NCBI GenBank assembly: GCA_028875075.1 | Contig: JAPPGF010000031.1 | Span: 51,207 to 115,206 of the forward strand | Source of the DNA: Gemmatimonadota bacterium | GTDB lineage: Bacteria; Gemmatimonadota; Gemmatimonadetes; Longimicrobiales; Gaopeijiaceae | DNA: 64,000 bases | Direction: 5' to 3' | In this document: positions 1 through 64,000 of the stretch, piece by piece | Position numbering within the stretch: the first letter of the stretch is position 1 | Layout of the letters: the number at the start of each line of letters is the position of its first letter | The notes under the pieces: generated by a model | Seen by the model: only the letters and a program-made list of their open reading frames with translations | Database searches by the model: none | Told to the model about the DNA's origin: nothing | Program-made: the position numbers and the translations under genes

Positions 1-84
1 TTCATTTTTTTAAACCCGCCCGGCCGCCCCCCGGCGCGCGGCCGGGCCCGGCCCGCGCCGCCCCCGCGCGGCGGCCGCCCCCCG

Positions 85-1158
85 CTAGCCTTCCCCTGCT
101 CCGTCCTCGGCCAGAGCCGCCCCCGCGGGCGGCGGATGCCGGTCCATGAGGGCGGCGATCCAGCGGAGGTCGGGTACGTGCTCCATCGCGATCTTGACGA
201 CCATCGTAAGCGGGACCGCCAGCAGCGCGCCCACGGGCCCCCATACCCACGCCCAAAAGAGCAGCGACAGGAATACGACCAGGACGGACAGCCCCATGCG
301 GCGTCCGAACAGCTGCGGTTCCAGCAGGTTCCCGAACAGGGCGTTTACCGCCATGTAGCCCGCCGCCACGGCCAGCACTCGCAGCTCGCCGAGCGTGATG
401 AACGTGATCAGCAGGGCCGGTACCGCCGCGATGAGAGAGCCGATCTGAGGCACGAAGTTGAGGATGAAGGCGACGAGTCCGAGCAGAATCGGGAAGTCCA
501 CACCGAGCAACCAGCAGAGCAGGCCGATGCTGACCCCGGTGCCGACGCTGACGAGCGTCTTGATCCAGACGTACGCCTGGATGTCCCGGACCATGTGTCT
601 CAGGTCGAAATCGGTGCGCTCGCTCGAACCGAAGACGGCCTTGAACTTCACGGGAAGCACGGTGGACTCGGCCAGCACGAAGACCATGATCAGGCCGACC
701 AGCAGGACCATCGACAGCAGCGACAGCACGACCCGCACGGTCCCGGTAAAGAGCGAGAGCACACGGCTCGGCTCGAGCAGGTCGAGCTGCACGTACTCCC
801 CGACGGACAGCCCCCGCGCGTCGAGCACGGCCACCCAGCCCACGAACCTCTCCTGCAGCAGCCTGGCGTACTCGGGCAGCCGTTCGTTCAGGCCCCCGAC
901 CGAATTCGTCACCAGCAGGACGATCGCCACGAGCACGAGCGCGTCGAGCAGCATCGCCATGCCGATTGCCAGGGGCCCAGGCACGCCCCGCGCGCGGAGC
1001 CTGAAGAGGACCGGCATGGTAACGACGGCGAGGAAGGCGGCGAGAACGATCGGCACGACGATCGGTCCCGCGAGCTTGAGGCCCGCAATGATGATCACCA
1101 GGGAGGCGAGGACGTTGAGGAAACTGCCTCCAGGCCGGCGATCGCCCGTGTCGATCAT
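85..1158 (-). CDS. AI-2E family transporter (first copy)
   Basis: Polytopic inner-membrane protein of about 357 residues belonging to the AI-2E/TqsA/YdiK permease family (PF01594). Members export autoinducer-2 or, in some halophiles, act as cation antiporters; the substrate here cannot be told. Hydrophobic segments run from about residue 10 to the C-terminus with the usual long hydrophilic stretch between TM3 and TM4, and the conserved C-terminal pattern of proline and glycine around GPVGALLAVPLTMVVK is present. The reading frame opens further upstream, but the residues before MIDTGDRRPGG are Arg/Pro-rich and do not look like a membrane protein, so the ATG at 1158 is preferred. It is the last gene of a three-gene minus-strand operon and closely resembles the first gene (second copy at 1714-2853). 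Confidence 0.85.
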   Translation of the reverse strand: MIDTGDRRPGGSFLNVLASLVIIIAGLKLAGPIVVPIVLAAFLAVVTMPVLFRLRARGVPGPLAIGMAMLLDALVLVAIVLLVTNSVGGLNERLPEYARLLQERFVGWVAVLDARGLSVGEYVQLDLLEPSRVLSLFTGTVRVVLSLLSMVLLVGLIMVFVLAESTVLPVKFKAVFGSSERTDFDLRHMVRDIQAYVWIKTLVSVGTGVSIGLLCWLLGVDFPILLGLVAFILNFVPQIGSLIAAVPALLITFITLGELRVLAVAAGYMAVNALFGNLLEPQLFGRRMGLSVLVVFLSLLFWAWVWGPVGALLAVPLTMVVKIAMEHVPDLRWIAALMDRHPPPAGAALAEDGAGEG

Positions 1159-1201
1159 CCTCGGGGCGCCGGAGTCACCGGTCCGCAGGCGGGCGCTCAC
1201 G

Positions 1202-1711
1202 CTAGCGGGCGGGCGGGCACAGGAACGCCCTGCCGTGCCAACTCTCGCGCGCGGGCCGCTCCCACCGCCCCGACCGCACGCCACCCAGGCTCGTCAGGGT
1301 AGTGTCGAAGACCCGTGTGTCTCCGTCGACTTCGCCCGCCTCCACCCGGCTCCTGAACGTGGCACGGTCGACGCGGACGACTTCACCCGCCGGATCCCGA
1401 TAATACAGCGCGCCGTGACCGACCAGCCCGACACCGAGGCTGCGCTGTACGTCCTTGAGGACATCCACCATGGCGTCGATCGAGCAACCCGACGGGGGGA
1501 CGCTGGCCTGGTCGACGGCCACCATCAGGAAGCGGTCGTCGCTGAGCGCGCGAGCGGCGGTGAGGGGAGTGCCGTGGGCCTTCCAGTCCGCGAGGAAGCG
1601 GTCGACCTCCGTGAGCAGCACGGTCCGCTCGGACGGCGAGAGGCGCCGCTCGGCACCGAAGATCCAGAGCCGCGCGTCGTCGGGCAGCAGATCGAGCGAG
1701 ACCAGTGGCAT
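1202..1711 (-). CDS. Small conserved cytosolic protein of the group often named 'ABC transporter ATPase'
   Basis: Soluble protein of 169 residues. It resembles a short family (about 160 aa) known in Bacteroidota and Gemmatimonadota that databases often label 'ABC transporter ATPase', although no Walker motifs are visible here. Family-like landmarks are LPDDARLWIFGAER near the N-terminus, SGCSIDAMVDVLKD near residue 75, and a C-terminal ending with ESWHGRAF. Its function is unknown. The ATG at 1711 starts 2 nt after the stop of the upstream AI-2E permease gene, and 43 nt separate it from the downstream one, so it sits inside an operon between two related permeases. A longer upstream frame exists but is out of keeping with the family length. 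Confidence 0.75.
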   Translation of the reverse strand: MPLVSLDLLPDDARLWIFGAERRLSPSERTVLLTEVDRFLADWKAHGTPLTAARALSDDRFLMVAVDQASVPPSGCSIDAMVDVLKDVQRSLGVGLVGHGALYYRDPAGEVVRVDRATFRSRVEAGEVDGDTRVFDTTLTSLGGVRSGRWERPARESWHGRAFLCPPAR

Positions 1712-1713
1712 GG

Positions 1714-2853
1714 TCAGCTCGCCACCCGCGTCTGCTCCGAGGCCGCTACCGCGACGGCGGCGTCGCCCTCGGGCTGCGGGGCTGCGGAGGGCGGGCCGTC
1801 GCCGCTCGGCTCCCGGGCCCGCGGAGGCACGTCGTCCAGCAGCACCGCGATCCAACTGAGGTCCGGCACGTTTTCGACGGCGATCTTGAGGACCATGGTC
1901 AGCGGCACGGAGAGAAGCGCCCCGACGGGACCCCACACCCAGCCCCAGAAGAGCAACGAGAGCACGACGACCAGGGTCGACAGGCCCATCCTGCGTCCCA
2001 TGATATGCGGATCAATGATGTTCCCGATGACGGTGTTGATCGCGAAATAACCCAGCGCGACGATCAGCCCGGTGACCTCTCCGTGCAAGACGAGGGCCAG
2101 CAACACGCCGGGAATCGCAGCGATGATCGAGCCGATCGTGGGAACGAAGTTGAGGACGAACGCGATCAGACCCAGCAGGACGGGGAAATCGAGCGAGGCC
2201 AACAGGCACAGGACGGTTACCGAGACCCCCGTGGCGAGACTGAGCACGAACTTGAGCCCCAGATAGACCTGCACCTCCTTGGCGATCTGCATGAGCCGCA
2301 GACGCCCTTGCCGGTTGCCCCCCAGGATCGCCTGGAACTTCAACGGGAAGACCGTCGCCTCGGCCAGCACGAACGTCATGATCAAGCCGATGATGAAAGC
2401 GACCGTGAACACCTGCGCGATGGTCTGCACGGCCCCGCTCACGAGCGCGAATACGCGCGTGGCGTCCGCGAAGTCGATGTTCAAGTAGGCCGTCGCCGGG
2501 ATCCCGCGCGCCTCGAGCTCCATCATCCAGCGATCCCAGTGGCCCCCGAACAGGCTCACATAGCCGGGGAACTTGGTGTTCAGGTCCGCCAGGGCGTTGG
2601 TCACGATCAGGACCATCAGCCCGAACACGAGCGCGTTGATGAGAACCGTCGTGCCGACCGCGAGCGGAGCCCAAACCTTGCGCCGGCGAAGGCCGAACAT
2701 GATCGGCATGGAAACGACGGCGAGGAACAGGGCGAGCACGAACGGCACGAGGATCGTCGCGGCCGCCTTGAGGCCTGCCACGATGATCGCGAGACAGGCG
2801 AACACCAACAGCAGGCCTGCCCCGGGGCGCTCGTCCATGCGATCGAGGATCAT
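1714..2853 (-). CDS. AI-2E family transporter (second copy)
   Basis: Predicted inner-membrane permease of 379 residues from the same family as the gene at 85-1158 (PF01594). Near-identical blocks such as [22 protein letters not shown] and the LNFVPxIGS motif show that the two copies are paralogues. The C-terminal 35 residues are a hydrophilic acidic/Ala-Pro tail absent from the other copy. Two in-frame ATGs (2853 and 2838) are possible and neither has a strong ribosome binding site. This is the first gene of the minus-strand operon. It is divergent from the release-factor-like gene at 2913, so the promoter should lie in the 59 nt between them. The transported substrate cannot be inferred. Confidence 0.88.
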
Positions 2854-2912
2854 CCGGCTCGGTCCGGGCTAGGGGAGGCGCGCAGCCGCGCACGACAGCA
2901 ATATACGAAGAA

Positions 2913-3284
2913 ATGGAACCTTCATCTCACCCGCCGCCTTTCCCGGTCCCCGATACCGACCGGGCGCTCCTGGGCCAATGCCGGGTGGAGACCTTCCGCT
3001 CCGGCGGCAAGGGCGGCCAGCACGCCAACACGACCGACAGCGGCGTGCGTCTGACCCACGAGCCCACGGGGATCACGGCCGTGTCACGGAGCGAGCGAAG
3101 CCAGCATCGCAACAAGGCCGTCGCACTGGCCAGGCTCCGGCGGAAGCTCGAACGCCGCAACGAACGGCAGTCGCCCCGCGCGCCGACCTCCGTTCCGGCG
3201 GCGGAGAAGCGCAAGCGCCTGGAGGAGAAACGTCGGCGCGGCCGCCTAAAGCGGCTGCGGCGCGAGCCGCCGCTGGAGGATTGA
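2913..3284 (+). CDS. Short peptide-chain-release-factor-like protein (GGQ domain, ArfB/RF-1 type)
   Basis: Protein of 123 residues made only of the peptidyl-tRNA hydrolysis (RF-1, PF00472) domain. The catalytic GGQ tripeptide sits inside [18 protein letters not shown] at about residues 30-47, and the last 50 residues are a highly basic Lys/Arg-rich tail. There is no codon-recognition domain, so it is not RF1 or RF2. Members with this layout (ArfB/YaeJ and relatives) release stalled ribosomes by placing the basic tail in the mRNA channel. That function is plausible here but inferred. The gene stands alone, divergent from the AI-2E operon. Confidence 0.82.
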
Positions 3285-3603
3285 GGCCGGCGCGAGACTC
3301 CCGACGCTGCGCTCGCGGCCCGTACTCCGTGACGGTGGCGGCCGCGACCCGTCGCAGGGCCCGACGGCATTGGGCCACGGTCAAGCCCAGCGGCCCTGCC
3401 TGCACCATGGCGGCGGGCGCCAACAGTCGCCGTCGCCTGGTCTGAGACGCCCGGGACGCGTGAGGCCGCAAGCCTGTCGTGGCTGCGCGGCGAGGACGAC
3501 CGTGCCTCGACATCCCACGGCGCCGCGACGGGGCGCTATCTTCGTGGCGCCCGACGCGATCTTCTCGCGTCCGACATCTCAACTCAGCCGCGGAAACGTA
3601 CTG
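3285..3603. other. Intergenic stretch without a supported gene
   Basis: About 320 nt between the release-factor-like gene and the ABC exporter. The exporter's frame stays open back to an ATG at 3370, but the translated residues are Arg/Pro/Gly/His-rich and resemble GC-rich non-coding DNA. No convincing promoter hexamers or hairpin with a T-run were found by eye. Confidence 0.5.
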
Positions 3604-5475
3604 TTGGCACTCCTGCGCGCTCCTGAGCGCACCCGTCCGCCCCGCTCTTCCGACCGGCACGACCGGGCCGAGCGCTCCAAGATCGAGTTCGCGAACGTCC
3701 GTGCCGAGGCCGGACACCTGATTCGCGCGCACCGCAAGAGTCTCGCCCTGGGGTTGATCCTGATGTTGATCAACCGCTCGGCCGGACTCGTGCTCCCTGC
3801 GATGCCCAAGTACCTGATCGACGACGTGATCGGACAGGGGCGCCCCGACCTGCTCGGTTGGCTCGTGTTCGCCGCGGGGGCCGCCGCCCTCGTGCAAGCC
3901 GCCACGTCGTTCGGCCTGTCCCAGATCGTGAGCGTGGCCGCACAGGGGGCGATCGCCAAGATGCGAAAGGACGTCCAGGCGCATGTCCTACGCCTCCCGG
4001 TCGGCTACTTCGACTCTACCAAGAGCGGCGTCTTGATCTCGCGCATCATGACCGACCCCGAAGGGATCCGGAACCTGGTCGGCACGGGGCTCGTCCAGTT
4101 GATCGGGGGCGTCCTCACGGCCGCCGCGGCCTTCGTCGTCCTGCTCGCGCTCAACACCCGACTCACGCTCATGACCGTCGCGCTGCTCCTCGTCTTCGTC
4201 GCGTCGATGTCCGTCGCGTTCAAGAGACTGCGCCCGATCTTCCGCAAGCGCCACGAGATCAATGCCGAGGTGACCGGACGCCTCAACGAGACACTGGGCG
4301 GTATCCAACTCGTCAAGACCTACGTGGCGGAAAGGCGCGAGGCGGCCGTGTTCGGCGGCGGGGTGGACCGCCTGTTCAGGAACATCGCGTCAACGATCAC
4401 CGGAACGTCCGCGGTGGCCGCGATCTCGACCGTGATCATCGGAGGCGTCAGCGTCATGATCCTGCTGCTCGGCGGACGCGCGATCCTGGCCGGTACGATG
4501 ACCACGGGCGAGCTCTTCAGCTACGTCCTCTATGTCGGCGTCATGGTAGCGCCCCTGGTCCAGATCTCGAGCATAGGCACACAGATCACGGAGGCCTTCG
4601 CCGGCCTGGACCGCATCCACGAGCTCCGCTCGGTGAGTACCGAGGACGAGAGTGACGGAGGGCGGAGCGCGGTCGACGACATGCCGGGCGAGGTCGTCTT
4701 CGAAGACGTGTCGTTCGAGTACAAGCCCGACGCGCCGGTCCTCAAGGGGATCTCGTTCCGTGCTCCAGCCGGCACGACAACCGCGCTGGTCGGCCCCTCC
4801 GGTTCCGGCAAGAGCACGCTGATCAGGTTGGCGATGGCGTTTTATCGCCCGCAGGCCGGGCGAATTCTCGTCGACGGCCGCGACCTCGCCGAGCTCAAGC
4901 TGCGCGACTACCGGAGGCACTTGGGCGTCGTCATGCAGGACAATTTCCTCTTCGACGGCACGATCCGGGAGAACATCGCTTTCGCCCACCCGCGGGCGAC
5001 CGACCGGGAGATCCGGGCGGCGGCGCGCATCGCGCACTGCGACGAATTCATCGAGAGGTTCGACCGGCAATACGACACCGTCGTGGGTGAGCGGGGCATC
5101 AAACTCTCGGGAGGTCAGCGCCAGCGGGTTGGCATCGCGCGCGCCATCCTGGCCAACCCGCGGGTGCTCATTCTGGACGAGGCAACCTCGAGCCTGGACA
5201 GCGAGGCCGAGGCGCTCATCCAAGACGGCCTGCGCGCCCTCAGGAGGGGGCGTACGACTTTCGTGATCGCGCACCGCCTGTCGACCATCCGGAGCGCCGA
5301 CCAGATCCTGGTGCTCGACCACGGCGAGATCGTCGAGCGCGGCACGCACGTCCAGTTGATGAGTTTGGACGGACTCTATCGCCGCCTCTACGAGCGCCAG
5401 CACGGGCTGATGGAAGACCTCTACGTCAACCCGGGCGAGGAGCCCGCCGTAGAAGAGGCGGGCCAGACGATCTAG
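3604..5475 (+). CDS. ABC transporter, fused permease/ATPase (exporter type)
   Basis: Half-transporter of roughly 623 residues with six transmembrane helices in the first 300 and an ATP-binding cassette in the last 240. The cassette is intact: Walker A GPSGSGKST, signature LSGGQRQRVGIARAI, Walker B RVLILDEATSSLD and the switch histidine in FVIAHRLST. The layout matches type IV (MsbA/LmrA-like) exporters of lipids, peptides or drugs, which work as dimers; the substrate is unknown. The 5' end is uncertain. Family members begin shortly before the first helix (here AHRKSLALGLILML), which fits a non-ATG start near 3604; GTG 3544 and ATG 3370 are in-frame alternatives. It has no partner gene, so it probably forms a homodimer. 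Confidence 0.9.
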   Translation: MALLRAPERTRPPRSSDRHDRAERSKIEFANVRAEAGHLIRAHRKSLALGLILMLINRSAGLVLPAMPKYLIDDVIGQGRPDLLGWLVFAAGAAALVQAATSFGLSQIVSVAAQGAIAKMRKDVQAHVLRLPVGYFDSTKSGVLISRIMTDPEGIRNLVGTGLVQLIGGVLTAAAAFVVLLALNTRLTLMTVALLLVFVASMSVAFKRLRPIFRKRHEINAEVTGRLNETLGGIQLVKTYVAERREAAVFGGGVDRLFRNIASTITGTSAVAAISTVIIGGVSVMILLLGGRAILAGTMTTGELFSYVLYVGVMVAPLVQISSIGTQITEAFAGLDRIHELRSVSTEDESDGGRSAVDDMPGEVVFEDVSFEYKPDAPVLKGISFRAPAGTTTALVGPSGSGKSTLIRLAMAFYRPQAGRILVDGRDLAELKLRDYRRHLGVVMQDNFLFDGTIRENIAFAHPRATDREIRAAARIAHCDEFIERFDRQYDTVVGERGIKLSGGQRQRVGIARAILANPRVLILDEATSSLDSEAEALIQDGLRALRRGRTTFVIAHRLSTIRSADQILVLDHGEIVERGTHVQLMSLDGLYRRLYERQHGLMEDLYVNPGEEPAVEEAGQTI

Positions 5476-5585
5476 GGCGGAGCGGGAGGCCGCCCCTGCG
5501 TCTTGTTGCTGACGACCGGGCGGCCGCGCGCCGCGGCCCGGCACAGCAGAGGCGGCGGGCGGGCGGGAGCGCCCCGCCAGCGCAA

Positions 5586-5659
5586 TGGGCCCGCCAGGAT
5601 TCGAACCTGGGACCTACGGATTATGAGTCCGCTGCTCTGACCGGCTGAGCTACGGGCCC
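5586..5659 (-). tRNA. tRNA with CAU anticodon (Met elongator or Ile2)
   Basis: A 74-nt cloverleaf read on the minus strand. The acceptor stem is GGGCCCG/CGGGCCC, the D-arm is GCTC..GAGC, the anticodon stem is GCGGA/TCCGT with loop CTCATAA (anticodon CAT), and the T-arm carries the GGTTCGAATCC motif, with discriminator base A. The CCA end is not encoded. The CAU anticodon can mean elongator tRNA-Met or, after lysidine modification of C34, tRNA-Ile for AUA codons. The sequence alone does not settle this by eye. It is not an initiator: the acceptor begins with a normal G-C pair. Confidence 0.93.
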
Positions 5660-5865
5660 CGCGGCACGTAAGGTACGCGTTCGGTCCCGTCCGGTCAGCC
5701 CGACGCATGATCCCGGCCCGCGCCCCCGGGGCAGAGGAGAACTCGCTGGGGGCCGGACGCCATCCGACTGGGGCCGGCGACCGAACGGTCGCCCCACGCA
5801 CGTGACTCGGCGGCGCGGACCGCCGCCGGGAGGCACCTGCCCCGCGCCGGGGGTACCAGGGTCCG

Positions 5866-6510
5866 ATGCGAGAGCCGTACGGTCGCGAGCGCACTAGGAT
5901 GCTGGAAGAGCACCTCCGCGCCCGAGGGATCCGGCATCCCCGTGTGCTCGAAGCGATGGCGAGCGTTCCCCGGCACCGATTCGTACCGGCCGGAGCGCGG
6001 CCGCATGCGTATGCCGATCGCGCGCTCCCCCTCCGGCACCGCCAGACCATCTCGCAGCCGTACATCGTGGCCTTCATGACCGAGGCGCTGGACGTCGGGC
6101 CGAGCCATCGCGTCCTCGAGGTGGGGACGGGGAGCGGCTACCAGACCGCCGTGCTCGCACCCCTCGCGAAGGAGGTCTACACGATCGAGCGGATCGGCGA
6201 TCTGCAGCGATCCGCTCGTGAGCTCCTGGAGGAGCTAGGCGTCCCCAACGTGCGCTATCGCGTCGGCAACGGCGCGCTGGGCTGGCCCGAGCACGCGCCC
6301 TTCGACCGCATCCTCGTCACTGCCGGCGCCCCGGCCGTGCCGGACGCTCTCAAGCGGCAGCTCTCGCCCGACGGCGGCCTCATGGTGATCCCGGTAGGGG
6401 ACGCCGACCTGCAGGAGCTGGTCGCGATTACGCGCGCCGGGGCAGCCTGGACCTCGGAGCCGCTTCTCGGCTGCCGCTTCGTTCCACTGGTCGGAGCCGA
6501 GGGCCGCTAG
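5866..6510 (+). CDS. pcm: Protein-L-isoaspartate O-methyltransferase
   Basis: Cytosolic SAM-dependent enzyme of 214 residues that methylates L-isoaspartyl residues in damaged proteins so that they can revert to aspartate. The class I methyltransferase motif is LEVGTGSGYQTAVLAPLA at about residues 83-100. The PCMT signature around QTISQPYIVAFMTEAL precedes it, and the PVGD...L block follows near the C-terminus. Length matches the family. The stop codon overlaps the stop of the convergent rluB gene (the TAG is shared as CTAG on both strands), so the 3' ends run into each other without an intergenic terminator. Confidence 0.93.
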   Translation: MREPYGRERTRMLEEHLRARGIRHPRVLEAMASVPRHRFVPAGARPHAYADRALPLRHRQTISQPYIVAFMTEALDVGPSHRVLEVGTGSGYQTAVLAPLAKEVYTIERIGDLQRSARELLEELGVPNVRYRVGNGALGWPEHAPFDRILVTAGAPAVPDALKRQLSPDGGLMVIPVGDADLQELVAITRAGAAWTSEPLLGCRFVPLVGAEGR

Positions 6511-7244
6511 GCGCCGGGGACGTCGCCCCCGGCCCCGCCGGCCGCCCGACGAAGCGCGGCGAGTTCGCCGGGCGTGAGCTCGCGCCACGCGGCTGCAGGC
6601 AGCGACCCGAGCCTCACGGGACCGAAGCGCTCGCGACGGAGCCAGCGGACCGAGTGGCCCGCCGCGCTCATGAGGCGGCGCACCTCGCGCTTGCGACCTT
6701 CGCTCAGGACGAGCTGCAGGACGCTTCCCTCCGGCTCGTCGCCCAGGTGCCCGGCACGCAGCGCGCGGGCGAGTCCGTCGTCCAGCTCCACGCCGCTGGT
6801 GACGGTCCGCACGACGTCCGGGCCCGCGCGGCCGCGCAGGCCGACCCGGTACTCGCGCTCGACCCCGGAGGAGGGATGGAGGAGGCGGTGGGCAAGCTCG
6901 CCGTCGTTGGTGAAGAGCAGCAGACCCTCCGTCTCGCGGTCCAAGCGCCCCACGTAGCGAAGCACCGCGTGTTCGGCCCGGAGACAGTCGTAGACCGTGC
7001 GGCCTCCGTGCGGGTCGGCGCGCGTGACCAGCGTGCCGACGGGCTTGTTGAACGCGATCCAACGAGCCGCGTCCGCTCGGATCCGCCGCCCGTCCACCTC
7101 GACGACGTCCCGCTCGGGATCGACCCGGGCACCGAGTGTCGTCGCCGGAGCGCCGTTCACGCTCACCCGACCCTCGAGCATGAGCGTTTCGGCCTCGCGC
7201 CGCGAGGCGATCCCAGCCCGCGAGAGGAACCTCTGAATGCGCAC
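6507..7244 (-). CDS. rluB: 23S rRNA pseudouridine synthase of the RsuA/RluB family
   Basis: RNA-modifying enzyme of 245 residues. It has an N-terminal S4 RNA-binding domain (MRIQRFLSRAGIASRREAE, through GRVSVNG) followed by the RsuA/RluB/E/F catalytic domain. The nucleophilic aspartate lies in GRLDRETEGLLLFTNDG at about residues 100-116. RluB modifies U2605-equivalent positions of 23S rRNA, but the family also includes RsuA and RluE/F, so the exact target is inferred from the common scpA-scpB-rluB gene order. Its ATG lies 22 nt after scpB, so it is the last gene of the operon running from the site-2 protease gene at 9456. Confidence 0.9.
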   Translation of the reverse strand: MRIQRFLSRAGIASRREAETLMLEGRVSVNGAPATTLGARVDPERDVVEVDGRRIRADAARWIAFNKPVGTLVTRADPHGGRTVYDCLRAEHAVLRYVGRLDRETEGLLLFTNDGELAHRLLHPSSGVEREYRVGLRGRAGPDVVRTVTSGVELDDGLARALRAGHLGDEPEGSVLQLVLSEGRKREVRRLMSAAGHSVRWLRRERFGPVRLGSLPAAAWRELTPGELAALRRAAGGAGGDVPGA

Positions 7245-7266
7245 CCCTAGCCCGCCCTCCCGCTCG

Positions 7267-7905
7267 TTACTGCGAACCGGGCCGTTCCCGCCGCTCGGTC
7301 GGCTCCACCGCTGCGAACGCGGCCGCGCGCGGAGTGCCCTCCTTGGCGGCGAGCCCGTCTTCCGTCGGGCCCAGCGGCGCTCGCTCGCGCAGCACGACCG
7401 GAAGTTCCTCCGGACGGGGCAGGTCCTCGACCGAGCGATAGCCGAAATGGTCGAGGAAACGCTTCGTGGTACCGTACAGTAACGGCCGGCCGAGTCCCTC
7501 GGCCCGCCCGACCACCTCGACCAACCCCCGATCCTGGAGCGTGCGTAACACGCCTCCGCACTGGACCCCGCGGACGTACTCGATCTCGATGCGGCCTATC
7601 GGCTGACGGTAGGCGATGATCGCGAGCGTCTCGAGCGCGGGTCCGGAGAGCCGCGTCGGCCGCGGGACGGTATCGAACCGCTCGAGGTAGGCCCAGAACT
7701 CCGCGCGCGTCAGCAGCTGGAATCCCTCGGCGAGCTCCACTACCTCGAACGCGCGTTCGCCCTCGCGGTACTCGGTCCGCAGCGCGCGGATCGCCTCCTC
7801 GACGACTTCCTCGTCGAGCGACGCGTCCGCGCGGGCGATCTCTTCCGCCCTGAGCGGGGCGTCGCTCGAAAACAGGATCGCCTCCACGATCTGCGTGACC
7901 TTCAC
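7267..7905 (-). CDS. scpB: Segregation and condensation protein B
   Basis: Protein of 212 residues, a kleisin-associated winged-helix partner of the SMC-ScpA condensin complex that compacts and segregates the chromosome. Typical blocks are the N-terminal VEAILFSSDAPLRAEEIA, then SGPALETLAIIAYRQPIGRIEIEYVRGV and LLYGTTKRFLDHFG. The start is a GTG at 7905. The last 45 residues are an Ala/Pro/Glu-rich tail beyond the usual core. It lies 124 nt downstream of scpA and 22 nt upstream of rluB, the standard neighbourhood. Confidence 0.93.
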   Translation of the reverse strand: MKVTQIVEAILFSSDAPLRAEEIARADASLDEEVVEEAIRALRTEYREGERAFEVVELAEGFQLLTRAEFWAYLERFDTVPRPTRLSGPALETLAIIAYRQPIGRIEIEYVRGVQCGGVLRTLQDRGLVEVVGRAEGLGRPLLYGTTKRFLDHFGYRSVEDLPRPEELPVVLRERAPLGPTEDGLAAKEGTPRAAAFAAVEPTERRERPGSQ

Positions 7906-8029
7906 GGCCGCCTCTCCATTCTCGTCTTAGGCCTGACTCGCTCCGGGTCCAGGCGCACCGCGAGCTCCTCCGCGGGCTCGACCCGCTCCGGTCCGCCCGG
8001 AGCGGCCGTGGCGCGCAACCTCGGGCCGC

Positions 8030-8818
8030 TCAGGCGGTGTCCGTGGCGTCCTGCGCGGAGGGCGGCCCGTCGTCGTCCGTGCGCCGATAGAGCCAGAGCT
8101 CTCCGAAGGGGGTGACCTGCCGGAGCGAGAGCTCCCGCCGGCGCGACATCTCCAGTCCCGCCAGCAACGTCAAGACGGCGTGCACCTTCTCCTCGAACCC
8201 CTTGAGCAGGCGGCTGAACTCGATGCGCGCGTCCTTACCGAGCGCACGCGTGATCAAGAGGATCTTCTCCTCCATGGAGGTGCGGCGGGCACCGAGCGGG
8301 TAGCGGCGCTGCGTCGTCTCCGGCGCCTCTACGGCCAGCGCAGCCTGGAATACATCCTCCCAGGTGGTCTCGAGCGGCGTGTCCGCCCAAGCGGCGCGGG
8401 GCCGTGCCGGTACGAACCCCTTCCCGAACCGCCGCGCGCGCTCGGATTCCGCCCACTGCAGGCGGTTCGCGACCTCGCGGATCAGCTCGTACTCGAGAAG
8501 GCGCCGTACCAGCTCGGCCCTCGGATCCTCGTCCGCCCCGTCCTCGTGGCGTGGCAGGAGCATCTGTGCCTTGATGCGGACCAAGGTCGCCGCCATGTCC
8601 AGGAACTCGCCGGCCCCCTCGAGCTGTTCGGCTTCGATGCCCTCGACCGCTGCCAGGAACTGATCGGTGATCCTCGCGATGGGGATCTTGAAGATGTCCA
8701 GGTCCTGCTGCCGGATCAGGTGGAGCAGCAGGTCGAGCGGGCCGTGGAAACGGTCCAGCTCGACGACGAGCAGGTCCTCGCGCGAGGCCAGTGGGCTGCG
8801 CGGGACGCTCAGCTCCAC
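8030..8818 (-). CDS. scpA: Segregation and condensation protein A (kleisin)
   Basis: Protein of 262 residues, the kleisin subunit that bridges the SMC heads. The family hallmark VELDRFHGPLDLLLHLIRQQDLDIFKIPIARIT sits at about residues 20-52 (quoted in pieces: FHGPLDLLLHLI, then DIFKIPIARIT). It is followed by EFLDMAATLVRIKAQMLLPR, and a C-terminal winged-helix region that includes VLTLLAGLEMSRRRELSLRQ. The start is a GTG at 8818 that overlaps the end of the upstream M50 protease gene by 10 nt, which suggests translational coupling. Confidence 0.9.
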   Translation of the reverse strand: MELSVPRSPLASREDLLVVELDRFHGPLDLLLHLIRQQDLDIFKIPIARITDQFLAAVEGIEAEQLEGAGEFLDMAATLVRIKAQMLLPRHEDGADEDPRAELVRRLLEYELIREVANRLQWAESERARRFGKGFVPARPRAAWADTPLETTWEDVFQAALAVEAPETTQRRYPLGARRTSMEEKILLITRALGKDARIEFSRLLKGFEEKVHAVLTLLAGLEMSRRRELSLRQVTPFGELWLYRRTDDDGPPSAQDATDTA

Positions 8819-9456
8819 AGACGCATGAACCAGAAGGCCGCGGCATCCCTGAGTACGAACACCGGACTCAATACGGCGAACAGCACCCCGCGAAACGGAG
8901 GCACGAAGACGAGCGCGATGATGACGAGAAACCCGAACCGACCCATCCGGCGATATGCCTGAGCCAGCGGGTCGGGGAGCAGGCGGTGCACCACGTGGGA
9001 GCCGTCCAGCGGCGGGATCGGGATCAGGTTGAAGAAGGCGAGCATCAGGTTGACCGTGATCGCCAGCAGGCAGACGTCGAGCAGGATGGGATCGACGCCC
9101 CCGGGCCCGAGCAGTGCGAGTCCGGTGCCCACGAGAGTGAAAATCAGCGCCAGGGCCAAGTTCGACACGATCCCCGCCATCGAGACACGGATATCGCCGG
9201 CCTTGAGCTCACGGTAATTGCCGGGATCGACCGGCACCGGTTTCGCCCAGCCGAAGAAGACACCGGACTGCGTGAAGATCAGTATCAGCGGGAGGATGAC
9301 CGAGCCGAACGGATCGAGGTGCGGGAGCGGATTGAGGGTGATCCGGCCGAGCCGGTCCGCCGTGAAATCCCCCTCCCTTCTCGCCTGCCAGGCGTGAGCC
9401 ACCTCGTGGATCACGATCGACATCAGGAGGACGGGGCCAAAGATCAGGTATTCCAT
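8809..9456 (-). CDS. Site-2 protease family protein (M50 metalloprotease)
   Basis: Membrane-embedded zinc protease of 215 residues. The zinc-binding HEXXH motif is HEVAHAWQAR at about residues 18-27 within the first helices. The second metal-ligand region appears as NLIPIPPLDGSHVVHRLL near residue 140, where the aspartate of LDG is the third ligand. This is the compact group without PDZ or CBS domains, commonly encoded just before scpA as here. Substrates are unknown; family members cleave transmembrane segments in regulated proteolysis. The gene heads the operon M50-scpA-scpB-rluB. Confidence 0.88.
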   Translation of the reverse strand: MEYLIFGPVLLMSIVIHEVAHAWQARREGDFTADRLGRITLNPLPHLDPFGSVILPLILIFTQSGVFFGWAKPVPVDPGNYRELKAGDIRVSMAGIVSNLALALIFTLVGTGLALLGPGGVDPILLDVCLLAITVNLMLAFFNLIPIPPLDGSHVVHRLLPDPLAQAYRRMGRFGFLVIIALVFVPPFRGVLFAVLSPVFVLRDAAAFWFMRLWS

Positions 9457-9769
9457 GAAGCCGCTGAAGCTATCAGGCCGCCCTGGGCCGGGCCACCGAG
9501 ATTGCGAACCCGGCCATGGTGTCGCCTGACGTCAGCCCTCCCCCCGGCGGAGTGGCGTTCACGGATGATCGAGTCGGGCCGGAGCGGACATCGCGACGTT
9601 GGCGTCGCGAAAGACGCCACGCGGCAGGCGTCTCCCAGGAAACGGCATCCCCTGACATGGATGCCCCCGTGAGACGGGGAGGCCGTCGGCGCTCTCGGGA
9701 CATCCGGACGATGATCCCGACACCGGACGAGTCTCGGAAGGAACGTCAGGACCCGACCGGCCCGTCACC
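9457..9769. other. Intergenic stretch without a supported gene
   Basis: About 313 nt between the site-2 protease start and the end of the alpha-carbonic anhydrase gene, both read on the minus strand. The promoter of the protease-scpAB-rluB operon should lie here. Short frames on both strands are Arg/Ser/Pro-rich and lack homologous features. No clear terminator or repeat was seen. Confidence 0.5.
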
Positions 9770-10468
9770 TCATCGGTGCAATCGTATGGACCGGCCGTTC
9801 AACGGCTGCACCGGGCGCGCGTTCAGTGGATGCAACGCCGCGAAAGCATCCAACTGCGCCTGCGACACAAAGATCGGCTCCGCCATCACCACCCAGCTGA
9901 CAGCTTCCGAGCACGGCGGGGTCGTCAGCGAGCCGGAATAGCGGAAGTAGGCCCGAGCGGCCGGCAAGAGAGAGCGCGGATCGAACCGGGCGAGCGTTCC
10001 CGACGCCGCCCCGGCATCGGGCACGGCTTCCCAGATTCTCTGAATGTTGGGCTCGCTCTCGCCGCGTTCCATAAAGATTGCGATCACGGCGAGGTCACCC
10101 CCCTCGGCCGCATGGACGAAGTGCGCCTCCATCGGAGAGCGGCCTCCCTCGACGGTGTGTTCGGCGGGCGAATGGAAGTGGAACTGACGGAGCGAGTAGC
10201 GCCGGCCCTCCAGAACGATGGAGCTCCCCCCGGCCATTTCGACCTGGACGGTGTGCCCCTGGTCCGCGACCCTCGCCTCCGCGGGCTGCCACCGGATGTC
10301 CAGCCCATCAGCGGCCGCGGCCGGAATCGCGCCCGCCAGATCCACCGGGGACTGCTCCACCCCGGTGTCGCAGACCGAGAAGGAGGGGTCCAGCCCGCCC
10401 CACCTGTCAGGGCCCGTGTCGCCCTGGTAACTCCAGTACACTTCACCTCCGGCGCGCTGTGCGTCCAT
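9770..10468 (-). CDS. Alpha-class carbonic anhydrase, apparently without signal peptide
   Basis: Zinc enzyme of 232 residues interconverting CO2 and bicarbonate. The alpha-class active site is visible: two zinc histidines in LRQFHFHSPAEH (about residues 93-104) and the third in EAHFVHAAEG, plus GVEQSPVDL near the N-terminus and the substrate-pocket block SGSLTTPPCSEAVSWVV. Bacterial alpha-CAs are normally periplasmic with a signal peptide. This frame begins MDAQRAGGEVYW directly at the mature domain, with an in-frame stop (TAG) 14 codons upstream and a good AGAGGAG ribosome binding site. It therefore seems cytosolic. It is divergent from rpsT. Confidence 0.88.
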   Translation of the reverse strand: MDAQRAGGEVYWSYQGDTGPDRWGGLDPSFSVCDTGVEQSPVDLAGAIPAAAADGLDIRWQPAEARVADQGHTVQVEMAGGSSIVLEGRRYSLRQFHFHSPAEHTVEGGRSPMEAHFVHAAEGGDLAVIAIFMERGESEPNIQRIWEAVPDAGAASGTLARFDPRSLLPAARAYFRYSGSLTTPPCSEAVSWVVMAEPIFVSQAQLDAFAALHPLNARPVQPLNGRSIRLHR

Positions 10469-10768
10469 CGGCTCTCCTCTGCGGTGGACCTGCTCCCCAT
10501 CGATTTCGATCTACTGCCGCTGTGGCCGGAGCCGAAGGTCATCCCCCCGGTCGTCCCGCGGACTCGGAATAGGCGGCCCGCGCGTCCGGGACTCCCCCCT
10601 ACCCATCCCAGCAGAGGCTGGAGACCGAGCCCGGGTAGCCGAAGCCATCGCCAAGAGGATCGAGGACTGAAGCGCTCCAGGTCTGCCGGAACGCCGGGGC
10701 GCGGCATTGTTCATGCTCTCGGCCGTGGATATCTTCCCGCTCCCGTAGACGAACCCAGGTACGAACGC
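10469..10768. other. Divergent intergenic region between carbonic anhydrase and rpsT
   Basis: About 300 nt between two divergent genes, so it must hold promoters for both. I found no consensus -35/-10 pair I would stand behind. Reading frames through it are low-complexity shadows. Confidence 0.45.
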
Positions 10769-11032
10769 ATGCCCAATATCGAGAGCGCTCGCAAGCGCAT
10801 GGTCCTGAGCCGACTGGCACGTGACAAGAATCGCCAGGCGCGCTCGCGTCTCCGCACGGCTCTCAAGCGCGTCCGCGACGCGACCGGGGCGGAAGAGGCG
10901 CGGGCCCGACTGCGGGACGCCGTCGTCCTGTTGGACCGAGCCGCCCGGACGCGGCTCCTGCACCCGCACAAGGCGGCCCGCCTCAAGGGCCAGCTCGCCC
11001 GGCGCGTCAGCCGCATGGGCGCCGACGCCTGA
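10769..11032 (+). CDS. rpsT: 30S ribosomal protein S20
   Basis: Small basic ribosomal protein of 87 residues that binds 16S rRNA early in 30S assembly. It begins MPNIESARKRMVLSRLAR, contains the helical NRQARSRLRTALKRV segment, and ends with the S20 hallmark LHPHKAARLKGQLARRV. The ATG at 10769 gives the normal family length; the frame stays open far upstream but only as an antisense shadow of the carbonic anhydrase gene. It is monocistronic, as is usual for rpsT. Confidence 0.95.
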   Translation: MPNIESARKRMVLSRLARDKNRQARSRLRTALKRVRDATGAEEARARLRDAVVLLDRAARTRLLHPHKAARLKGQLARRVSRMGADA

Positions 11033-11052
11033 GCGGGCGGCGGCCGCGCATG

Positions 11053-11069
11053 CGGACCACCACGGTCCG
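11053..11069 (+). terminator. Possible stem-loop after rpsT
   Basis: Perfect 6-bp inverted repeat CGGACC / GGTCCG with a 5-nt loop, 20 nt downstream of the rpsT stop and before the convergent pyrC end. No T-run follows, so intrinsic termination is uncertain. Confidence 0.3.
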
Positions 11070-11132
11070 GATCCATTCGGATCCAGGCTCTCCCGCCTCT
11101 CATCCATCTTCGGTCGCACACCGCACGACGCC

Positions 11133-12458
11133 TTAACCCCAGCCGGCCTCCCACACGATGCGCCCGCCGACCACGGTCAGCACGGCGCGCCCCACCAGAT
11201 CCCACCCCTCGAACGGCGTGTTGCGGCTCTTCGAGAGAAAGTGCTCGGTTCGGACGGTCCAACGCGCCTCGGGATCCATCACCGTAACGTCACCCGCCGA
11301 CCCTTTGCGCAACGTACCGCCGCTCAATCCGAATGCGCGCGCAGGCGCCACGCTCATCCGCTCCACCATCGTCGGCAAGTCGATCAGCCCTCCCCGCACC
11401 AAGTGCGTGTGCACCAGGCCCAGCGAGGTCTCGAGGCCGACGATGCCGTTGGGGGCGTCGTCGAACGGCTGCTCCTTCTCGTCGTAGTGGTGAGGGGCGT
11501 GGTCGGTCGCGAGCACGTCCAGGGTGCCGTCCTTCAGGCCGGCGCGCACCGCTTCCACGTCGGCAGCACTGCGCAGTGGCGGGTTCATCTTGGCGTCGGT
11601 CCGGTAGCCCTCCACGGCTTCGTCGGTGAGCAAGAGGTGATGCGGTGTGGCTTCGGCCGTGACCCGCACCCCGCGCTCCTTGGCGCGCCGGATCGCCTCC
11701 ACGCCCGTCCGGGTCGACACGTGCTGCAGATGGACGTGGCCTCCCGTGAGCTCGGCCACCATCAGGTCGCGCAGTACGTGCGCGTCCTCGCTCGCGTTCG
11801 GCTTGCCCCGGAGCCCGAGGCGCGTGGCCACGAGGCCTTCGTTCATCACGCCGTGGCGCGAAAGGCCGAGGTCTTCGGGATGATCGGCGACGGCGATGTC
11901 GAAGATCCGAGCGTACTCGAGCGCGAGCCGCATCAGCCCCGAGTCCATGACGGGGCACCCGTCGTCGGTGATCGCCACGGCTCCGGCCTCGACCATCTCC
12001 CCGACTTCGGTCAGGCGCTCGCCCTTCTGCCCGACCGAGATGCACCCCAGCGGATAGACGCGTGCGGCACCCGCGCGCTGTCCGGCGGCGAGGACAAAGC
12101 CGACCGAGGCCGGGTCGTCCACGCACGGATCGGTATTGGGCATGGCGCACACGGCGGTGAAGCCGCCGGCCGCGGCCGCTCGCGCCCCCGTGAGGATGGT
12201 CTCCTTGTGCTCGCCGCCCGGCTCTCGCAGGTGGACGTGCACGTCGATCAGCCCCGACGTCACCACGTGTCCCGCGCACTCCACGATTCGTGCATCGTCG
12301 GGCGCGCCGAGCCCCGTCCCGACCGCCTCCACCACACCGTCCGCCAGCAGCACGTCCGTGACTTCATCCAGGCCTTGGGAGGGATCCACCACGCGCCCGC
12401 CCTTGAGCATCAACGGCTGGTGCCCGTCGCTCTCCCGCGTCAAGAGAGGCCCCCGCAC
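11133..12458 (-). CDS. pyrC: Dihydroorotase
   Basis: Third enzyme of pyrimidine synthesis, cyclising carbamoyl-aspartate to dihydroorotate. It is a TIM-barrel amidohydrolase of up to 441 residues (class I type). The metal-binding HxH lies in GLIDVHVHLREPGGEHKET at about residues 68-86. MPNTDP follows, then EATPHHLLLTDEAV, and the catalytic aspartate in ATDHAPHHYDEK. The longest start is a GTG at 12458 immediately after the pyrB stop; an in-frame ATG at 12410 (MLKGGRVVDPSQG) fits typical PyrC N-termini equally well. It is the last gene of the pyrR-pyrB-pyrC operon. Confidence 0.93.
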   Translation of the reverse strand: MRGPLLTRESDGHQPLMLKGGRVVDPSQGLDEVTDVLLADGVVEAVGTGLGAPDDARIVECAGHVVTSGLIDVHVHLREPGGEHKETILTGARAAAAGGFTAVCAMPNTDPCVDDPASVGFVLAAGQRAGAARVYPLGCISVGQKGERLTEVGEMVEAGAVAITDDGCPVMDSGLMRLALEYARIFDIAVADHPEDLGLSRHGVMNEGLVATRLGLRGKPNASEDAHVLRDLMVAELTGGHVHLQHVSTRTGVEAIRRAKERGVRVTAEATPHHLLLTDEAVEGYRTDAKMNPPLRSAADVEAVRAGLKDGTLDVLATDHAPHHYDEKEQPFDDAPNGIVGLETSLGLVHTHLVRGGLIDLPTMVERMSVAPARAFGLSGGTLRKGSAGDVTVMDPEARWTVRTEHFLSKSRNTPFEGWDLVGRAVLTVVGGRIVWEAGWG

Positions 12459-12459
12459 C

Positions 12460-13431
12460 TCACGATTCCGCCGCGTGCTTCGCCGACTCGGCCGTCTCGG
12501 GCGTGCCCCCAGCCAGCAGGTACAGCACGGCCATTCGCACGGCCACGCCGTTGGTCACCTGATTCAGGATCACGGAGCGCGGCCCGTCGGCGACGTCGGA
12601 GTCCATTTCGACACCCCTGTTTATCGGACCGGGATGCAGGATCAGGAGATCCTCGCGGGCACGCTCGAGCCGAGCGCTGGACACACCGTAGAACCGGTTG
12701 TACTCGCGCAGGCTCGGCACGAAGCCGCTCTGCATGCGCTCGAGCTGGAGTCGCAAGACGTTCAGCACGTCGGCCCACTCGATAGCCTCCTCCACACGGC
12801 GGAACACCTGCACACCCAACTCCTGGATGCCGACCGGCAGCAGCGTGGGTGGACCGCACACGCCTACCTCAGCGCCCAACTTGAGGAGGCCGTAGATGTT
12901 CGAGCGTGCGACACGCGAGTGCAGGATGTCGCCGACGATGCACACGCGTGTACCCTCGATCCTGCCCTTGTGGTCACGGATCGTCAGCAGATCGAGCAGG
13001 CCCTGCGTGGGGTGCTCGTGCCAGCCGTCGCCGGCGTTGATCACGTTTGACGGTATGCGCTCGGCCAGGAAGCGCGCGGCGCCGGAAGCTATGTGACGCA
13101 TGACGACCATGTCGATCCGCATCGCTTCCATGTTGCGCGCCGTATCGACCAGCGTCTCGCCTTTGACGACGGAGGACCCGGCAGCCGTCACGTTGACGGT
13201 GTCCGCCGAGAGCCGTTTCTCGGCGAACTCGAACGAGACGCGCGTGCGTGTGGACGGCTCGAAGAACAAGTTGACGATCGTCTTGCCACGCAGGACGGGA
13301 ACCTTCTTGATCGGCCGCTCGCTGATCTCCTTGAACGGCTCGGCGGTGTCGAGGACGGTCCGGATCTGATTCGCGGACAGCGGCTCGAGCCCGACCAGGT
13401 CCTTTCCCAGGTCGGAGACCAGGCGGCTCAA
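12460..13431 (-). CDS. pyrB: Aspartate carbamoyltransferase catalytic subunit
   Basis: Protein of 323 residues that condenses carbamoyl phosphate with aspartate, the committed step of pyrimidine synthesis. The carbamoyl-phosphate loop [19 protein letters not shown] is at about residues 56-74, and the HPTQ motif is in [20 protein letters not shown] near residue 140. The loop [12 protein letters not shown] near residue 280 belongs to the aspartate-binding side. No pyrI is present, so the enzyme is probably the unregulated trimer. It overlaps the end of pyrR by 4 nt and abuts pyrC. Confidence 0.95.
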
Positions 13432-13997
13432 GTGTCCTCCACCGGAGGTTCGATCCCGACGATCTCGACGGCCAACTGCCCGTCGAGCTCCGGCACCAAC
13501 ACGTCGACCCGCTTCCCGTGGCTCAACTCGACGGTGCGTCCGACGCTGTCCGGCTGAATGGGAAGTTCACGCGCGGCGGAGCCGCGGTCGACCAGCACGC
13601 ACAGGTAGATGCGGGTGGGCCGTCCCCAATCCATGAGCTCGTCGAGCGCCGCGCGGATGGTGCGCCCCGTGTACAGCACGTCGTCCACGATCACCACGAC
13701 CTGCCCGTCGATCCCTCCGGCAGGCAAGCGCGATTCGCCCACCACAGGGCGGGGACCGATGACGGCCAAGTCGTCACGGTACAGGGTGATGTCGAGCGAG
13801 CCGATCGGCGGCGGCGTGCCCTCCGCCTTCCGGATCTCCTCTCCCAGGAGGGCCGCGATCTCGTCCCCCCTGCGGTGGATTCCCATGAGCACGAGCCGCC
13901 CGGTGCCGGCGGCGCGCTCGACGATCTCGCGGGCCATCCGGGAAAGGGCACGCCGCACCGCGCGCTCATCCATAAGAGGGGTGCGGGTCTGCGCCAT
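13428..13997 (-). CDS. pyrR: Bifunctional pyr operon regulator / uracil phosphoribosyltransferase
   Basis: Protein of 189 residues of the PyrR family. In other bacteria PyrR binds pyr mRNA in a UMP-dependent way to cause attenuation or block translation, and it also makes UMP from uracil and PRPP. The PRPP-binding loop is [20 protein letters not shown] at about residues 96-115. It is the first gene of the operon. The 115 nt between it and tadA is short for a full antiterminator/terminator system, and I could not recognise a PyrR-binding hairpin there, so the regulatory mode is open. Confidence 0.92.
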
Positions 13998-14112
13998 GTT
14001 CGCCGGGCCGGAGTCGGCAGGCCGTTGGGGACCTATTCGAAGGCGGCCAGAAACTGGCGCGCCCCGACCGGCCTGTCAACGCGCACTGGCCCGGCCCTCG
14101 TCCCGTCCCGGG

Positions 14113-14544
14113 CTAGCTCCGACGCCTCCGAAAGAACTCCCGAAGGAGGTCTCCCGAGCGTTCCCCGCCGATCCCGGCCGTTACCAGGCAGCGGTGATTC
14201 AGGCGATCGTCTTGGAGCAGGTTGCCGAGCGAGCCCGCCATCCCGGCTCTCGGGTCGGTGGCCCCGTAGACGACGCGCGGCACCCGGCCCAAGACGATCG
14301 CTCCCGCACACATGGCGCAGGGCTCGAGCGTCACGTAGAGGGTTGCCTCGATCAACCGCCAGTCGCCCAGCCGGAGAGCCGCGCGTCGGAGCGCGATCAC
14401 CTCCGCGTGCGCCGTCGGGTCCGTCATGCTCGCCGTGAGGTTGTGGGCCTCCGCCACTAGCACGCCGCTCCGGACGAGGACGGCACCGACGGGCACCTCG
14501 CCCGCCGCGCGGGCTGCGAGTGCCTGCTCAAACGCGCGCGCCAT
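14113..14544 (-). CDS. tadA: tRNA-specific adenosine deaminase / nucleoside deaminase
   Basis: Zinc cytidine-deaminase-fold enzyme of 143 residues, expected to convert A34 to inosine in tRNA-Arg(ACG). The zinc and catalytic motif HAEVIALRRAA (HAE) is at about residues 45-55, and TLEPCAMCAGAIV (PCxxC) at about 75-87. The TadA-like dimer/substrate segment follows in RVPRVVYGATDPRAG. Related proteins usually have some ten residues before this ATG. The upstream in-frame codons read VDDAHW, which looks homologous, but no ATG/GTG/TTG start was found there, so the true N-terminus is uncertain. It lies 98 nt after the LexA-like gene on the same strand. Confidence 0.88.
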   Translation of the reverse strand: MARAFEQALAARAAGEVPVGAVLVRSGVLVAEAHNLTASMTDPTAHAEVIALRRAALRLGDWRLIEATLYVTLEPCAMCAGAIVLGRVPRVVYGATDPRAGMAGSLGNLLQDDRLNHRCLVTAGIGGERSGDLLREFFRRRRS

Positions 14545-14642
14545 CCAGTGCGCGTCGTCGACTCGGGAAGCCGACGGATCCGCCGGTGTGGGGCGCGGGC
14601 CGGAGCCGACCGCGGGGTCGACGGAGAGGGGGAGACTCGTCG

Positions 14643-15296
14643 TCAGTGGGCGGTCAGGCTCACGTCCGTCGTGCGACGGCCGTCCATCCAGTGGATGAGC
14701 GCGCTGACGCGGCCGACGATCTCGATCTCGGCCGGGTCTTCGACCGCGACGAGTTCCCGGCCCGGCGACAACTCTCTGAGATAGACCCCCCGACCGTTGC
14801 GCGTGATCTGTCGGTAGACCAGGCCCTCGCCGTCACGAACCACGAGGACGGCCCCCTCCTCCACCTCGTCGAAGGAGGCGGGCTCGACTAGCAGATAGTC
14901 TCCCTCGCGTAGCCCCAGCACGGAGAGCGCCTCACCGCGTGCCCGCACGGCAAAAGCTCCCTTGCGGGAGACGAGCTTCCGGTCGAGTGTCAGGTAGCTC
15001 TCGGCTCGGTCCATCCGGTAGCCGCGGCGGTCCGGCAGCTTGCCGAAGCAGGGCAACGACGTCGCATCCGGGTTCAGGTTCACCCCGAGGATACGGACGC
15101 CCCTGGAGCGCGAGGGGTCACGCTCCAGGAATCCCTTCTCGGCCAGCGCCTGGAGGTGCTCCGAAACGATCTTGGTGCTCTTGATGCCGAAACGTTCCCC
15201 GATCTCACGGATCGAAGGCTGGTAGGTGTTCGATTTGAGGTAGTCGACCATGAAGTCCAGGATCTTCCGCTCGATGTGTGTTAGAGCAGTTGGCAT
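14643..15296 (-). CDS. lexA: LexA-like transcriptional repressor with a degenerate protease active site
   Basis: Protein of 217 residues with an N-terminal winged helix (YQPSIREIGERFGIKSTKIV, then ALAEKGFLERDPSRSRGVRI) and a C-terminal S24-type domain. This is the LexA layout and length. The residues needed for RecA-stimulated self-cleavage are missing. The Ala-Gly cleavage bond region reads FGKLPDRRGYR, the catalytic serine of G-x-S-M is replaced in RGEALSVLGLREGDYLL (Ala123), and the catalytic lysine position reads GLVYRQ (Tyr161). DNA binding should be intact but classical SOS derepression should not occur. The ATG at 15296 matches the LexA N-terminus; the longer frame upstream runs into the promoter and the gltX end. 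Confidence 0.82.
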   Translation of the reverse strand: MPTALTHIERKILDFMVDYLKSNTYQPSIREIGERFGIKSTKIVSEHLQALAEKGFLERDPSRSRGVRILGVNLNPDATSLPCFGKLPDRRGYRMDRAESYLTLDRKLVSRKGAFAVRARGEALSVLGLREGDYLLVEPASFDEVEEGAVLVVRDGEGLVYRQITRNGRGVYLRELSPGRELVAVEDPAEIEIVGRVSALIHWMDGRRTTDVSLTAH

Positions 15297-15355
15297 CCGG
15301 GACTCCGAGGGGGGGCCGGCGGGGCGACAGGCCCGTATGACAGCAAGGCACGGCC

Positions 15356-15385
15356 ATCGTAATGCCCTGCTTGAAATCGTGTCAA
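15356..15385 (-). promoter_or_regulatory. Candidate sigma-70-type promoter for the lexA-like gene
   Basis: On the minus strand a perfect -35 hexamer TTGACA (15385-15380) is followed after 18 nt by TACGAT (15361-15356). This is 60 nt upstream of the lexA-like ATG and overlaps the gltX stop codon. No clear LexA box was found around it. Confidence 0.5.
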
Positions 15386-16821
15386 GAAACGCGGGCCGAG
15401 AGTTCGCGGAGGCGACGAAGGGCGTCTTCGACTCGCCCAAGGGAGCGTTCTTTGCCCAGCAGGAACAGAACGTCGAAGATCCCTGGACTGTGCATGCGAC
15501 CGGTCACCGCAACGCGCAACGGGTGGATCAACTTGCCCGCGCCGACGTCGAGCTGAGCGGCTGCGGCGCGCGTCGCTTCCTCGAGCGAAGGCGTGTCCCA
15601 GGCAGTCGTCGCGAGCCTCGCGCGCAGTAGTTTCAGGCGCTCCAACACCGCTGCCGGCTCCTTCGCCCAATGCTTGGCCACCGCGTCCGGCTCGTAGTCG
15701 ATCGCTCCTTCCTCGACGTAGGGTCCGGCCATGTCGGCCAGCTCCTCGACGGTCCGTGCACGCACCTTCAGGAGGTCGATCAGCGCCACGAGCCGCTCCT
15801 CCCGTTCCTCTCGGCCGGCGGCCTCGAGCCTCGAGGCCACGGCGGGGAGCAGCTGCAGGGCGCCGAGCCGAGCCAAGTACCGGCCGTTCAACCACTCGAG
15901 CTTCTCGACGTCGAACACGGCGCTCTTCCTTTGGACGCGCTCGAGGGAGAACGCCTCGACCAGCTCGCTTCGCTCCATCAACTCGCGCTCGTCCCCCGGA
16001 TTCCAGCCGAGCAACGCGATGAAATTGACGAGCGCCTCGGCCAGGATCCCCCTCTCCCGGTACGCCTGCACGGCGGTCGCGCCCTGGCGCTTCGAGAGCC
16101 GCCGGCCGTCGGGCCCCAGGATCATCGGCAGGTGCGTGAACACGGGCACCGGCCGGCCCAGCGCGCGATACAGCAGGATCTGCTTCGGCGTGTTCGAGAC
16201 GTGGTCGTCACCGCGAATCACGTGGGTGATCCGCTGGTCGGCATCGTCGGAGACCACGGCCATGTTGTAGGTGGGCGACCCGTCGCTACGGAGCAGGACC
16301 AGGTCCTCGATGTCTGCGTTCGCGAAGCGGAGTGTTCCGTGCACAAGGTCATCCCAGACCGTCTCGCCCTCGGGCACCCGGAACCGGATCGTGCAGGGCT
16401 CCCCGGCCAGCGCCCGGCACTCCGCCTCGGCCTCGCCGAGTTCCTCCGCCAACGCACGCGGAACTCGGCGCGCACCCGCATTCCCCCTCCGCCCGAGCGC
16501 GGCCCTCAGTTGTTCGGGCGTCGTGAAGTCGCGATAGGCACTGCCCTCCTTCAGGAGTCGCCGTGCGTCGTCCGCCTGGCGGGCGAGGCCGTGGCTCTGG
16601 AAGAGGGGACCCTCATCCCAGTCGAGCCCCAGCCAGTCGAGACCGTCCAGGATCGCGGCCGTGTGGGCCTCGGCCGATCGCTCGCGGTCCGTGTCTTCGA
16701 TTCGAAGTACGAGGCTGCCCCCCGCCTTGCGCGCCAACAGCCAATTGAACAGGGCGGTGCGTGCACTGCCGACATGGAGACGGCCCGTGGGAGCGGGCGC
16801 GAAACGCACGCGCAGGCTCAC
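15382..16821 (-). CDS. gltX: Glutamate--tRNA ligase
   Basis: Class I aminoacyl-tRNA synthetase of 479 residues charging tRNA-Glu. The HIGH-type motif is APAPTGRLHVGSARTALFN near the N-terminus, and the KMSKS-type loop is GRRLSKRQGATAVQAY near residue 240, followed by an all-helical anticodon-binding domain. The start chosen is a GTG at 16821, where GTGA overlaps the glnS stop. It gives VSLRVRFAPAPTG, the normal GluRS N-terminus; the upstream open frame is a glnS shadow. The overlap implies coupled translation of the two synthetases. Confidence 0.93.
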   Translation of the reverse strand: MSLRVRFAPAPTGRLHVGSARTALFNWLLARKAGGSLVLRIEDTDRERSAEAHTAAILDGLDWLGLDWDEGPLFQSHGLARQADDARRLLKEGSAYRDFTTPEQLRAALGRRGNAGARRVPRALAEELGEAEAECRALAGEPCTIRFRVPEGETVWDDLVHGTLRFANADIEDLVLLRSDGSPTYNMAVVSDDADQRITHVIRGDDHVSNTPKQILLYRALGRPVPVFTHLPMILGPDGRRLSKRQGATAVQAYRERGILAEALVNFIALLGWNPGDERELMERSELVEAFSLERVQRKSAVFDVEKLEWLNGRYLARLGALQLLPAVASRLEAAGREEREERLVALIDLLKVRARTVEELADMAGPYVEEGAIDYEPDAVAKHWAKEPAAVLERLKLLRARLATTAWDTPSLEEATRAAAAQLDVGAGKLIHPLRVAVTGRMHSPGIFDVLFLLGKERSLGRVEDALRRLRELSARVS

Positions 16822-19274
16822 CCTAGGCGCTCCTCCAGGAGCAGGCGCACCACGCGGGGATCCGCGGCCTTGTCGCTCGCCTTCATGACCTCGCCCACGA
16901 AGAAGCCGATCAAGCCGCGCTTGCCGCTTCGGCACTCCTCGACCTTGGCGGGCCACTTGGCGAGCACCTCCTCGACCCGGGGAACCAGCGCCGCGCGCTC
17001 GCCGACGAGGCGTAGCCCCCGCCGCGCCACGATCGCCTCGGGCGCGCCCCCCTTCTCGACCAGCTCCCCGAGCACGTCCTTGGCCGCGATCCGGGAAAGC
17101 TCCCCGTTGTCCACCAGGGCAATCAAGGCCGCGAGCTCCGCGGGCCCGAAGGGCAGATCCGCGAGTGCCCGCCCACCCGCCTTGCCGGGAACCTCGTTGA
17201 TGAGCCAGGGCGCCACGCTCGTGGGCGAGGGATGCGCTCTCACGACCGCGTCGAAGAAATCCGCCACGTCTCGAGCCGGGCTCAGCAGATCCGCCTCCTC
17301 GGCCGACAGGCCCAGCTGGTCGCGATAGTGGGCCATGCGAGCGGCCAACTCAGGGTCCTCCGCACGGGCCCGGTCCCGTGCCTCGCGCCCACGGTCGGGA
17401 GAGTGCCCGCGGCCCGGGGCGGGCGCTGCTTTCCCCGACCCGCCGGACGGAACGAACCGTGCGGGCGTTGTCGCCCGCTCGGTGGCCTCGTCTCCGGCCG
17501 GCCCGCTCCGAGCCCAGCCGCTACGCAACGAGATGATCCGGTTCAGTACCAGCCGCTCCGGACGCGAGTCCACCGGGTCGGCCCAGAAGTAACCGGTCCG
17601 CTCCAGCTGCCACCGCGTGCCCGCCGTCGCATCGGCGACGCTCGGCTCGATGCGGGCGCCTTCGAGCACCGTGAGCGAGTCCGGGTTCAGGCCGGACGTG
17701 AAGTCCTTCCCTTCCGGCACGTCGTCGGGATCGGCGACCCGGAAGAGGCGGTCATAGAGGCGTACTTCGGCGCCCAGCGAATGCCTCCGGCTCACCCAGT
17801 GGATGACGCCCGCCACGTCGCGCTCCGGCCCGGCCCGGCCTCGGCTCTCGGCGTCACAGGTCACGCGCACCTCGCTGACCTCCCCCGTCGTCGGGTCGAC
17901 GTCGTGCCCCTCGTAGCGCACGACGTAGGCGTGACGCAGGCGCACCGCGCGCCCGGGAGCGAGACGCTGATACCCCTTCACCGGGTCCACGCGGAAGTCA
18001 TCCGCCTCCATCAGCAGTTCACGCGCGAACGGCAGCCGCCGGGAGCCCGCCCTGCCCACGTCCGGAGGATAGGACGGCGCGTCGAGCCAGCGCACTTCGT
18101 CTTCCGGCCAGTTGGTCACGACCAGCCGTAGCGGACGGAGGACGCCCATCACTCGGGGAGCCGTCACGTTCAGGGCCTCCCGGATCGCATACTCCAGCTT
18201 GCCCAGGTCCACGCGCGTGTCAGCTTTCGTGACCCCGATCATCTCGCAGAACGAACGGAGCGCCGACGCCGGGACCCCGCGGCGCCTCAGGCCCGCCACC
18301 GTCGGAAGCCGCGGATCGTCCCATCCCGCGACGTGCCCTTCCTCGACGAGCCGGATCAGCTTGCGCTTGGAAAGGACGGTATACTCGAGATTCAGCCGGG
18401 CGAACTCGTACTGGTGCGTGCGGGGCTCCTCGAAATCCGCCTCGTCGAGGATCCAGTCGTAGATTTCACGGTTGATCTCGAACTCGAGGGTGCACAGCGA
18501 ATGCGTAACGCCCTCGATCGCGTCCTCGAGGCAGTGCGCGAAATCGTAGAGCGGATAGATGCACCATTCGTCGCCCGTGCGGTAGTGATGCGCGTGGCGG
18601 ATCCGGTAGATCACCGGATCCCTCATCACCATGTTGGGTGAGGCCAGATTGATCTTCGCGCGGAGCACGTGTTCTGCGTCGGGGAACTCGCCGGCGCGCA
18701 TGCGGCGGAAGAGGTCCAGGTTTTCTCCCACGGGGCGGGCGCGGTACTTCGTGGGACGTCCCGGCTCGGTCAGGGTCCCGCGGGACTCACGGATCTCTTC
18801 TTCGGGCGAGCTGTCGACGTACGCCTTCCCTTTCCGGATCAACAGCTCCGCGATGTCGTACATCCGCTCGAAGTAGTCGGCTGCAAAGTACAGGTGCTCG
18901 CCCCAGTCGTAGCCGAGCCAACGCACGTCCTCCTGGATGGCCCGGACGAACGTCTCGTTCTCGGTCTCGGGGTTCGTGTCGTCGAAGCGCAGATGACAGC
19001 GTCCGCCATACTCGGCGGCGATACCGAAGTTGAGCACGAGCGACTTGACGTGGCCGATGTGGAGGAAGCCGTTCGGCTCCGGCGGAAAGCGCGTCACGAC
19101 GCTCGGGTAACGGCCCTCGGCGACGTGGCGGTCCACGATCGCGCGGATGAAGTCGCGGGGCGTCGGGGTACCCTCGCACGCTCCAGCCGAAACCGCCGGC
19201 CCGCGCGGCGAGGCCCCGGTGGACGGCGCGGTGCCACCGTGCGGTCGGGAGAAGCGGGCGGGTCGGTCGTTCAT
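16818..19274 (-). CDS. glnS: Glutamine--tRNA ligase / YqeY-domain fusion protein
   Basis: Protein of 818 residues. The first 550 or so are class I GlnRS: FPPEPNGFLHIGHVKSLVLN carries the HIGH motif near residue 65 and VLSKRKLIRLVEEGHV the KMSKS-type loop near 285, followed by the beta-barrel anticodon-binding domains. After a low-complexity Arg/Gly/Pro linker (about 600-650) comes a GatB/YqeY-like helical domain (AHYRDQLGLSAEEADLL ... GKRGLIGFFVGEVMKASDKA). The appended YqeY domain is known from Deinococcus and some other lineages and aids tRNA-Gln binding. The fusion indicates direct charging of tRNA-Gln. It is the first gene of the glnS-gltX pair. Confidence 0.94.
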   Translation of the reverse strand: MNDRPARFSRPHGGTAPSTGASPRGPAVSAGACEGTPTPRDFIRAIVDRHVAEGRYPSVVTRFPPEPNGFLHIGHVKSLVLNFGIAAEYGGRCHLRFDDTNPETENETFVRAIQEDVRWLGYDWGEHLYFAADYFERMYDIAELLIRKGKAYVDSSPEEEIRESRGTLTEPGRPTKYRARPVGENLDLFRRMRAGEFPDAEHVLRAKINLASPNMVMRDPVIYRIRHAHHYRTGDEWCIYPLYDFAHCLEDAIEGVTHSLCTLEFEINREIYDWILDEADFEEPRTHQYEFARLNLEYTVLSKRKLIRLVEEGHVAGWDDPRLPTVAGLRRRGVPASALRSFCEMIGVTKADTRVDLGKLEYAIREALNVTAPRVMGVLRPLRLVVTNWPEDEVRWLDAPSYPPDVGRAGSRRLPFARELLMEADDFRVDPVKGYQRLAPGRAVRLRHAYVVRYEGHDVDPTTGEVSEVRVTCDAESRGRAGPERDVAGVIHWVSRRHSLGAEVRLYDRLFRVADPDDVPEGKDFTSGLNPDSLTVLEGARIEPSVADATAGTRWQLERTGYFWADPVDSRPERLVLNRIISLRSGWARSGPAGDEATERATTPARFVPSGGSGKAAPAPGRGHSPDRGREARDRARAEDPELAARMAHYRDQLGLSAEEADLLSPARDVADFFDAVVRAHPSPTSVAPWLINEVPGKAGGRALADLPFGPAELAALIALVDNGELSRIAAKDVLGELVEKGGAPEAIVARRGLRLVGERAALVPRVEEVLAKWPAKVEECRSGKRGLIGFFVGEVMKASDKAADPRVVRLLLEERLG

Positions 19275-19426
19275 CGTCGCGGTGGATCGGTATTACGCGC
19301 GGCGCGTCGTGGCACGGCCGCGGCGAGCACACGAAGCTAGGGCAAAACCGCTTCGGGGCCAGAGACGGGCGACGGCTGCGGAGGCCGGGCGCTCCGACCC
19401 GTCCTCCCCACGCGCCTCGTGCGCCC

Positions 19427-19927
19427 TCAGAAGACGAATTGCAGCGCCTGGAATACGATGCCGCCGAGTAGCGCGGTCAGGATCGCGCGACCGGTGCCGA
19501 AGTCCAGCGCCTGCCGGATCGCCACGATCCCGGCCACCAACACCCAGAAGACCAGCACCGCCTCGATCACCCACCCAACAAGCGGCAGGATCGCGAAGAC
19601 CGCGAGGAGGTTCGGCGACTGCGCGAAGCCGAGCGTGCGAAGGATCTCGCCCCAGGTGGCCGTGCCCTGGAAGATCCGCGACCCGATCACGAACGTGATC
19701 CCCGCCCAGGCCAGCCACCCGATCAGTGCACTGATCGCCGAGCCGACGATCGGCGCGGGCCCGCCGCCGGAAGCACCGATGGCCTGTGCGGCCGCGGTCA
19801 TCACGACCACCGCCGTGGCCTGTGCCGTCGCGCCCGGGTCGTGCTCGACTTCCTCGTAGACCTCGATGTCCAGCGCCGCCGCACCGCGCATCCGCCGCCA
19901 GATCGCGCGCCCCACCGCCTCACCCAT
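19427..19927 (-). CDS. Yip1-domain-like integral membrane protein
   Basis: Predicted membrane protein of 166 residues with about four or five hydrophobic segments, starting MGEAVGRAIWRRMRG. The spacing of helices and the segment GSAISALIGWLAWAGITFVI resemble the YIP1 family (PF04893), whose bacterial members are of unknown function. The ATG at 19927 was chosen because the upstream open frame is a shadow of the Lrp gene. It lies 17 nt after that Lrp/AsnC regulator and ends the minus-strand group that starts with the nirA-type reductase. Confidence 0.72.
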   Translation of the reverse strand: MGEAVGRAIWRRMRGAAALDIEVYEEVEHDPGATAQATAVVVMTAAAQAIGASGGGPAPIVGSAISALIGWLAWAGITFVIGSRIFQGTATWGEILRTLGFAQSPNLLAVFAILPLVGWVIEAVLVFWVLVAGIVAIRQALDFGTGRAILTALLGGIVFQALQFVF

Positions 19928-19944
19928 CGGTGCGAGACCTCTCG

Positions 19945-20424
19945 CTACGTCTCGGCTTCGGCCTCGCCGAGGCAAAGCGCCATGGTCTCCTTGTGCGCGG
20001 AGAGCACGATGCTCGTCGTGGTCCAGTGCACTCCGGGCCACGACTGGATTTCGGCGAGCAATCCCTCCAGCGTCGACGTGTCGCGGGTGCGAACCTTCAG
20101 GAGATGCGACCCCTGACCGGTGATCGCGTGGCACTCCAGGACGTCGGAATGTCGCTTGGCGTCACTCACGAACTCCGAGTAATGGCGCGACCCGTCGATA
20201 CCGACCGCGATGAAGGCCGTGACGTCGCGTCCCAGCAGCTTGGGGTCCAGGACCGCGGTGAAGCCCCGAATGATGCCGCGCTCTTCGAGCTTGCGCAGCC
20301 GCTCGCCCGTTGCCGGCGAAGACAGCCCGACCGCTTCCGACAGGTCGTGCTGCGACCTGCGGCCGTCTTCCTGGAGCAGGCTCAGCAACTTGAGGTCGAT
20401 ATCGTCGAGGGCTGAGCCGCGCAT
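19945..20424 (-). CDS. Lrp/AsnC family transcriptional regulator
   Basis: Protein of 159 residues with an N-terminal HTH (LDDIDLKLLSLLQEDGRRSQ, then LSEAVGLSSPATGERLRKLEERGII) and a C-terminal RAM ligand-binding domain (residues about 65-150, including ECHAITGQGSHLLKVRTRD). Family members respond to amino acids or other small metabolites and form octamers. It sits 3 nt after the 190-aa gene that follows the sulfite/nitrite reductase, so it may control sulfur or nitrogen assimilation genes. That link is inferred from position only. Confidence 0.9.
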   Translation of the reverse strand: MRGSALDDIDLKLLSLLQEDGRRSQHDLSEAVGLSSPATGERLRKLEERGIIRGFTAVLDPKLLGRDVTAFIAVGIDGSRHYSEFVSDAKRHSDVLECHAITGQGSHLLKVRTRDTSTLEGLLAEIQSWPGVHWTTTSIVLSAHKETMALCLGEAEAET

Positions 20425-20427
20425 GCC

Positions 20428-21000
20428 TCAGGAAGCGACCGACGCAGTGATTCGCACCTCGGCCGCGAGCCGGTCGCGCGCGTCGTTGGCCACGCGGGCA
20501 AGCGTGATCTCTGCCCCGCCGAACGCCCGCTCCACGGCCGCGCGAACGATGGGCTCGAAGCCGCGGTATCCGTCGTCCGTGTTGGGCGCCCGCAGGCGGT
20601 CGTTGGCCTCGATTCGCAGCGTCGAGGTATCGAAGGCGATCTTGCCCTCGACGCGCCCATCCTGCTCCAGTCGCCTCGCCACCTCGAGCCCGTGACGAAT
20701 CAGGCACGCCAGCGACTCGACCGAATCACCCTCGCCGGACACGCGGCGCTGGATCAGCAGCCCGAACCGTCCGTCGGAGCGGTCCAGAGCGAAATGGGCC
20801 TCGTGAGCGACCAGGACGATACCGGGACTCTCCGGCACGTGCGCGTAGTCGGCTACGTCGAACAGGATCAGGTCGTCGAATACGCGCTCGCGTACCCAAT
20901 CGTGGAAGATCGGCACGTAGAGCTGATCGTCGAAGTCGGGTTCCGGCGCGTAGATCTTCACGCATACGCGCTGGAGATCGTCGACCGCGGCGACCGTCAT
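20428..21000 (-). CDS. Conserved hypothetical protein downstream of the reductase
   Basis: Soluble protein of 190 residues starting MTVAAVDDLQRVCVKIYAPE. I do not recognise a family. The sequence has acidic N-terminal and mixed alpha/beta character with no signal peptide, membrane helix or cysteine cluster. Its ATG lies 2 nt after the stop of the nitrite/sulfite reductase gene and its end is 3 nt before the Lrp/AsnC gene, so it is almost certainly co-transcribed with both. A role tied to the reductase is a reasonable guess but unsupported by motifs. Confidence 0.75.
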   Translation of the reverse strand: MTVAAVDDLQRVCVKIYAPEPDFDDQLYVPIFHDWVRERVFDDLILFDVADYAHVPESPGIVLVAHEAHFALDRSDGRFGLLIQRRVSGEGDSVESLACLIRHGLEVARRLEQDGRVEGKIAFDTSTLRIEANDRLRAPNTDDGYRGFEPIVRAAVERAFGGAEITLARVANDARDRLAAEVRITASVAS

Positions 21001-21002
21001 GC

Positions 21003-23315
21003 CTAGACGCCCAGGCCCGCGGCAACGACCGGGCTGCCACCGAAGCCGGACTGCGCCTGCAGCAGGCGTGCATAGCAGGCGTGCGACGCTTCGATGAAGA
21101 GCTGGGCCTCCTCGACCCGCCGGCGGGACTCGTCGCGGTCGCGCGACTCGCCTCCGGCCCCGTGAGCGGCCTGAAAGTAGGGCCACTCCTGGTTGCCGAC
21201 ATAGCGCTCGAAAAAGGCCCCGGTGTCGATGAACTGCCGCTCGAACGCCTCGAAGACTGAAGCCGGATCGCCCTTGGTGTCGGGGTTGGTGACCTTCAGT
21301 AACCCCTGCGCGGCCAGCACCATGGCCTCGTAGGCCAGCTGCGATGCCTCCTGGACTTGCGCTTCGCTCGCGGCGGGATTGTCCACCATGATCGAGGCGT
21401 CGAACGCCTTGCTCTCGGCGCTGGCCAGACTGAACTGCGTGAGGCTCACCACCTCGCCGGCGCACTCGCCCACGCCGATGTCACCGATCGAGTACTCGCG
21501 CGAGTCGTGCCAGTCGACGTAGAAGCTCTTGTCTTCCTCGTAGGCCGGGACCTGCATGAGATCGGCGAGCTTTTCCTTGATCGCCTTCTTGCCGACCCGC
21601 ATGACCCAAGAGCGGAACCCTTCGTCCTCTTGGCGCTCGGCCGAGTAGAGGTCGAGGAGGCGGTCCACCGACTCCGGTGCCCGCTTCGACGGGATCGCGC
21701 CGATGGCGAGGCCGTAGTTCCCCGCGTTGTCCTCGAGTGCACCGCCCAGGATCATCAAGAAGTGCGGGACCTTGTACGATCCGCAGTTGCGGCTGGAGCC
21801 GTAGAAGCCGATGTCGGCGATGTGATGCTGGCCGCACGAGTTGTTGCAGCCGCTCACCTTGACGTTCACGTGCTTGAGCGTTTCGTCGAACTGAAGACCC
21901 TTGGCCTCGAGCCGGGCGCGCAGCTCCGCTCCGAGGCCCCGCGAGCTCGCGATCCCCAGCTTGCACGTGTCCGTGCCCGGGCAACTCGTGACGTCGGTGA
22001 TCGTTCCCGCCCCCGACAGCACCAGGTTCGCCTCGCACAGGTCGTTGTACAGGCCAACGAGGTCCTGCCGATGGACCCAGCGCAGTAGGAAGTTCTGATC
22101 GACCGTCGTGCGGAGTGCCTCGTTGGAGTACTTGCGCATGATGTCGGCGAGCCGACGAGCCTGGCGCGAGGTGACGTCACCGAGAGGCAGGTTGACGGTC
22201 GCAGCCACGTAGCCGCTCTGGCGCTGCTCATACACGTTGGTTGCGGCCCAATCGTCGAACCCCGGCGCGGGTCGCACGTCACCGCGGGTCGCGGCCTGCG
22301 CACTCCACTCCCGCGCGTCTCGCTCTCCCTCGTCCAGCCACTGCTGCCAGCGCGGGTCGGGCTCGAGGGTCTCCAGCTCCGCATCCACCAAGCGGCGAAA
22401 CTCTTCGATGCCCAGCCGCGCGACCAGGAACTTGATGCGCGCCTTGGCACGGTTCTTCTTCTCCCCCAACCGCGCATAGACGCGCGCGATCGCCTGCGAG
22501 ACGGGAAGCATGTCCTTGAGCGGCATGAAGTCGTAGAGTTCCTTGGCCACGTGGGGCACCGGACCGAGCCCGCCGCCCACCACCACGCGGAACCCCAGCT
22601 GCTCTTCCCCCTCGACGACTCGCCTGGCCGCGATGAAGCCGAGATCGTGCAGCATCGCGCGACCGCATCCCTCGCCCGCGCAGCCGGAGTAGGCAATCTT
22701 GAACTTGCGGCCGAAGTCTTGCACGTCGGGATGGCCCAGCAGGAAGCGGAATTCAGCGCTCGCGAGGGGCGAGATGTCGAACTCCTCACTGCGGCAAACC
22801 CCCGCAAGCGGGCAGCCGGTGACGTTGCGGACCGAATTGCCGCAGGCCTCACGGGTCGTGATCCCGACCGCCCCGAGTCGCCGGTGCATGTCCGGCGTGT
22901 CCTCGATGTCGACGAAATGGAGCTGGATGTCCTGCCGGGTCGTCACGTGCAAGATGGAGTTCGAGTACTCCTCGGCACAGTCAGCGAGCACCTCAAGCTG
23001 CTCGGCACTCATCTTGCCGAACGGGATCTTGATGCGCTGCATGCCCGGAGCGTCGAACTCGGTGTCCGGACCCTTGGTCAGACCACGCCGAGGGAACGGA
23101 ATCTCCTGGGTCTTGCTGCCGTCGTAGCGGTGGCCGTTGTCGTAGCGCTGACCGTATGCGCCACGGCGCAGCCGGAGTTCGGCGAACACCTTCTCGCCCA
23201 ACTTGCCCTGCTTGCGCAGCTCCATCTGGTTCTCGTATTGGTCGATTTCCTCGGCAATCGCTGCGGGGAGTCGCGACCCGAGGGCGTCTTTCCAGGTCCT
23301 GGCGGTGTTGCTCAT
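21003..23315 (-). CDS. Siroheme nitrite/sulfite reductase (NirA/SirA type) with C-terminal extension
   Basis: Protein of 770 residues with the duplicated ferredoxin-like plus siroheme/[4Fe-4S] domains of assimilatory nitrite and sulfite reductases. The cluster ligands are visible as CPGTDTC (CX5C, about residue 442) and CNNSC (CX3C, about residue 488). An N-terminal half-repeat contains HVTTRQDIQLHFVDIEDTP and TGCPLAGVC. Beyond the usual end (about residue 560) lies a roughly 180-residue helical region (LASAESKAFDASIMVDN...) without cysteines. Six-electron reduction of sulfite to sulfide or nitrite to ammonia is expected; the motifs alone do not tell which. The start is ATG 23315; the upstream 18 codons are unlikely. 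Confidence 0.88.
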   Translation of the reverse strand: MSNTARTWKDALGSRLPAAIAEEIDQYENQMELRKQGKLGEKVFAELRLRRGAYGQRYDNGHRYDGSKTQEIPFPRRGLTKGPDTEFDAPGMQRIKIPFGKMSAEQLEVLADCAEEYSNSILHVTTRQDIQLHFVDIEDTPDMHRRLGAVGITTREACGNSVRNVTGCPLAGVCRSEEFDISPLASAEFRFLLGHPDVQDFGRKFKIAYSGCAGEGCGRAMLHDLGFIAARRVVEGEEQLGFRVVVGGGLGPVPHVAKELYDFMPLKDMLPVSQAIARVYARLGEKKNRAKARIKFLVARLGIEEFRRLVDAELETLEPDPRWQQWLDEGERDAREWSAQAATRGDVRPAPGFDDWAATNVYEQRQSGYVAATVNLPLGDVTSRQARRLADIMRKYSNEALRTTVDQNFLLRWVHRQDLVGLYNDLCEANLVLSGAGTITDVTSCPGTDTCKLGIASSRGLGAELRARLEAKGLQFDETLKHVNVKVSGCNNSCGQHHIADIGFYGSSRNCGSYKVPHFLMILGGALEDNAGNYGLAIGAIPSKRAPESVDRLLDLYSAERQEDEGFRSWVMRVGKKAIKEKLADLMQVPAYEEDKSFYVDWHDSREYSIGDIGVGECAGEVVSLTQFSLASAESKAFDASIMVDNPAASEAQVQEASQLAYEAMVLAAQGLLKVTNPDTKGDPASVFEAFERQFIDTGAFFERYVGNQEWPYFQAAHGAGGESRDRDESRRRVEEAQLFIEASHACYARLLQAQSGFGGSPVVAAGLGV

Positions 23316-23882
23316 CGCAGATTCTTCGTGGTAGGCGGCGGCGGCCCTGGCGGAAAGCAGGGCGTCCACGGCCGGATCACTCCGTGCAAACGGCTAATAT
23401 GGACCCGATGATGGCCGTTCACCAGCGGGGGTCTTGTCCGGCGACGGACGGGCCTGGAGTGGCGCGTCGAATGCCAGCCCGAACATCACGACCCGTCAAT
23501 CGCCGCGAGCCCCTGAGCGGACGCCCATCTCAAGCCCCGCCCCTGGCCTCGTCCACGAGCTGGAACACACTCCGGGCCAGGCGCCTCCCGACGCCGCTAG
23601 GCCGCTGACGGCGGCTGCACCCCTGCCGGGGCAGCGGGCAGTATCGCACCAGGCAGCAGGTCGCGGAAGGCCGAGCGCGGCACCTTGCCGGTCCGGCGGC
23701 AGCGCTCAAGTGCCGGCCGCGCCGAAACGCCGCCCGCTTTCCGGCCGCCCGCCCGTCGGTCGCCCCATCGCCCGTCCTTCGTGGACTTGGTATAGCTTTG
23801 GTCTAAGGACATTCAATCGAATCACGGGCTCCCGGAGCTCTTGAGCGACGAGCCGTGTACCCTTGCGCGGAGAACTGACCTG
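23316..23882. other. Divergent intergenic region (reductase operon / carboxylate-amine ligase)
   Basis: About 570 nt. It must carry the promoter of the reductase operon (minus) and of the ligase gene (plus). AT-rich islands are at 23392-23400 and 23785-23815, the latter reading TTGGTATAGC and followed by GGTCTAAGG, but neither gives a convincing hexamer pair. Frames in both directions are Arg/Pro/Ser-rich and I do not call genes in them. Confidence 0.45.
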
Positions 23883-25037
23883 ATGGCAGGCAACGGGGAT
23901 CTCCCCATCACGCTCGGGTTCGAGGAAGAATTCTTTCTCGTCGATCCCGACTCCCGCGGTCTCCTCACTGACCCCGACGAAGGCATCTTCGCTGCCTGCG
24001 AGGCCAATCGCGGGCCACACAAGATCGTGCGAGAATTCTTGCGCTCGCAGATCGAGACGAATTCGCGCGTATGCAGCTCCGTGGCCGAAGTGCGCGCGGT
24101 GCTACGTGAGACCCGGCGGATCGTCATTGGGGCGGCCGAACGACACGGCGCCATGGTCTTGGCCGCCTCCACCCACCCCTTGGCGAGATGGCGGGACCAG
24201 ACGCCCACGCCACGCGATCGCTACGGGAAGCTCGCGGCTACGTTCCAGGAAACCCTGAGACGTGCCGTCGCGGGCGGAATGCACGTCCATGCCGGCTTCG
24301 CGGATGCGGACACGCGCGTACGGGTCATGACCGCTATCCGGCGCTATCTACCGCTCCTCCACGCGCTGTCCACGTCGTCACCGTTCAACGCCGGGCATGA
24401 GACCGGGTTCAAGTCCTACCGGCTGACCCTGTGGGGTGGTCTCCCGCGGACGGGCATGCCGGGCCCGCTCGGGTCTTGGGCAGAGTACGCGCGGCTGCTC
24501 GCCGAGTATCAGCGCATGAATTTCGTCAAGGACGGCAGCGAGTTGTGGTGGGATATTCGCCCCTCGCATGCCTATCCGACGGTGGAAATGCGGATCTGCG
24601 ACGTCTGTACCCGCGTCGAGGAGGCCGTGAGCATCGTGGCAATCTACGCCGCCCTGATCCGCTGGCTGACGCGCCAGGCGCTGGAGGGACTGCTGCCTGC
24701 CGAACCGCTCACTGAACTCATATCCGAGGACCGCTGGATGGCGCAGCGCTACGGCGTCTTCGCCTTTCTCGGTGATCGCGCGCCGGGCCGCGGCGGACGC
24801 ACGGACATCTACGACCAGACGGCCGAGCTCGTCGAGAAACTCGTCCCCGACGCGCGGGTGCTGGGTTGCGAAGCCGAGCTGCGCTATGCGCTGACCATCC
24901 TCCGGGAGGGGACCAGCGCCGATCGCCAGCTTGACGCCTACCGCCTGCACCGCCTGGAGGGGCATACCAGAGAGGACGCATTGCGGCAGGTAGTCGACTT
25001 GGTGGTCGCGGAAACCAAGGAGGGTGTCGAAGCGTAG
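23883..25037 (+). CDS. Carboxylate-amine ligase of the GCS2/YbdK family
   Basis: ATP-grasp-like ligase of 384 residues related to glutamate--cysteine ligase (GCS2, PF04107; YbdK). The family N-terminus LGFEEEFFLVDP carries the catalytic glutamates (GxEEE), and AGGMHVHAGFADADTRV and LWWDIRPSHAYPTVEMRICD (quoted in part) are the usual internal blocks. E. coli YbdK has weak glutamate-cysteine ligase activity; the group 2 enzymes of actinobacteria use other substrates, so the product could be gamma-glutamylcysteine or another amide. The ATG at 23883 has a GGAG ribosome binding site; an earlier in-frame ATG at 23841 lacks one. It is monocistronic or followed by the DinB gene after 267 nt. Confidence 0.87.
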   Translation: MAGNGDLPITLGFEEEFFLVDPDSRGLLTDPDEGIFAACEANRGPHKIVREFLRSQIETNSRVCSSVAEVRAVLRETRRIVIGAAERHGAMVLAASTHPLARWRDQTPTPRDRYGKLAATFQETLRRAVAGGMHVHAGFADADTRVRVMTAIRRYLPLLHALSTSSPFNAGHETGFKSYRLTLWGGLPRTGMPGPLGSWAEYARLLAEYQRMNFVKDGSELWWDIRPSHAYPTVEMRICDVCTRVEEAVSIVAIYAALIRWLTRQALEGLLPAEPLTELISEDRWMAQRYGVFAFLGDRAPGRGGRTDIYDQTAELVEKLVPDARVLGCEAELRYALTILREGTSADRQLDAYRLHRLEGHTREDALRQVVDLVVAETKEGVEA

Positions 25038-25304
25038 CGGCTGCCCGAGGGGTTAGCATGGGCGAGTCAGTGCCTGCCGTCGTCGGGTTGCGGCGCGGCC
25101 GGCTGTGGAGGCGAGGCATCGGCCGCGCGGCCCGGGCGTCGACCTCCCCCGCGACGTCGCACGCGGTCTCGTGGATGGATCCGGCCGTCCCGGGTCGCTC
25201 CGACGCCGGAGGCGGCTGAGGGAAGACGCCGGAACCGCAACCCGGTGGCTTCGGTTTCTGTAACACCCGTGGGAGACGTGTCACCCTCAAGTCGAGGAGA
25301 GTCA

Positions 25305-25820
25305 ATGACCCAGCCCGAGCCTTGGCTCCGCGGTCCCGTAGAAGGCTTCGAGCCGCTGCTGATGCCGGTCGTGCACGCCCTGATGCAGGTGCGAGAGGAC
25401 GTGGAGGCCCTGGTAGCCTCCGTCCCTGCAGAGCACGTGTGGCAGCGTCCGGGCGGTGCGGCGTCGATCGGTTTCCACGTACGTCACCTCGGCGGCGCGC
25501 TCGACCGGCTGCTGACGTACGCGCGCGGGGAGATGTTGTCGCAAGCCCAGCGGACCGCAGCGCGCTCCGAGGGCGACCCCGGCGATCCCGCCCAGTCACT
25601 GATCGAGGTCGCCCGCAGCACCTACATGTCGCTCGATCGGGCGATGAACCAGCTGCGCGAGACCTCGCGCGGGACGCTGCATGTCCCGAGGAAGGTCGGC
25701 AGGGCGGGCCTGCCGAGCACGACTCTGGGCTTGTTGTACCACGCGGCCGAGCACAGCGTGCGCCATGCGGGGCAAGCCATCTCCACGGCGAAGATTCTGA
25801 GTGGCACCACGAAGGCCTGA
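25305..25820 (+). CDS. DinB-fold metalloprotein
   Basis: Four-helix-bundle protein of 171 residues of the DinB/DUF664 superfamily. The three histidines expected to bind a metal are visible in GFHVRHLGGALDRLL (about residues 63-77) and LLYHAAEHSVRHAGQA (about 145-160). Members include thiol-dependent transferases (bacillithiol, mycothiol) and many uncharacterised stress proteins. Start ATG 25305 is preceded by GAGGAG. Lying just after a glutamate-cysteine-ligase-like gene, it could use a low-molecular-weight thiol, but this is inference. Confidence 0.85.
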   Translation: MTQPEPWLRGPVEGFEPLLMPVVHALMQVREDVEALVASVPAEHVWQRPGGAASIGFHVRHLGGALDRLLTYARGEMLSQAQRTAARSEGDPGDPAQSLIEVARSTYMSLDRAMNQLRETSRGTLHVPRKVGRAGLPSTTLGLLYHAAEHSVRHAGQAISTAKILSGTTKA

Positions 25821-26002
25821 TCCACGACGGCCGGCGGCCTTTCTGCTCCGCCGGATCCGGGGGTGCCCCCCGGCCTACGAGAGGCTGCGGTCGCCGTGAC
25901 GCGGTTCTTGCATCCTTACGCTGCGGGTATCGTCGATGGCACACCCGCAGAACGGCGAGCCGATGCGGACGGCGCCCGAGGAGCAGGACCTGGACAGCCG
26001 TG

Positions 26003-28489
26003 ATGACTGAGCGTCCGCTTTCCCAGGCAACGACCGGCCGGCTCACCGGCCTGGTGCTGCCACTCCTGCTCTTGCTCGTCGTCGCGAGCGGCGTCAGCGC
26101 GCTGGTCTACGAGATCGTCTGGTTCCAGCTGCTCGAGCTCGTGATCGGCTCGTCGGCGATCTCGCTCGGCGTGCTGCTCGCGACGTTCATGGGCGGCATG
26201 TGCATCGGCAGTCTCGCCTTGCCGAGGCTCGTTCCCCGCGCGCGGCACCCGCTTGCCGTGTATGCGCTCATAGAAGCAGGCATCGGCGTCATCGGCGTAT
26301 TGGAGCTCTTCGCAATCCCGCTGGTCAGTCGACTGTACGCGCCGGCCGTGGGACATGGTGTCGGGGCGCTGACATTGCGCGCCGTAGTGGCCGGACTGTG
26401 CCTGTTGCCGCCTACGATCTTGATGGGCGCGACGCTTCCGACGATTGCACGTTGGGTGGAGTCGTCACGACGCGGCGTATCGTGGCTGGGCCTATTGTAC
26501 GGCGGCAACATCGCGGGCGGCGTGATCGGAAGCGTGATGGCCGGATTCTACCTGCTGCGCACGTACGATCAGTCGGTCGCGACCTACGTCGCAGCGATCT
26601 TGAATCTTGCGGTGGCAGCCGTTGCCTTGGTCCTGTACGCGCGGACGCCGGCACGATCTCGGCGAGCGACATCGGCCGCGCGCAGCCCCGGGCCGGCTTC
26701 GGGGGCAGCCCGAGCAGACACCGGCACAATCTATCTGGCTATCGGGCTGTCCGGCGCCTGCGCGCTCGGCGCACAGGTCGTGTGGACGCGGCTGTTGTCG
26801 CTCACCTTCGGCCCGTCGGTCTACACCTTCTCCATGATTCTTGCCGTGTTCCTCGCGGGGCTCGGCCTCGGGAGCGCGGCAGGAGCAGCTCTCACGGCGA
26901 GCGCCGTTAGTCCGCGCCGTGCACTGGGTCTGTCCCAATTCCTGATCGCGGTCGCCGTGGCGTGGGGCGCGGCACTCACCTACGTGGCGCTCCCCAACTG
27001 GCCCATCGACCCGTCCCTGGCACCGAGCCCGTGGTATGTCCTGCAACTTGACCTTGTTCGGTGCGCGATGGTCGTGCTGCCCGCGTCGTTCTTGTGGGGG
27101 GCGAGCTTTACGTTCGCTCTCGCCGCGCTCGCCAGAGCGGGTGAAGACACCGGGTATCTCGTAGGGCGCGTCTACGCGATGAACACCGCCGGCGCGATCG
27201 CAGGGGGGCTTGCAAGCAGTTTGATCCTGATTCCACTAATCGGAACACGCGGTACCCAGCGCACGCTGATCGCCCTGGCAGCCGTCGCGTCCATCGCAGT
27301 CCTATCCGTGCCGCGTCTCCTCTCCACCGAGGGTGCTCCAGCGTCGACAACATCAAGAGGTCCGTTAGCCGTTCGCGCTCGAACGACACTTCTCACGGCG
27401 ATCACGGCTGCGCTGCTGATCGTCACCGTTCCCGAACTGCCCGGCATCCTCGTGGCACACGGCCGATATGCGGTCCAGTGGACTGACAACGCAGAAGTAC
27501 TGTACCTGGGAGAAGGAATAAACAGTTCGGTCGCCGTCACACGGGTCGAGCGCACCGGTTCCACGCATTTCCACGTCAGCGGCAAAGTGGAGGCGTCCAA
27601 CCTTCCGCAGGACATGCGACTGCAGAAGATGCTCGCACACCTCCCCGCCCTGGTTCATCCGGATCCGGAGTCCGTGCTCGTCGTCGGTTTCGGTTCAGGA
27701 GTTACGGCCGGATCGTTCCTGCCGTATCCGAACATCAGTCGCCTCGTGATCTGCGAAATCGAACCGCTGATCCCCGAAGTAGTGTCGACCTGGTTCGTCG
27801 CGGAAAACAACGACGTCGTCAAAGATCCTCGCACGCAGATCATCTATGATGACGCCCGCAGCTTCATATTGACGAGCGATGAGCAATTCGACGTGATCAC
27901 GTCCGATCCCCTGAATCCATGGGTTAAGGGTGCAGCGTCTCTCTATACGCGTGAGTATTTCCAATCGGTGAAACGGCACCTCACACCTGGAGGTGTCGTC
28001 ACGCAGTGGGTACCGCTCTATGAGAGCACCAAGGAGGCTGTACGTAGTGCCCTGGCTACGTTCTTCGAAGTCTTCCCAGAAGGCACCGTCTGGGCAAATA
28101 CGCTCGGCGGTCGTGGCTATGACCTAGTGTTGTTGGGTTCCGGTCCCGCAAGAATCGACATCAGCGGAATGGAGAGGCGGTTCCAACAGTCAGGATACGG
28201 TGCCGTGGGTCAATCATTGACAGAATCTGGGTTCGAGTCTCCAATTGCTCTTTTCTCGACATACGCCGGAAGCGGTCGTGACCTGGAGGAGTGGCTTCGT
28301 GGTGCACAGATCAACACCGACCTCAACCTCCGTCTGCAGTACCTCGCCGGAACCGCGCTCAACAACTATGCTGCGGCGGACATTCTTCAGGAGATCATGC
28401 AGTACAGAACGTTCCCAGAGACACTGTTCATCGCTAATGAGGGATGGAAGAACATGCTGAGTGAAGCGATCGGACTTCAGCGGGAATGA
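26003..28489 (+). CDS. Fused MFS-like membrane domain / spermidine-synthase-like protein
   Basis: Protein of 828 residues. The first 480 or so form two blocks of transmembrane helices (start LVLPLLLLLVVASGVSALVY; second block beginning TIYLAIGLSGACALGAQVVW). The last 330 are a spermidine-synthase-like Rossmann domain with VLVVGFGSGVTAG and TSDPLNPWVKGAASLYTREY. In true spermidine synthases the first motif is GGGDG and the catalytic aspartate precedes the STDP-like block. Here those positions are Ser and Ile, so aminopropyl transfer is unlikely. Function is unknown; such fusions are widespread in environmental bacteria. ATG 26003 is preceded in frame by GTG 26000. GC content appears to fall toward the 3' end. 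Confidence 0.82.
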   Translation: MTERPLSQATTGRLTGLVLPLLLLLVVASGVSALVYEIVWFQLLELVIGSSAISLGVLLATFMGGMCIGSLALPRLVPRARHPLAVYALIEAGIGVIGVLELFAIPLVSRLYAPAVGHGVGALTLRAVVAGLCLLPPTILMGATLPTIARWVESSRRGVSWLGLLYGGNIAGGVIGSVMAGFYLLRTYDQSVATYVAAILNLAVAAVALVLYARTPARSRRATSAARSPGPASGAARADTGTIYLAIGLSGACALGAQVVWTRLLSLTFGPSVYTFSMILAVFLAGLGLGSAAGAALTASAVSPRRALGLSQFLIAVAVAWGAALTYVALPNWPIDPSLAPSPWYVLQLDLVRCAMVVLPASFLWGASFTFALAALARAGEDTGYLVGRVYAMNTAGAIAGGLASSLILIPLIGTRGTQRTLIALAAVASIAVLSVPRLLSTEGAPASTTSRGPLAVRARTTLLTAITAALLIVTVPELPGILVAHGRYAVQWTDNAEVLYLGEGINSSVAVTRVERTGSTHFHVSGKVEASNLPQDMRLQKMLAHLPALVHPDPESVLVVGFGSGVTAGSFLPYPNISRLVICEIEPLIPEVVSTWFVAENNDVVKDPRTQIIYDDARSFILTSDEQFDVITSDPLNPWVKGAASLYTREYFQSVKRHLTPGGVVTQWVPLYESTKEAVRSALATFFEVFPEGTVWANTLGGRGYDLVLLGSGPARIDISGMERRFQQSGYGAVGQSLTESGFESPIALFSTYAGSGRDLEEWLRGAQINTDLNLRLQYLAGTALNNYAAADILQEIMQYRTFPETLFIANEGWKNMLSEAIGLQRE

Positions 28490-28589
28490 CAATTCAGTTC
28501 GTGGAACATCGTTAGATGCTCCAAGTCAATCTCCTAATGAACGATTCGTTCGCCGTATCCATTGACCCGATAGCATAATGAGGCAGGCT

Positions 28590-30005
28590 ATGAAGACCTG
28601 GACCGAGGATTCCGTGGCCATTCTCCTTGGATCTATCGTTCTTATACTTGCCCTTGCAGCCTTTCTTATTGTCCCTTATTCCGGTGTCAACGAAGCTCTT
28701 ACCTCAGCTGCCGATGAACCCGGATTCAGTTTGGAGAACTGGAACGACAATAACGATAGCGGAAACGGTGTAACTGTCTTTCTAAGCAACATGGTAGACG
28801 CTTCCAGGCCCGGCCGTTGGGACCTCAATCCATTTTCGTCTCTGTCCTCAGATTTCTTTCTTTATGCATTCGCGTTGTTCGTTGGGCTAGCATTGCTATT
28901 GGCGATCGGGATTCCGTTGATGAAGCAACAGTTCTCCACTTTTCTGGGAGGATTTGCTTTCGTTTTCCTTGTCGGCCTCTTGGCGTTCTTGCTTGCCAAC
29001 CAAACCGAATTCAGAAACATGGGCCTCGGTTACGCGCTGTGGGCGATCCTCCTGGGTCTGGTAATCAGCAACGTCTTCGGCGTCCCCGGTTTCGCGCGGC
29101 CGGCGCTCTGGCCCGAGTTGTACATAAAGGCGGGCCTGGTGCTATTGGGTGCTGAAGTACTGTTCGGCAAGATTCTGGCCATCGGCTTGCCGGGGATTTT
29201 CGTGGCGTGGATAGTAACGCCCATTGTCCTACTCACTACCTTCTGGTTTGGCCAAAGGATCCTGAGAATTACGTCACCGACCCTGAACATCACGATCAGC
29301 GCCGACATGTCTGTGTGTGGTGTGTCAGCCGCCATCGCGACGGCGGCGGCCTGTCGAGCGAGCAAGGAAGAGCTCACGACGGCCGTGGGGCTATCGATGG
29401 TCTTCACCTCCATCATGATGGTCGTCCTGCCGACCTTCATAACGGCCGTGGGCATACCCGAAGTACTGGGGGGTGCCTGGATTGGCGGCACGCTCGACGC
29501 GACCGGAGCCGTCGTGGCGGCCGGAGCCTTCCTCGGCGATACGGCGCTGAATGTAGCCGCTACCATCAAGATGATCCAAAATATTTTGATCGGAGTATTG
29601 GCTTTTGCGGTCGCGGTTTACTGGACCACGCGAATTGACAACACACAAGCGCGCACTGTCCGAGCATCCGAGATCTGGATTCGCTTCCCCAAATTTGTAC
29701 TGGGATTCTTGGGAGCCAGTGTGCTGTTTTCGCTCCTATACGAGGCCCTGAATCCGAATACTGCTGCGGTACTCGTGGAGAACGGGGCGCTGGCCTTTAC
29801 ATCCGACATGCGTGGCTGGCTCTTCTGCTTGGCTTTCGCAAGCATAGGAATGTCGGCCAATTTTAGGGAACTGAGAGCTCAATTTCATGGCGGTAAGCCC
29901 TTCATCCTGTACGTGTGTGGGCAGACACTGAACCTGTGTCTCACCCTCCTGATGGCCTGGATCATGTTCTATATAATATTCCCGGACATCACGGCCAATT
30001 TGTGA
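28590..30005 (+). CDS. Putative sulfate exporter family transporter (YeiH/PSE type), long form
   Basis: Inner-membrane protein of about 471 residues. The conserved PSE/YeiH core (PF03601) begins near residue 140 and contains LLGAEVLFGKILAIG and ADMSVCGVSAAIATAAACRA, then GAWIGGTLDATGAVVAAGAF. The N-terminal 130 residues add a signal-anchor helix, a polar loop and two more helices, longer than E. coli YeiH (about 350 aa). The family is named for putative sulfate export but transport has rarely been tested. ATG 28590 has GAGG upstream; ATG 28578 is in frame four codons earlier. Codon use is clearly more AT-rich than in the housekeeping region. The next gene overlaps its stop. Confidence 0.85.
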   Translation: MKTWTEDSVAILLGSIVLILALAAFLIVPYSGVNEALTSAADEPGFSLENWNDNNDSGNGVTVFLSNMVDASRPGRWDLNPFSSLSSDFFLYAFALFVGLALLLAIGIPLMKQQFSTFLGGFAFVFLVGLLAFLLANQTEFRNMGLGYALWAILLGLVISNVFGVPGFARPALWPELYIKAGLVLLGAEVLFGKILAIGLPGIFVAWIVTPIVLLTTFWFGQRILRITSPTLNITISADMSVCGVSAAIATAAACRASKEELTTAVGLSMVFTSIMMVVLPTFITAVGIPEVLGGAWIGGTLDATGAVVAAGAFLGDTALNVAATIKMIQNILIGVLAFAVAVYWTTRIDNTQARTVRASEIWIRFPKFVLGFLGASVLFSLLYEALNPNTAAVLVENGALAFTSDMRGWLFCLAFASIGMSANFRELRAQFHGGKPFILYVCGQTLNLCLTLLMAWIMFYIIFPDITANL

Positions 30006-30241
30006 TGACAACGAAGCAACGAATAACATCGATATTGCTGATCGCGGTCGGTCTTGTGGCTCTTCGCCAAACCATCGTTATCGGTATCATAGAGATCGAC
30101 CAATTGCGGAAGCACGTCGGGCGTGTCGAAGAACTCAAGATCGATCCTACTGCACTGTACTACACGGAGAGTCAGGTAGTGCTCGACGCGGAAAAGGAGG
30201 TTACGAGAAGGATGCAGAAGGGCTCATCGACCGGCCCTTGA
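30005..30241 (+). CDS. Small membrane protein coupled to the putative sulfate exporter
   Basis: Protein of 78 residues, start overlapping the exporter stop as TGATG, which points to translational coupling. One hydrophobic segment (ITSILLIAVGLVALR) extending toward TIVIGIIEI is followed by a hydrophilic, probably extracytoplasmic or coiled helical tail (IDQLRKHVGRVEELK). No family is recognised. It may be an accessory subunit or stabiliser of the transporter. The stop codon lies within the loop of the hairpin at 30232-30247. Confidence 0.65.
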   Translation: MTTKQRITSILLIAVGLVALRQTIVIGIIEIDQLRKHVGRVEELKIDPTALYYTESQVVLDAEKEVTRRMQKGSSTGP

Positions 30242-30247
30242 GGGCCG
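30232..30247 (+). terminator. Hairpin at the end of the exporter pair
   Basis: Perfect inverted repeat CGGCCC-TTGA-GGGCCG, with the stop codon of the 78-aa gene in the loop. No T-run follows; it could stabilise the mRNA end or aid termination. Confidence 0.4.
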
Positions 30248-30462
30248 TGCAACGAGCCCTCTGGACGTTCTGGACGTCGGCTGGTCTGGGCGATTTGTAG
30301 CCTCGGCCGTCGGCGACCTGAGCTCTCCGGAGACCGACGGGCCGCCACGTCTGCGGCTGTTTCATACTCCCGAGTTCGACGGTGCAGTCTAGCACAGATA
30401 GCTTGGCAAGCCGACCGCAGCCGTCCTTCAACCGGACACTTCCCCCCGGAGTGGAGGTCTAA

Positions 30463-31350
30463 GTGCAGCAACCTCCTGACCGAAGCCAGCCGAGATCCGT
30501 CTTCCGCACCGTGTTGCGCGAGCCCACGACCCACTTCGTCGTGCTTGCGCTGATGCTGTTCCTGGCTGCGAAACTGGTCGGATCTCGGGCTGAGGTGATC
30601 GAGATCGATCGCGTCGAGATCGAGCAACGTATCGCCCGACTCGAGGCGCCCCGTGCCGGGCCGCTCACCCTCGAGCAGCGCCAGCAGGTCGAGGACGACT
30701 TCATCTATGAGCAGGTTCTCGCCCGCAACGCGCGAGCGCTGGTTCGCGAGGGCGATGCGAGGATTCACGACATCCTGGTGCAGACGATGCTGCACTACCT
30801 GCGCAGCGACGTCGTCCCGCCGCCGACCGAGACAGAGCTGCAGGCATACTACGAAGCCAACCTCACACGATATGCGCAGGCTCCAGCGGTGACCCTCGAC
30901 GAGTTCCTGCTGAGGCCGGGCGGCTCCGAGTCGGGAGAGCGTCCGGCCGCGCTCCGTGACGCTGTCTCACCCGCCGAAATCCCTTCGGACGAGCTGATCC
31001 GTCACAGGCGCCTGGCGCGGCTCGGCCTGGGCGACCTGGAGCGTCTCTTCGACGCAGCGGTTGCGCGAGCCGCCTTGGCAGCGGAAGCAGGAGAATGGGT
31101 AGGCCCCCACCGGAGCCCCGAGGGTGAGTATTGGCTCCGGGTTCAGGAGAAGTACGGCGGGGGCGAAGCACCTCCGCTGGAGGACGCGATAGAAGCCGTC
31201 CGACAGGATTGGATCGCACAACAGGAGCAGAGCCGGTTCGAACAGTACGTGATCGGGCTGACCGAGGAATACGTTGTCCGTTTCACGGACAGCCGCGGGC
31301 GCGGGGGGAGCAGCTCCCAGTCCACCGACGGCGAGGCCGTGGAGCCATGA
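30463..31350 (+). CDS. Peptidyl-prolyl cis-trans isomerase-like protein (PpiC/SurA type), membrane-anchored
   Basis: Protein of 295 residues with one N-terminal transmembrane anchor (THFVVLALMLFLAAKLVG, about residues 23-40) and an extracytoplasmic remainder. The arrangement, with a SurA-N-like helical part (EDDFIYEQVLARNARALV) and a parvulin-like C-terminal half ending in EGEYWLRVQEKYGGG, matches the PPIase/chaperone proteins commonly encoded next to HupE/UreJ permeases. The parvulin core looks divergent, so enzyme activity is uncertain. Start is a GTG at 30463 with GGAGG upstream. Its stop overlaps the next start (ATGA). Confidence 0.75.
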   Translation: MQQPPDRSQPRSVFRTVLREPTTHFVVLALMLFLAAKLVGSRAEVIEIDRVEIEQRIARLEAPRAGPLTLEQRQQVEDDFIYEQVLARNARALVREGDARIHDILVQTMLHYLRSDVVPPPTETELQAYYEANLTRYAQAPAVTLDEFLLRPGGSESGERPAALRDAVSPAEIPSDELIRHRRLARLGLGDLERLFDAAVARAALAAEAGEWVGPHRSPEGEYWLRVQEKYGGGEAPPLEDAIEAVRQDWIAQQEQSRFEQYVIGLTEEYVVRFTDSRGRGGSSSQSTDGEAVEP

Positions 31351-32363
31351 GGAAACGGGCCCCTGGACTCGCGGCCTTGGCGTGGGTGGCCGCAAACGTC
31401 CTGTCCCTGCCGCCACCGGCCAGCGCCCACGACGTCGAACTCACGTCGGTGGCCCGGATCTTCCTGGATCAGGTCGACCAGCGTCGCTATGTCCTCTCCA
31501 TCGTCGACGCCTTGATTCCTCCGCTGCAGGACTCGGAGGAAGTCCTTCCCAATGGCTGCGCGCGGCTGCCGCAGCGTGCCGGCGGACTATCCCCCAGGGG
31601 CTTCGCGTTTGAGTGCGCAGAGGAGCTGAACTTCGACGACACCATCACGCTGCCTTGGTCGTTCGAGGGCGTGGTCGTGCTTGCGCGCTGGCAGGATCAG
31701 ACCGAGGCGTCAGCCTACTTTCGGGGCGACGGAGAGAAGATACCGGTGAACCTCGGAGGTCTACGAGCCGGCGCCAGCTCCCGGGCGCGCCTCTCATCGA
31801 CCTACTTCGTCATGGGCGGTGAGCACATCCTATTCGGGATCGACCACTTGCTCTTCGTGCTGGGCCTTCTCCTCCTGGTCCGGGGATTCGGGACGCTCGT
31901 CAAGACGATCACGGCGTTCACCGTGGCCCACAGCATTACTCTCGGTGCCGCGGTCCTTGGATACGTCTCGGTCGACGGGGGAGCGGTGGAGGCGGCGATC
32001 GCCCTCTCCATCGTGCTCCTCGCGCGTGAGATCGTCATCGGTCCCGGCCGCGACCAACTCGTGTACCGTCGGCCGTGGTTGGTCGCCTTCGTCTTCGGGC
32101 TGCTCCACGGGTTGGGTTTCGCGGGCGCACTGGGCGAGATCGGGCTTCCGGGCGCGGACATCCCCTTCGCGCTTCTCTTCTTCAACGTAGGCGTGGAGGC
32201 CGGCCAGCTGCTCTTCATCGTCGTGCTAATCGCCTTGGAACGGATCTTCCGCGGCGTCGTCCGCTACCGGATACCGCGGCTTCAGCCGGCCCTCGGCTAC
32301 GTGCTCGGAAGCCTGGCTACCCTGTGGTTCCTGGAACGTCTGCCCGGGGTGTGGAGCGCTTGA
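31347..32363 (+). CDS. HupE/UreJ family membrane protein with extracytoplasmic N-terminal domain
   Basis: Protein of 338 residues. A signal peptide (LAALAWVAANVLSLPPPASA) is followed by an approximately 130-residue extracytoplasmic domain and then six or more helices of the HupE/UreJ_2 type. The metal-binding signature HxxxxxDH is visible in GGEHILFGIDHLLFVLGLLL, and HGLGFAGALGEIGLPG follows. Classical HupE/UreJ proteins supply nickel to hydrogenase or urease, neither of which is in the window. The long-form relatives with this N-terminal domain are uncharacterised. The ATG overlaps the isomerase stop, implying that the two work together. Confidence 0.85.
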   Translation: MRKRAPGLAALAWVAANVLSLPPPASAHDVELTSVARIFLDQVDQRRYVLSIVDALIPPLQDSEEVLPNGCARLPQRAGGLSPRGFAFECAEELNFDDTITLPWSFEGVVVLARWQDQTEASAYFRGDGEKIPVNLGGLRAGASSRARLSSTYFVMGGEHILFGIDHLLFVLGLLLLVRGFGTLVKTITAFTVAHSITLGAAVLGYVSVDGGAVEAAIALSIVLLAREIVIGPGRDQLVYRRPWLVAFVFGLLHGLGFAGALGEIGLPGADIPFALLFFNVGVEAGQLLFIVVLIALERIFRGVVRYRIPRLQPALGYVLGSLATLWFLERLPGVWSA

Positions 32364-32380
32364 GTCCCGGGTCGGAGACC

Positions 32381-32479
32381 ACCGCGTCAACGGCCGGGCG
32401 TCGATCTGACGCGGTCCCGGAGGCCTCCTCAGATATGCGAGTCGCCTCCGTACATCACGCCGATCCGGGCGACGGAGGC
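32381..32479. terminator. Two inverted repeats between convergent genes
   Basis: Between the HupE-like gene (plus) and the DUF5916 gene (minus) lie a perfect 9-bp repeat, ACCGCGTCA (32381-32389) with TGACGCGGT (32407-32415), and a perfect 7-bp repeat, GCCTCCG (32444-32450) with CGGAGGC (32473-32479). The second overlaps the DUF5916 coordinate limit only before its stop. Position suggests bidirectional termination; no T-runs are present. Confidence 0.35.
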
Positions 32480-32482
32480 CGA

Positions 32483-34804
32483 TCAGAGCTGGAACAGGTA
32501 GTTCACCTTGACGGTCAATCCACGGTTCGAGAGCTCGGGGAACCGATTGATGACGACGTCGGTGTCGCGTGCTTCGGTGTAGACGACGAACAACTCGCTC
32601 CCGGGTCGATACTCCCAGCGCAACCGCAGGTTCATGCTGAAGCTATCGGTGCCCGAGTTGTACTGTACCAGCCCTCCGAAGAACATTCGCGCGGAGAAAG
32701 CGTAGTTGACGCGCGTGACTGCCAAGTCACTGCGGAATGACCCCTCGGGCAGATCGACCCAGTTGAACGACAGGGTCGGCTCGAGGGAGAGCCGCTCGTT
32801 CACGTTGATACGACCTCGCTGGAACCCAACTGTCGTCTTGTTGCCGCTGTAGAAGCTTCCCCGCTGCAGCGCGACTGTCCCGGAGAACACCCTCTGTAGA
32901 CCAAGGCCGAAATTTACGCCGACATCTCGGAATTCGTACCTTCCGGGCGAAAGGACGACTCCGGAGCGGATCTCGAAATCTTCCGCAAGGTACTCATAGG
33001 TGCCACTATACAACAAATCCAATACGTCGCTGCTTTCGAACTCGATCTGGAACTGTGCCGACTTACGGCGGGTTTCTACGAATCCTCTATTAGCGTGCTC
33101 GAGATAATCTACGCTCGCTTGAAAGATTAGCCTTCGGATGGCGTCGACCGATTCAAGTTGCGGGCTATACCGGGCTATGGCACGAGTCTCACGGAAGCCC
33201 CTCCGCCGTACAAACCCGATGCCGGGGTTGAAGTTATCCTCGACTCGCAAGTGCTCGACCGTCGCTCCCCACAAGTCGCTGTAGTAGCTCAACGTGCCAA
33301 GATAGCTCTGGTCGTCATGCGTTATGGTCGACGTTCTGGTCCTGGCGTAATATGCTGTGAGAGACAGATTCTGGGAAAAGGACATGCTCGCGTCCAAGCC
33401 GAACGTCTGACTAGAGCCGTCAGCACCGGGTATCGCAGAGCGTCTGGTAAACAGGACACCGAGGCCGCTTCGTCGAAAAATGTCACGTCGCAACCTCACA
33501 ACCGTAAAGTTCGTAGACTCGACGCCGATTGCACCGTCCTTGCCGGTCTGAATGCTCAGTGCACCAACGTCGAACGGCCCCGCTTTACCGGTCAGACGCG
33601 CACCGGCCACGATCGGCACGAGCTTGCCCGACTCCAGGCCGATCCGTCGGCTGAAGAATAGTGTGGGTAAATTCTCGCTCCTGGCCGCAGCAGCAAACTG
33701 AGAGGGAGCAAACTCGAAGATTCCGCGACCCTCGAGGAAGAACTCCCTCTTCTCCGGGAAGGACAGCTCGAAGCGGGTGAGGTTTACCTGCTGTTCGTCG
33801 GCTTCTACTTGAGCGAAGTCTGTATTGAGCGTGAAGTCGGCAGTGAGGTTTTCCGTAACCCCGTACTTCACGTCCAGTCCGGCGTCAGCGTGTCCGTCAT
33901 TCGAGGTAGGGGGTATGGCGGACGGATCCGTCTCCACACCTGATATCACGTACGGCTTCAGCTCCAGATTACTGCTCACCTCGGGTGCTTCCAGGCCAAC
34001 GAGCGTTCCCGCCGCGGACACCCGCAAGATCGCGGAGCCTCCGATGCCGCGAGCAATCGCGGACTGCGGAATCGGCGTCAAGTGAGCCCATTCGTTCTTG
34101 CGGCGAATTGCCCGTCGTAGTTGCAGGCCCCAAACCTGTGCCCGGCCGGGGCGATAACGGAGCGACTTGAACGGAATCTGGATCTCTACCGTCCAGCCGC
34201 CTTCGAATCGCCCTGTGCGCACGTCCCAGATGGGATTCCAGTCCAGGTTCGGGCTTCCCTCGTTCATGATTTGGATGTCCGCCCGGGCTCCGAGCGGGTT
34301 CGTGTAGAACAGGAAGCCGCTCCGGCGGTCGTAGTACGTGTCGAGCAACACCGAGAAATGGTCGTTGTTGCGAAGCTGCTGCGTGTCACGGCGCATCTCG
34401 TTGGCGACCCACTGGTGCTCGGGCACGGATTCCCACAACCGGGCCGATACGTACAGGCTCTGGTGGTCGAACGTGATCCAGGCCTCGGTCTCTTCGGTAG
34501 CGGGTTCGCCCTCGTCCGGGATGGTCTGGAAGAAACCCGTGACCGGCAGCGTGTATTGGTAGACTGCCTCGTCCAGCCGACCGTCTAGGCGGATCGGCTC
34601 GTCCAGGCGGACGGCACGGACAGTGGCACCCCCTCGGGCGTCCCGGCTGATGACGGCCGGCGGCAGTGGAGCCGGTGGGCCGTCGATGGGGATATCCGGG
34701 GAGGTAGCTTCCCACCCACCGCGTTCGATCTGCGCGGCCAAGCCGCTCGGTACGGCGAATGAGACGAACGACGCGAGGCTGACGGCAAGCCGTAGAACCT
34801 TCAT
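32483..34804 (-). CDS. DUF5916 outer-membrane protein with CBM9-like N-terminal domain
   Basis: Secreted protein of 773 residues. Signal peptide MKVLRLAVSLASFVSFAVPS is followed, from about residue 70, by a carbohydrate-binding-family-9-like beta sandwich (EPIRLDGRLDEAVYQ ... AWITFDHQSLYVSARLWES). A long C-terminal DUF5916 region of amphipathic beta strands ends in VKVNYLFQL, a terminal aromatic/hydrophobic strand typical of outer-membrane barrels. Such proteins are frequent in Gemmatimonadota and Bacteroidota and remain uncharacterised; substrate binding at the cell surface is likely. ATG 34804 was chosen because it begins the signal peptide. It lies 166 nt downstream of qmoC on the same strand. 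Confidence 0.85.
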   Translation of the reverse strand: MKVLRLAVSLASFVSFAVPSGLAAQIERGGWEATSPDIPIDGPPAPLPPAVISRDARGGATVRAVRLDEPIRLDGRLDEAVYQYTLPVTGFFQTIPDEGEPATEETEAWITFDHQSLYVSARLWESVPEHQWVANEMRRDTQQLRNNDHFSVLLDTYYDRRSGFLFYTNPLGARADIQIMNEGSPNLDWNPIWDVRTGRFEGGWTVEIQIPFKSLRYRPGRAQVWGLQLRRAIRRKNEWAHLTPIPQSAIARGIGGSAILRVSAAGTLVGLEAPEVSSNLELKPYVISGVETDPSAIPPTSNDGHADAGLDVKYGVTENLTADFTLNTDFAQVEADEQQVNLTRFELSFPEKREFFLEGRGIFEFAPSQFAAAARSENLPTLFFSRRIGLESGKLVPIVAGARLTGKAGPFDVGALSIQTGKDGAIGVESTNFTVVRLRRDIFRRSGLGVLFTRRSAIPGADGSSQTFGLDASMSFSQNLSLTAYYARTRTSTITHDDQSYLGTLSYYSDLWGATVEHLRVEDNFNPGIGFVRRRGFRETRAIARYSPQLESVDAIRRLIFQASVDYLEHANRGFVETRRKSAQFQIEFESSDVLDLLYSGTYEYLAEDFEIRSGVVLSPGRYEFRDVGVNFGLGLQRVFSGTVALQRGSFYSGNKTTVGFQRGRINVNERLSLEPTLSFNWVDLPEGSFRSDLAVTRVNYAFSARMFFGGLVQYNSGTDSFSMNLRLRWEYRPGSELFVVYTEARDTDVVINRFPELSNRGLTVKVNYLFQL

Positions 34805-34970
34805 GGGGCCCCGAACAGGTCCCCGTGCACGTCGCCGTGGCCCTACGAGAACTCCGACCGAGTGCTCGGAGTCCGTGCGTGCCATCGAGATCACACCTCA
34901 CACAGCCTGCGGCGACAGCCGACACCTATCCCCGGAGCGGTGCTTCACCGCTCACAGGTGCCTGCAATAT

Positions 34971-36131
34971 CTACGACAGCATTCGCGGAACAGCCTCCGC
35001 TCCAGGGGAGCTACGTGCGTTGTGCACCATAGCGACCGTGCGATAAACGAGGTGTGCCAATTTGGAATACGGGAAATATACGAGGAGAACGAAGATGAGA
35101 ATCAGATGGATGAAATAGCTCGGATAGGCCAGCTCTCGTATATCAGCCAGTCTCAGGTACTCCGTAGTGAATCCGGTTACGGTCGTCCACAACAGAACAT
35201 GAAGAAAAAGCCAGTCGGAGTAAGTGCTCTTTCCTGCCTTTTCCTTGTCTATGATTCGCCTGTAGCTGAGCACTGCTACGGCGACAATTACCGCGATTCC
35301 GCTGACGTTTCCGAGGATTTTTATTGGGTGCCAAAAAGGCCATGGTGTCAAGTACCCGAAAGCATAGATGCCGATGCCTACAGCGGTCGTCGTCACCACG
35401 AGGCCCAGAAAACCATAGAATACCAGGAGGTGGCTCTTGTAGAGGTGCTCCTTGTGTGTTTCCCGGGCCGTGGCAGGTTCACTCGCACATTCCTTGAACT
35501 TGCGATGCTTGAGGATCGTCAGCAATGTCGGAATAAGGGGCAAGCGTCGGCGTCCACTGTCGTTTGCGTCCGAATTCATGGCGCGCCAATAACGGACACC
35601 TCCCACAGCTGCTGCGATTATGGACAAGGACAAGGCGCCAATGAACACTACTTCTATGTATACTATCGGCATGAACTTGGAATACACGATCTCGCCATCG
35701 GGGAGAGCACTCAGATGTCCCAACCATCCGATAATAAACGTGAATATCACGGCTGGGATAAGAAACAGGAGAGGCAAAAATTTTGGTTCGTTCAGTGCAC
35801 GTCCCATGAAGCGGGGAAAGGCGTAGTGTGTGATACTGAAGTCCCGGAGAGCTGCCATCACATCTGCGGGCTTCGCGCTTCTGGGACAGTACGTCGTACA
35901 TGCCCCGCACTGGTGACACAACCAAATCGACGAGTTCGACAGCGCTAGATCTCTCAGGCCCCACTGCACCCAGACCATCTCCTTGCGCGGAAACGGATTC
36001 TCCGTAGTTGCGATCGGACACACGGTCGAGCAAGTGCCACACTGATAGCAGGCGGTCAAGTCTTGAGCGCCCAACCCGAGAATCTCTCGCTTGAACCCGA
36101 GGTCAGGCTCTACGTCTAGCGTCGTTGGCAC
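34971..36131 (-). CDS. qmoC: Quinone-interacting membrane-bound oxidoreductase subunit C
   Basis: Protein of 386 residues fusing an HdrC-like ferredoxin domain with an HdrE/NarI-like membrane domain, as in QmoC. Two [4Fe-4S] sites are complete: Cys28, 31, 34, 38 (CYQCGTCSTVCP) and Cys72, 75, 78, 82 (CHQCGACTTYCP). Some six hydrophobic helices follow, with several histidines fit for heme b ligation. In sulfate reducers and sulfur oxidisers Qmo exchanges electrons between the quinone pool and APS reductase. Start is a GTG at 36131 with a strong AAGGAG site, 13 nt after qmoB. It is the last gene of the xsc-to-qmoC run. Base composition is noticeably AT-richer than the housekeeping genes. Confidence 0.93.
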   Translation of the reverse strand: MPTTLDVEPDLGFKREILGLGAQDLTACYQCGTCSTVCPIATTENPFPRKEMVWVQWGLRDLALSNSSIWLCHQCGACTTYCPRSAKPADVMAALRDFSITHYAFPRFMGRALNEPKFLPLLFLIPAVIFTFIIGWLGHLSALPDGEIVYSKFMPIVYIEVVFIGALSLSIIAAAVGGVRYWRAMNSDANDSGRRRLPLIPTLLTILKHRKFKECASEPATARETHKEHLYKSHLLVFYGFLGLVVTTTAVGIGIYAFGYLTPWPFWHPIKILGNVSGIAVIVAVAVLSYRRIIDKEKAGKSTYSDWLFLHVLLWTTVTGFTTEYLRLADIRELAYPSYFIHLILIFVLLVYFPYSKLAHLVYRTVAMVHNARSSPGAEAVPRMLS

Positions 36132-36144
36132 CGCAGTCTCCTTG

Positions 36145-38286
36145 CTAGAATCCCTTCATTGGATTCAGGCCGATCTCTTTTACCGTCTGCACGACATCGT
36201 CGATCATGGCCGGAATCTTGTCCGATTCCGAGATCGCCACCTCGGCGACCGTCACACGCTCGGACTCGAGGGCCAATCGGTCGAGGGTCTCCTTGACGTT
36301 TTGCATCCTGGTCTCGAGCAACTCGCTGCCACGGATATAGTGACACTGGTAGTCCTCTCCCGCTTTGCATCCCATCAACATCACGGCATCAAACCCACGG
36401 GAAACAGCGTCTGCTATCAAGATGCTGTTGACTGACCCGAGGCACCGCACGGGAATGACCCTGGCAGACTGCGCGTACTGTAGTCGACCGATTCCAGCCA
36501 TGTCGAGAGCCGGGTAGGCATCGTTCTCGCAGGCGAGCACGAGGATGCGCGGCCTGTCTTCGTCGTCTTCGGGCATCTCCACGGCCTTGATCATGCCCGC
36601 CAACATGTCAACCGAATAGTCGGCGAACGAGATCACCTGCACCGGACAGGCGCCCATGCAGATGCCGCAGCGCCGGCAGCGATTGGAATCGAGGACGGGG
36701 CGGCCCTTCTCACCCGTTTCCAGCGCGCCGAACGGGCACTCCTGCATGCACCGGCCGCACGAAGTGCACTTCTGCAGGAAGACGTCCGGGAAGGAAAGAT
36801 CCCCGACGCGAGGGTGCACCGCAGCCCCGGCCGAGGCCTGCTCGATGCACTGGATGGCCTTGAGCGCAGCGGCAGACCCATCCTGGGCGCTGGCCGCCAG
36901 ATCCATGGACTGACGAACGGATCCCGCAGAGTAGATCCCGGTCCGGCGTGTCTCGTACGGGAAGCAGATGAAGTGAGAGTCCGCGAATCCGAACTTCGTC
37001 GTAGGTAGTTCCTTGCCCTGCAGATAGCTCAGGCTGAGCGCACCGGACGCCGCATCGGCGGTAGCGGGGACCATGTCCTCCGACAGGACGAGGAGGTCTA
37101 GGGAGAGGCGCACCGGTCCCCCTACGACCGTGCTCTCGACCTCGAGGACAACGTCATGATCGCCGTTTTCTGTGACGCTCCGAATGTCGCCCCGCGAGAA
37201 GAGGATACCCTCGTCTTCCTGCACTCGCTTATAGAAGTACTCGTACGGACCGGGCGTCTGCATGTCTCCGTACAACACGTACACGATCGAGTCCGGGTAC
37301 TGTTCTCGGATGTAGAGCGCCTGCTTGAGCGCGACGAGACTCGAGACATTCCCGCCGTAAGGTCGGTGTCGGTCGTCGCCTTTCCCGTCACAGACGACAA
37401 CCGCCGCCCGGGCGACCGGACTCCCGTTGGAAGGCCGGACTATGGACCCCCGGGCAGCCATCGCTTCCAACTCCATGCTCGACACGACGTTGGCGTAGCG
37501 GCCTCGGCCATACGCGTCGAACGTGTCTGCGTCGGCAGGTATCCACCCGGTGGCCATGACGATGGCCCCCGCAGTGATCAGCTCGTCGGCACCGTCGCGG
37601 CGGACTGTGACCGTGAAACGGCCCGGTTGTCCGGAAGTCTCGACGACCTCGGCCTCCAGGAGCGTCCGCACGTTCGGCAGGGACTGAAGCTGTTCGATGC
37701 TGCCCGCGACATCGATGGGCGCCAGAGCACGGTAGGGGGGACGCTTGGGGAACTGCCTGTAGAGGCTCGCAGCGTAGCCACCGAGACTCGCGCCCTTCTC
37801 GACCAACACCACGTCGTATCCGGCTCGAGCCGCGTCCCTGGCGGCGGCGAGCCCGGCCGACCCACCACCCACCACGAGCACGGTCCGCTCGTGTGCCTCC
37901 GTGTACGGTGTCGGAGCCACGGCTTTCTGAGCCCGCACGATCCCCATCCGGAGATAGTCGTTCGCGATTTCCTGCGTCTCGGGATCATTCGGCGGATGAC
38001 TCCACGCCACCTGCTCGCGGATGTTGACGCGCTCGACGAACGCCGTGCCGAAACTGAAGACGTCCGCATTGACGCGATGGGAGCATGCGGCGACTACGGC
38101 GCTGTCAACTGCGCCGCTGTCGAGGTCGTCGCGGATGAGCTGAACGTCCTCCAGGCAGAAGGCAGGCGAGGTGCGGACGACCGCCGCGCCACCCTCATCG
38201 GACCCAAGCGCAACGAGCTGTTCGGCGTCCATGCACTCGCCGATGCCGCACCCGCTACAAACGTAGACGCCGATGTTCTTGTTCAT
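36145..38286 (-). CDS. qmoB: Quinone-interacting membrane-bound oxidoreductase subunit B
   Basis: Flavin iron-sulfur protein of 713 residues, HdrA-like with a C-terminal MvhD-like domain. In order: an N-terminal VYVCSGCGIGECMD segment, an FAD-binding Rossmann motif (VLVVGGGSAGLAAARDAARA, about residues 125-144), and two ferredoxin clusters (CTSCGRCMQECPFGALE and CRRCGICMGACPVQVISF, about residues 500-550). The MvhD-type domain has LVLACENDAYPALDMAG and GFDAVMLMGCKAGEDYQCHY. Length and layout match QmoB. The ATG overlaps the qmoA stop by 4 nt. It passes electrons between APS reductase, QmoA and the membrane subunit. Confidence 0.94.
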   Translation of the reverse strand: MNKNIGVYVCSGCGIGECMDAEQLVALGSDEGGAAVVRTSPAFCLEDVQLIRDDLDSGAVDSAVVAACSHRVNADVFSFGTAFVERVNIREQVAWSHPPNDPETQEIANDYLRMGIVRAQKAVAPTPYTEAHERTVLVVGGGSAGLAAARDAARAGYDVVLVEKGASLGGYAASLYRQFPKRPPYRALAPIDVAGSIEQLQSLPNVRTLLEAEVVETSGQPGRFTVTVRRDGADELITAGAIVMATGWIPADADTFDAYGRGRYANVVSSMELEAMAARGSIVRPSNGSPVARAAVVVCDGKGDDRHRPYGGNVSSLVALKQALYIREQYPDSIVYVLYGDMQTPGPYEYFYKRVQEDEGILFSRGDIRSVTENGDHDVVLEVESTVVGGPVRLSLDLLVLSEDMVPATADAASGALSLSYLQGKELPTTKFGFADSHFICFPYETRRTGIYSAGSVRQSMDLAASAQDGSAAALKAIQCIEQASAGAAVHPRVGDLSFPDVFLQKCTSCGRCMQECPFGALETGEKGRPVLDSNRCRRCGICMGACPVQVISFADYSVDMLAGMIKAVEMPEDDEDRPRILVLACENDAYPALDMAGIGRLQYAQSARVIPVRCLGSVNSILIADAVSRGFDAVMLMGCKAGEDYQCHYIRGSELLETRMQNVKETLDRLALESERVTVAEVAISESDKIPAMIDDVVQTVKEIGLNPMKGF

Positions 38287-39572
38287 CCGCGCGCCTGGTG
38301 GATCGTTTGCATCGCTTTCATGGCTGCGGCGGTGGCGTCTTGAGTCGCCGTCGCCACGTCGACCGGCCCTCGTGCGCAGCCTGCAGGGAAGATGCCGGGT
38401 GAGGATTCGTCCGGCAGGACGAACGCATCGGCGTCATAGCCGATTGTCGCATTCGGTCTCCCGTCGGACATGCTGGCCACCATACCCGTGGCCAAGACCA
38501 CCAAGTCAGCCTCGACGCTGACCTTCTCGGCGGACAGGATGTGTTCCGCCTCGACAACGAGTTTGCCAGCGCCAGGATCTTCGACGACCTTCGCCACCTT
38601 TCCCTTCACGGCCGTAATGTTCGGATCGTCCAGCACTCGCTTCGAAAAGAATCCGTACGTCCCCGGTGTCCGCAGATCGATATAGAATATGAAGACCTTC
38701 GCATTCTCGTTCGCCTCTCGTATGTAGGTCGCCTGCTTCAGCGACCCGAGGCAGCAAATACCGGAGCAGTATCCAAGATAATTCGTGTCCCGTTGCCCGG
38801 CGCACTGGACAAATACCGCCGTGTTGACAGGCTCGCCATCAGACATTCGGACGACCCTCCCTCCCGTAGGCCCGTCCGGTGCGGCAAGCCGCTCCATCAT
38901 TACATTCGTAATGACGTCGGAGTACCTGCCGAACCCCAAGTTGTCGATCCTAGCGGCATCGAAAGGCTTCCATCCCGTCGCCATGATGACGGCACCCACC
39001 TTCAATGGGAATGTCCGCGTTTCCATAGAAAGATCGATGGCTCCGTACGGGCACGCACCGACACACTTGCCGCAGTCGGTGAGTTGGCAGACGGAATCGT
39101 CGATCGCGTACTTCCTCGGGAAAGCCATCGCATGGGAAAGATAGATGGCCTTGGTTGTGTCCATGCCAAAATTGAACGTGTTCGGACGATCTACCGGACA
39201 GACTTCTACGCACTTGTTGCAGCCCGTACACCGGTCATTAACATAGCGCGGATTCTGCTTGATCGTAACGTCGAAGTCTCCAGGTACACCCGATATGTTC
39301 TCGACTTCCGCGAGCGTGTAGACGTGAATACGACGATTCCCCCGCATACGCTGGAAGTTGATCTCGAGGCCACAATAGGGCGGGCAAAGCTTGGGGAAGT
39401 ACTTGCTGAGCTGTGCGACACGCCCACCCAGCGAAGCCTCCTTCTCAACGATGAATACTTCATATCCGGACTCTGCAGCCTCGACGGCGGCTGTGATACC
39501 CGCGATGCCGCCACCCACGATGAGAATGCTCCTGTGGGTGGATGAACCGGTTTCCTTGATCTCTTCATTCAT
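38283..39572 (-). CDS. qmoA: Quinone-interacting membrane-bound oxidoreductase subunit A
   Basis: Soluble HdrA-like flavoprotein of 429 residues. The FAD motif ILIVGGGIAGITAAVEAAES lies at about residues 16-35, and ferredoxin-type clusters follow in CTGCNKCVEVCPVDRP and CQLTDCGKCVGACPYGAIDL. The segment PKLCPPYCGLEINFQRM is characteristic of Hdr/Qmo A proteins. ATG 39572 begins MNEEIKETG; a TTG eight codons earlier is less likely. It lies 34 nt after aprA and is coupled to qmoB by a 4-nt overlap. Together with QmoB and QmoC it should link APS reductase to menaquinone or ubiquinone. Confidence 0.94.
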   Translation of the reverse strand: MNEEIKETGSSTHRSILIVGGGIAGITAAVEAAESGYEVFIVEKEASLGGRVAQLSKYFPKLCPPYCGLEINFQRMRGNRRIHVYTLAEVENISGVPGDFDVTIKQNPRYVNDRCTGCNKCVEVCPVDRPNTFNFGMDTTKAIYLSHAMAFPRKYAIDDSVCQLTDCGKCVGACPYGAIDLSMETRTFPLKVGAVIMATGWKPFDAARIDNLGFGRYSDVITNVMMERLAAPDGPTGGRVVRMSDGEPVNTAVFVQCAGQRDTNYLGYCSGICCLGSLKQATYIREANENAKVFIFYIDLRTPGTYGFFSKRVLDDPNITAVKGKVAKVVEDPGAGKLVVEAEHILSAEKVSVEADLVVLATGMVASMSDGRPNATIGYDADAFVLPDESSPGIFPAGCARGPVDVATATQDATAAAMKAMQTIHQARG

Positions 39573-39606
39573 GCCCAAGTCATTCCTCGCCGGCAAGCCA
39601 GGTACA

Positions 39607-41478
39607 TCACGGGACCACTTGTATGTACGGCTTCTTGCTCATCGTCCACTCGTTCTGTTCCGCGTCATACCGTGAGTTCGCAAAACACTTCCAATTCTCC
39701 TCGTCCAGTTCCGGATAATCGCCACGGTAGTAGTATCCGGGCCAACGCGTCTCCTGTCGGTACAGGAGATGTTGCATGTGCGTCTGAGCACACCAGAACC
39801 GATCCCATACCTCCCAGCACCGGAGCAGGTCGTGGAGATTCTCGGCCGCCATCTTGTGGAGGTCCTGCCTGAACAACTCCATCAGCTCAAGGCCCCTCAG
39901 CAGCGTCGGCTCATTCGTGATGAAGAAAGCGCTCTGTCCGGCCGCGTACTCATCCATGATCTTCTGAAGCCGGTGCAGCGCTTGCTTCGGGGCCACGTAG
40001 TTGGGATTGACGTCTCCCGTCGAGGTTCCCTTCGCGTCATCGACCACGGAGAAGGGGCGCCACAGCTCGTTCTTGATGTCCTCCACCCGATCCGAGTCGA
40101 TATTGGGATCGTCCGGGTTATCGTACACGTAGGCCACGGCGGCCTTGCCTGCAGACCGACCCTCCGTATAGGACCCGGAAGAAAACTTGTGCGCCGACCC
40201 ACTGACACCGTCGCCAGCCGCAAACAATCCCCGAACTGTAGTCATGCGGTTGTAACCCCAGAAATACTCGCTGGGCGCGATGTCTTCAGGACCGCTCACC
40301 CACGCACCGGTAGCTGACGCATGTGATCCCATCAGGTACGGCTCGGTCAACACTACCTCTGAAGGCGTCTTCGCCGGGTCAATGTTCTCCGACGCCCACA
40401 GGAGGGCCTGCGACATCGTCATGTCCAGGAAGTCCTCCCACGCATCACTCTCGATCTCCCGCACTTTCTTCTTGTCGTGCTGGACATCGGCAAACATCTT
40501 CTGAAGCGCCTCGTCCGTTCTCAAGTAATGCGGACCCTTACCCTCCATCATGTCGCGGAGCATCTGGTGGTTTCGAAGAGGGGTGGGAATCGGCTTGCCT
40601 GACCCGTAGGGCTCCCATTCCTTCAAGAGATCGGCCCACTTGCTCTCGACCAGTTCGCCGTACGCGTTCTTCAACACCGCCTTGAAGAGAAGAAACCACA
40701 TCCCGACAGGCCCATAACCGTCCTTGAAACGCGCGACGACAAGCCGGTGCTCGAACTGGCTCATCTCGGCGCCTGCCATGATCATGAGCTTGTAAGCGGA
40801 ACCCGTGTTCCAGGGTGCATACCAGATTCTGCCGAGCCCTTCCCCGATCGCGTGCGGTCGAAACACTCCGGTAGCGCCACCTGCGGCCGAGATCACGGTC
40901 TTCGCCTTGAAGACGTAGATCTTGGGTTCGCGCACGCTGAAACCGACTGCTCCCGCAATCCGTCCCGGATCCTTCGCATCGTTCAACAGGTGGGACACGA
41001 AGATCCGCTCATAGATATTGTCCTCGCCAACCGCCTTCTTGGCTGCTTCAGCGACGATCGGCTTGTACGACTCGCCGTGGATCATTACCTGCCAACGGCC
41101 CTCGCGCTTGTAACGCCCGTCGGCCTCCTTGAAAAACGGCAGACCCCAGTCCTCGAACATGTGAACGGTGGAGTCCACGTTTCGGGCGATGTCGTACACC
41201 AAGTCCTCACGACTGAGACCCATGAGGTCCTGGCGCACGTAGCGAACGAAATCCTCGGGCTGGTTCTCGCCCCACTTCATCCCCATGTAACAGTTGATCG
41301 CCGAGAGACCCATGGCCACGGCACCGCTCCTCTCTATGGCGCCTTTCTCGACGAGCACAACCTTGAGGTTCTTCGGCTTGGCCCAGTACGCCGCCTCGTA
41401 CGCGGCTCCACAGCCAGCCATGCCACCACCAAGTATCAACACATCGCATTCGACAACTTCGACTTCGGGACGCGTCAT
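39607..41478 (-). CDS. aprA: Adenylylsulfate reductase alpha subunit
   Basis: FAD-binding catalytic subunit of 623 residues interconverting sulfite plus AMP and APS. The N-terminal FAD motif VLILGGGMAGCGAAYEAAYW is at about residues 13-32. GAVAMGLSAINCYMG, the active-site arginine block ARFKDGYGPVGMWFLLFK and the histidine block TEPYLMGSHASATGAWVSGP are all present, as in biochemically known AprA. The C-terminus is complete. Start ATG 41478 has an excellent GGAGGAAGG site, 37 nt after aprB. Direction of the reaction cannot be read from the gene alone, but there is no dsrAB in the window and xsc lies in the same run, which favours sulfite oxidation. Confidence 0.97.
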   Translation of the reverse strand: MTRPEVEVVECDVLILGGGMAGCGAAYEAAYWAKPKNLKVVLVEKGAIERSGAVAMGLSAINCYMGMKWGENQPEDFVRYVRQDLMGLSREDLVYDIARNVDSTVHMFEDWGLPFFKEADGRYKREGRWQVMIHGESYKPIVAEAAKKAVGEDNIYERIFVSHLLNDAKDPGRIAGAVGFSVREPKIYVFKAKTVISAAGGATGVFRPHAIGEGLGRIWYAPWNTGSAYKLMIMAGAEMSQFEHRLVVARFKDGYGPVGMWFLLFKAVLKNAYGELVESKWADLLKEWEPYGSGKPIPTPLRNHQMLRDMMEGKGPHYLRTDEALQKMFADVQHDKKKVREIESDAWEDFLDMTMSQALLWASENIDPAKTPSEVVLTEPYLMGSHASATGAWVSGPEDIAPSEYFWGYNRMTTVRGLFAAGDGVSGSAHKFSSGSYTEGRSAGKAAVAYVYDNPDDPNIDSDRVEDIKNELWRPFSVVDDAKGTSTGDVNPNYVAPKQALHRLQKIMDEYAAGQSAFFITNEPTLLRGLELMELFRQDLHKMAAENLHDLLRCWEVWDRFWCAQTHMQHLLYRQETRWPGYYYRGDYPELDEENWKCFANSRYDAEQNEWTMSKKPYIQVVP

Positions 41479-41515
41479 TTATCCTTCCTCCACGGCATGC
41501 TCACGTTGGGTTTCT

Positions 41516-41965
41516 TCAGGCACTCGGAATCGTCGGAAGATCGGGGACACCAAGAAACTGTTCCTGACCGCAGAGACCGCCAGTCTTCAGCTCCTCGGGG
41601 TCCGGTTCTTCAAACCCGCTGAAGGGCTCGATCGAACCCCACGATGTCGTGCGAATGGGATACTTGAAACGCTTCATCTGACCGTTACGAAACTTCACCG
41701 TCCACATGATCGAGTCTGTCCCACGCAACGGTGTCAGGCTTGCACCCATCGGCACTACATCACCATAGCCTCGCATTGCGATAGCTGATTGCGGGCACGT
41801 CTTTACGCATGCATAGCATTCCCAGCAGAGGTCTGGTTCGATATTGAACGACTTTCCGATAGACTTGTCCAGGTGCATGATGTCAGACGGACAGATGTAC
41901 TGACAGGCTGGCTTGTCCAACGCCTTACAACCATCGCACTTCTCTGGATTCACGTACGTAGGCAT
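41516..41965 (-). CDS. aprB: Adenylylsulfate reductase beta subunit
   Basis: Iron-sulfur subunit of 149 residues carrying electrons to or from the AprA flavin. Two [4Fe-4S] clusters are ligated by Cys10, 13, 21, 25 (CDGCKALDKPACQYIC) and Cys47, 50, 53, 57 (CWECYACVKTCP). The C-terminal tail with YPIRTTSWGSIEPFSGF, which wraps around AprA in known structures, is present. ATG 41965 is preceded by AGGGGAG. It follows sat by 27 nt and precedes aprA by 37 nt. Confidence 0.96.
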   Translation of the reverse strand: MPTYVNPEKCDGCKALDKPACQYICPSDIMHLDKSIGKSFNIEPDLCWECYACVKTCPQSAIAMRGYGDVVPMGASLTPLRGTDSIMWTVKFRNGQMKRFKYPIRTTSWGSIEPFSGFEEPDPEELKTGGLCGQEQFLGVPDLPTIPSA

Positions 41966-41992
41966 GTGTTCTCCCCTTGGGTGCAGCCGCGA

Positions 41993-43204
41993 TTATCCTC
42001 GTGCATACCTATGGAGGGCAACTTCGACCTGATCGTCCGTTGTCGCATAATGATCCCTCAGGATAGCGAGAACCTCAGGTCGACTAAAGTGTTCAGGAAT
42101 CTCGCCGCCTTCCGAAAGCGTCTTCCTCAGCATCGTCCCGCTCACGATCAATCGATCTTCTGCACCGTGAGGGCAGGTCCTCCCGGATGCCATCCCGTCG
42201 CAGCGATGGCAATAGAACGTCCAGTCAACCTTCAGTGGCTTGATTTCCAGGGCACCGTCGGGAATCTCGTCAAAAACGGCTTGCGAGTCGAACGGGCCGT
42301 AGTAGTCACCCACGCCGGCATGGTCTCGCCCGATGATCAGGTGACTGCAACCGTAATTCTGCCTGAACACGGCGTGCAGCAGCGCCTCACGCGGGCCCGC
42401 ATAGCGCATCTCCATCGGGTACCCGGCCTGAATACACGTTCCCTTGACAAAGTATCGCTCTACCAGTTCGTGAACCGCCCTCACCCTCACGTCGGCGGGA
42501 ATGTCTCCAGGTTTGAGCTTACCCAACAGTTGATGAATCAAGACTCCGTCACAGACCTCGATGGCAACCTTGGCCAGGTACTCGTGCGACCGATGCATGG
42601 GGTTGCGGAGCTGCAACGCCGCAACAGTGCTCCAGCCCTTCTCCATGAACGTCCGCCGCGTCTCCGCGGGACGGAGGTAGATGTCCCCGTACTGCTGAGG
42701 AAAGCCGGCTTCGCTGAAGACACGTACTGGACCGGCCAAGTTTACGTCGCCCTGCGCCATCACCTTCGCCACGCCGGGGTGCTCGGCGTCGGTCGTTCCG
42801 AAGACCTCCGTGCACTCGTGGAGCTTGTCGATCGTGTATTTCTCCTCGACCGTGATGGTCCCCAGGATCTGTTCGTCTTCCGCGTCCCTCAGAGCGACCG
42901 TCTGCCCCTCCTTCAAGCTCTCCGCGTTCTCGACCGTGGCGGAGAGGGTGATGGGAATCGGCCAGAAGACCCCGTCGCTCGTCGTACATTCGCGGCACAC
43001 AGAGTCCCAGTCCGATCGTCCCATGAAACCGGCGAGCGGCGTAAATGCGCCGATGCCGAGCATGATGAGGTCCGACGTCTCGCGAGACGTCATGCGGATC
43101 GAAGGCAGGGTCGAAGCGCGGGCAGCTTCCTCTCGGAGTTCCTCACCGTGAAGAAGCAGTGGCCGAAGAGACTTTTCCTTCCCGTGAGGGTTCGCTAGCG
43201 CCAT
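41993..43204 (-). CDS. sat: Sulfate adenylyltransferase (ATP sulfurylase, single-chain)
   Basis: Protein of 403 residues of the homo-oligomeric ATP sulfurylase family used in dissimilatory sulfur metabolism. The nucleotide-binding motif [11 protein letters not shown] is at residues 198-208 and [16 protein letters not shown] follows near 295. The Cys/His patch [18 protein letters not shown] near 335 is usual in this group. In the oxidative direction it turns APS and pyrophosphate into sulfate and ATP. ATG 43204 lies 50 nt after the MFS gene and 27 nt before aprB. Confidence 0.96.
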
Positions 43205-43254
43205 CAGGGCCTATCCCGATCCGATCCTGAGCAGGGACTGATATCCGACGGCAA

Positions 43255-44640
43255 CTATCGGGAGATCTCTTCGAGCGTCCGGCCCTTGGTCTCGGTGCCC
43301 AGAACGGCCACGGCCAACACACCCACCAGTCCCATGACACCGACGAAGCTGTACGCGGCCACGACCCCGCTTCCGAGCAGGAGGAACGGGAAGTACGCGG
43401 GTGCGATCACACCCGCGATCAGACGCCCTACGGCCTCCGTGGCGCCGACCCCCGTGCCGCGGACACGCGTGGGATAGTTCTCCGCCACGTAGACCTTGAC
43501 AGCCGGGTTGGCGCCGATGCCGAAGAAGGACATGATGACGCCGACGATCAAGACCGAAGTCGCGGTCTGCAGGAATCCGAAGAGCAAGGCGCAAACCACC
43601 GCAATGAGGGTGAAACTGATGATCACGGGCTTGCGCCCCCACGTCTCGACAAGCCAGGCCTCAAGGAACTTACCCGGTATCGACGCTCCAACGATGATCG
43701 CCGTGATGACGAAGGCCGACGTGAGCGTGAAGCCCATTTCCACGACCACCGTGGGCATGAAGACCTGGATCGCGTAGAACATGAAGAACGTGCAGCCCAG
43801 AGCGAGCCAGCACATGATCGTGCGCTTCCGGTACTGGAGCTGCCAGAGCGTGCTGACGGGCACGCGCTCCTTGCTCACGGTCACCGGCGTAATCTCGCCC
43901 ACTGGGGGCAGCGGCCGCCCCGATTGCCTCTCGACTTCCGACTCGATGGCGCGCATGACGCGCTCGGCCTCGTCGTAGCGCCCCTTGACCTCGTACCAGC
44001 GCGGCGACTCCGGCAGGTAGCGGGCAAGGACGAACACATAGAGCAGAGGCACCCCGCCCAGGACGAACAGCACGCGCCAGCCGATGTCGATGCTCATGTT
44101 CGGGATGATGAGCGCGCCAAGCAGGGGAGAGATGAAGTAGCCCGCCGACAGCAGCGAGTCCATAATCCCGGTGGCTCTCCCCCGCCAACGCGAAGAAAGC
44201 AACTCGCTCATCATGGAGTAGGGCAACGGGAACATCGCGCCCATTCCGAGCCCCGCCAGGAAACGCAGGGCAACCAGCCAGCCGATGCTCGGAGCGAAGG
44301 CGCACGCGAGCGTCAGAAGGGTGGATACGGTCATGCCGCCGATCAGGACGCGCTTACGACCGATGCGATCTGCCAGGACACCGGAAGGGACGACGCCGAT
44401 GATGATCCCGATGGTCGAAGCCACTGCCAGCTGGCTCACCTGCGCCGCGCTGAGCTCCCACAGTCCCCTGACCGTGGGAAGGATGACCCCCACGAGCCCG
44501 ATGTCGAATGCCTCGACGAGCCAGGCCAGGCTACACAGCGTGAGCATCTTGTACGCCCACCAAGTCATTGGCAGCCGCTCCAGCCGCTCTCCGATCCCCA
44601 AAGGCGGTGAGCCTACGGCCTGTTCCTCATGCTCAGCCAC
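43255..44640 (-). CDS. MFS transporter in the sulfonate/sulfite-oxidation operon
   Basis: Twelve-helix major facilitator of 461 residues. The loop 2-3 signature GVLADRIGRKRVLIGG is present, as is the central PESPRWYEVKGRYDEAE segment typical of metabolite/sugar:proton symporters. The C-terminal signature is GTETKGRTLEEISR. Start is a GTG at 44640 with GGGAGG upstream. It lies 33 nt after the TRAP binding-protein gene and 50 nt before sat. MFS carriers are known for isethionate uptake in other bacteria, so import of a C2 sulfonate is the natural guess, but the sequence does not prove the substrate; sulfate or acetate efflux is also possible. Confidence 0.88.
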   Translation of the reverse strand: MAEHEEQAVGSPPLGIGERLERLPMTWWAYKMLTLCSLAWLVEAFDIGLVGVILPTVRGLWELSAAQVSQLAVASTIGIIIGVVPSGVLADRIGRKRVLIGGMTVSTLLTLACAFAPSIGWLVALRFLAGLGMGAMFPLPYSMMSELLSSRWRGRATGIMDSLLSAGYFISPLLGALIIPNMSIDIGWRVLFVLGGVPLLYVFVLARYLPESPRWYEVKGRYDEAERVMRAIESEVERQSGRPLPPVGEITPVTVSKERVPVSTLWQLQYRKRTIMCWLALGCTFFMFYAIQVFMPTVVVEMGFTLTSAFVITAIIVGASIPGKFLEAWLVETWGRKPVIISFTLIAVVCALLFGFLQTATSVLIVGVIMSFFGIGANPAVKVYVAENYPTRVRGTGVGATEAVGRLIAGVIAPAYFPFLLLGSGVVAAYSFVGVMGLVGVLAVAVLGTETKGRTLEEISR

Positions 44641-44673
44641 AGTGCCTCCCTGGCGCTGGTGTCGTGGGTGCCC

Positions 44674-45816
44674 TCAGGGGCTATCGACCGTGTACCTGCC
44701 CTGCGTGTCAGCCGCCTGCTTCAGCCGAGCGAACGCGTCGAGCGATCCCGCCAAGTCGGACTTGAAGCGGTCCCATTCAGGTCGCTGCTCGCCGGTCGCT
44801 TCGACCCACGCCGCCATCTCGGCCGCAGTCGGCTTGTAGAACTCGACTCCTCTGGCTCGTAGCTGATCCGCCGCGTACTCTCGACATCCGGGGAGCGCGG
44901 CCAGGCTCGCCGCCATCGCTCGCTCGCTGGCCTGCTCGAGCGCTTCGCTCAACTCGGGGGCGAGCCCCTCGAACCAGGTCATGTTGCAGACATATACCTG
45001 GGCGTCGGGCACGTGCGAAATCAGGGACACTGAGCCGAGGACGTCTTGGAATCCGGCCGTGTAGAGGGTCGTTCCGGCCGGGTCGAGCGCGTCCGCCTCG
45101 CCCTCGTTCATCGCCTCGAGGGTCCGCCCCCACGGGATGACTACCGGCTCCGCACCGACCAAGCGACAGAACTCCGTCAACACGGCTGAGCCGGGGACTC
45201 GCACTCTGAGGCCGCGCATGTCCTCGGGCGTGCGCACGGTGACGTCCACGCCACGACGGACCGCGATGGTGCGAGGGTCCTCCGTGTAGTAGAACAGCAC
45301 CTTCAGGTCACGCTCGGCGAGGGGCTGCGCGACCGCGTCCGACCACGCCGGTGACGTCACCAGGTTCGCGTAACGCTGATTGTCACCGCACCAGTACGGG
45401 ATGTTGACGAGGTCGATCGCGGGCACGTACGCAGCCAGGTTGGCGAGCGAGACCTGGACCGCGTGCACAGAGCCCGACAGCAGCTGCTCGACCAGCGCGC
45501 CGCCCACGCCGAGCTCTCCGCCCGGCCGCAGATCGACTTTGATGGCGCCGTCACTCGCATCCTCGATGTAGTCCTTGAACGCTGTCTGAACGACCGGAAC
45601 GCTGACTTCCTGCTCCAGCGTATATTCCGTCGCCAGGACCATCGCCTCCGCCGACCGACGTCCACGCGCACCGCGGGCCGTGGCTGGGGCCGCGCTGGCA
45701 CCGGCCCGCCGAGAGGAGAAACGGCTCAAGGCCACCGCCCCCCCGAACCTAGAGGCCAGATCCAAGAACCGCCGTCGGTTCGGACTCGGATCAGGAGGCA
45801 TGAGCAGCCGCGACAT
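44674..45816 (-). CDS. TRAP transporter solute-binding protein (DctP type), no permease partners nearby
   Basis: Periplasmic binding protein of 380 residues. The N-terminus carries a twin-arginine-like signal (NRRRFLDLASRFGGAVALSR) suggesting Tat export. The DctP fold shows LPGG-like PGGELGVGGALVEQLLSGS, then GLRVRVPGSAVLTEFCRLVG containing the arginine that normally binds the ligand's anionic group. No DctQ or DctM membrane subunits are encoded in the window, so it either uses distant permease genes or is an orphan. TRAP systems for taurine (TauKLM) and isethionate (IseKLM) are known. ATG 45816 overlaps the xsc end by 26 nt; ATG 45801 is an alternative. Confidence 0.85.
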   Translation of the reverse strand: MSRLLMPPDPSPNRRRFLDLASRFGGAVALSRFSSRRAGASAAPATARGARGRRSAEAMVLATEYTLEQEVSVPVVQTAFKDYIEDASDGAIKVDLRPGGELGVGGALVEQLLSGSVHAVQVSLANLAAYVPAIDLVNIPYWCGDNQRYANLVTSPAWSDAVAQPLAERDLKVLFYYTEDPRTIAVRRGVDVTVRTPEDMRGLRVRVPGSAVLTEFCRLVGAEPVVIPWGRTLEAMNEGEADALDPAGTTLYTAGFQDVLGSVSLISHVPDAQVYVCNMTWFEGLAPELSEALEQASERAMAASLAALPGCREYAADQLRARGVEFYKPTAAEMAAWVEATGEQRPEWDRFKSDLAGSLDAFARLKQAADTQGRYTVDSP

Positions 45817-47572
45817 CCGCCTGGCGGCTCTCAGCGGGTGTTGAGCGTTGCGTGCCGGTCAGTCGCTCGTATTTCTCGAGGAACCGGACCGGCTGCCGGA
45901 AGGCATCCCGGCGGAACGGCTCGGCAAGTTCGCCCGTGAGACGGACGTCCAGCACGGTCGGTTTCCCGGATGCGACAGCCTCACGGAGGGCGTCGCCGAC
46001 CTGGTCACGGTGACTGACGACGCTTGCCTGGGCCCCCATCGCGCGCGCCACGTCCGCGAAGTTCGGATTGGCCAGGTTGGTGCCCACAAAGCGGCTGTTG
46101 AAGTAGTCGATCTGATTCTTCTTCTCCGCCCCCCACTGCAGGTTGTTGAAGACCACGGCAACGACCGGGATGTTCTCACGCACGCAGGTCATGGTCTCGG
46201 CCATGCTCATCCCCCACGCGCCATCTCCTACGTAGGCTATCGCCGGTCGCTCGGGAGTTGCGACCTTGGCGCCCATCGCAGCGGGGTAGGCGTATCCGCA
46301 GTTCCCCCAGCTCATCGCGGCGAGGAACGTCAGGGGTTCCTCGAACTCCAAGTAGCTGTTCGCCACTGAGCAGACGTTGCCGATGTCGGTCGAAACAACC
46401 GCATCCTTGGGCCTGGCCTTTGCGAGCTCGGCCAGCGCCTGCCGGGGGGCCATGCGACCCTCTTCCGAAGGAGCGCTGGAGGTCCAATCGCCCAGCTCCT
46501 CTGCCCATGCTTTCTTGGCCGCCGCGATCTCCTGCAAGCGGTCGCCGCGCCCCCGGACGAGCTTGATCTCTCGCAGTCGCTCCAAGATCGCCTCCGCCGC
46601 CTGCCGGGCGTCACCGCAGATTCCGAGGGTGACTTTCTTCGTGAGCCCCAGCACGCGGCTGTCTGTGTCGATCTGGACGATACGCGCCTCCGACGGCCAA
46701 TAGTCCAGACCGTACTGGGGAAGCGTCCCGAACGGACCGAGCCGCGTGCCGAGCGCCAGCACCACATCGGCTCTAGCAATCAGCCGCATAGCCGCCTTCG
46801 ATCCCTGGTAGCCGAGCGGCCCGCAAAACTGCTCGTGACTGGCGGGAAAAGAATCGTTGTGGAGGTAGCTGACGGCCACGGGACAACGGAGATACTCTGC
46901 GAGCGCTTTCGCCTGCTCGACGCCGTCCGCCATCGCCACACCGCCGCCGACCAACATCACGGGGAATTCCGCCTCCGCGAGAATGGCCGCCGCCTCCTGC
47001 AAGGCGGCGGGGTCCCCGGCCCCGTGACCGATCGTCTGCGGGTCAGGAATCTCGACTTCGATGTCGCCGTAGAAGTAGTCGCGCGGAACGTTGATCTGGA
47101 CAGGCCCTCGTTCGAACAGCGCGATCTTCAAGGCCCGGTCGGTCAACTCGGCCACGCGGCTCGGGCTGTTAACGTGCACCTGATACTTCGTGATTTTCGA
47201 GAAGATCGGCATCTGCTCGGTTTCCTGGAAACCGCCCAGGCCCACGCCCAAGCTTCCGGCTTCGGGCGTGATCGCGACGACCGGTGAATGGGCCCAGTAG
47301 GCGGCTGCGATCGAGGTCACGAAGTTCGTGATCCCCGGGCCGTTCTGTCCGGTGCAGACGCCATGGCGGTTCGTCACACGCGCGTAGCCGTCGGCCATGT
47401 GGCCCGCGTTCTGTTCGTGCGCCACCGAGACAAAGCGGATACCCGCCGAGGGGAACAAGTCCAGCGCATCCATGAAGGCCGAACCGATGATGCCGAAGAC
47501 GTGCTTGACGCCATGCGCCACCAGGGTCTCGACAAAAGCTTCGCTCGGGGTTGCCCGAATCCTATTGCCCAT
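45791..47572 (-). CDS. xsc: Sulfoacetaldehyde acetyltransferase
   Basis: Thiamine-diphosphate enzyme of 593 residues converting sulfoacetaldehyde plus phosphate to acetyl phosphate and sulfite, the desulfonating step of taurine, isethionate and sulfoacetate degradation. The N-terminus MGNRIRATPSEAFVETLVAH and the blocks GIIGSAFMDALDLFPSAGIR, HEQNAGHMADGYARV and GQNGPGITNFVTSIAAAYWA are Xsc-specific rather than acetolactate-synthase-like. The ThDP motif (GDGAWGMSMAETM ... VVFNN, about residues 449-476) is intact. ATG 47572 has GGGAG 7 nt upstream. It is the first gene of the run extending to qmoC, preceded by the palindrome at 47598-47612. Confidence 0.95.
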   Translation of the reverse strand: MGNRIRATPSEAFVETLVAHGVKHVFGIIGSAFMDALDLFPSAGIRFVSVAHEQNAGHMADGYARVTNRHGVCTGQNGPGITNFVTSIAAAYWAHSPVVAITPEAGSLGVGLGGFQETEQMPIFSKITKYQVHVNSPSRVAELTDRALKIALFERGPVQINVPRDYFYGDIEVEIPDPQTIGHGAGDPAALQEAAAILAEAEFPVMLVGGGVAMADGVEQAKALAEYLRCPVAVSYLHNDSFPASHEQFCGPLGYQGSKAAMRLIARADVVLALGTRLGPFGTLPQYGLDYWPSEARIVQIDTDSRVLGLTKKVTLGICGDARQAAEAILERLREIKLVRGRGDRLQEIAAAKKAWAEELGDWTSSAPSEEGRMAPRQALAELAKARPKDAVVSTDIGNVCSVANSYLEFEEPLTFLAAMSWGNCGYAYPAAMGAKVATPERPAIAYVGDGAWGMSMAETMTCVRENIPVVAVVFNNLQWGAEKKNQIDYFNSRFVGTNLANPNFADVARAMGAQASVVSHRDQVGDALREAVASGKPTVLDVRLTGELAEPFRRDAFRQPVRFLEKYERLTGTQRSTPAESRQADVAAAHAS

Positions 47573-47597
47573 CGGTCACTCCCAAGTATGTGGGCTA

Positions 47598-47612
47598 TAA
47601 CGCGACGCGTTA
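47598..47612. promoter_or_regulatory. Palindromic candidate operator upstream of xsc
   Basis: Perfect 15-bp dyad TAACGCG-A-CGCGTTA, ending 26 nt before the xsc ATG. On the minus strand a TATAGC (47599-47594), possible -10, partly overlaps it, so a protein bound to the palindrome would block RNA polymerase. Regulator unknown. Confidence 0.5.
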
Positions 47613-48072
47613 CCCGAGACGTGAACCCGAGTCAGTGCGTGTGAGCTACAGAACTTCGACGTTCGTGTACTCTCCGCACTGCCGGTGGTGAGCGGCAACT
47701 TGCCGCAAAGCGTGCCCGAACTCCAGCCCGTCGAAGACCCGGCCGGGCAGCGCGCCCGGCCGTATCGACGGCTCAGTATGCCGTGCCCGTAGTAAGGGCG
47801 CAAGCGTTCGGGGAAGGGGAGAAGCCACCGCCAATCCAACGGACAGGCGCGAGGCTTTCCTCCCCGTGCGGACCGCGCCACAAGGGTGGCCGTCCTCACT
47901 TGAGCGTGCGGGGCTCACGGGTGCAACTCGGTTCACGGGCGACTGACCGGCGGCAGGCCTGACTGGAATTCAGACACCCCACCGGACCTGTCAGGTTGTC
48001 GGCGACGGCCACGGTCCACGTGATGTTCAACTAGTGATGGGCTCCGCTTTCGCTATTTCGTACTCGCTCACA

Positions 48073-48078
48073 TATACT
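48073..48078 (+). promoter_or_regulatory. Possible -10 element for the DUF1592 gene
   Basis: TATACT within an AT-rich patch (CATATACTATAGATTGG), 67 nt before the preferred start at 48145. No good -35 hexamer at 16-18 nt spacing. Confidence 0.3.
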
Positions 48079-48144
48079 ATAGATTGGTGTGGACTCTGTA
48101 GATTAGGGCCAGTGAAGGGGTACCTGTACCTGGGGGATCAGTCC

Positions 48145-50619
48145 ATGAGAGCACTGGTGTTGCTGGCCATATCGGGGGCGCTGCTGGTCCTCGCGGCACC
48201 ACAAGGCCCCGGCGCCTACCACGCCGAGGCCGAGCTGGGCATGGAGGAGCCTCCGCTCATCGCCAGCATTCCTGCCGCCGATGCACACGATGATGTCCCG
48301 GTCGCCTCGGAGGAGCTGACCGCTGTGGTTCGGCGCTACTGCGTCGTATGCCACAACGACCAGCTGCTGACCGGAGACCTGTCGCTTCAAGACTTCGACG
48401 TGGCCGACGCCACGTCCCGCACGGAGTCGGCGGAAAAGGTGATCCGCAAGCTCCGGCTCGGCATGATGCCGCCTCCAGGCATGCCCCGCCCGAGCCGCGA
48501 CACGCTGCAGCTCCTGATTTCCACGTTGGAGAACGAGATAGACCGTGCGGCGGCTACTCAGTCGTATGCGGGCGTGCGCAGGTTCCAGAGGATGACGATT
48601 GCTGAGTACGAGCGAACGGTCGGCAACCTGTTCGGGCTGGAGGTGGATGCCTCACAATGGCTGCCTCCGGAGAGCTACCTAGGGCAGTTTGACACTTGGT
48701 CCGACCTCCAGGGGCTGTCCGATCTCGTCATCGAGGCCTACCTGAGCGCCGCCGCCGAAGTCAGCCGCATGGCGATCGGAAACGCAAGCGCGCCGGTCTC
48801 CACGACTGCGTACACCGTACCGATCGAGGTATCGCAGCACGCGTGGAACCACGTCGACGGGGCGCCCTTCGGCACCCGTGGCGGAACTGTCGTGATGCAC
48901 AACTTCCCGGTCGACGGCAAGTACGTCTTCTCGGTTCAGACGGCCCTAGGCGGAGGGCACACGTCCGAGGACATGGATATCTCTGTCGACGGCGAACGGG
49001 TCGCCCTGCTTGCTCTTCCGCACGGACGCCACCTCGGACGGCGGGCCGCGGGGCGCGGCGGCAACGCGGTGCCGATCGAGACCGCACCGTTTTTCGTCCA
49101 GGCCGGTCAGCGGCAAGTAGCGGCTGCTTTCGTCCGACGCAACGACGGGGTCTATCAGGATCTGCTTCAAGCGCACGACTGGTCGTTTGCCGGAGGCGAG
49201 AGGACCACCTCATGGGCGGATTACGGAGTCACGAACCTGCCCCACCTCTCGGAGCTGACGATCACGGGCCCCTTCGAACCCAGCGGCGTCGGTGACACGC
49301 CGAGCCGCCAAGAGATCTTCAGCTGCTATCCGAGCTCCCCCGGCGAGGAACGCGCCTGCGCGGAGTCGATCGTAGAGCGGATCGCCACGGCGGCCTACCG
49401 ACGCCCGTTGAGTGTCGACGACATGGGCGGCCTCATGGCGTTCTATGAGGAAGGCCGTGCAGAGGGAGACTTCGACATCGGAATCCGAACGGCGCTACAG
49501 GCCATTCTCTCAAGTCCCTACTTCTTGTTCCGACTCGAGGAGCAGCCGCCCGGACTCGAACTCCAGGAGCAGGGCACCTACGCACTGAGCGACTTGGAGC
49601 TTGCTTCGCGCTTGTCCTTCTTCCTGTGGGGAACGGTGCCCGACCAGGAGCTCCTCTCCGTCGCTCGCGACGGAGAGCTCTCGCGACCGGAGGTCCTCGA
49701 AGCCCAGGTCCGTCGCATGCTGGCGGACGTCCGCTCGGAGGCGCTTGCGACCCGGTTCGCGGCGCAGTGGTTCCGGCTTGCAGCGCTCGACGGGAAGCAG
49801 CCCGTGCCCGCGCTGTACCCGAACTTCAGCCTCGACTTGTCGAATTCGATGCGTCACGAGACGGAGCTTTTCTTCAACCATTTGGTGCGCGAGGACCGGA
49901 GCTTCCTCGAACTGTTCACGGCCGACTACACGTTCGTGAACGAGCGCCTGGCCCGTCACTACGCGATCCCGCACACGGGAGGCAATGAGTTCCAGATGGT
50001 CCAGCACACCGACCCGTACCGAGTCGGGATACTGGGCCATGGAAGCGTCCTGGCGCTGACGTCACTTCCGAATCGGACGTCACCGGTCATGCGTGGGGTA
50101 TGGTTCATGGAGGTGCTGCTCGGGAGCCCGCCGCCGCCGCCGCCGCCGAACGTGCCCGATCTTGAAGCCACGAGCGCGGAAGCCCCGGGCCGACTGCTCA
50201 CCACGCGGGAGCGCATGGAAATGCACCGTGCGGCTCCGACGTGCAATGCATGCCACCAGTTCATTGACCCGATCGGGCTGGCGCTGGATCACTTCGACCC
50301 GACCGGAATGACGCGGATCCGTGAGAACCGGACTCCACTGGACACCCGAGGCCAGTACTACGACGGCACCCCGATCAGCACTCCGGGGGAGCTCGCCGCA
50401 GCCCTTCTGCAGAGGCCGGAACCCTTGGTGCGGAACTTTGCCGAGAGGCTCCTGGGTTACGCGATCGGACGCCCGGCCGATTACCGTGATCAGCCAACGA
50501 TCCGGACCATTTCCCGGAGGGCGGCGGAGAATGACTACCGTATCTCGTCGTTCGTCCTAGGTGTCGTGGAAAGTGACCCGTTCCGCATGAGGCAGGTGGG
50601 CGTGACAGCGAACAACTAG
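48145..50619 (+). CDS. DUF1587/DUF1592/DUF1588/DUF1585 c-type cytochrome-like protein
   Basis: Exported protein of 824 residues. After the signal peptide (MRALVLLAISGALLVLAAP) comes a heme-binding CVVCH at residues 66-70, within the planctomycete-type cytochrome C domain. DUF1587 (FQRMTIAEYERTVGNLFGLE) follows, then a carbohydrate-binding-like insertion. DUF1592/DUF1588 come next (YALSDLELASRLSFFLWG ... LTSLPNRTSPVMRGVWFMEV), and DUF1585 with a second CXXCH (CNACH at residues 700-704). A poly-proline stretch of seven lies near residue 665. Function is unknown; such proteins occur beside DUF1552 proteins in Planctomycetes, Acidobacteria and Gemmatimonadota. Start 48145 has GGGGG upstream. Confidence 0.88.
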   Translation: MRALVLLAISGALLVLAAPQGPGAYHAEAELGMEEPPLIASIPAADAHDDVPVASEELTAVVRRYCVVCHNDQLLTGDLSLQDFDVADATSRTESAEKVIRKLRLGMMPPPGMPRPSRDTLQLLISTLENEIDRAAATQSYAGVRRFQRMTIAEYERTVGNLFGLEVDASQWLPPESYLGQFDTWSDLQGLSDLVIEAYLSAAAEVSRMAIGNASAPVSTTAYTVPIEVSQHAWNHVDGAPFGTRGGTVVMHNFPVDGKYVFSVQTALGGGHTSEDMDISVDGERVALLALPHGRHLGRRAAGRGGNAVPIETAPFFVQAGQRQVAAAFVRRNDGVYQDLLQAHDWSFAGGERTTSWADYGVTNLPHLSELTITGPFEPSGVGDTPSRQEIFSCYPSSPGEERACAESIVERIATAAYRRPLSVDDMGGLMAFYEEGRAEGDFDIGIRTALQAILSSPYFLFRLEEQPPGLELQEQGTYALSDLELASRLSFFLWGTVPDQELLSVARDGELSRPEVLEAQVRRMLADVRSEALATRFAAQWFRLAALDGKQPVPALYPNFSLDLSNSMRHETELFFNHLVREDRSFLELFTADYTFVNERLARHYAIPHTGGNEFQMVQHTDPYRVGILGHGSVLALTSLPNRTSPVMRGVWFMEVLLGSPPPPPPPNVPDLEATSAEAPGRLLTTRERMEMHRAAPTCNACHQFIDPIGLALDHFDPTGMTRIRENRTPLDTRGQYYDGTPISTPGELAAALLQRPEPLVRNFAERLLGYAIGRPADYRDQPTIRTISRRAAENDYRISSFVLGVVESDPFRMRQVGVTANN

Positions 50620-50693
50620 CAGGAACAGCAGCAGCGAGGACTCAGGCATACTGGACGAAGCAGCGCTCCAACCCTCGGGATGAGGAAAAAAAA

Positions 50694-52118
50694 ATGCACT
50701 ACGTCTCCGGAAAGCACCTTCCCCGGCGCACCTTCCTCCGAGGCGCGAGCGCGAGCGTCGCGCTTCCGCTCCTCGATGGAATGATTCCGGCAGGTCGCAC
50801 TTGGCGTGACCCGGCCGCCGAGGCGGACCGCACCCGATTGATCTGCATTGAGGAGGCGATGGGCACGGCCGGCGCCAGTGTTTGGGGCTGGGAACAGAAT
50901 CTGTACGCTCCGCTGACGGCGGGCCGTGACTTCAAGCTTCCCGAAAGGCATCTCCTCAATCCCCTCATCGACCGTTTCCGGGATTACATCACGGTTGTGA
51001 GCAACACCGACTGCCGAATGGGCGATCCCTACGCCGCGCGAGAGATCGGTGGAGACCACGACCGGTCGAGCGCCGTGTTCCTGACGCAGGCGCACCCGAA
51101 ACAGACGCAGGGCTCAGATATCTTCCTGGGTGTATCGCTGGACCAGGTGCATGCCCAACGCCACGGCCTGGACACGCCCCTTCCCTCACTCGAACTCTGC
51201 ATCGAGGCGCCGGCCAGAGGAGGAGCGTGCAACTACGACTATCACTGTGCCTACCGCCATAACATCAGTTGGGCCGCCCCCAACAAGCCGCTGCCGGCTC
51301 TCCGCGACCCTCGCGCCGTGTTCGAGCGGATGTTCGGTGCGGGCGACTCTGCGGCGGACCGGGCCCAACGCACACGGACTCGGGGGAGCCTCCTCGACTG
51401 GATCGCCGAGGAGACCGCGCGCTTCAAGAGGTCCTTGGCCCCGGTGGATCGCCTTGCCGTGGACTCGTACCTCCAGGGAGTCCGCGAGATCGAACGCCGC
51501 ATCCAGCTCGTCGAGGCGCGTAACTCGAGTGGCGAGGAGCGTGCGCTGCCCGACGCCCCGGCGGGGGTCCCGGACACCTGGGACGAGCACATGGAGCTCA
51601 TGTTCGACCTCCAGGTTCTGGCTCTGCGAAGCGAGATCACTCGAGTCATCTCGTTCAAGACCGGGAGCGATCAGTCGAACGCGTCCCACCCCGCGAGCGG
51701 CGTCGACGCCGGCTGGCATGCCGTATCCCACCACGGCAACCATCCCGACTCCATCATGCAGTACCTGGCGATCAACAGTTACCGCCTAGGTGCCTTCGGA
51801 TATCTGCTCGAAAAGCTCGCCGAGACCGTCGAGGGCGACGCGACCCTCTTGGAGAAGACAGCGATCGTCCACGGCTCGGCAATGGGGGATCCGAACCTCC
51901 ACAACCACAGGCGCTGCCCGCTCCTCCTGATGGGCAAGGCGAACGGCGCCCTGGAAGGGAACATGCACGTGGCGACACCGGAGGGGACGCCGATGGCGAA
52001 CGTGTTCCTCTCAGTCCTCCACGGCATCGGGCATCAGGACCTGAAGCACTTCGGTGACAGCACGTCCAAGTTCCCGCTGAGCGTGCCCGAGAAAGTTACG
52101 CAGGCGTCGCTTGGATAG
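50694..52118 (+). CDS. DUF1552 secreted protein with Tat signal
   Basis: Protein of 474 residues. The twin-arginine signal HLPRRTFLRGASASVALPLL (Arg11-Arg12) predicts export in folded form. The rest is the DUF1552 domain, an alkaline-phosphatase-like fold by general family knowledge, with conserved blocks QGSDIFLGVSLDQVHAQ and TGSDQSNASHPASGVDAGWH and a late HNHRRCPLLLMGKANGALEG. It starts 74 nt after the DUF1592 cytochrome gene, the usual partner order, so the two probably act together on an extracellular substrate. ATG 50694 is preceded by GAGG and a run of eight A. Confidence 0.87.
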   Translation: MHYVSGKHLPRRTFLRGASASVALPLLDGMIPAGRTWRDPAAEADRTRLICIEEAMGTAGASVWGWEQNLYAPLTAGRDFKLPERHLLNPLIDRFRDYITVVSNTDCRMGDPYAAREIGGDHDRSSAVFLTQAHPKQTQGSDIFLGVSLDQVHAQRHGLDTPLPSLELCIEAPARGGACNYDYHCAYRHNISWAAPNKPLPALRDPRAVFERMFGAGDSAADRAQRTRTRGSLLDWIAEETARFKRSLAPVDRLAVDSYLQGVREIERRIQLVEARNSSGEERALPDAPAGVPDTWDEHMELMFDLQVLALRSEITRVISFKTGSDQSNASHPASGVDAGWHAVSHHGNHPDSIMQYLAINSYRLGAFGYLLEKLAETVEGDATLLEKTAIVHGSAMGDPNLHNHRRCPLLLMGKANGALEGNMHVATPEGTPMANVFLSVLHGIGHQDLKHFGDSTSKFPLSVPEKVTQASLG

Positions 52119-52190
52119 TCGACTCGAAGGTCGTCCGCTCCGGCAGCCGGATGTGCGGACGGACGCGATGAATGCAAGGTCGGAGGTATC

Positions 52191-54275
52191 ATGCTGATTC
52201 GGAGGGTGGCCAACACGATGGGAACCTTCGTGCGGGTGCTCGGCGTCGCCTGTCTAGTTCCTCTCCTCGTAGGAGCGAGCGCGCCTCCACCCCCTGAAAT
52301 CGTCGAGGCTGCGCGACGCGGCGACGTGGTGGCACTCGGGCAGCTTGTCGAACAAGGTGCCGATGTGAATGCGGCCAGAGGCGACGGCATGACGGCTCTG
52401 CACTTCGCGGCCGAACAGGGGAGCGTGGATGCGGTCGAGATTCTGCTGCGGGCCGGAGCCCGTGTCGCGGCGGGAACCCGGATCGGAGACTACACGCCGC
52501 TGCATCTCGCCAGTCGAGGGGGCCACGTAACGGTGGCTCGCTCACTGGTGGAAGCCGGAGCGGACGCTCGGGCTCCCACGACGAGCAGTGGTGCCACCCC
52601 GCTACATCTCGCGGCTTCCTCGGCTGGCGGCGGCGCGGAGCTGATCGCTCTCCTGGTCGAACATGGAGCCGATGTGAATGCTCGGGAGGTCTCGGCTGGA
52701 CAGACTCCGCTGATGTTTGCCGCCGCAGCGGGACGGGCCGAAGCGGTGGCGGAGCTGCTTGCACGCGGTGCGGATCCGTCCGTGACGACTCAGGTCGTGG
52801 ACGCGATCGCCGGTTACGTCCGAGACCGAGCGGCTGCCGTGGCTTTGCGGGAGGCAATCGCCGAGTTCCGGCGAAGCAGTCGGGGCCCGGAGGAAGAGAC
52901 CGGCCAGGTGCTGCGCGACGTGTACGCCAATCAGGGCTTCATCGTGCCGCCGAGCCAGCGCGTCCCTGTAGTCGTCGGGGATACCTGGAGGCCGACCCCG
53001 GCTCAGGTCCAGGAGGCCATACAGATACAGAGAGAGGTGGCTTCCCGGGAGTACGTGGTGACGGACACGATGAGCCTCGTGGCGCCGGAGGTTTACCGGG
53101 CGAATGCCCAGGACCTTAGGGTAATGCATCCAAAGCTTCCTGAGAGGAACATGCGGGTCGGCAGGTCGGGGGGAATGACGGCGCTTCTGCTTGCAGCCCG
53201 TGAGGGGCAGGTCGAGGCTGTTGAGGCGCTCGCGGACGGAGGCGCTGACGTCAACCAAGTCAGCGCGGGGAACGGTGTGAGCCCCCTCCTCATCGCGTCC
53301 TTGAACGGTCAGTATGACGCGGCAATGGTCCTGGTGGAGCGGGGTGCCGACCCCAACCTCGCCTCCGTGCCGGAGAACGCGACACCGCTCCTTGCGACGC
53401 TGCAGTCGCATTGGTCGGGCATGCCGAATTATCCGCAGCCCCAGTCGCATCATGTCCAAGGGACGACTCACCTGGAGCTTCTTGAGGCGCTTCTGGAAGC
53501 GGGGGCTGATCCCAACGCACGACTGAGTCTCCACATATGGTACTGGGAGTACAGTCAGCGACGTACCGGCGTTACGATCCGCGGGTCCACTCCGTTCTTC
53601 CGGGCGGCGTTCGCCCGGGATCTGGACGCCATGAAGCTACTCGTCGCCTACGGGGCCGATCCCCATACGCCCACGGTCATGACCGACGAGCTCATGCGGG
53701 AGAGAAGGCCCCCGGACGGACGTCAGGAGGAATCCTCCGGGCTGCCTCAGGTCCCAGGGGGCGCCCCGCACATGTACCCGATCCACGCCGCTGCCGGAGG
53801 CGGATTCCAGGGGATCGGTAACTACATGATGGAAGGCACGCCCGGTGGCTTCATGCCGACTGTGAAGTACTTGGTCGAAGAGCACGGCGCGGACGTGAAC
53901 GTCCCCGACTCCTGGGGCTACACTCCCCTCCATTACGCGGCCATCAGGGGCGATCTGGAGATGATCAACTACCTGGCGGATTTGGGCGCGGATGTTGCAG
54001 CGCTCACGCGTCTGGGGATGAGCCCGGTCGACATGACGCGGGGAGGTCAGAGAGCTTTCTTCAAGGCCGAGGCGCACCCGGAGGCACAGGCACTTCTGGA
54101 GGAACTCGGATCTCCGCTGGTCTGCATGGATCTCCACTACGACGGTACCGGCAACCTCTGTGAGGCTGCGGGAACGTCCTCCTTCGAGGACCTGTACGGG
54201 TTCCCGCGGACGCCGTTGCACCTGCGTCCGATCTCGGAGAAATTCGGGTGGCAGGAGGACGAGGCACGGCAGTAG
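52191..54275 (+). CDS. Secreted ankyrin-repeat protein
   Basis: Protein of 694 residues with an N-terminal signal peptide (MGTFVRVLGVACLVPLLVGA from the second ATG). At least ten ankyrin repeats in three groups follow: residues 35-210 (for example GMTALHFAAEQGSVDAVEIL), 325-500 and 560-640 (GYTPLHYAAIRGDLEMINYL). The repeat blocks are separated by non-repeat segments. It is the third member of the cytochrome/DUF1552/ankyrin module, 72 nt after the DUF1552 stop. In this context it is probably a periplasmic or surface scaffold that binds the partner proteins. Confidence 0.87.
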   Translation: MLIRRVANTMGTFVRVLGVACLVPLLVGASAPPPPEIVEAARRGDVVALGQLVEQGADVNAARGDGMTALHFAAEQGSVDAVEILLRAGARVAAGTRIGDYTPLHLASRGGHVTVARSLVEAGADARAPTTSSGATPLHLAASSAGGGAELIALLVEHGADVNAREVSAGQTPLMFAAAAGRAEAVAELLARGADPSVTTQVVDAIAGYVRDRAAAVALREAIAEFRRSSRGPEEETGQVLRDVYANQGFIVPPSQRVPVVVGDTWRPTPAQVQEAIQIQREVASREYVVTDTMSLVAPEVYRANAQDLRVMHPKLPERNMRVGRSGGMTALLLAAREGQVEAVEALADGGADVNQVSAGNGVSPLLIASLNGQYDAAMVLVERGADPNLASVPENATPLLATLQSHWSGMPNYPQPQSHHVQGTTHLELLEALLEAGADPNARLSLHIWYWEYSQRRTGVTIRGSTPFFRAAFARDLDAMKLLVAYGADPHTPTVMTDELMRERRPPDGRQEESSGLPQVPGGAPHMYPIHAAAGGGFQGIGNYMMEGTPGGFMPTVKYLVEEHGADVNVPDSWGYTPLHYAAIRGDLEMINYLADLGADVAALTRLGMSPVDMTRGGQRAFFKAEAHPEAQALLEELGSPLVCMDLHYDGTGNLCEAAGTSSFEDLYGFPRTPLHLRPISEKFGWQEDEARQ

Positions 54276-54539
54276 CAATAGGTCGATCGAAATCTCCTAC
54301 CAAGCGGGGATAGAAGAAGAAGCGCGGGCTGCGGCAGCGGCGGCGCGCTTTTTCTTTGGCGTCCTCTTGGACGGTTCCGCCTCGGTCGGCTCTAGGGTGC
54401 AGTCGCTTGCAGCGGTGGATGGCAGACCCGACCAGTAACCGGTCGGTCTCGGCAGTCGCCGACGCTCCCTGCTGAGGGTAAGACGGGCAGTTGTCACTTA
54501 TCAGACTCAATTGAGGCCACGACAGCTCAAGGCTGCGAC

Positions 54540-55526
54540 ATGTCATTCCGCTCAGACCTTCGGACTCGATCTCGAAACCGTCCTCGCCGGGTCACCTTCC
54601 CCGAGGCGACCGATCCACGTACCGCTGAAGCGGTTGCGGAGATTGTCCGAGACCGGCTGCTCCATCCACTGCTCGTCGGCGCTCCAGATGACGTATTTGC
54701 CGCACTGTCCAGTGCTGGCGGCAACCCGGACGCCGTCGCGGTAGTCGATCCAGAGGCGAGCGCCGAGTCTCATGCACGGATTCTTCTGGACCTTCGCCGT
54801 GAGCGCGGCATGAGCGAGGATGAGGCGAACGCGCGCGCGCGCGAGCCGCTTGTCCGCGCGGCGATGATGGTACGGCGGGGAGAGGCCGACGGTGCCGTCG
54901 CGGGTGCCGTACACACGACGGCTGAGGTCCTACGCGCGGCGCTTTGGTGCATTGGCGCCGCGCCCGGGGTGAGTACGGTGTCCTCGTCGCTCTACATGGC
55001 AGTTAGCGACTTCAGGGGCCAGGGAAGCGAGGTGCTCACATTCGCCGACGCCGGGGTAGTACCCGAACCCGACGCACGGCAACTTGCCGATATCGCCCTA
55101 GCGGCCGCGCGGGCTCGGGTGGACGTCGTCGGTGATTCTCCACAAGTTGCGTTCCTTTCCTACTCCACCCGCGGCAGCGCCGCCGGCCCCGCGGTCGAAC
55201 GCGCCCGCGAAGCGGTGGAGCTCTTCCGTCGCCTCGCGCCGGCCGTGCCATGTGACGGCGAGCTCCAGGCCGACGCAGCGCTGATACCCTCCGTGGCTGA
55301 GCGCAAAGCCCCCTCTTCTCCAGTGGCCGGCGGGGCGAACGTGCTGGTCTTTCCCGACCTGGGTGCAGCCAACATCGCCTACAAACTGGTTCAACGGCTA
55401 GCGAACGCGACCGCCGTCGGGCCAATCCTGCAGGGCCTCTCCCGACCGATGAACGACCTCTCCCGAGGTGCTACTCCAGACGATATCGTCGATGCTGCGT
55501 GCGTCACGTCGCTGATGGCCGAATAG
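54540..55526 (+). CDS. pta: Phosphate acetyltransferase
   Basis: Enzyme of 328 residues exchanging acetyl phosphate and acetyl-CoA (PTA_PTB family, short form without the DRTGG regulatory domain). Visible blocks are RVTFPEATDPRTAEAVAEIV, AGAVHTTAEVLRAALWCIG, VAFLSYSTRGSAAGPAVERA and the C-terminal NVLVFPDLGAANIAYKLVQR with GPILQGLSRPMNDLSRG. In sulfonate degraders pta follows xsc and channels acetyl phosphate into central metabolism. Here it is on the opposite strand, 7 kb from xsc. It is convergent with the TauE-like gene. Confidence 0.93.
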   Translation: MSFRSDLRTRSRNRPRRVTFPEATDPRTAEAVAEIVRDRLLHPLLVGAPDDVFAALSSAGGNPDAVAVVDPEASAESHARILLDLRRERGMSEDEANARAREPLVRAAMMVRRGEADGAVAGAVHTTAEVLRAALWCIGAAPGVSTVSSSLYMAVSDFRGQGSEVLTFADAGVVPEPDARQLADIALAAARARVDVVGDSPQVAFLSYSTRGSAAGPAVERAREAVELFRRLAPAVPCDGELQADAALIPSVAERKAPSSPVAGGANVLVFPDLGAANIAYKLVQRLANATAVGPILQGLSRPMNDLSRGATPDDIVDAACVTSLMAE

Positions 55527-55632
55527 GCCCACTCGCTAGAAGGTTCCTATCGGATTCTCCACGATGAATCGAACGCGGAGAAGCCATCACCGCACGCGCT
55601 GCGTACACTCGTTTCCGATCCCCGGCGCGGGG

Positions 55633-56421
55633 TCAAGCGCCACTCAATGACAGACTTCCCTGGATAGCGAGCGAGATCCCTGAAACCAATATGGCCAGTG
55701 CGACGGCCCGCTCGAGCAGGACCGGTGACATCCGAAGCGTGAGCGAGCTGCCGAGTATCACTCCGGGGATGCCGCCGATCGTCAAGTGCCCGGCCAGCGT
55801 CAGATCGGCCAGTCCCTGTTGCCAGAACCCGACAGTGCCAAGGATCATCAACACCAACGAGACAGCAATGCTCGAACCTACGATCTTCGCCGGGCTGATG
55901 TGATACATCATGAGCATAGCCACTATCAACAGACTCCCTCCACCTACCGATGTGGCACCGATGACTACGCCACACAGCGCGCCGGCGATCACACCGTGGG
56001 ATCTTGGGGTCGCTGTCCGTTCCCTCCGCAAGCTTGCGTCCCCTGCCCGCCTCGTCAGAAACGAGGCGGTGGCGCTTCCCACTAGAAGTAGGCCGATCGC
56101 CAGCTTCAGCCAATCGTTGAACGCCTCGCCGAATCGCCCAAGGAGAAAAGAAGTCAGAAAGATGCCCCCAAGAGTGCCCGGGAAGCTTCCCACCAACAGA
56201 TCCGCCGTGGTGCGCCAGTGAATTGATCCCTGCCAGACGTGCTGAACGGCACCAACCGCCTTCATCATCGCCGTGAATGGGAACGTCGTAGCGACCGCGA
56301 TCACCGTTGGCAGGCCGAGGAGGTAAATCATACCGGGCAACGCGAGCGCCGCACCCCCTGCGCCCGTGAGCCCGGTAAGCAGCCCGAGCGCGGCCCCCAT
56401 GAGAATCTCTTGCACAATCAC
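55633..56421 (-). CDS. TauE/SafE family sulfite/organosulfonate exporter-like permease
   Basis: Membrane protein of 262 residues with two internally related halves typical of TauE/SafE (PF01925): GLLTGLTGAGGAALALPGMI near the N-terminus and GVVIGATSVGGGSLLIVAML in the second half. About eight helices are expected. Members export sulfite, sulfoacetate or related anions; next to xsc and pta this role fits well. Start is a GTG at 56421 with GGGAAGAGG upstream. Confidence 0.88.
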   Translation of the reverse strand: MIVQEILMGAALGLLTGLTGAGGAALALPGMIYLLGLPTVIAVATTFPFTAMMKAVGAVQHVWQGSIHWRTTADLLVGSFPGTLGGIFLTSFLLGRFGEAFNDWLKLAIGLLLVGSATASFLTRRAGDASLRRERTATPRSHGVIAGALCGVVIGATSVGGGSLLIVAMLMMYHISPAKIVGSSIAVSLVLMILGTVGFWQQGLADLTLAGHLTIGGIPGVILGSSLTLRMSPVLLERAVALAILVSGISLAIQGSLSLSGA

Positions 56422-56686
56422 GATGCCTCTTCCCTAGTACCGACGATCCGGACCCCGCACGGCTTACGAGGCCCCGCACTGCTCCGACCCGAAGAACCCC
56501 GCAGACCACTTCAGGCTCCCTCCGGGTCGGGCAGGAAAACTTCGTTCGTGCCGCGCGGGAGTCCAACTCACAGGCAACGTGAAACCGCAGCTATCCCACC
56601 CGTCCGGCAGGAAGGCCAACTGGCCGGCACCGGCGGGATCGACGGCTATGCCTTGTCGGGGAATCGAGCTTGCGTGGGTGGGGAAG

Positions 56687-57397
56687 TCACCGCCCGTCGT
56701 TCCGAAGGGACCTCGTCTCTATGTGGATCACTCCGGTTGCCGACAGGGGCACTGATGTAGTGGCAGGACCACGCTCAACGCGGATACTCCTTACAACAAC
56801 CGCAGGAATCTGTCTCAGGACTTCGAGAACTCCGCCGCTCAGGCGGACACCGTCCAGGAAGATCGTGGGTTCGTCGCTCAAGTTGAGTGTGGCGGCCCCC
56901 CGGAGAAAGATCGGACTATCACCCACGCCCCGGTTACCCTGGTTTGCGCTGAAGCCGAGGATCTGTTGCTCCAGGAGATCGGCAGCGGTCTCCGCGCTAT
57001 CCTGGCGACGAGCTCGTCCCACGACCAGAAGCTCTTCGAGGAACGCACCAACTGTGGGAAGCGGGATGTGCACGAAATGCGCCACATCCGGGGCCAACTC
57101 GATGTCCTCAACGATGGTCGGGTACCCGGGAGCTTGAACGCGGATGGATATCAGGCCTGCAGGCACGGACAAGAACTCGAACGTACCCTCAGCACTGGTC
57201 TCCATACCGATGCCCGTGCCCTCGATTGTCACGTGGGCCGACCCGATGACCGCTCCGGTCCTCTCGTCGGAAACCACGCCGAGGAGATCGCCGTGGCCCT
57301 GAGCAGCAACCGCGGGCACGAACAGCAAGAAGAGTCCCAAGAGAGCCGGCGCGACGAGCCCCAGCGTTGCGGCCGCTCGGCAGGCTCTGAACGGCAT
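56687..57397 (-). CDS. Stand-alone TonB-receptor plug protein with carboxypeptidase-like regulatory domain
   Basis: Protein of 236 residues. A signal peptide (LGLVAPALLGLFLLFVPAVA) is followed by a carboxypeptidase-regulatory-like beta sandwich (GVVSDERTGAVIGSAHVTIE, residues about 35-110) and a TonB plug-like domain (SPIFLRGAATLNLSDEPTIF, then VRSIRVERGPATTSVPLSAT). It then stops, with no beta barrel. The adjoining 265 nt downstream show no barrel remnant. It could be a genuine soluble plug protein, a frequent annotation in Gemmatimonadota, or an old truncation. ATG 57397 was chosen; the frame opens upstream at a TTG. Confidence 0.78.
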   Translation of the reverse strand: MPFRACRAAATLGLVAPALLGLFLLFVPAVAAQGHGDLLGVVSDERTGAVIGSAHVTIEGTGIGMETSAEGTFEFLSVPAGLISIRVQAPGYPTIVEDIELAPDVAHFVHIPLPTVGAFLEELLVVGRARRQDSAETAADLLEQQILGFSANQGNRGVGDSPIFLRGAATLNLSDEPTIFLDGVRLSGGVLEVLRQIPAVVVRSIRVERGPATTSVPLSATGVIHIETRSLRNDGR

Positions 57398-57559
57398 TCC
57401 TAGGTTCGACACAAGGTACCGGGATTCGACAGTGGGCACTTTGTCCAAAGAACCTACGATTGCCTACACTGAAGTGATTAACGGAGTTCCGGCTATCGAT
57501 TCCCTTCCGTAACCGGGTGCCGGACATTCGTCTCAAACCGCAGCTGATACCATAACGAA

Positions 57560-57600
57560 TTTGCCCGGCGTGGCCCATTCGGGAGGCCACGCCGGGCAAA
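57560..57600 (-). terminator. Strong 16-bp stem-loop downstream of susD
   Basis: Perfect inverted repeat of 16 bp (left arm 57560-57575, right arm 57585-57600, core GCCCGGCGTGGCC) with a 9-nt loop, about 60 nt beyond the susD stop. The T-run on the minus strand is short (ATTCGTTAT), so it may be a terminator or an mRNA-stabilising hairpin separating susCD from the plug gene. Confidence 0.6.
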
Positions 57601-57658
57601 CTGCAACTCACCCGGAGAGATACGCTACGCCGAGCGAGATTCTCTGCTGACTAACTCC

Positions 57659-58972
57659 TCAACCGATGTTGGGGTTGTTGAACCGCTCGATGTCCGGAAG
57701 CGGAAAACACCTCGAGTCCTTGTACTCGCCACCTTTCACGGTGATCTGGTACGGCGTCCCGACTGGCGGATTCAGCGGGAGGTCGTTACGCCAGTCGTCC
57801 CAAGCCGCAAACCCTTCCAACCACAGCTCTCGACGCCGCTCCCTCATCACCTCATTGAAAATTTCACTCTCGCTGCCGCCGGCGAACTGGGGCAGCTCCG
57901 GGTACGGAGCCCGGAGTCTATTGATGATGTCCACAGCCATCTGGCCACCTTGAACTTCCGCAATGATCAACTGGGCTTCTTCCCAGCGCGCTACGGGTAG
58001 CGGGTCGGAACGCGACGTGTATTTCTCTTGCCACCAGATCGCAAGGCCACCCGTAGCAATGTTTCCAGAGTCGAATGATCTCGTACGCGGATCCTCGACT
58101 CCACCGGTCAAGAGGTTCCACGACTCCTCTTGGATGCCGTATTGTTGACCTTGGCGGTTCATCTCGTACACGCGGTTATATGCTCGTGCATTGCCAGATG
58201 ATGTGCTGATGGTCTGGAATCGGAATCCTTCGGGTACCGCTTGCGCATCCTCCACGGCACCGCTGCCGTTACCCAGGCCCAACCGAGCCCGGGCACGCCC
58301 CACTCTCGCAGCATTCTCGAGGTTCGATGCCCCGGCGGCACTGGCAAGCTGGATGGCCTCCGTGAACTTTCGCTCCGCACTGGTCAGGAGCTCGGTCCAG
58401 CTCATTTCGCTTCCGCCGTCGATGGCGGCTGAACACATCGACATTCCCAACATCGCGTAGCTGAAGCCGCTGTAGAGAGCCGCCTGCGCGCTCATCGTCG
58501 GCTTATTTGCAACATTGGCCCAGTCCTCCGAGCCCAAGAGCATTGCGATATTGTCAGCCCCCCAACGAGCTCGCGAAATCGGCAAGTAAAGAGAAGGCCG
58601 ACCCGTACAATCCACTTCACCGTAGACATCACTCGGCAGGATGTCACGACGATCGATGAACCAGGTATCGCCACTGAATCCCCGATCCCCGAACTCCTCA
58701 CTCAACGCACCCATCGACACGATGAACGCCCCGAGTGCACACTCATAGTCTCCGATTACACCGTTCATGAGGGTCTGCGCGTTCGCGGCAGACTCCGCAT
58801 CCTCGGCGGACATCGCCCCTGGGTCTGTCACGTCCAGAAACGATGCCGGATCACAGCCCGCAAACACGAGGGCACCGAGCGCGGCTAGGAGTCCGTACCC
58901 GCGATGCACTCGGAAATCGCCCTTGCTTCTCCTATTTGAGCGCATGGTCAAATCCGTTCGTATGAGGGCCAT
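57659..58972 (-). CDS. RagB/SusD family nutrient-uptake lipoprotein
   Basis: Surface lipoprotein of about 437 residues that caps a SusC-type channel and captures substrate. A lipobox lies in LLAALGALVFAGC, followed by the SusD N-terminal helices (QTLMNGVIGDYECALGAF). The C-terminus carries the family-type ending ERRRELWLEGFAAWDDWRND. ATG 58972 lies 2 nt after the susC stop; ATG 58945 (MRSNRRSKGDF) is an alternative giving a shorter signal peptide. It forms a susC-susD pair. The nutrient is not evident; no glycosidase lies nearby. Confidence 0.88.
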   Translation of the reverse strand: MALIRTDLTMRSNRRSKGDFRVHRGYGLLAALGALVFAGCDPASFLDVTDPGAMSAEDAESAANAQTLMNGVIGDYECALGAFIVSMGALSEEFGDRGFSGDTWFIDRRDILPSDVYGEVDCTGRPSLYLPISRARWGADNIAMLLGSEDWANVANKPTMSAQAALYSGFSYAMLGMSMCSAAIDGGSEMSWTELLTSAERKFTEAIQLASAAGASNLENAARVGRARARLGLGNGSGAVEDAQAVPEGFRFQTISTSSGNARAYNRVYEMNRQGQQYGIQEESWNLLTGGVEDPRTRSFDSGNIATGGLAIWWQEKYTSRSDPLPVARWEEAQLIIAEVQGGQMAVDIINRLRAPYPELPQFAGGSESEIFNEVMRERRRELWLEGFAAWDDWRNDLPLNPPVGTPYQITVKGGEYKDSRCFPLPDIERFNNPNIG

Positions 58973-58974
58973 TG

Positions 58975-61900
58975 TCACAGTCCCACCCGCAGCGTGGTCT
59001 CGAAAGTCGTCGGTGACGGAACATGGTGCTGCTCCTGCCACTGGCGGCTTACGTCCTGATTGCCGCCGGACTCCGGATCCAGACCGGTCCAGTTGGTGAT
59101 CGTCAAGAGGTTCCTGGCCGCGACCGTAATCGAAGCCCTGCTCAACCCCCAACCCTCCGTCATGTCGTCCGGAAGGGTATAGTTGACGCTCAGCTCCCGC
59201 AGCCTGCCGAAGCTAGCGTCCGCTCTCGTGTAGGTCTGGAGTCGGTCACCGGCTGTGTACTGCGCGTTCAGGAGGGCATCCTCTGGCTGAGGATCGTGGG
59301 TCTCGCGGCACATAGTGAACAGGTAGCAACGGATTCGCGTGGTGTTGTCGTAGCGCGTGTGCCCCAGCTGGACGTCCATCAGGGCGTTCACCCGAAGAGA
59401 GCTGCCGAACCTCAGCACCGTGCTGATGCCGACGTTATGGGGCGCGACGGCACGCCCGTTGTAGAGGCGTGGAGCCGCGACGCCGCGGTCCGCATTGAAG
59501 CACGCCATCGTCCCACCTCGGCCATCGTCGCAGATGGGGTTGACGCCACGACGAGTAGTCGCGTCCCAGTCGGCGCTGAGCACGATGGGGCCGAAGTACG
59601 AATGGGGGGGGTAGCCCACCCGATGCTCCATGGAATTCTGGAAATTCCACACGATCGCCGTGTCCCCCTCCTCACCGGAAAGCTGCTTGATCTCCGAGTC
59701 GTTCCACGAGTACCTGAGACCTACGTTCCAACCGAATGCTGGACCAGTGAAGAGATCAGCGTCGAGCTCGGCCTCGAGCCCCGTGTTGTAGATCAACCCG
59801 GCGTTGATGTAACGGGACCCGGGGAAACCCAACGACGGAGCGTTCGGACGAAGCAGGATCGCGTCCTTGGTGTTCTTCCGATACCAAGTGAACTGCAGTC
59901 CGAGTCGTTGATCCAACAAGTCCGAATCGAAGCCCAACTCGATCTCGTCACCGATCTCCGGACGAAGGTCCGGATTGCCGAGGGTCGAGGGGCTCACTCC
60001 CGACTGGCCGGCCGGGCCCGGGACGAACCCGAAGGTCTTGAGAGCTACAAACGATGGAGGCTGCACCCCCGACTGGCCCCAAGCAGCGCGCAGCCGGAAC
60101 GCGTTCATCCAGGATGGAGCGGCTGCTTCGAACCACCCCTCTTCATGTAGCACCCAGGACAAACTCGCCTTCGGGTAGGTTACCCACTTGATTTCGTCCC
60201 CGAATGCGCTGTTGTTGTCGACGCGAACCGCCCCGGTCAGGAAAAGGCGATCGCCGAAGGACAGAACTTCCTGCAGGTAGAATCCCAAAGTGCTGTTCTC
60301 TTCGAACGTGTCGAACGAGACCGTCTGGGCACCAGTCGCCTCGATCGTGAGCAGCCCCGGCCCCGGAAAGTCTTCGCCGCGCGCCCGGATGGTCTCGTTC
60401 TTCTTCGAATAATACTGAAGGCCGATCGAGGTGCTCGAGCCGATTCCCTCGGTCAACGCGAATTCCATCGTGGACGCGGCGTCGAGCGTGGTGTTGTAGC
60501 GCTGTACACGTCTGTTATCCCTAAATCCATCAAAACGGCGACCGAGGAAGAAGGCAATCGTGTCAACCGTCTGATACGGCAGAAGCTGTAGGTTCTGCTC
60601 ATCCGCGACGTCGTAGCCGACGTTGACCCGGTTGCTGAGCCAACTGTACGGTGTATGCGAGAGCGTGAAGGTCCCGATGGATCGCATCACGTACTGCAGG
60701 TATTCTGTAGACTCCGTCGCTTCCGGTGGCCCACCCCAACTCGACCATCCTCGGTAGTATCCGCACTGTGGCCGGGCCTGCGAGAGGCAACGGTTCTCCT
60801 CCAGGTTCCCCGCGTGAGCGTGAACTAGCCCGCGGATCACGCCGTACCGGGTGGCCTGTGCGATGTCGTTCTTGACGAAGCTGAGGCCGGCCGATATCGA
60901 AAGGTCTTCCGTGGGACGCACGTCGAGGTTCAGGCGGGTATTGAATCTCTTGTTCCAGTTGTTCTTGAGCTGGCCGTTGTCGTCCGTGTAAGAACCCATC
61001 AAGTAGTAGGTCAGCTGTTCGGTGCCGCCGGACACGGACGCGGTGTATGTCGAGAGGCGGCCATCACGGAAGGAGGTCGGACCCTCCGGGCTATCCGTGA
61101 TCATGTTGAAGGGAATCACGCGGCCGTCTGGATGGGTCCAGTAGTTCGTGGGGAATATGTTCTCCGGCCGCATATAGGTGGCGATCCCCTGGCGCACACT
61201 CACGTTCACTGACGGTGCACCGGCAGCCCCTCGCTTCGTGACGATGTTGACCACGCCCTGCGAGGCCTCGGTCCCGTAGAGCGTCGCGGCCGAAGGTCCG
61301 CGCAGCACTTCGATGCTCTCGATCTCCTCGGGGCTCACGTCGTTCAACCGAGAGATTCTCGATTCGTTAGGTCCGGTGGTCTCGGCATTCTCTACTCTGA
61401 CACCGTCTATGTAGATGAGTGGGTTAGGAGGCAGACTGAGCGTCGATTCTCCCCGCACCCGGATCATCGCCCCGCTTCCCACCTGCCCATCCACGGACGT
61501 CATGTTCACGCCCGCCGTACGCCCGGCCAGAAGATTCCCCACTTGGGCGATCGGAACCATTTCCTGGATGTCCGCCGCATCCAACGTGGAGACCACGTTT
61601 CCGACCGCTCTCCTGCGGTTCCCGCCCGGCACACCCGTGATCACGAGTTCGTCCATGGCCAGGGCCTGCTCCCGCAGCTGGAAATCAAGCACCGCGGTCT
61701 CGCCAGCCGTAACCGTGACCTGCTGCGTTAGGCTGACATAACCGATGCGCTCAACGGTGAGCTCATGCGTGCCGGCAGGCACGTTGAGAAGCAGATACCT
61801 CCCGTTCTGCTGACTGAGAGCGCCGATTCCCGAACCGGCGATGAACACCTGAACTGCTGCCACCGGCTGACCGCTCTGGATGTCGGTCACGCGTCCGGTG

Positions 61901-61980
61901 ATCTGCTGCGCGCTGACGCTTGGCACCAGCAGTACAAACGCCGCAGCGAGCACGCTAGTAGGACTAGGCCTCAATCGCAT
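58975..61980 (-). CDS. SusC/RagA family TonB-linked outer-membrane receptor
   Basis: Protein of 1001 residues: signal peptide (TSVLAAAFVLLVPSVSAQ), an N-terminal carboxypeptidase-like regulatory domain (GRVTDIQSGQPVAAVQVFIA), the SusC-type linker ELVITGVPGGNRRRAVGNVV, and a plug domain (GAMIRVRGESTLSLPPNPLI, then TLYGTEASQGVVNIVTKRG). A beta barrel of about 700 residues ends TTFETTLRVGL with the expected terminal hydrophobic residue pattern. It transports SusD-delivered ligands using the TonB system. ATG 61980 has GAGGAGG upstream. Confidence 0.92.
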   Translation of the reverse strand: MRLRPSPTSVLAAAFVLLVPSVSAQQITGRVTDIQSGQPVAAVQVFIAGSGIGALSQQNGRYLLLNVPAGTHELTVERIGYVSLTQQVTVTAGETAVLDFQLREQALAMDELVITGVPGGNRRRAVGNVVSTLDAADIQEMVPIAQVGNLLAGRTAGVNMTSVDGQVGSGAMIRVRGESTLSLPPNPLIYIDGVRVENAETTGPNESRISRLNDVSPEEIESIEVLRGPSAATLYGTEASQGVVNIVTKRGAAGAPSVNVSVRQGIATYMRPENIFPTNYWTHPDGRVIPFNMITDSPEGPTSFRDGRLSTYTASVSGGTEQLTYYLMGSYTDDNGQLKNNWNKRFNTRLNLDVRPTEDLSISAGLSFVKNDIAQATRYGVIRGLVHAHAGNLEENRCLSQARPQCGYYRGWSSWGGPPEATESTEYLQYVMRSIGTFTLSHTPYSWLSNRVNVGYDVADEQNLQLLPYQTVDTIAFFLGRRFDGFRDNRRVQRYNTTLDAASTMEFALTEGIGSSTSIGLQYYSKKNETIRARGEDFPGPGLLTIEATGAQTVSFDTFEENSTLGFYLQEVLSFGDRLFLTGAVRVDNNSAFGDEIKWVTYPKASLSWVLHEEGWFEAAAPSWMNAFRLRAAWGQSGVQPPSFVALKTFGFVPGPAGQSGVSPSTLGNPDLRPEIGDEIELGFDSDLLDQRLGLQFTWYRKNTKDAILLRPNAPSLGFPGSRYINAGLIYNTGLEAELDADLFTGPAFGWNVGLRYSWNDSEIKQLSGEEGDTAIVWNFQNSMEHRVGYPPHSYFGPIVLSADWDATTRRGVNPICDDGRGGTMACFNADRGVAAPRLYNGRAVAPHNVGISTVLRFGSSLRVNALMDVQLGHTRYDNTTRIRCYLFTMCRETHDPQPEDALLNAQYTAGDRLQTYTRADASFGRLRELSVNYTLPDDMTEGWGLSRASITVAARNLLTITNWTGLDPESGGNQDVSRQWQEQHHVPSPTTFETTLRVGL

Positions 61981-62414
61981 GCTACCTCCTCAGGGTTGTT
62001 ATGAACCCGCGCATGCCGCCGGGTTGCCTGCACGGCACAACAATACGGTGGCTGATCATAGGCACGACTAAAGCCGACCGACCACCGATTCGTGGTCAGC
62101 CGACGCCTGGGTTTCTCCGCGCCCTGTCCTCGGCGCCGGCGACGAGATCCCCCCGCCCGCGCCGCAAACCGAAGCCGCCGACGTAAGTCTCGTCGTGTGA
62201 AGTCCTCCTCTTGGCTACGGCCCCGAGCCACGGACATCGGAGTCCATGATCCCTGCGACAGCAGCCGCACCAAACACGGGCAATAGCCTCGCGATTACCC
62301 CAGCGTCACCTTAGGCGGCTAACCCCTGTTCGTCAAGCCAAGGTCAGCTGCTGCGTCACCGTTGGGGGGTGGTTGATTCTGCCGCTCCCGTCTGGGACGT
62401 CCTCCCTCCAAACC
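61981..62414. other. Intergenic region upstream of susC
   Basis: About 430 nt between the NHL lipoprotein end and susC, both on the minus strand, so it likely contains the susCD promoter. A short dyad GACCAC / GTGGTC lies near 62080-62097. No sigma hexamers stand out and no gene is supported. Confidence 0.4.
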
Positions 62415-63641
62415 TCAATCGCTGACCGAGTAGCCCAGGCTCCGGCCCACCAGCTTGTTCGGATCGGCATCGGGCTTGGGCACGTACTTGTCCACGTGCC
62501 CGCTGTCGAAGTTGACCACGTAGACGTTGCCGTCTTGGTCCACGTCTATCTGGTGCGGTCGGGCCATGCCTCCGGGCGCTCGCCCCGACTCATTCTCCCA
62601 CCGCTCCGGGGATCCCGGCGGCCCGAACCCTCGCGATGTGAAGCCGTACGTACCCCAGCCGTATTGGTACTCGCCACTCGTGTTGAACTTCATGATCCGA
62701 TTCAACACCGCAGAGGTCACCCAGACCGCGTCGTTCTCGTCAACGCTCACGTCGACGGGGAAATAAATGTCAGGCCACTCCTCGATGTACTCACCCTCCG
62801 CCGTGAACACCTGGACTCGGCTGTTGCCACGGTCTGCCACGTAGACTCGGCCTTCCCGGTCCACGTCTACGCCGTGCAGCAGGTCGAACTGCCCGGGGCC
62901 GCTCCCGAGTTCTCCCCATTCCATCACGTACTCGCCGTCCGCATCGTATTTGACGATGCGGGAGTTCCAATATCCGTCGGCAAGCAGGAAGCTCCCGTCC
63001 GGCAGGAACGCCAGCGAGGCGTTCTGACCGAAGTCGAGCGGACCCGGGTTCGGGTTGGCCCGTACCTCGTCTCGCGTCCCCACGGGGTTCGGATCCCGGA
63101 GCTGCATCACCAACTCGCTGCCGTCATTGCTGAACTTCAGGATCTGCTCGTGGACTCCGTTGCCCCCGCGCTCGACCAGCCACACGTGGCGCTCCGGATC
63201 GTAGGGGCTGATATACAGCGCGTGCGGCCGGTTGAAGATCGAGTCCCACTGCGACCACCGCTCGATGATGTTGCCGTCACCGTCGACGACGACGACGTAG
63301 TTCGTGCCGCCGGGCCGCTCCACGGGCCGCATTTCCGCAGGAATCCGCTCCCCACTGACGCCGGCCATCGACGTGGCTCCCATGTCCCCCCACATCCCGA
63401 CGATGATCCGGTCCGGGGTGTCCGCCGCGACCGCCCCGCCCTGTCCCCAGGTCCAGTTCTCGTCGTGGTCCGGTGCTGGCTTCCACCAATCCGCCACGGC
63501 GTTGTACTCCCCCGTCCTCTCGTCGCCGCCCTTCTGAATCATGGCCTGACCCGTTGCGGCCTCGTTCTCTGCGGCACAACCGGACAATCCGAACGTCCCG
63601 ACCGTGGCGAACAAGGCCACGACACTGGTCTTCATCTTCAT
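62415..63641 (-). CDS. NHL-repeat (six-bladed propeller) lipoprotein
   Basis: Secreted lipoprotein of 408 residues. The signal and lipobox are SVVALFATVGTFGLSGC. The body consists of NHL-type beta-propeller repeats, for example FLPDGSFLLADGYWNSRIVK, HGVDVDREGRVYVADRGNSR and HQIDVDQDGNVYVVNFDSGH (three of about six blades). Relatives include the lyase domain of peptidyl-hydroxyglycine alpha-amidating enzymes and many uncharacterised binding proteins, so either enzymatic or binding roles are possible. ATG 63641 has AGAGAGG upstream. It is upstream of susC on the same strand, perhaps part of the same locus. Confidence 0.85.
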   Translation of the reverse strand: MKMKTSVVALFATVGTFGLSGCAAENEAATGQAMIQKGGDERTGEYNAVADWWKPAPDHDENWTWGQGGAVAADTPDRIIVGMWGDMGATSMAGVSGERIPAEMRPVERPGGTNYVVVVDGDGNIIERWSQWDSIFNRPHALYISPYDPERHVWLVERGGNGVHEQILKFSNDGSELVMQLRDPNPVGTRDEVRANPNPGPLDFGQNASLAFLPDGSFLLADGYWNSRIVKYDADGEYVMEWGELGSGPGQFDLLHGVDVDREGRVYVADRGNSRVQVFTAEGEYIEEWPDIYFPVDVSVDENDAVWVTSAVLNRIMKFNTSGEYQYGWGTYGFTSRGFGPPGSPERWENESGRAPGGMARPHQIDVDQDGNVYVVNFDSGHVDKYVPKPDADPNKLVGRSLGYSVSD

Positions 63642-64000
63642 GACGCCTCTCTCTTTTGACCCACGGGGTCTCCTCAGTGGAGAATCCGTGTGTTGACGTG
63701 CTACGGCCTGACCGGAGCGGCAGGCGGGCTATGTCCCCGTGGAGCGGTCATGTCTAAGGGAGGGAAAGCGTGGCTGGAGCCAGCCACACGACGCCTGCAC
63801 ACGCGCCAGATCCCGCTCGAACAGCCACGTTTCGGTCGCAAAATTCCCCCAGCCCCGAGGCAACGCACGCGACCTTCTGTGCCTCTAACCGAGTCGCCAA
63901 CCCACCGGCGATCTGGCAGTCCACGAATGCTTGCAATTATTGCGCATGTTAGCCGGGGCGTTCGTCGAGTGTCAAGAAACAGCCCACGGGGGCCCTGTCG
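63642..64000. other. Terminal stretch without a supported gene
   Basis: About 360 nt at the right edge, upstream of the NHL lipoprotein gene. Short frames of 60 codons on both strands (63754-63936 minus, 63770-63952 plus) overlap each other and show no motif. A promoter for the lipoprotein gene is expected here but not identified. Confidence 0.45.

Follow-up and report, generated by a model that had tools for sequence, protein, structure and literature searches.

Each half of the gene arrangement described here is known from other bacteria; the joining of xsc with sulfite-oxidation genes in one run is unusual. A pathway leading from sulfoacetaldehyde acetyltransferase (Xsc) to AprBA, Sat and Qmo has already been published, for example for Candidatus Taurinisymbion ianthellae, which combines taurine dissimilation with AMP-dependent sulfite oxidation (PMC10356861). 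Excerpts of that report list AprA, QmoB, HdrB, Tpa and Xsc, and not Sat, as detected in the symbiont metaproteome, and describe the release of sulfate from taurine in the sponge host (PMC10356861). Taurine degraders with two-step AMP-dependent sulfite oxidation are also cited there in SAR11 and the Olavius gamma-3 symbiont, most SAR11 being without ATP sulfurylase (PMC10356861). In excerpts of the open-licence PMC literature we found no report of apr genes with xsc joined to them; this alone does not show the arrangement to be unpublished. Here we analyse a 64-kb stretch of DNA (the window) from a draft genome that is, as a preliminary description of the sequence had surmised of the host, a member of the Gemmatimonadota. 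The draft is 91.6% complete, so absences from it are provisional.

The window carries nine minus-strand genes in the order xsc-dctP-MFS-sat-aprB-aprA-qmoA-qmoB-qmoC (34971-47572; Table 1), all of them intact as judged by open reading frames and HMM searches. From xsc to qmoC the intergenic spacings are -26, 33, 50, 27, 37, 10, -4 and 13 nt, the widest lying between the MFS gene and sat. The run, with its spacings of 50 nt or less, is thus as the preliminary description gave it, and so are the intact catalytic and cluster motifs; its ‘several overlaps’ come down to two. Conserved motifs include the Cys motifs across the run, an 11-residue motif and GRDHAGVG in Sat (best PDB matches 1jhd and 4dnx), AHEQ and GDG...NN in Xsc, and the active-site columns of aligned AprA. 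By HMM and motif, the set for AMP-dependent sulfite oxidation is complete, with sat, both apr genes and a partner for electron transfer. The called start of qmoA is a TTG at 39596, and an ATG 24 nt downstream (39572) is equally likely. DctP begins with a twin-arginine-like RRRFL; neither DctQ nor DctM adjoins it and the run contains no DctM, two DctM genes lying elsewhere in the genome, and a complete TRAP transporter (DctP, DctQ and DctM) is not encoded in the run. The MFS protein passed no NCBIfam cut-off.

Table 1. Features of the gene run and of other loci in the 64-kb window, in order of position.
Feature	Coordinates	Strand	Evidence
PF03601 (YeiH) family membrane protein	28578..30005	+	PF03601 157.7 bits; 0 NCBIfam families
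PpiC-like + HupE/UreJ-like pair	30511..32363	+	41% and 61% homologues adjoin dctP-MFS in UBA2988
qmoC, 4Fe-4S + membrane cytochrome-b-like subunit	34971..36131	-	NF038018 405, cut-off 300
qmoB, HdrA-like flavoprotein, C-terminal FlpD domain	36145..38286	-	PF02662 130.8 bits; no listed NCBIfam cut-off passed
qmoA, HdrA-like flavoprotein	38283..39596	-	none of listed NCBIfam models passed cut-off
aprA, APS reductase alpha	39607..41478	-	TIGR02061 958.5 bits, cut-off 641.75
aprB, APS reductase beta	41516..41965	-	TIGR02060 199.8, cut-off 135.65; PF12139; two 4Fe-4S Cys motifs intact
sat, ATP sulfurylase	41993..43204	-	NF003166 506.4, cut-off 387; TIGR00339 above cut-off
MFS transporter, aromatic-acid/H+ symport-like branch	43255..44640	-	PF07690 (MFS_1); best NCBIfam TIGR00895, below cut-off
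DctP, TRAP-type solute-binding protein	44674..45816	-	PF03480; NF037995 102.2, cut-off 50
xsc (copy 2), sulfoacetaldehyde acetyltransferase, 593 aa	45791..47572	-	TIGR03457 858.7 bits, cut-off 676.4
pta, stand-alone phosphate acetyltransferase	54540..55526	+	PF01515 332.3 bits; NF007233 322.8, cut-off 310
TauE/SafE-family anion exporter	55633..56421	-	PF01925 127.5 bits
CarboxypepD_reg/Plug protein beside TonB receptor	56687..57448	-	70% homologue in UBA2988
SusD-like gene, named from position alone	57659..58972	-	0 Pfam families; 81% homologue adjoins UBA2988 TonB receptor
TonB-dependent receptor (SusC-like)	58975..61953	-	PF00593, PF07715, PF13715

The source genome has two xsc copies, the operon copy being the second and divergent one. 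Its product, recognized as Xsc by a score above the equivalog cut-off and by its grouping with annotated Xsc on a branch flagged as long, is 61.5% and 58.9% identical to proteins annotated as Xsc on plasmids of Rhodococcus and Caballeronia, respectively, and 46% to the Xsc of UBA2988 (G034), a genome of the same genus. A first Xsc tree placed it in a nine-row set (99/96) made up of the window sequence twice (L120), five plasmid Xsc (four annotated as xsc), the resident copy and the UBA2988 copy. The long-branch flag recurred in a second tree, made without long rows and omitting L120, L136, L137 and L119; read unrooted, this tree left the branching order unchanged, with the operon copy between the plasmid Xsc and a 23-row Gemmatimonadota group. 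An origin from Burkholderiales or Rhodococcus is suggested by the identities rather than settled, and, because of the intermediate position in the second tree, the operon Xsc may also be an old relative of the Gemmatimonadota group. Our main readings are independent of this origin. As to gene neighbourhoods, xsc adjoins pta in Rhodococcus and Caballeronia, and pta is near xsc in two of 12 Gemmatimonadota loci. On Cereibacter pRSKD131A, xsc adjoins genes for a phosphate acyltransferase and for a putative sulfate exporter; on Azospirillum p4 it has in its vicinity genes for a molybdopterin oxidoreductase, a ferredoxin and a DmsC-like protein, a set that we read as a putative SoeABC.

UBA2988 keeps sat-aprBA-qmoABC and dctP-MFS together, its sole xsc being on another contig. 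Near its apr genes is a dctP homologue (71% identity), with an MFS homologue (81%) beside it, and the TonB receptor (82% over 993 aa to L010:5627-8635) is upstream of sat there too. With dctP-MFS near the apr block and xsc elsewhere, the transporters go with apr and not with xsc; and because the UBA2988 xsc is on a separate contig, we rejected an operon fixed at the genus level. G398, which is 73% complete and the third member of the genus, yielded neither aprA nor xsc. Together, sat-aprBA-qmoABC and dctP-MFS form an island common to both species of the genus that possess it. As to the order of acquisition, we infer that the second xsc was either gained here or lost in UBA2988, and the best reading is that it was joined to the sulfite-oxidation island shared by the genus.

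From the gene complement we infer the following route, its direction, co-transcription, flux and substrate included. Xsc would act on sulfoacetaldehyde with phosphate, releasing sulfite in the cytoplasm and forming acetyl phosphate, which the stand-alone Pta encoded at 54.5 kb would turn into acetyl-CoA. AprBA would combine sulfite with AMP to form APS, two electrons passing via QmoABC to the quinone pool, and Sat would then use pyrophosphate to release sulfate from APS with formation of ATP. The exporter-family products of the nearby PF03601 and TauE genes may provide a way out for the sulfate or for any surplus of sulfite. The sulfoacetaldehyde would most likely stem from taurine, through a Tpa candidate on another contig. 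We think it likely that in this locus an xsc for sulfonate catabolism precedes, and is probably co-transcribed with, a complete module for AMP-dependent sulfite oxidation working in this manner.

Several genes outside the run bear on this route. Xsc and Pta of the Tpa-Xsc-Pta route of taurine dissimilation are both encoded in the source genome; pta lies about 7 kb from the operon xsc, and its product is 41% identical to the Pta adjoining the Caballeronia xsc and falls slightly below the TIGR00651 cut-off (306.1 versus 311.2). The Tpa candidate (L170) passed NF005812 (498.1, cut-off 488), a generic aminotransferase model only, and among the matches listed (25 of 33) is 52.6-54.0% identical to four annotated as tpa, the others bearing generic or no names. 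The window PF03601 protein, a putative sulfate exporter, is distantly related (about 28% identity, E 3e-4 to 4e-5) to the ‘putative sulfate exporter’ beside the Cereibacter xsc, which likewise belongs to PF03601 (214.7 bits). The pta, TauE and PF03601 genes of the window, and the Tpa candidate elsewhere in the genome, were absent from the preliminary description. A conserved TauE was considered and rejected, as the genes near the source and UBA2988 loci are not orthologous (27% over 71 aa, E 0.039). For isethionate degradation through a GMC dehydrogenase, an IseJ-like GMC oxidoreductase (PF00732) gave one weak 35-bit match in the source genome and none in UBA2988. Isethionate import was discarded: the MFS protein is only 23% identical to the MFS near the Rhodococcus xsc and has no match at E 1e-3 to that near the Caballeronia xsc, and DctP is 23% identical to the Cereibacter DctP.

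The AprA phylogeny that the preliminary description had proposed was built as a quick tree of 89 rows (85 different: the window, L006-L014 and L016-L094), leaving out the duplicates L003-L005 and L015 and losing none to the length limit; four dsrA-bearing Gemmatimonadota appear twice each, as search locus and fetched stretch. The source AprA falls in a 10-row clade (SH-aLRT 100) with UBA2988, Nitrospinota UBA8248, two Rokubacteria and five further genomes, and in all nine of these others aprA is followed by a qmoA homologue. The clade joins five rows at 95, the deepest split having an SH-aLRT of only 78; as a separate 62-row clade holds the four Gemmatimonadota with dsrA, the source AprA is outside the putative sulfate-reducer clade. 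Viral contigs with AprA were also considered, and no relative was found there. The dsrA model had no match in the source draft genome, not even the weak ones that E. coli yields as a control, and one weak 20-bit match in UBA2988; by this model the pairing of dsrAB with sat-apr-qmo, as in dissimilatory sulfate reduction, is not found in the source draft, in keeping with the preliminary description, which saw no dsr genes. Without dsrA, Sat and Apr working reductively would take sulfate no further than sulfite, and this, together with the AprA placement, favours the oxidative direction.

A search for the spread of xsc near aprA, again proposed in the preliminary description, returned none: xsc was beside aprA at none of the best 80 of at least 585 AprA loci (33 of the 80 with 8 kb on both sides), and none of the eight genomes behind the closest AprA loci had an Xsc above the cut-off, so that elsewhere the apr module would serve other sulfite sources. 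Sat-AprBA-QmoABC could accordingly be a general module for sulfite oxidation and detoxification, its sulfite deriving from inorganic sulfur or from more than one source, with xsc a passenger or only one of many inputs. The UBA2988 module, not joined to xsc, fits this, as do the HdrB-like genes near apr in both loci scanned among the five acid-site/CSP1-4 loci of the AprA clade, one of the two also having an HdrA-like gene, all below NCBIfam cut-offs. On the other hand, xsc leads the source gene run with pta 7 kb off, dsrA is without a match in the source genome, and SoxB, sought when the Sox system of thiosulfate oxidation was considered after a SoxC-like match, gave no match in the source genome or in UBA2988; we regard a general module as rather unlikely here.

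We give still less credence to two separate transcription units of unrelated function, rearranged together, with the sulfite from Xsc exported or oxidized by the SoxC-like enzyme and dctP-MFS serving another substrate. Such units would suit the dctP-MFS without xsc in UBA2988, the G+C content of 65.5% in xsc-MFS versus 59.1% in sat-qmoC, and the SoxC-like molybdoenzyme gene, a possible alternative sulfite oxidase, in both genomes, followed in UBA2988 by an adjoining cytochrome c gene. However, the spacings around the MFS gene are 33 and 50 nt, and promoter-like (three, shuffle mean 2.5) and terminator-like sites (seven, shuffle mean 8.1) in 34600-48200 are not above shuffles and so give a sign neither of an MFS/sat break nor of one transcript; pta is also nearby, and the sulfite produced by Xsc fits the substrate of AprBA. 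Finally, a reductive module (sulfate to sulfite) might be expected from the true QmoC, sulfate reducers being the best-known bearers of a complete QmoABC, and from the four other aprA-bearing Gemmatimonadota that also have dsrA, but the dsrA search and AprA tree led us to reject it as highly improbable.

The coupling of xsc to the APS pathway claimed in the preliminary description is thus borne out in part. On the one hand, it agrees with an Xsc above the cut-off, an intact sat-aprBA-qmoABC, the lack of a dsrA match, the AprA placement, pta and the Tpa candidate; on the other hand, the genes are not a fixed unit (UBA2988), this xsc is one of two copies and a SoxC-like enzyme is present. Its ‘unusual fused xsc-APS operon’ stands as a joined gene run, but the combination of Xsc with AprBA, Sat and Qmo had already been described (PMC10356861). 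A fuller reading seems to us possible yet doubtful: a single transcription unit that would turn one C2 sulfonate into acetyl-CoA carbon, quinol electrons and ATP from Sat, with a true QmoABC working oxidatively, as the first operon physically joining desulfonation to APS-pathway sulfite oxidation, an additional, divergent xsc copy having been linked to a sulfite-oxidation island that was already in place. If true, energy-yielding sulfonate oxidation would extend to a further phylum, two metabolisms would be linked in gene order, making their co-regulation directly testable, and the locus would offer a natural test of a complete QmoABC moving electrons from sulfite to quinone without DsrAB. Because both kinds occur in the sampled Gemmatimonadota, finding aprA or qmoC in a bin from a metagenome would not be a marker of sulfate reduction.

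Compared with known systems, the source genome shares Xsc, AprAB, Sat, QmoAB, a phosphate acetyltransferase and Tpa (here a candidate) with Ca. Taurinisymbion, and the pathway proposed here likewise leads from sulfite to sulfate with ATP formation (PMC10356861). That organism differs in being a gammaproteobacterial sponge symbiont with hdrBC in place of qmoC, a TauABC importer and, in the excerpts of its report, no sulfite dehydrogenases detected and no mention of xsc joined to apr genes, whereas the source genome is of the Gemmatimonadota and has a true qmoC, one gene run and a SoxC-like gene (PMC10356861). Gemmatimonadales UBA2988, Nitrospinota UBA8248 and two Rokubacteria have the same sat-aprBA-qmoABC order, with AprA 74-82% identical, but in a run without xsc; in Rokubacteria GWC2_70_16, dsrA-like genes that score under the cut-off are present as well. 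Sulfite oxidation via AprBA-QmoABC and Sat has been proposed for peatland Acidobacteria, in which, by excerpts of the report, xsc was searched for and is missing, the suggested route includes DsrAB and the sulfite would come from sulfide (PMC6018796). Azospirillum p4 and Cereibacter pRSKD131A resemble our locus in having xsc beside genes for sulfite or sulfate disposal, although a SoeABC-like molybdoenzyme and an exporter, respectively, replace the APS pathway. Taurinivorans muris, as described in excerpts of its report, also forms sulfite from taurine via Tpa-Xsc, but puts it to the opposite use, reducing it with DsrAB (PMC10507020).

The nine minus-strand genes xsc, dctP, MFS, sat, aprB, aprA, qmoA, qmoB and qmoC make up a genuine run that is both intact and unusual; its function is most likely the one first proposed for it, desulfonation of a C2 sulfonate coupled to energy-yielding sulfite oxidation. 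The nine were confirmed as open reading frames at the coordinates first assigned to them, HMM family scans (Pfam / NCBIfam) of their products upheld the names, and the gaps from xsc to qmoC (in order -26, 33, 50, 27, 37, 10, -4 and 13 nt) stay within the 50 nt claimed. Xsc, DctP, Sat, AprB, AprA and QmoC passed curated cut-offs and the MFS gene was placed through Pfam; the HdrA-like QmoA and QmoB owe their names to position, to QmoB's FlpD domain and to the adjoining qmoC. Of the motifs described as intact, those for Fe-S cysteines, Sat and thiamine diphosphate were found. By alignment, AprA has the identical residue at five active-site positions of the Archaeoglobus enzyme (Asn74, Glu141, Trp234, Arg265, His398), of which four are invariant across 89 aligned rows and Glu141 is retained in 78. 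Promoter- or terminator-like signals in the run region showed no excess over shuffled sequence.

Features of the window and of other contigs of its draft genome (G000)
Feature	Position	Strand	Remark
PF03601 gene	28578-30005		Pfam scan
Nine-gene run	34971-47572	-	xsc to qmoC
sat-qmoC	34971-43204	-	low G+C
Operon xsc	45791-47572	-	859 bits
Three genes between xsc and pta	48112-54275	+	first: DUF1592/1588/1585/1595/1587 set
Stand-alone pta	54540-55526		adjoins TauE-family gene
Class III aminotransferase match (L173)	C15:51331-52020		internal TGA and TAG
Region around resident xsc (L134)	C15:134000-153500		
Resident xsc	C15:143296-145026		925 bits
SoxC-type gene (L179)	C21:46662-47156		above cut-off

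Among 395 Gemmatimonadota genomes sampled, aprA was present in six (E 1e-100) and xsc in 25 (E 1e-180; 24 exceed the cut-off), and the two occur together only in the window's own draft (2.6 Mb, 42 contigs, 91.6% complete) and in Gemmatimonadales bacterium UBA2988, the one of the other two available genus genomes with aprA. As both belong to one genus, these are not two independent cases. The assignment of the window to the Gemmatimonadota is well supported. Neither gene was found at E 1e-100 in the last genus member, G398 (73% complete), and the remaining four aprA genomes (G187, G196, G322 and G198) have dsrA above cut-off and no xsc at E 1e-100. None of 12 other Gemmatimonadota xsc loci, drawn from 11 of the 25 xsc genomes (9-19 kb each, some flanks short), contained sat, apr or qmo; two contained pta, and one has GMC dehydrogenase and IclR genes resembling a Caballeronia cluster. 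As evidence against the coupling, xsc was not matched (E 1e-10) in any of the best 80 AprA loci of at least 585 candidates, the UBA2988 locus among them (51 with 6.2 kb upstream, 33 with 8 kb on both sides), nor above cut-off in the eight genomes behind the closest of these; in genome G395, two TPP-enzyme matches fell well under the Xsc cut-off. On Azospirillum plasmid p4, genes for a molybdopterin oxidoreductase, a ferredoxin and a DmsC-like anchor precede xsc with one small gene between, a parallel case of xsc joined to genes for probable sulfite oxidation.

Most of the run belongs to a larger island. Over ~22 kb, UBA2988 carries TonB receptor, SusD-like, CarboxypepD_reg, sat-aprB-aprA-qmoA-qmoB-qmoC, PpiC-like, HupE-like, dctP and MFS genes, all matched in the window at 41-83% identity. 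Since dctP and MFS also lie near the apr genes there, both are part of an island common to the two species, and xsc was either added in the window genome or lost from UBA2988. In five UBA2988 stretches searched, no homologue was found for the PF03601 gene, a DUF5916 gene or the three plus-strand genes that separate xsc from pta. G+C content is 59.1% in sat-qmoC versus 65.5% in xsc-MFS and 65.6% in the rest of the window; six of 203 overlapping windows of sat-qmoC length from stretches of the same genome are equally low.

UBA2988 has a single xsc, on contig C14 (aprA is on C22), whose product is 92% identical to the resident Xsc of the window genome and 46% to the operon copy. The best plasmid matches of the operon copy (Rhodococcus, Cupriavidus, Caballeronia, Paraburkholderia and Burkholderia) reach 58.9-61.5%. 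In Xsc trees the resident copies cluster with Cereibacter and Azospirillum (100/100) and 23 other Gemmatimonadota rows form a single group (100/100); the operon Xsc falls in neither and thus represents a separate lineage. Its long branch lies between the 23-row group and the plasmid Xsc, a placement that both trees flag as uncertain. An Xsc-like gene on a haloarchaeal plasmid (Halomarina), 50% identical to the window's, occupies a long branch of its own. The neighbours of the resident xsc include genes for a TauE-family protein, two HAD hydrolases and a class II aldolase, together with an MFS gene whose nearest families, phosphate-ester carriers, were matched below cut-offs; this region may be a second sulfonate cluster or a phosphonate cluster.

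Several genes were absent from the preliminary description. The pta exceeds one model's cut-off and falls narrowly under another's. The PF03601 gene has a family counterpart in Cereibacter, where xsc is followed by a gene annotated as putative sulfate exporter and a phosphate acyltransferase; the two PF03601 proteins are only ~28% identical. Elsewhere in the genome, a class III aminotransferase (L170) shares 52.6-54.0% identity with four matches annotated tpa, while most of the 25 listed matches (of 33) bear a generic name only; its gene adjoins one for an AgcS amino acid carrier, both on one strand. UBA2988 yielded four class III aminotransferases, all only 27-31% identical to L170, so no counterpart was seen there. 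The stop codons within L173 point to either a damaged gene or a misassembly.

Sulfite might also be oxidized otherwise. Both genus genomes encode a SoxC-type molybdenum enzyme above cut-off (in UBA2988, L178 on C23), with a cytochrome c gene overlapping the end of the UBA2988 gene. No other sox genes were noticed in the two stretches, judged by N-termini, and SoxB was found in neither genome. Together the two may act as a sulfite dehydrogenase in the periplasm, a further point against the coupling.

A reductive direction fares worse. As the preliminary description held for dsr genes, the draft lacks any dsrA match at E 0.001, so that, within the limits of the draft, Sat-Apr working reductively would find no reductase downstream. 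The same model gave sub-cut-off matches in eight of 14 control genomes, including E. coli, taken to be assimilatory sulfite reductases, and a single 20-bit match in UBA2988. An AprA tree of 89 rows, made by a quick method (branch support in brackets), groups the window with UBA2988 (82), Nitrospinota UBA8248 (97), a pair of Rokubacteria (97) and five acid-site / CSP1-4 genomes, presumably from acid sites by their record names, in a 10-row clade (100) joined to five alpha-, gammaproteobacterial and archaeal rows (95). A separate 62-row clade (100) takes in the four dsrA-bearing Gemmatimonadota together with named sulfate reducers, e.g. Desulfosporosinus and Desulfotruncus. The phylogenetic check suggested beforehand thus places the window AprA outside the sulfate reducers' clade, in a tree with weak support for its deepest split (78). 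Family scans covered two of the five acid-site / CSP1-4 loci: both have HdrB-like genes and one (L020) an HdrA-like gene, all under NCBIfam cut-offs, and the other (L021) a 35% match to qmoB; these genes near apr may represent sulfur-oxidizing sHdr clusters. The nearest sat-aprBA-qmoABC outside the genus is that of UBA8248 (AprA 80%), preceded by a gene LysR-like by its N-terminus; this suggests transfer between phyla. In Peptococcaceae BRH_c4b, the normal genes are accompanied, a few kb away, by a divergent second aprA-aprB-qmoA-like set (37-39%).

The coupling had been called unusual, which holds for the gene run; the metabolism itself was already known from published cases. Ca. Taurinisymbion ianthellae has genes for taurine import, Tpa, Xsc, AprAB, Sat, QmoAB and HdrBC; several of these proteins, Sat not among them, were detected, and sulfate release by the sponge was measured (PMC10356861). 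Its authors deem the route infrequent, citing SAR11, an Olavius symbiont and sponge symbionts. Sulfite oxidation via AprBA-QmoABC and Sat was proposed for peatland Acidobacteria, which lack xsc (PMC6018796), and a lake study found genes for sulfonate degradation and sulfur oxidation in the same waters, suggesting organic sulfur as support for sulfur oxidizers (PMC7887784). In Bohai sediment, heterotrophic Sat-AprAB sulfite oxidation was reported common, with sulfite oxidase SOUX in 18 Gemmatimonadota bins (PMC12345210); a Gemmatimonadetes bin with dsrAB has also been noted (PMC5573963). The run is therefore best read as one draft genome's variant of an established pathway, not as a novel type of metabolism, and, as far as the open-licence literature searched goes, the new part is the physical joining in Gemmatimonadota, with a true QmoC.
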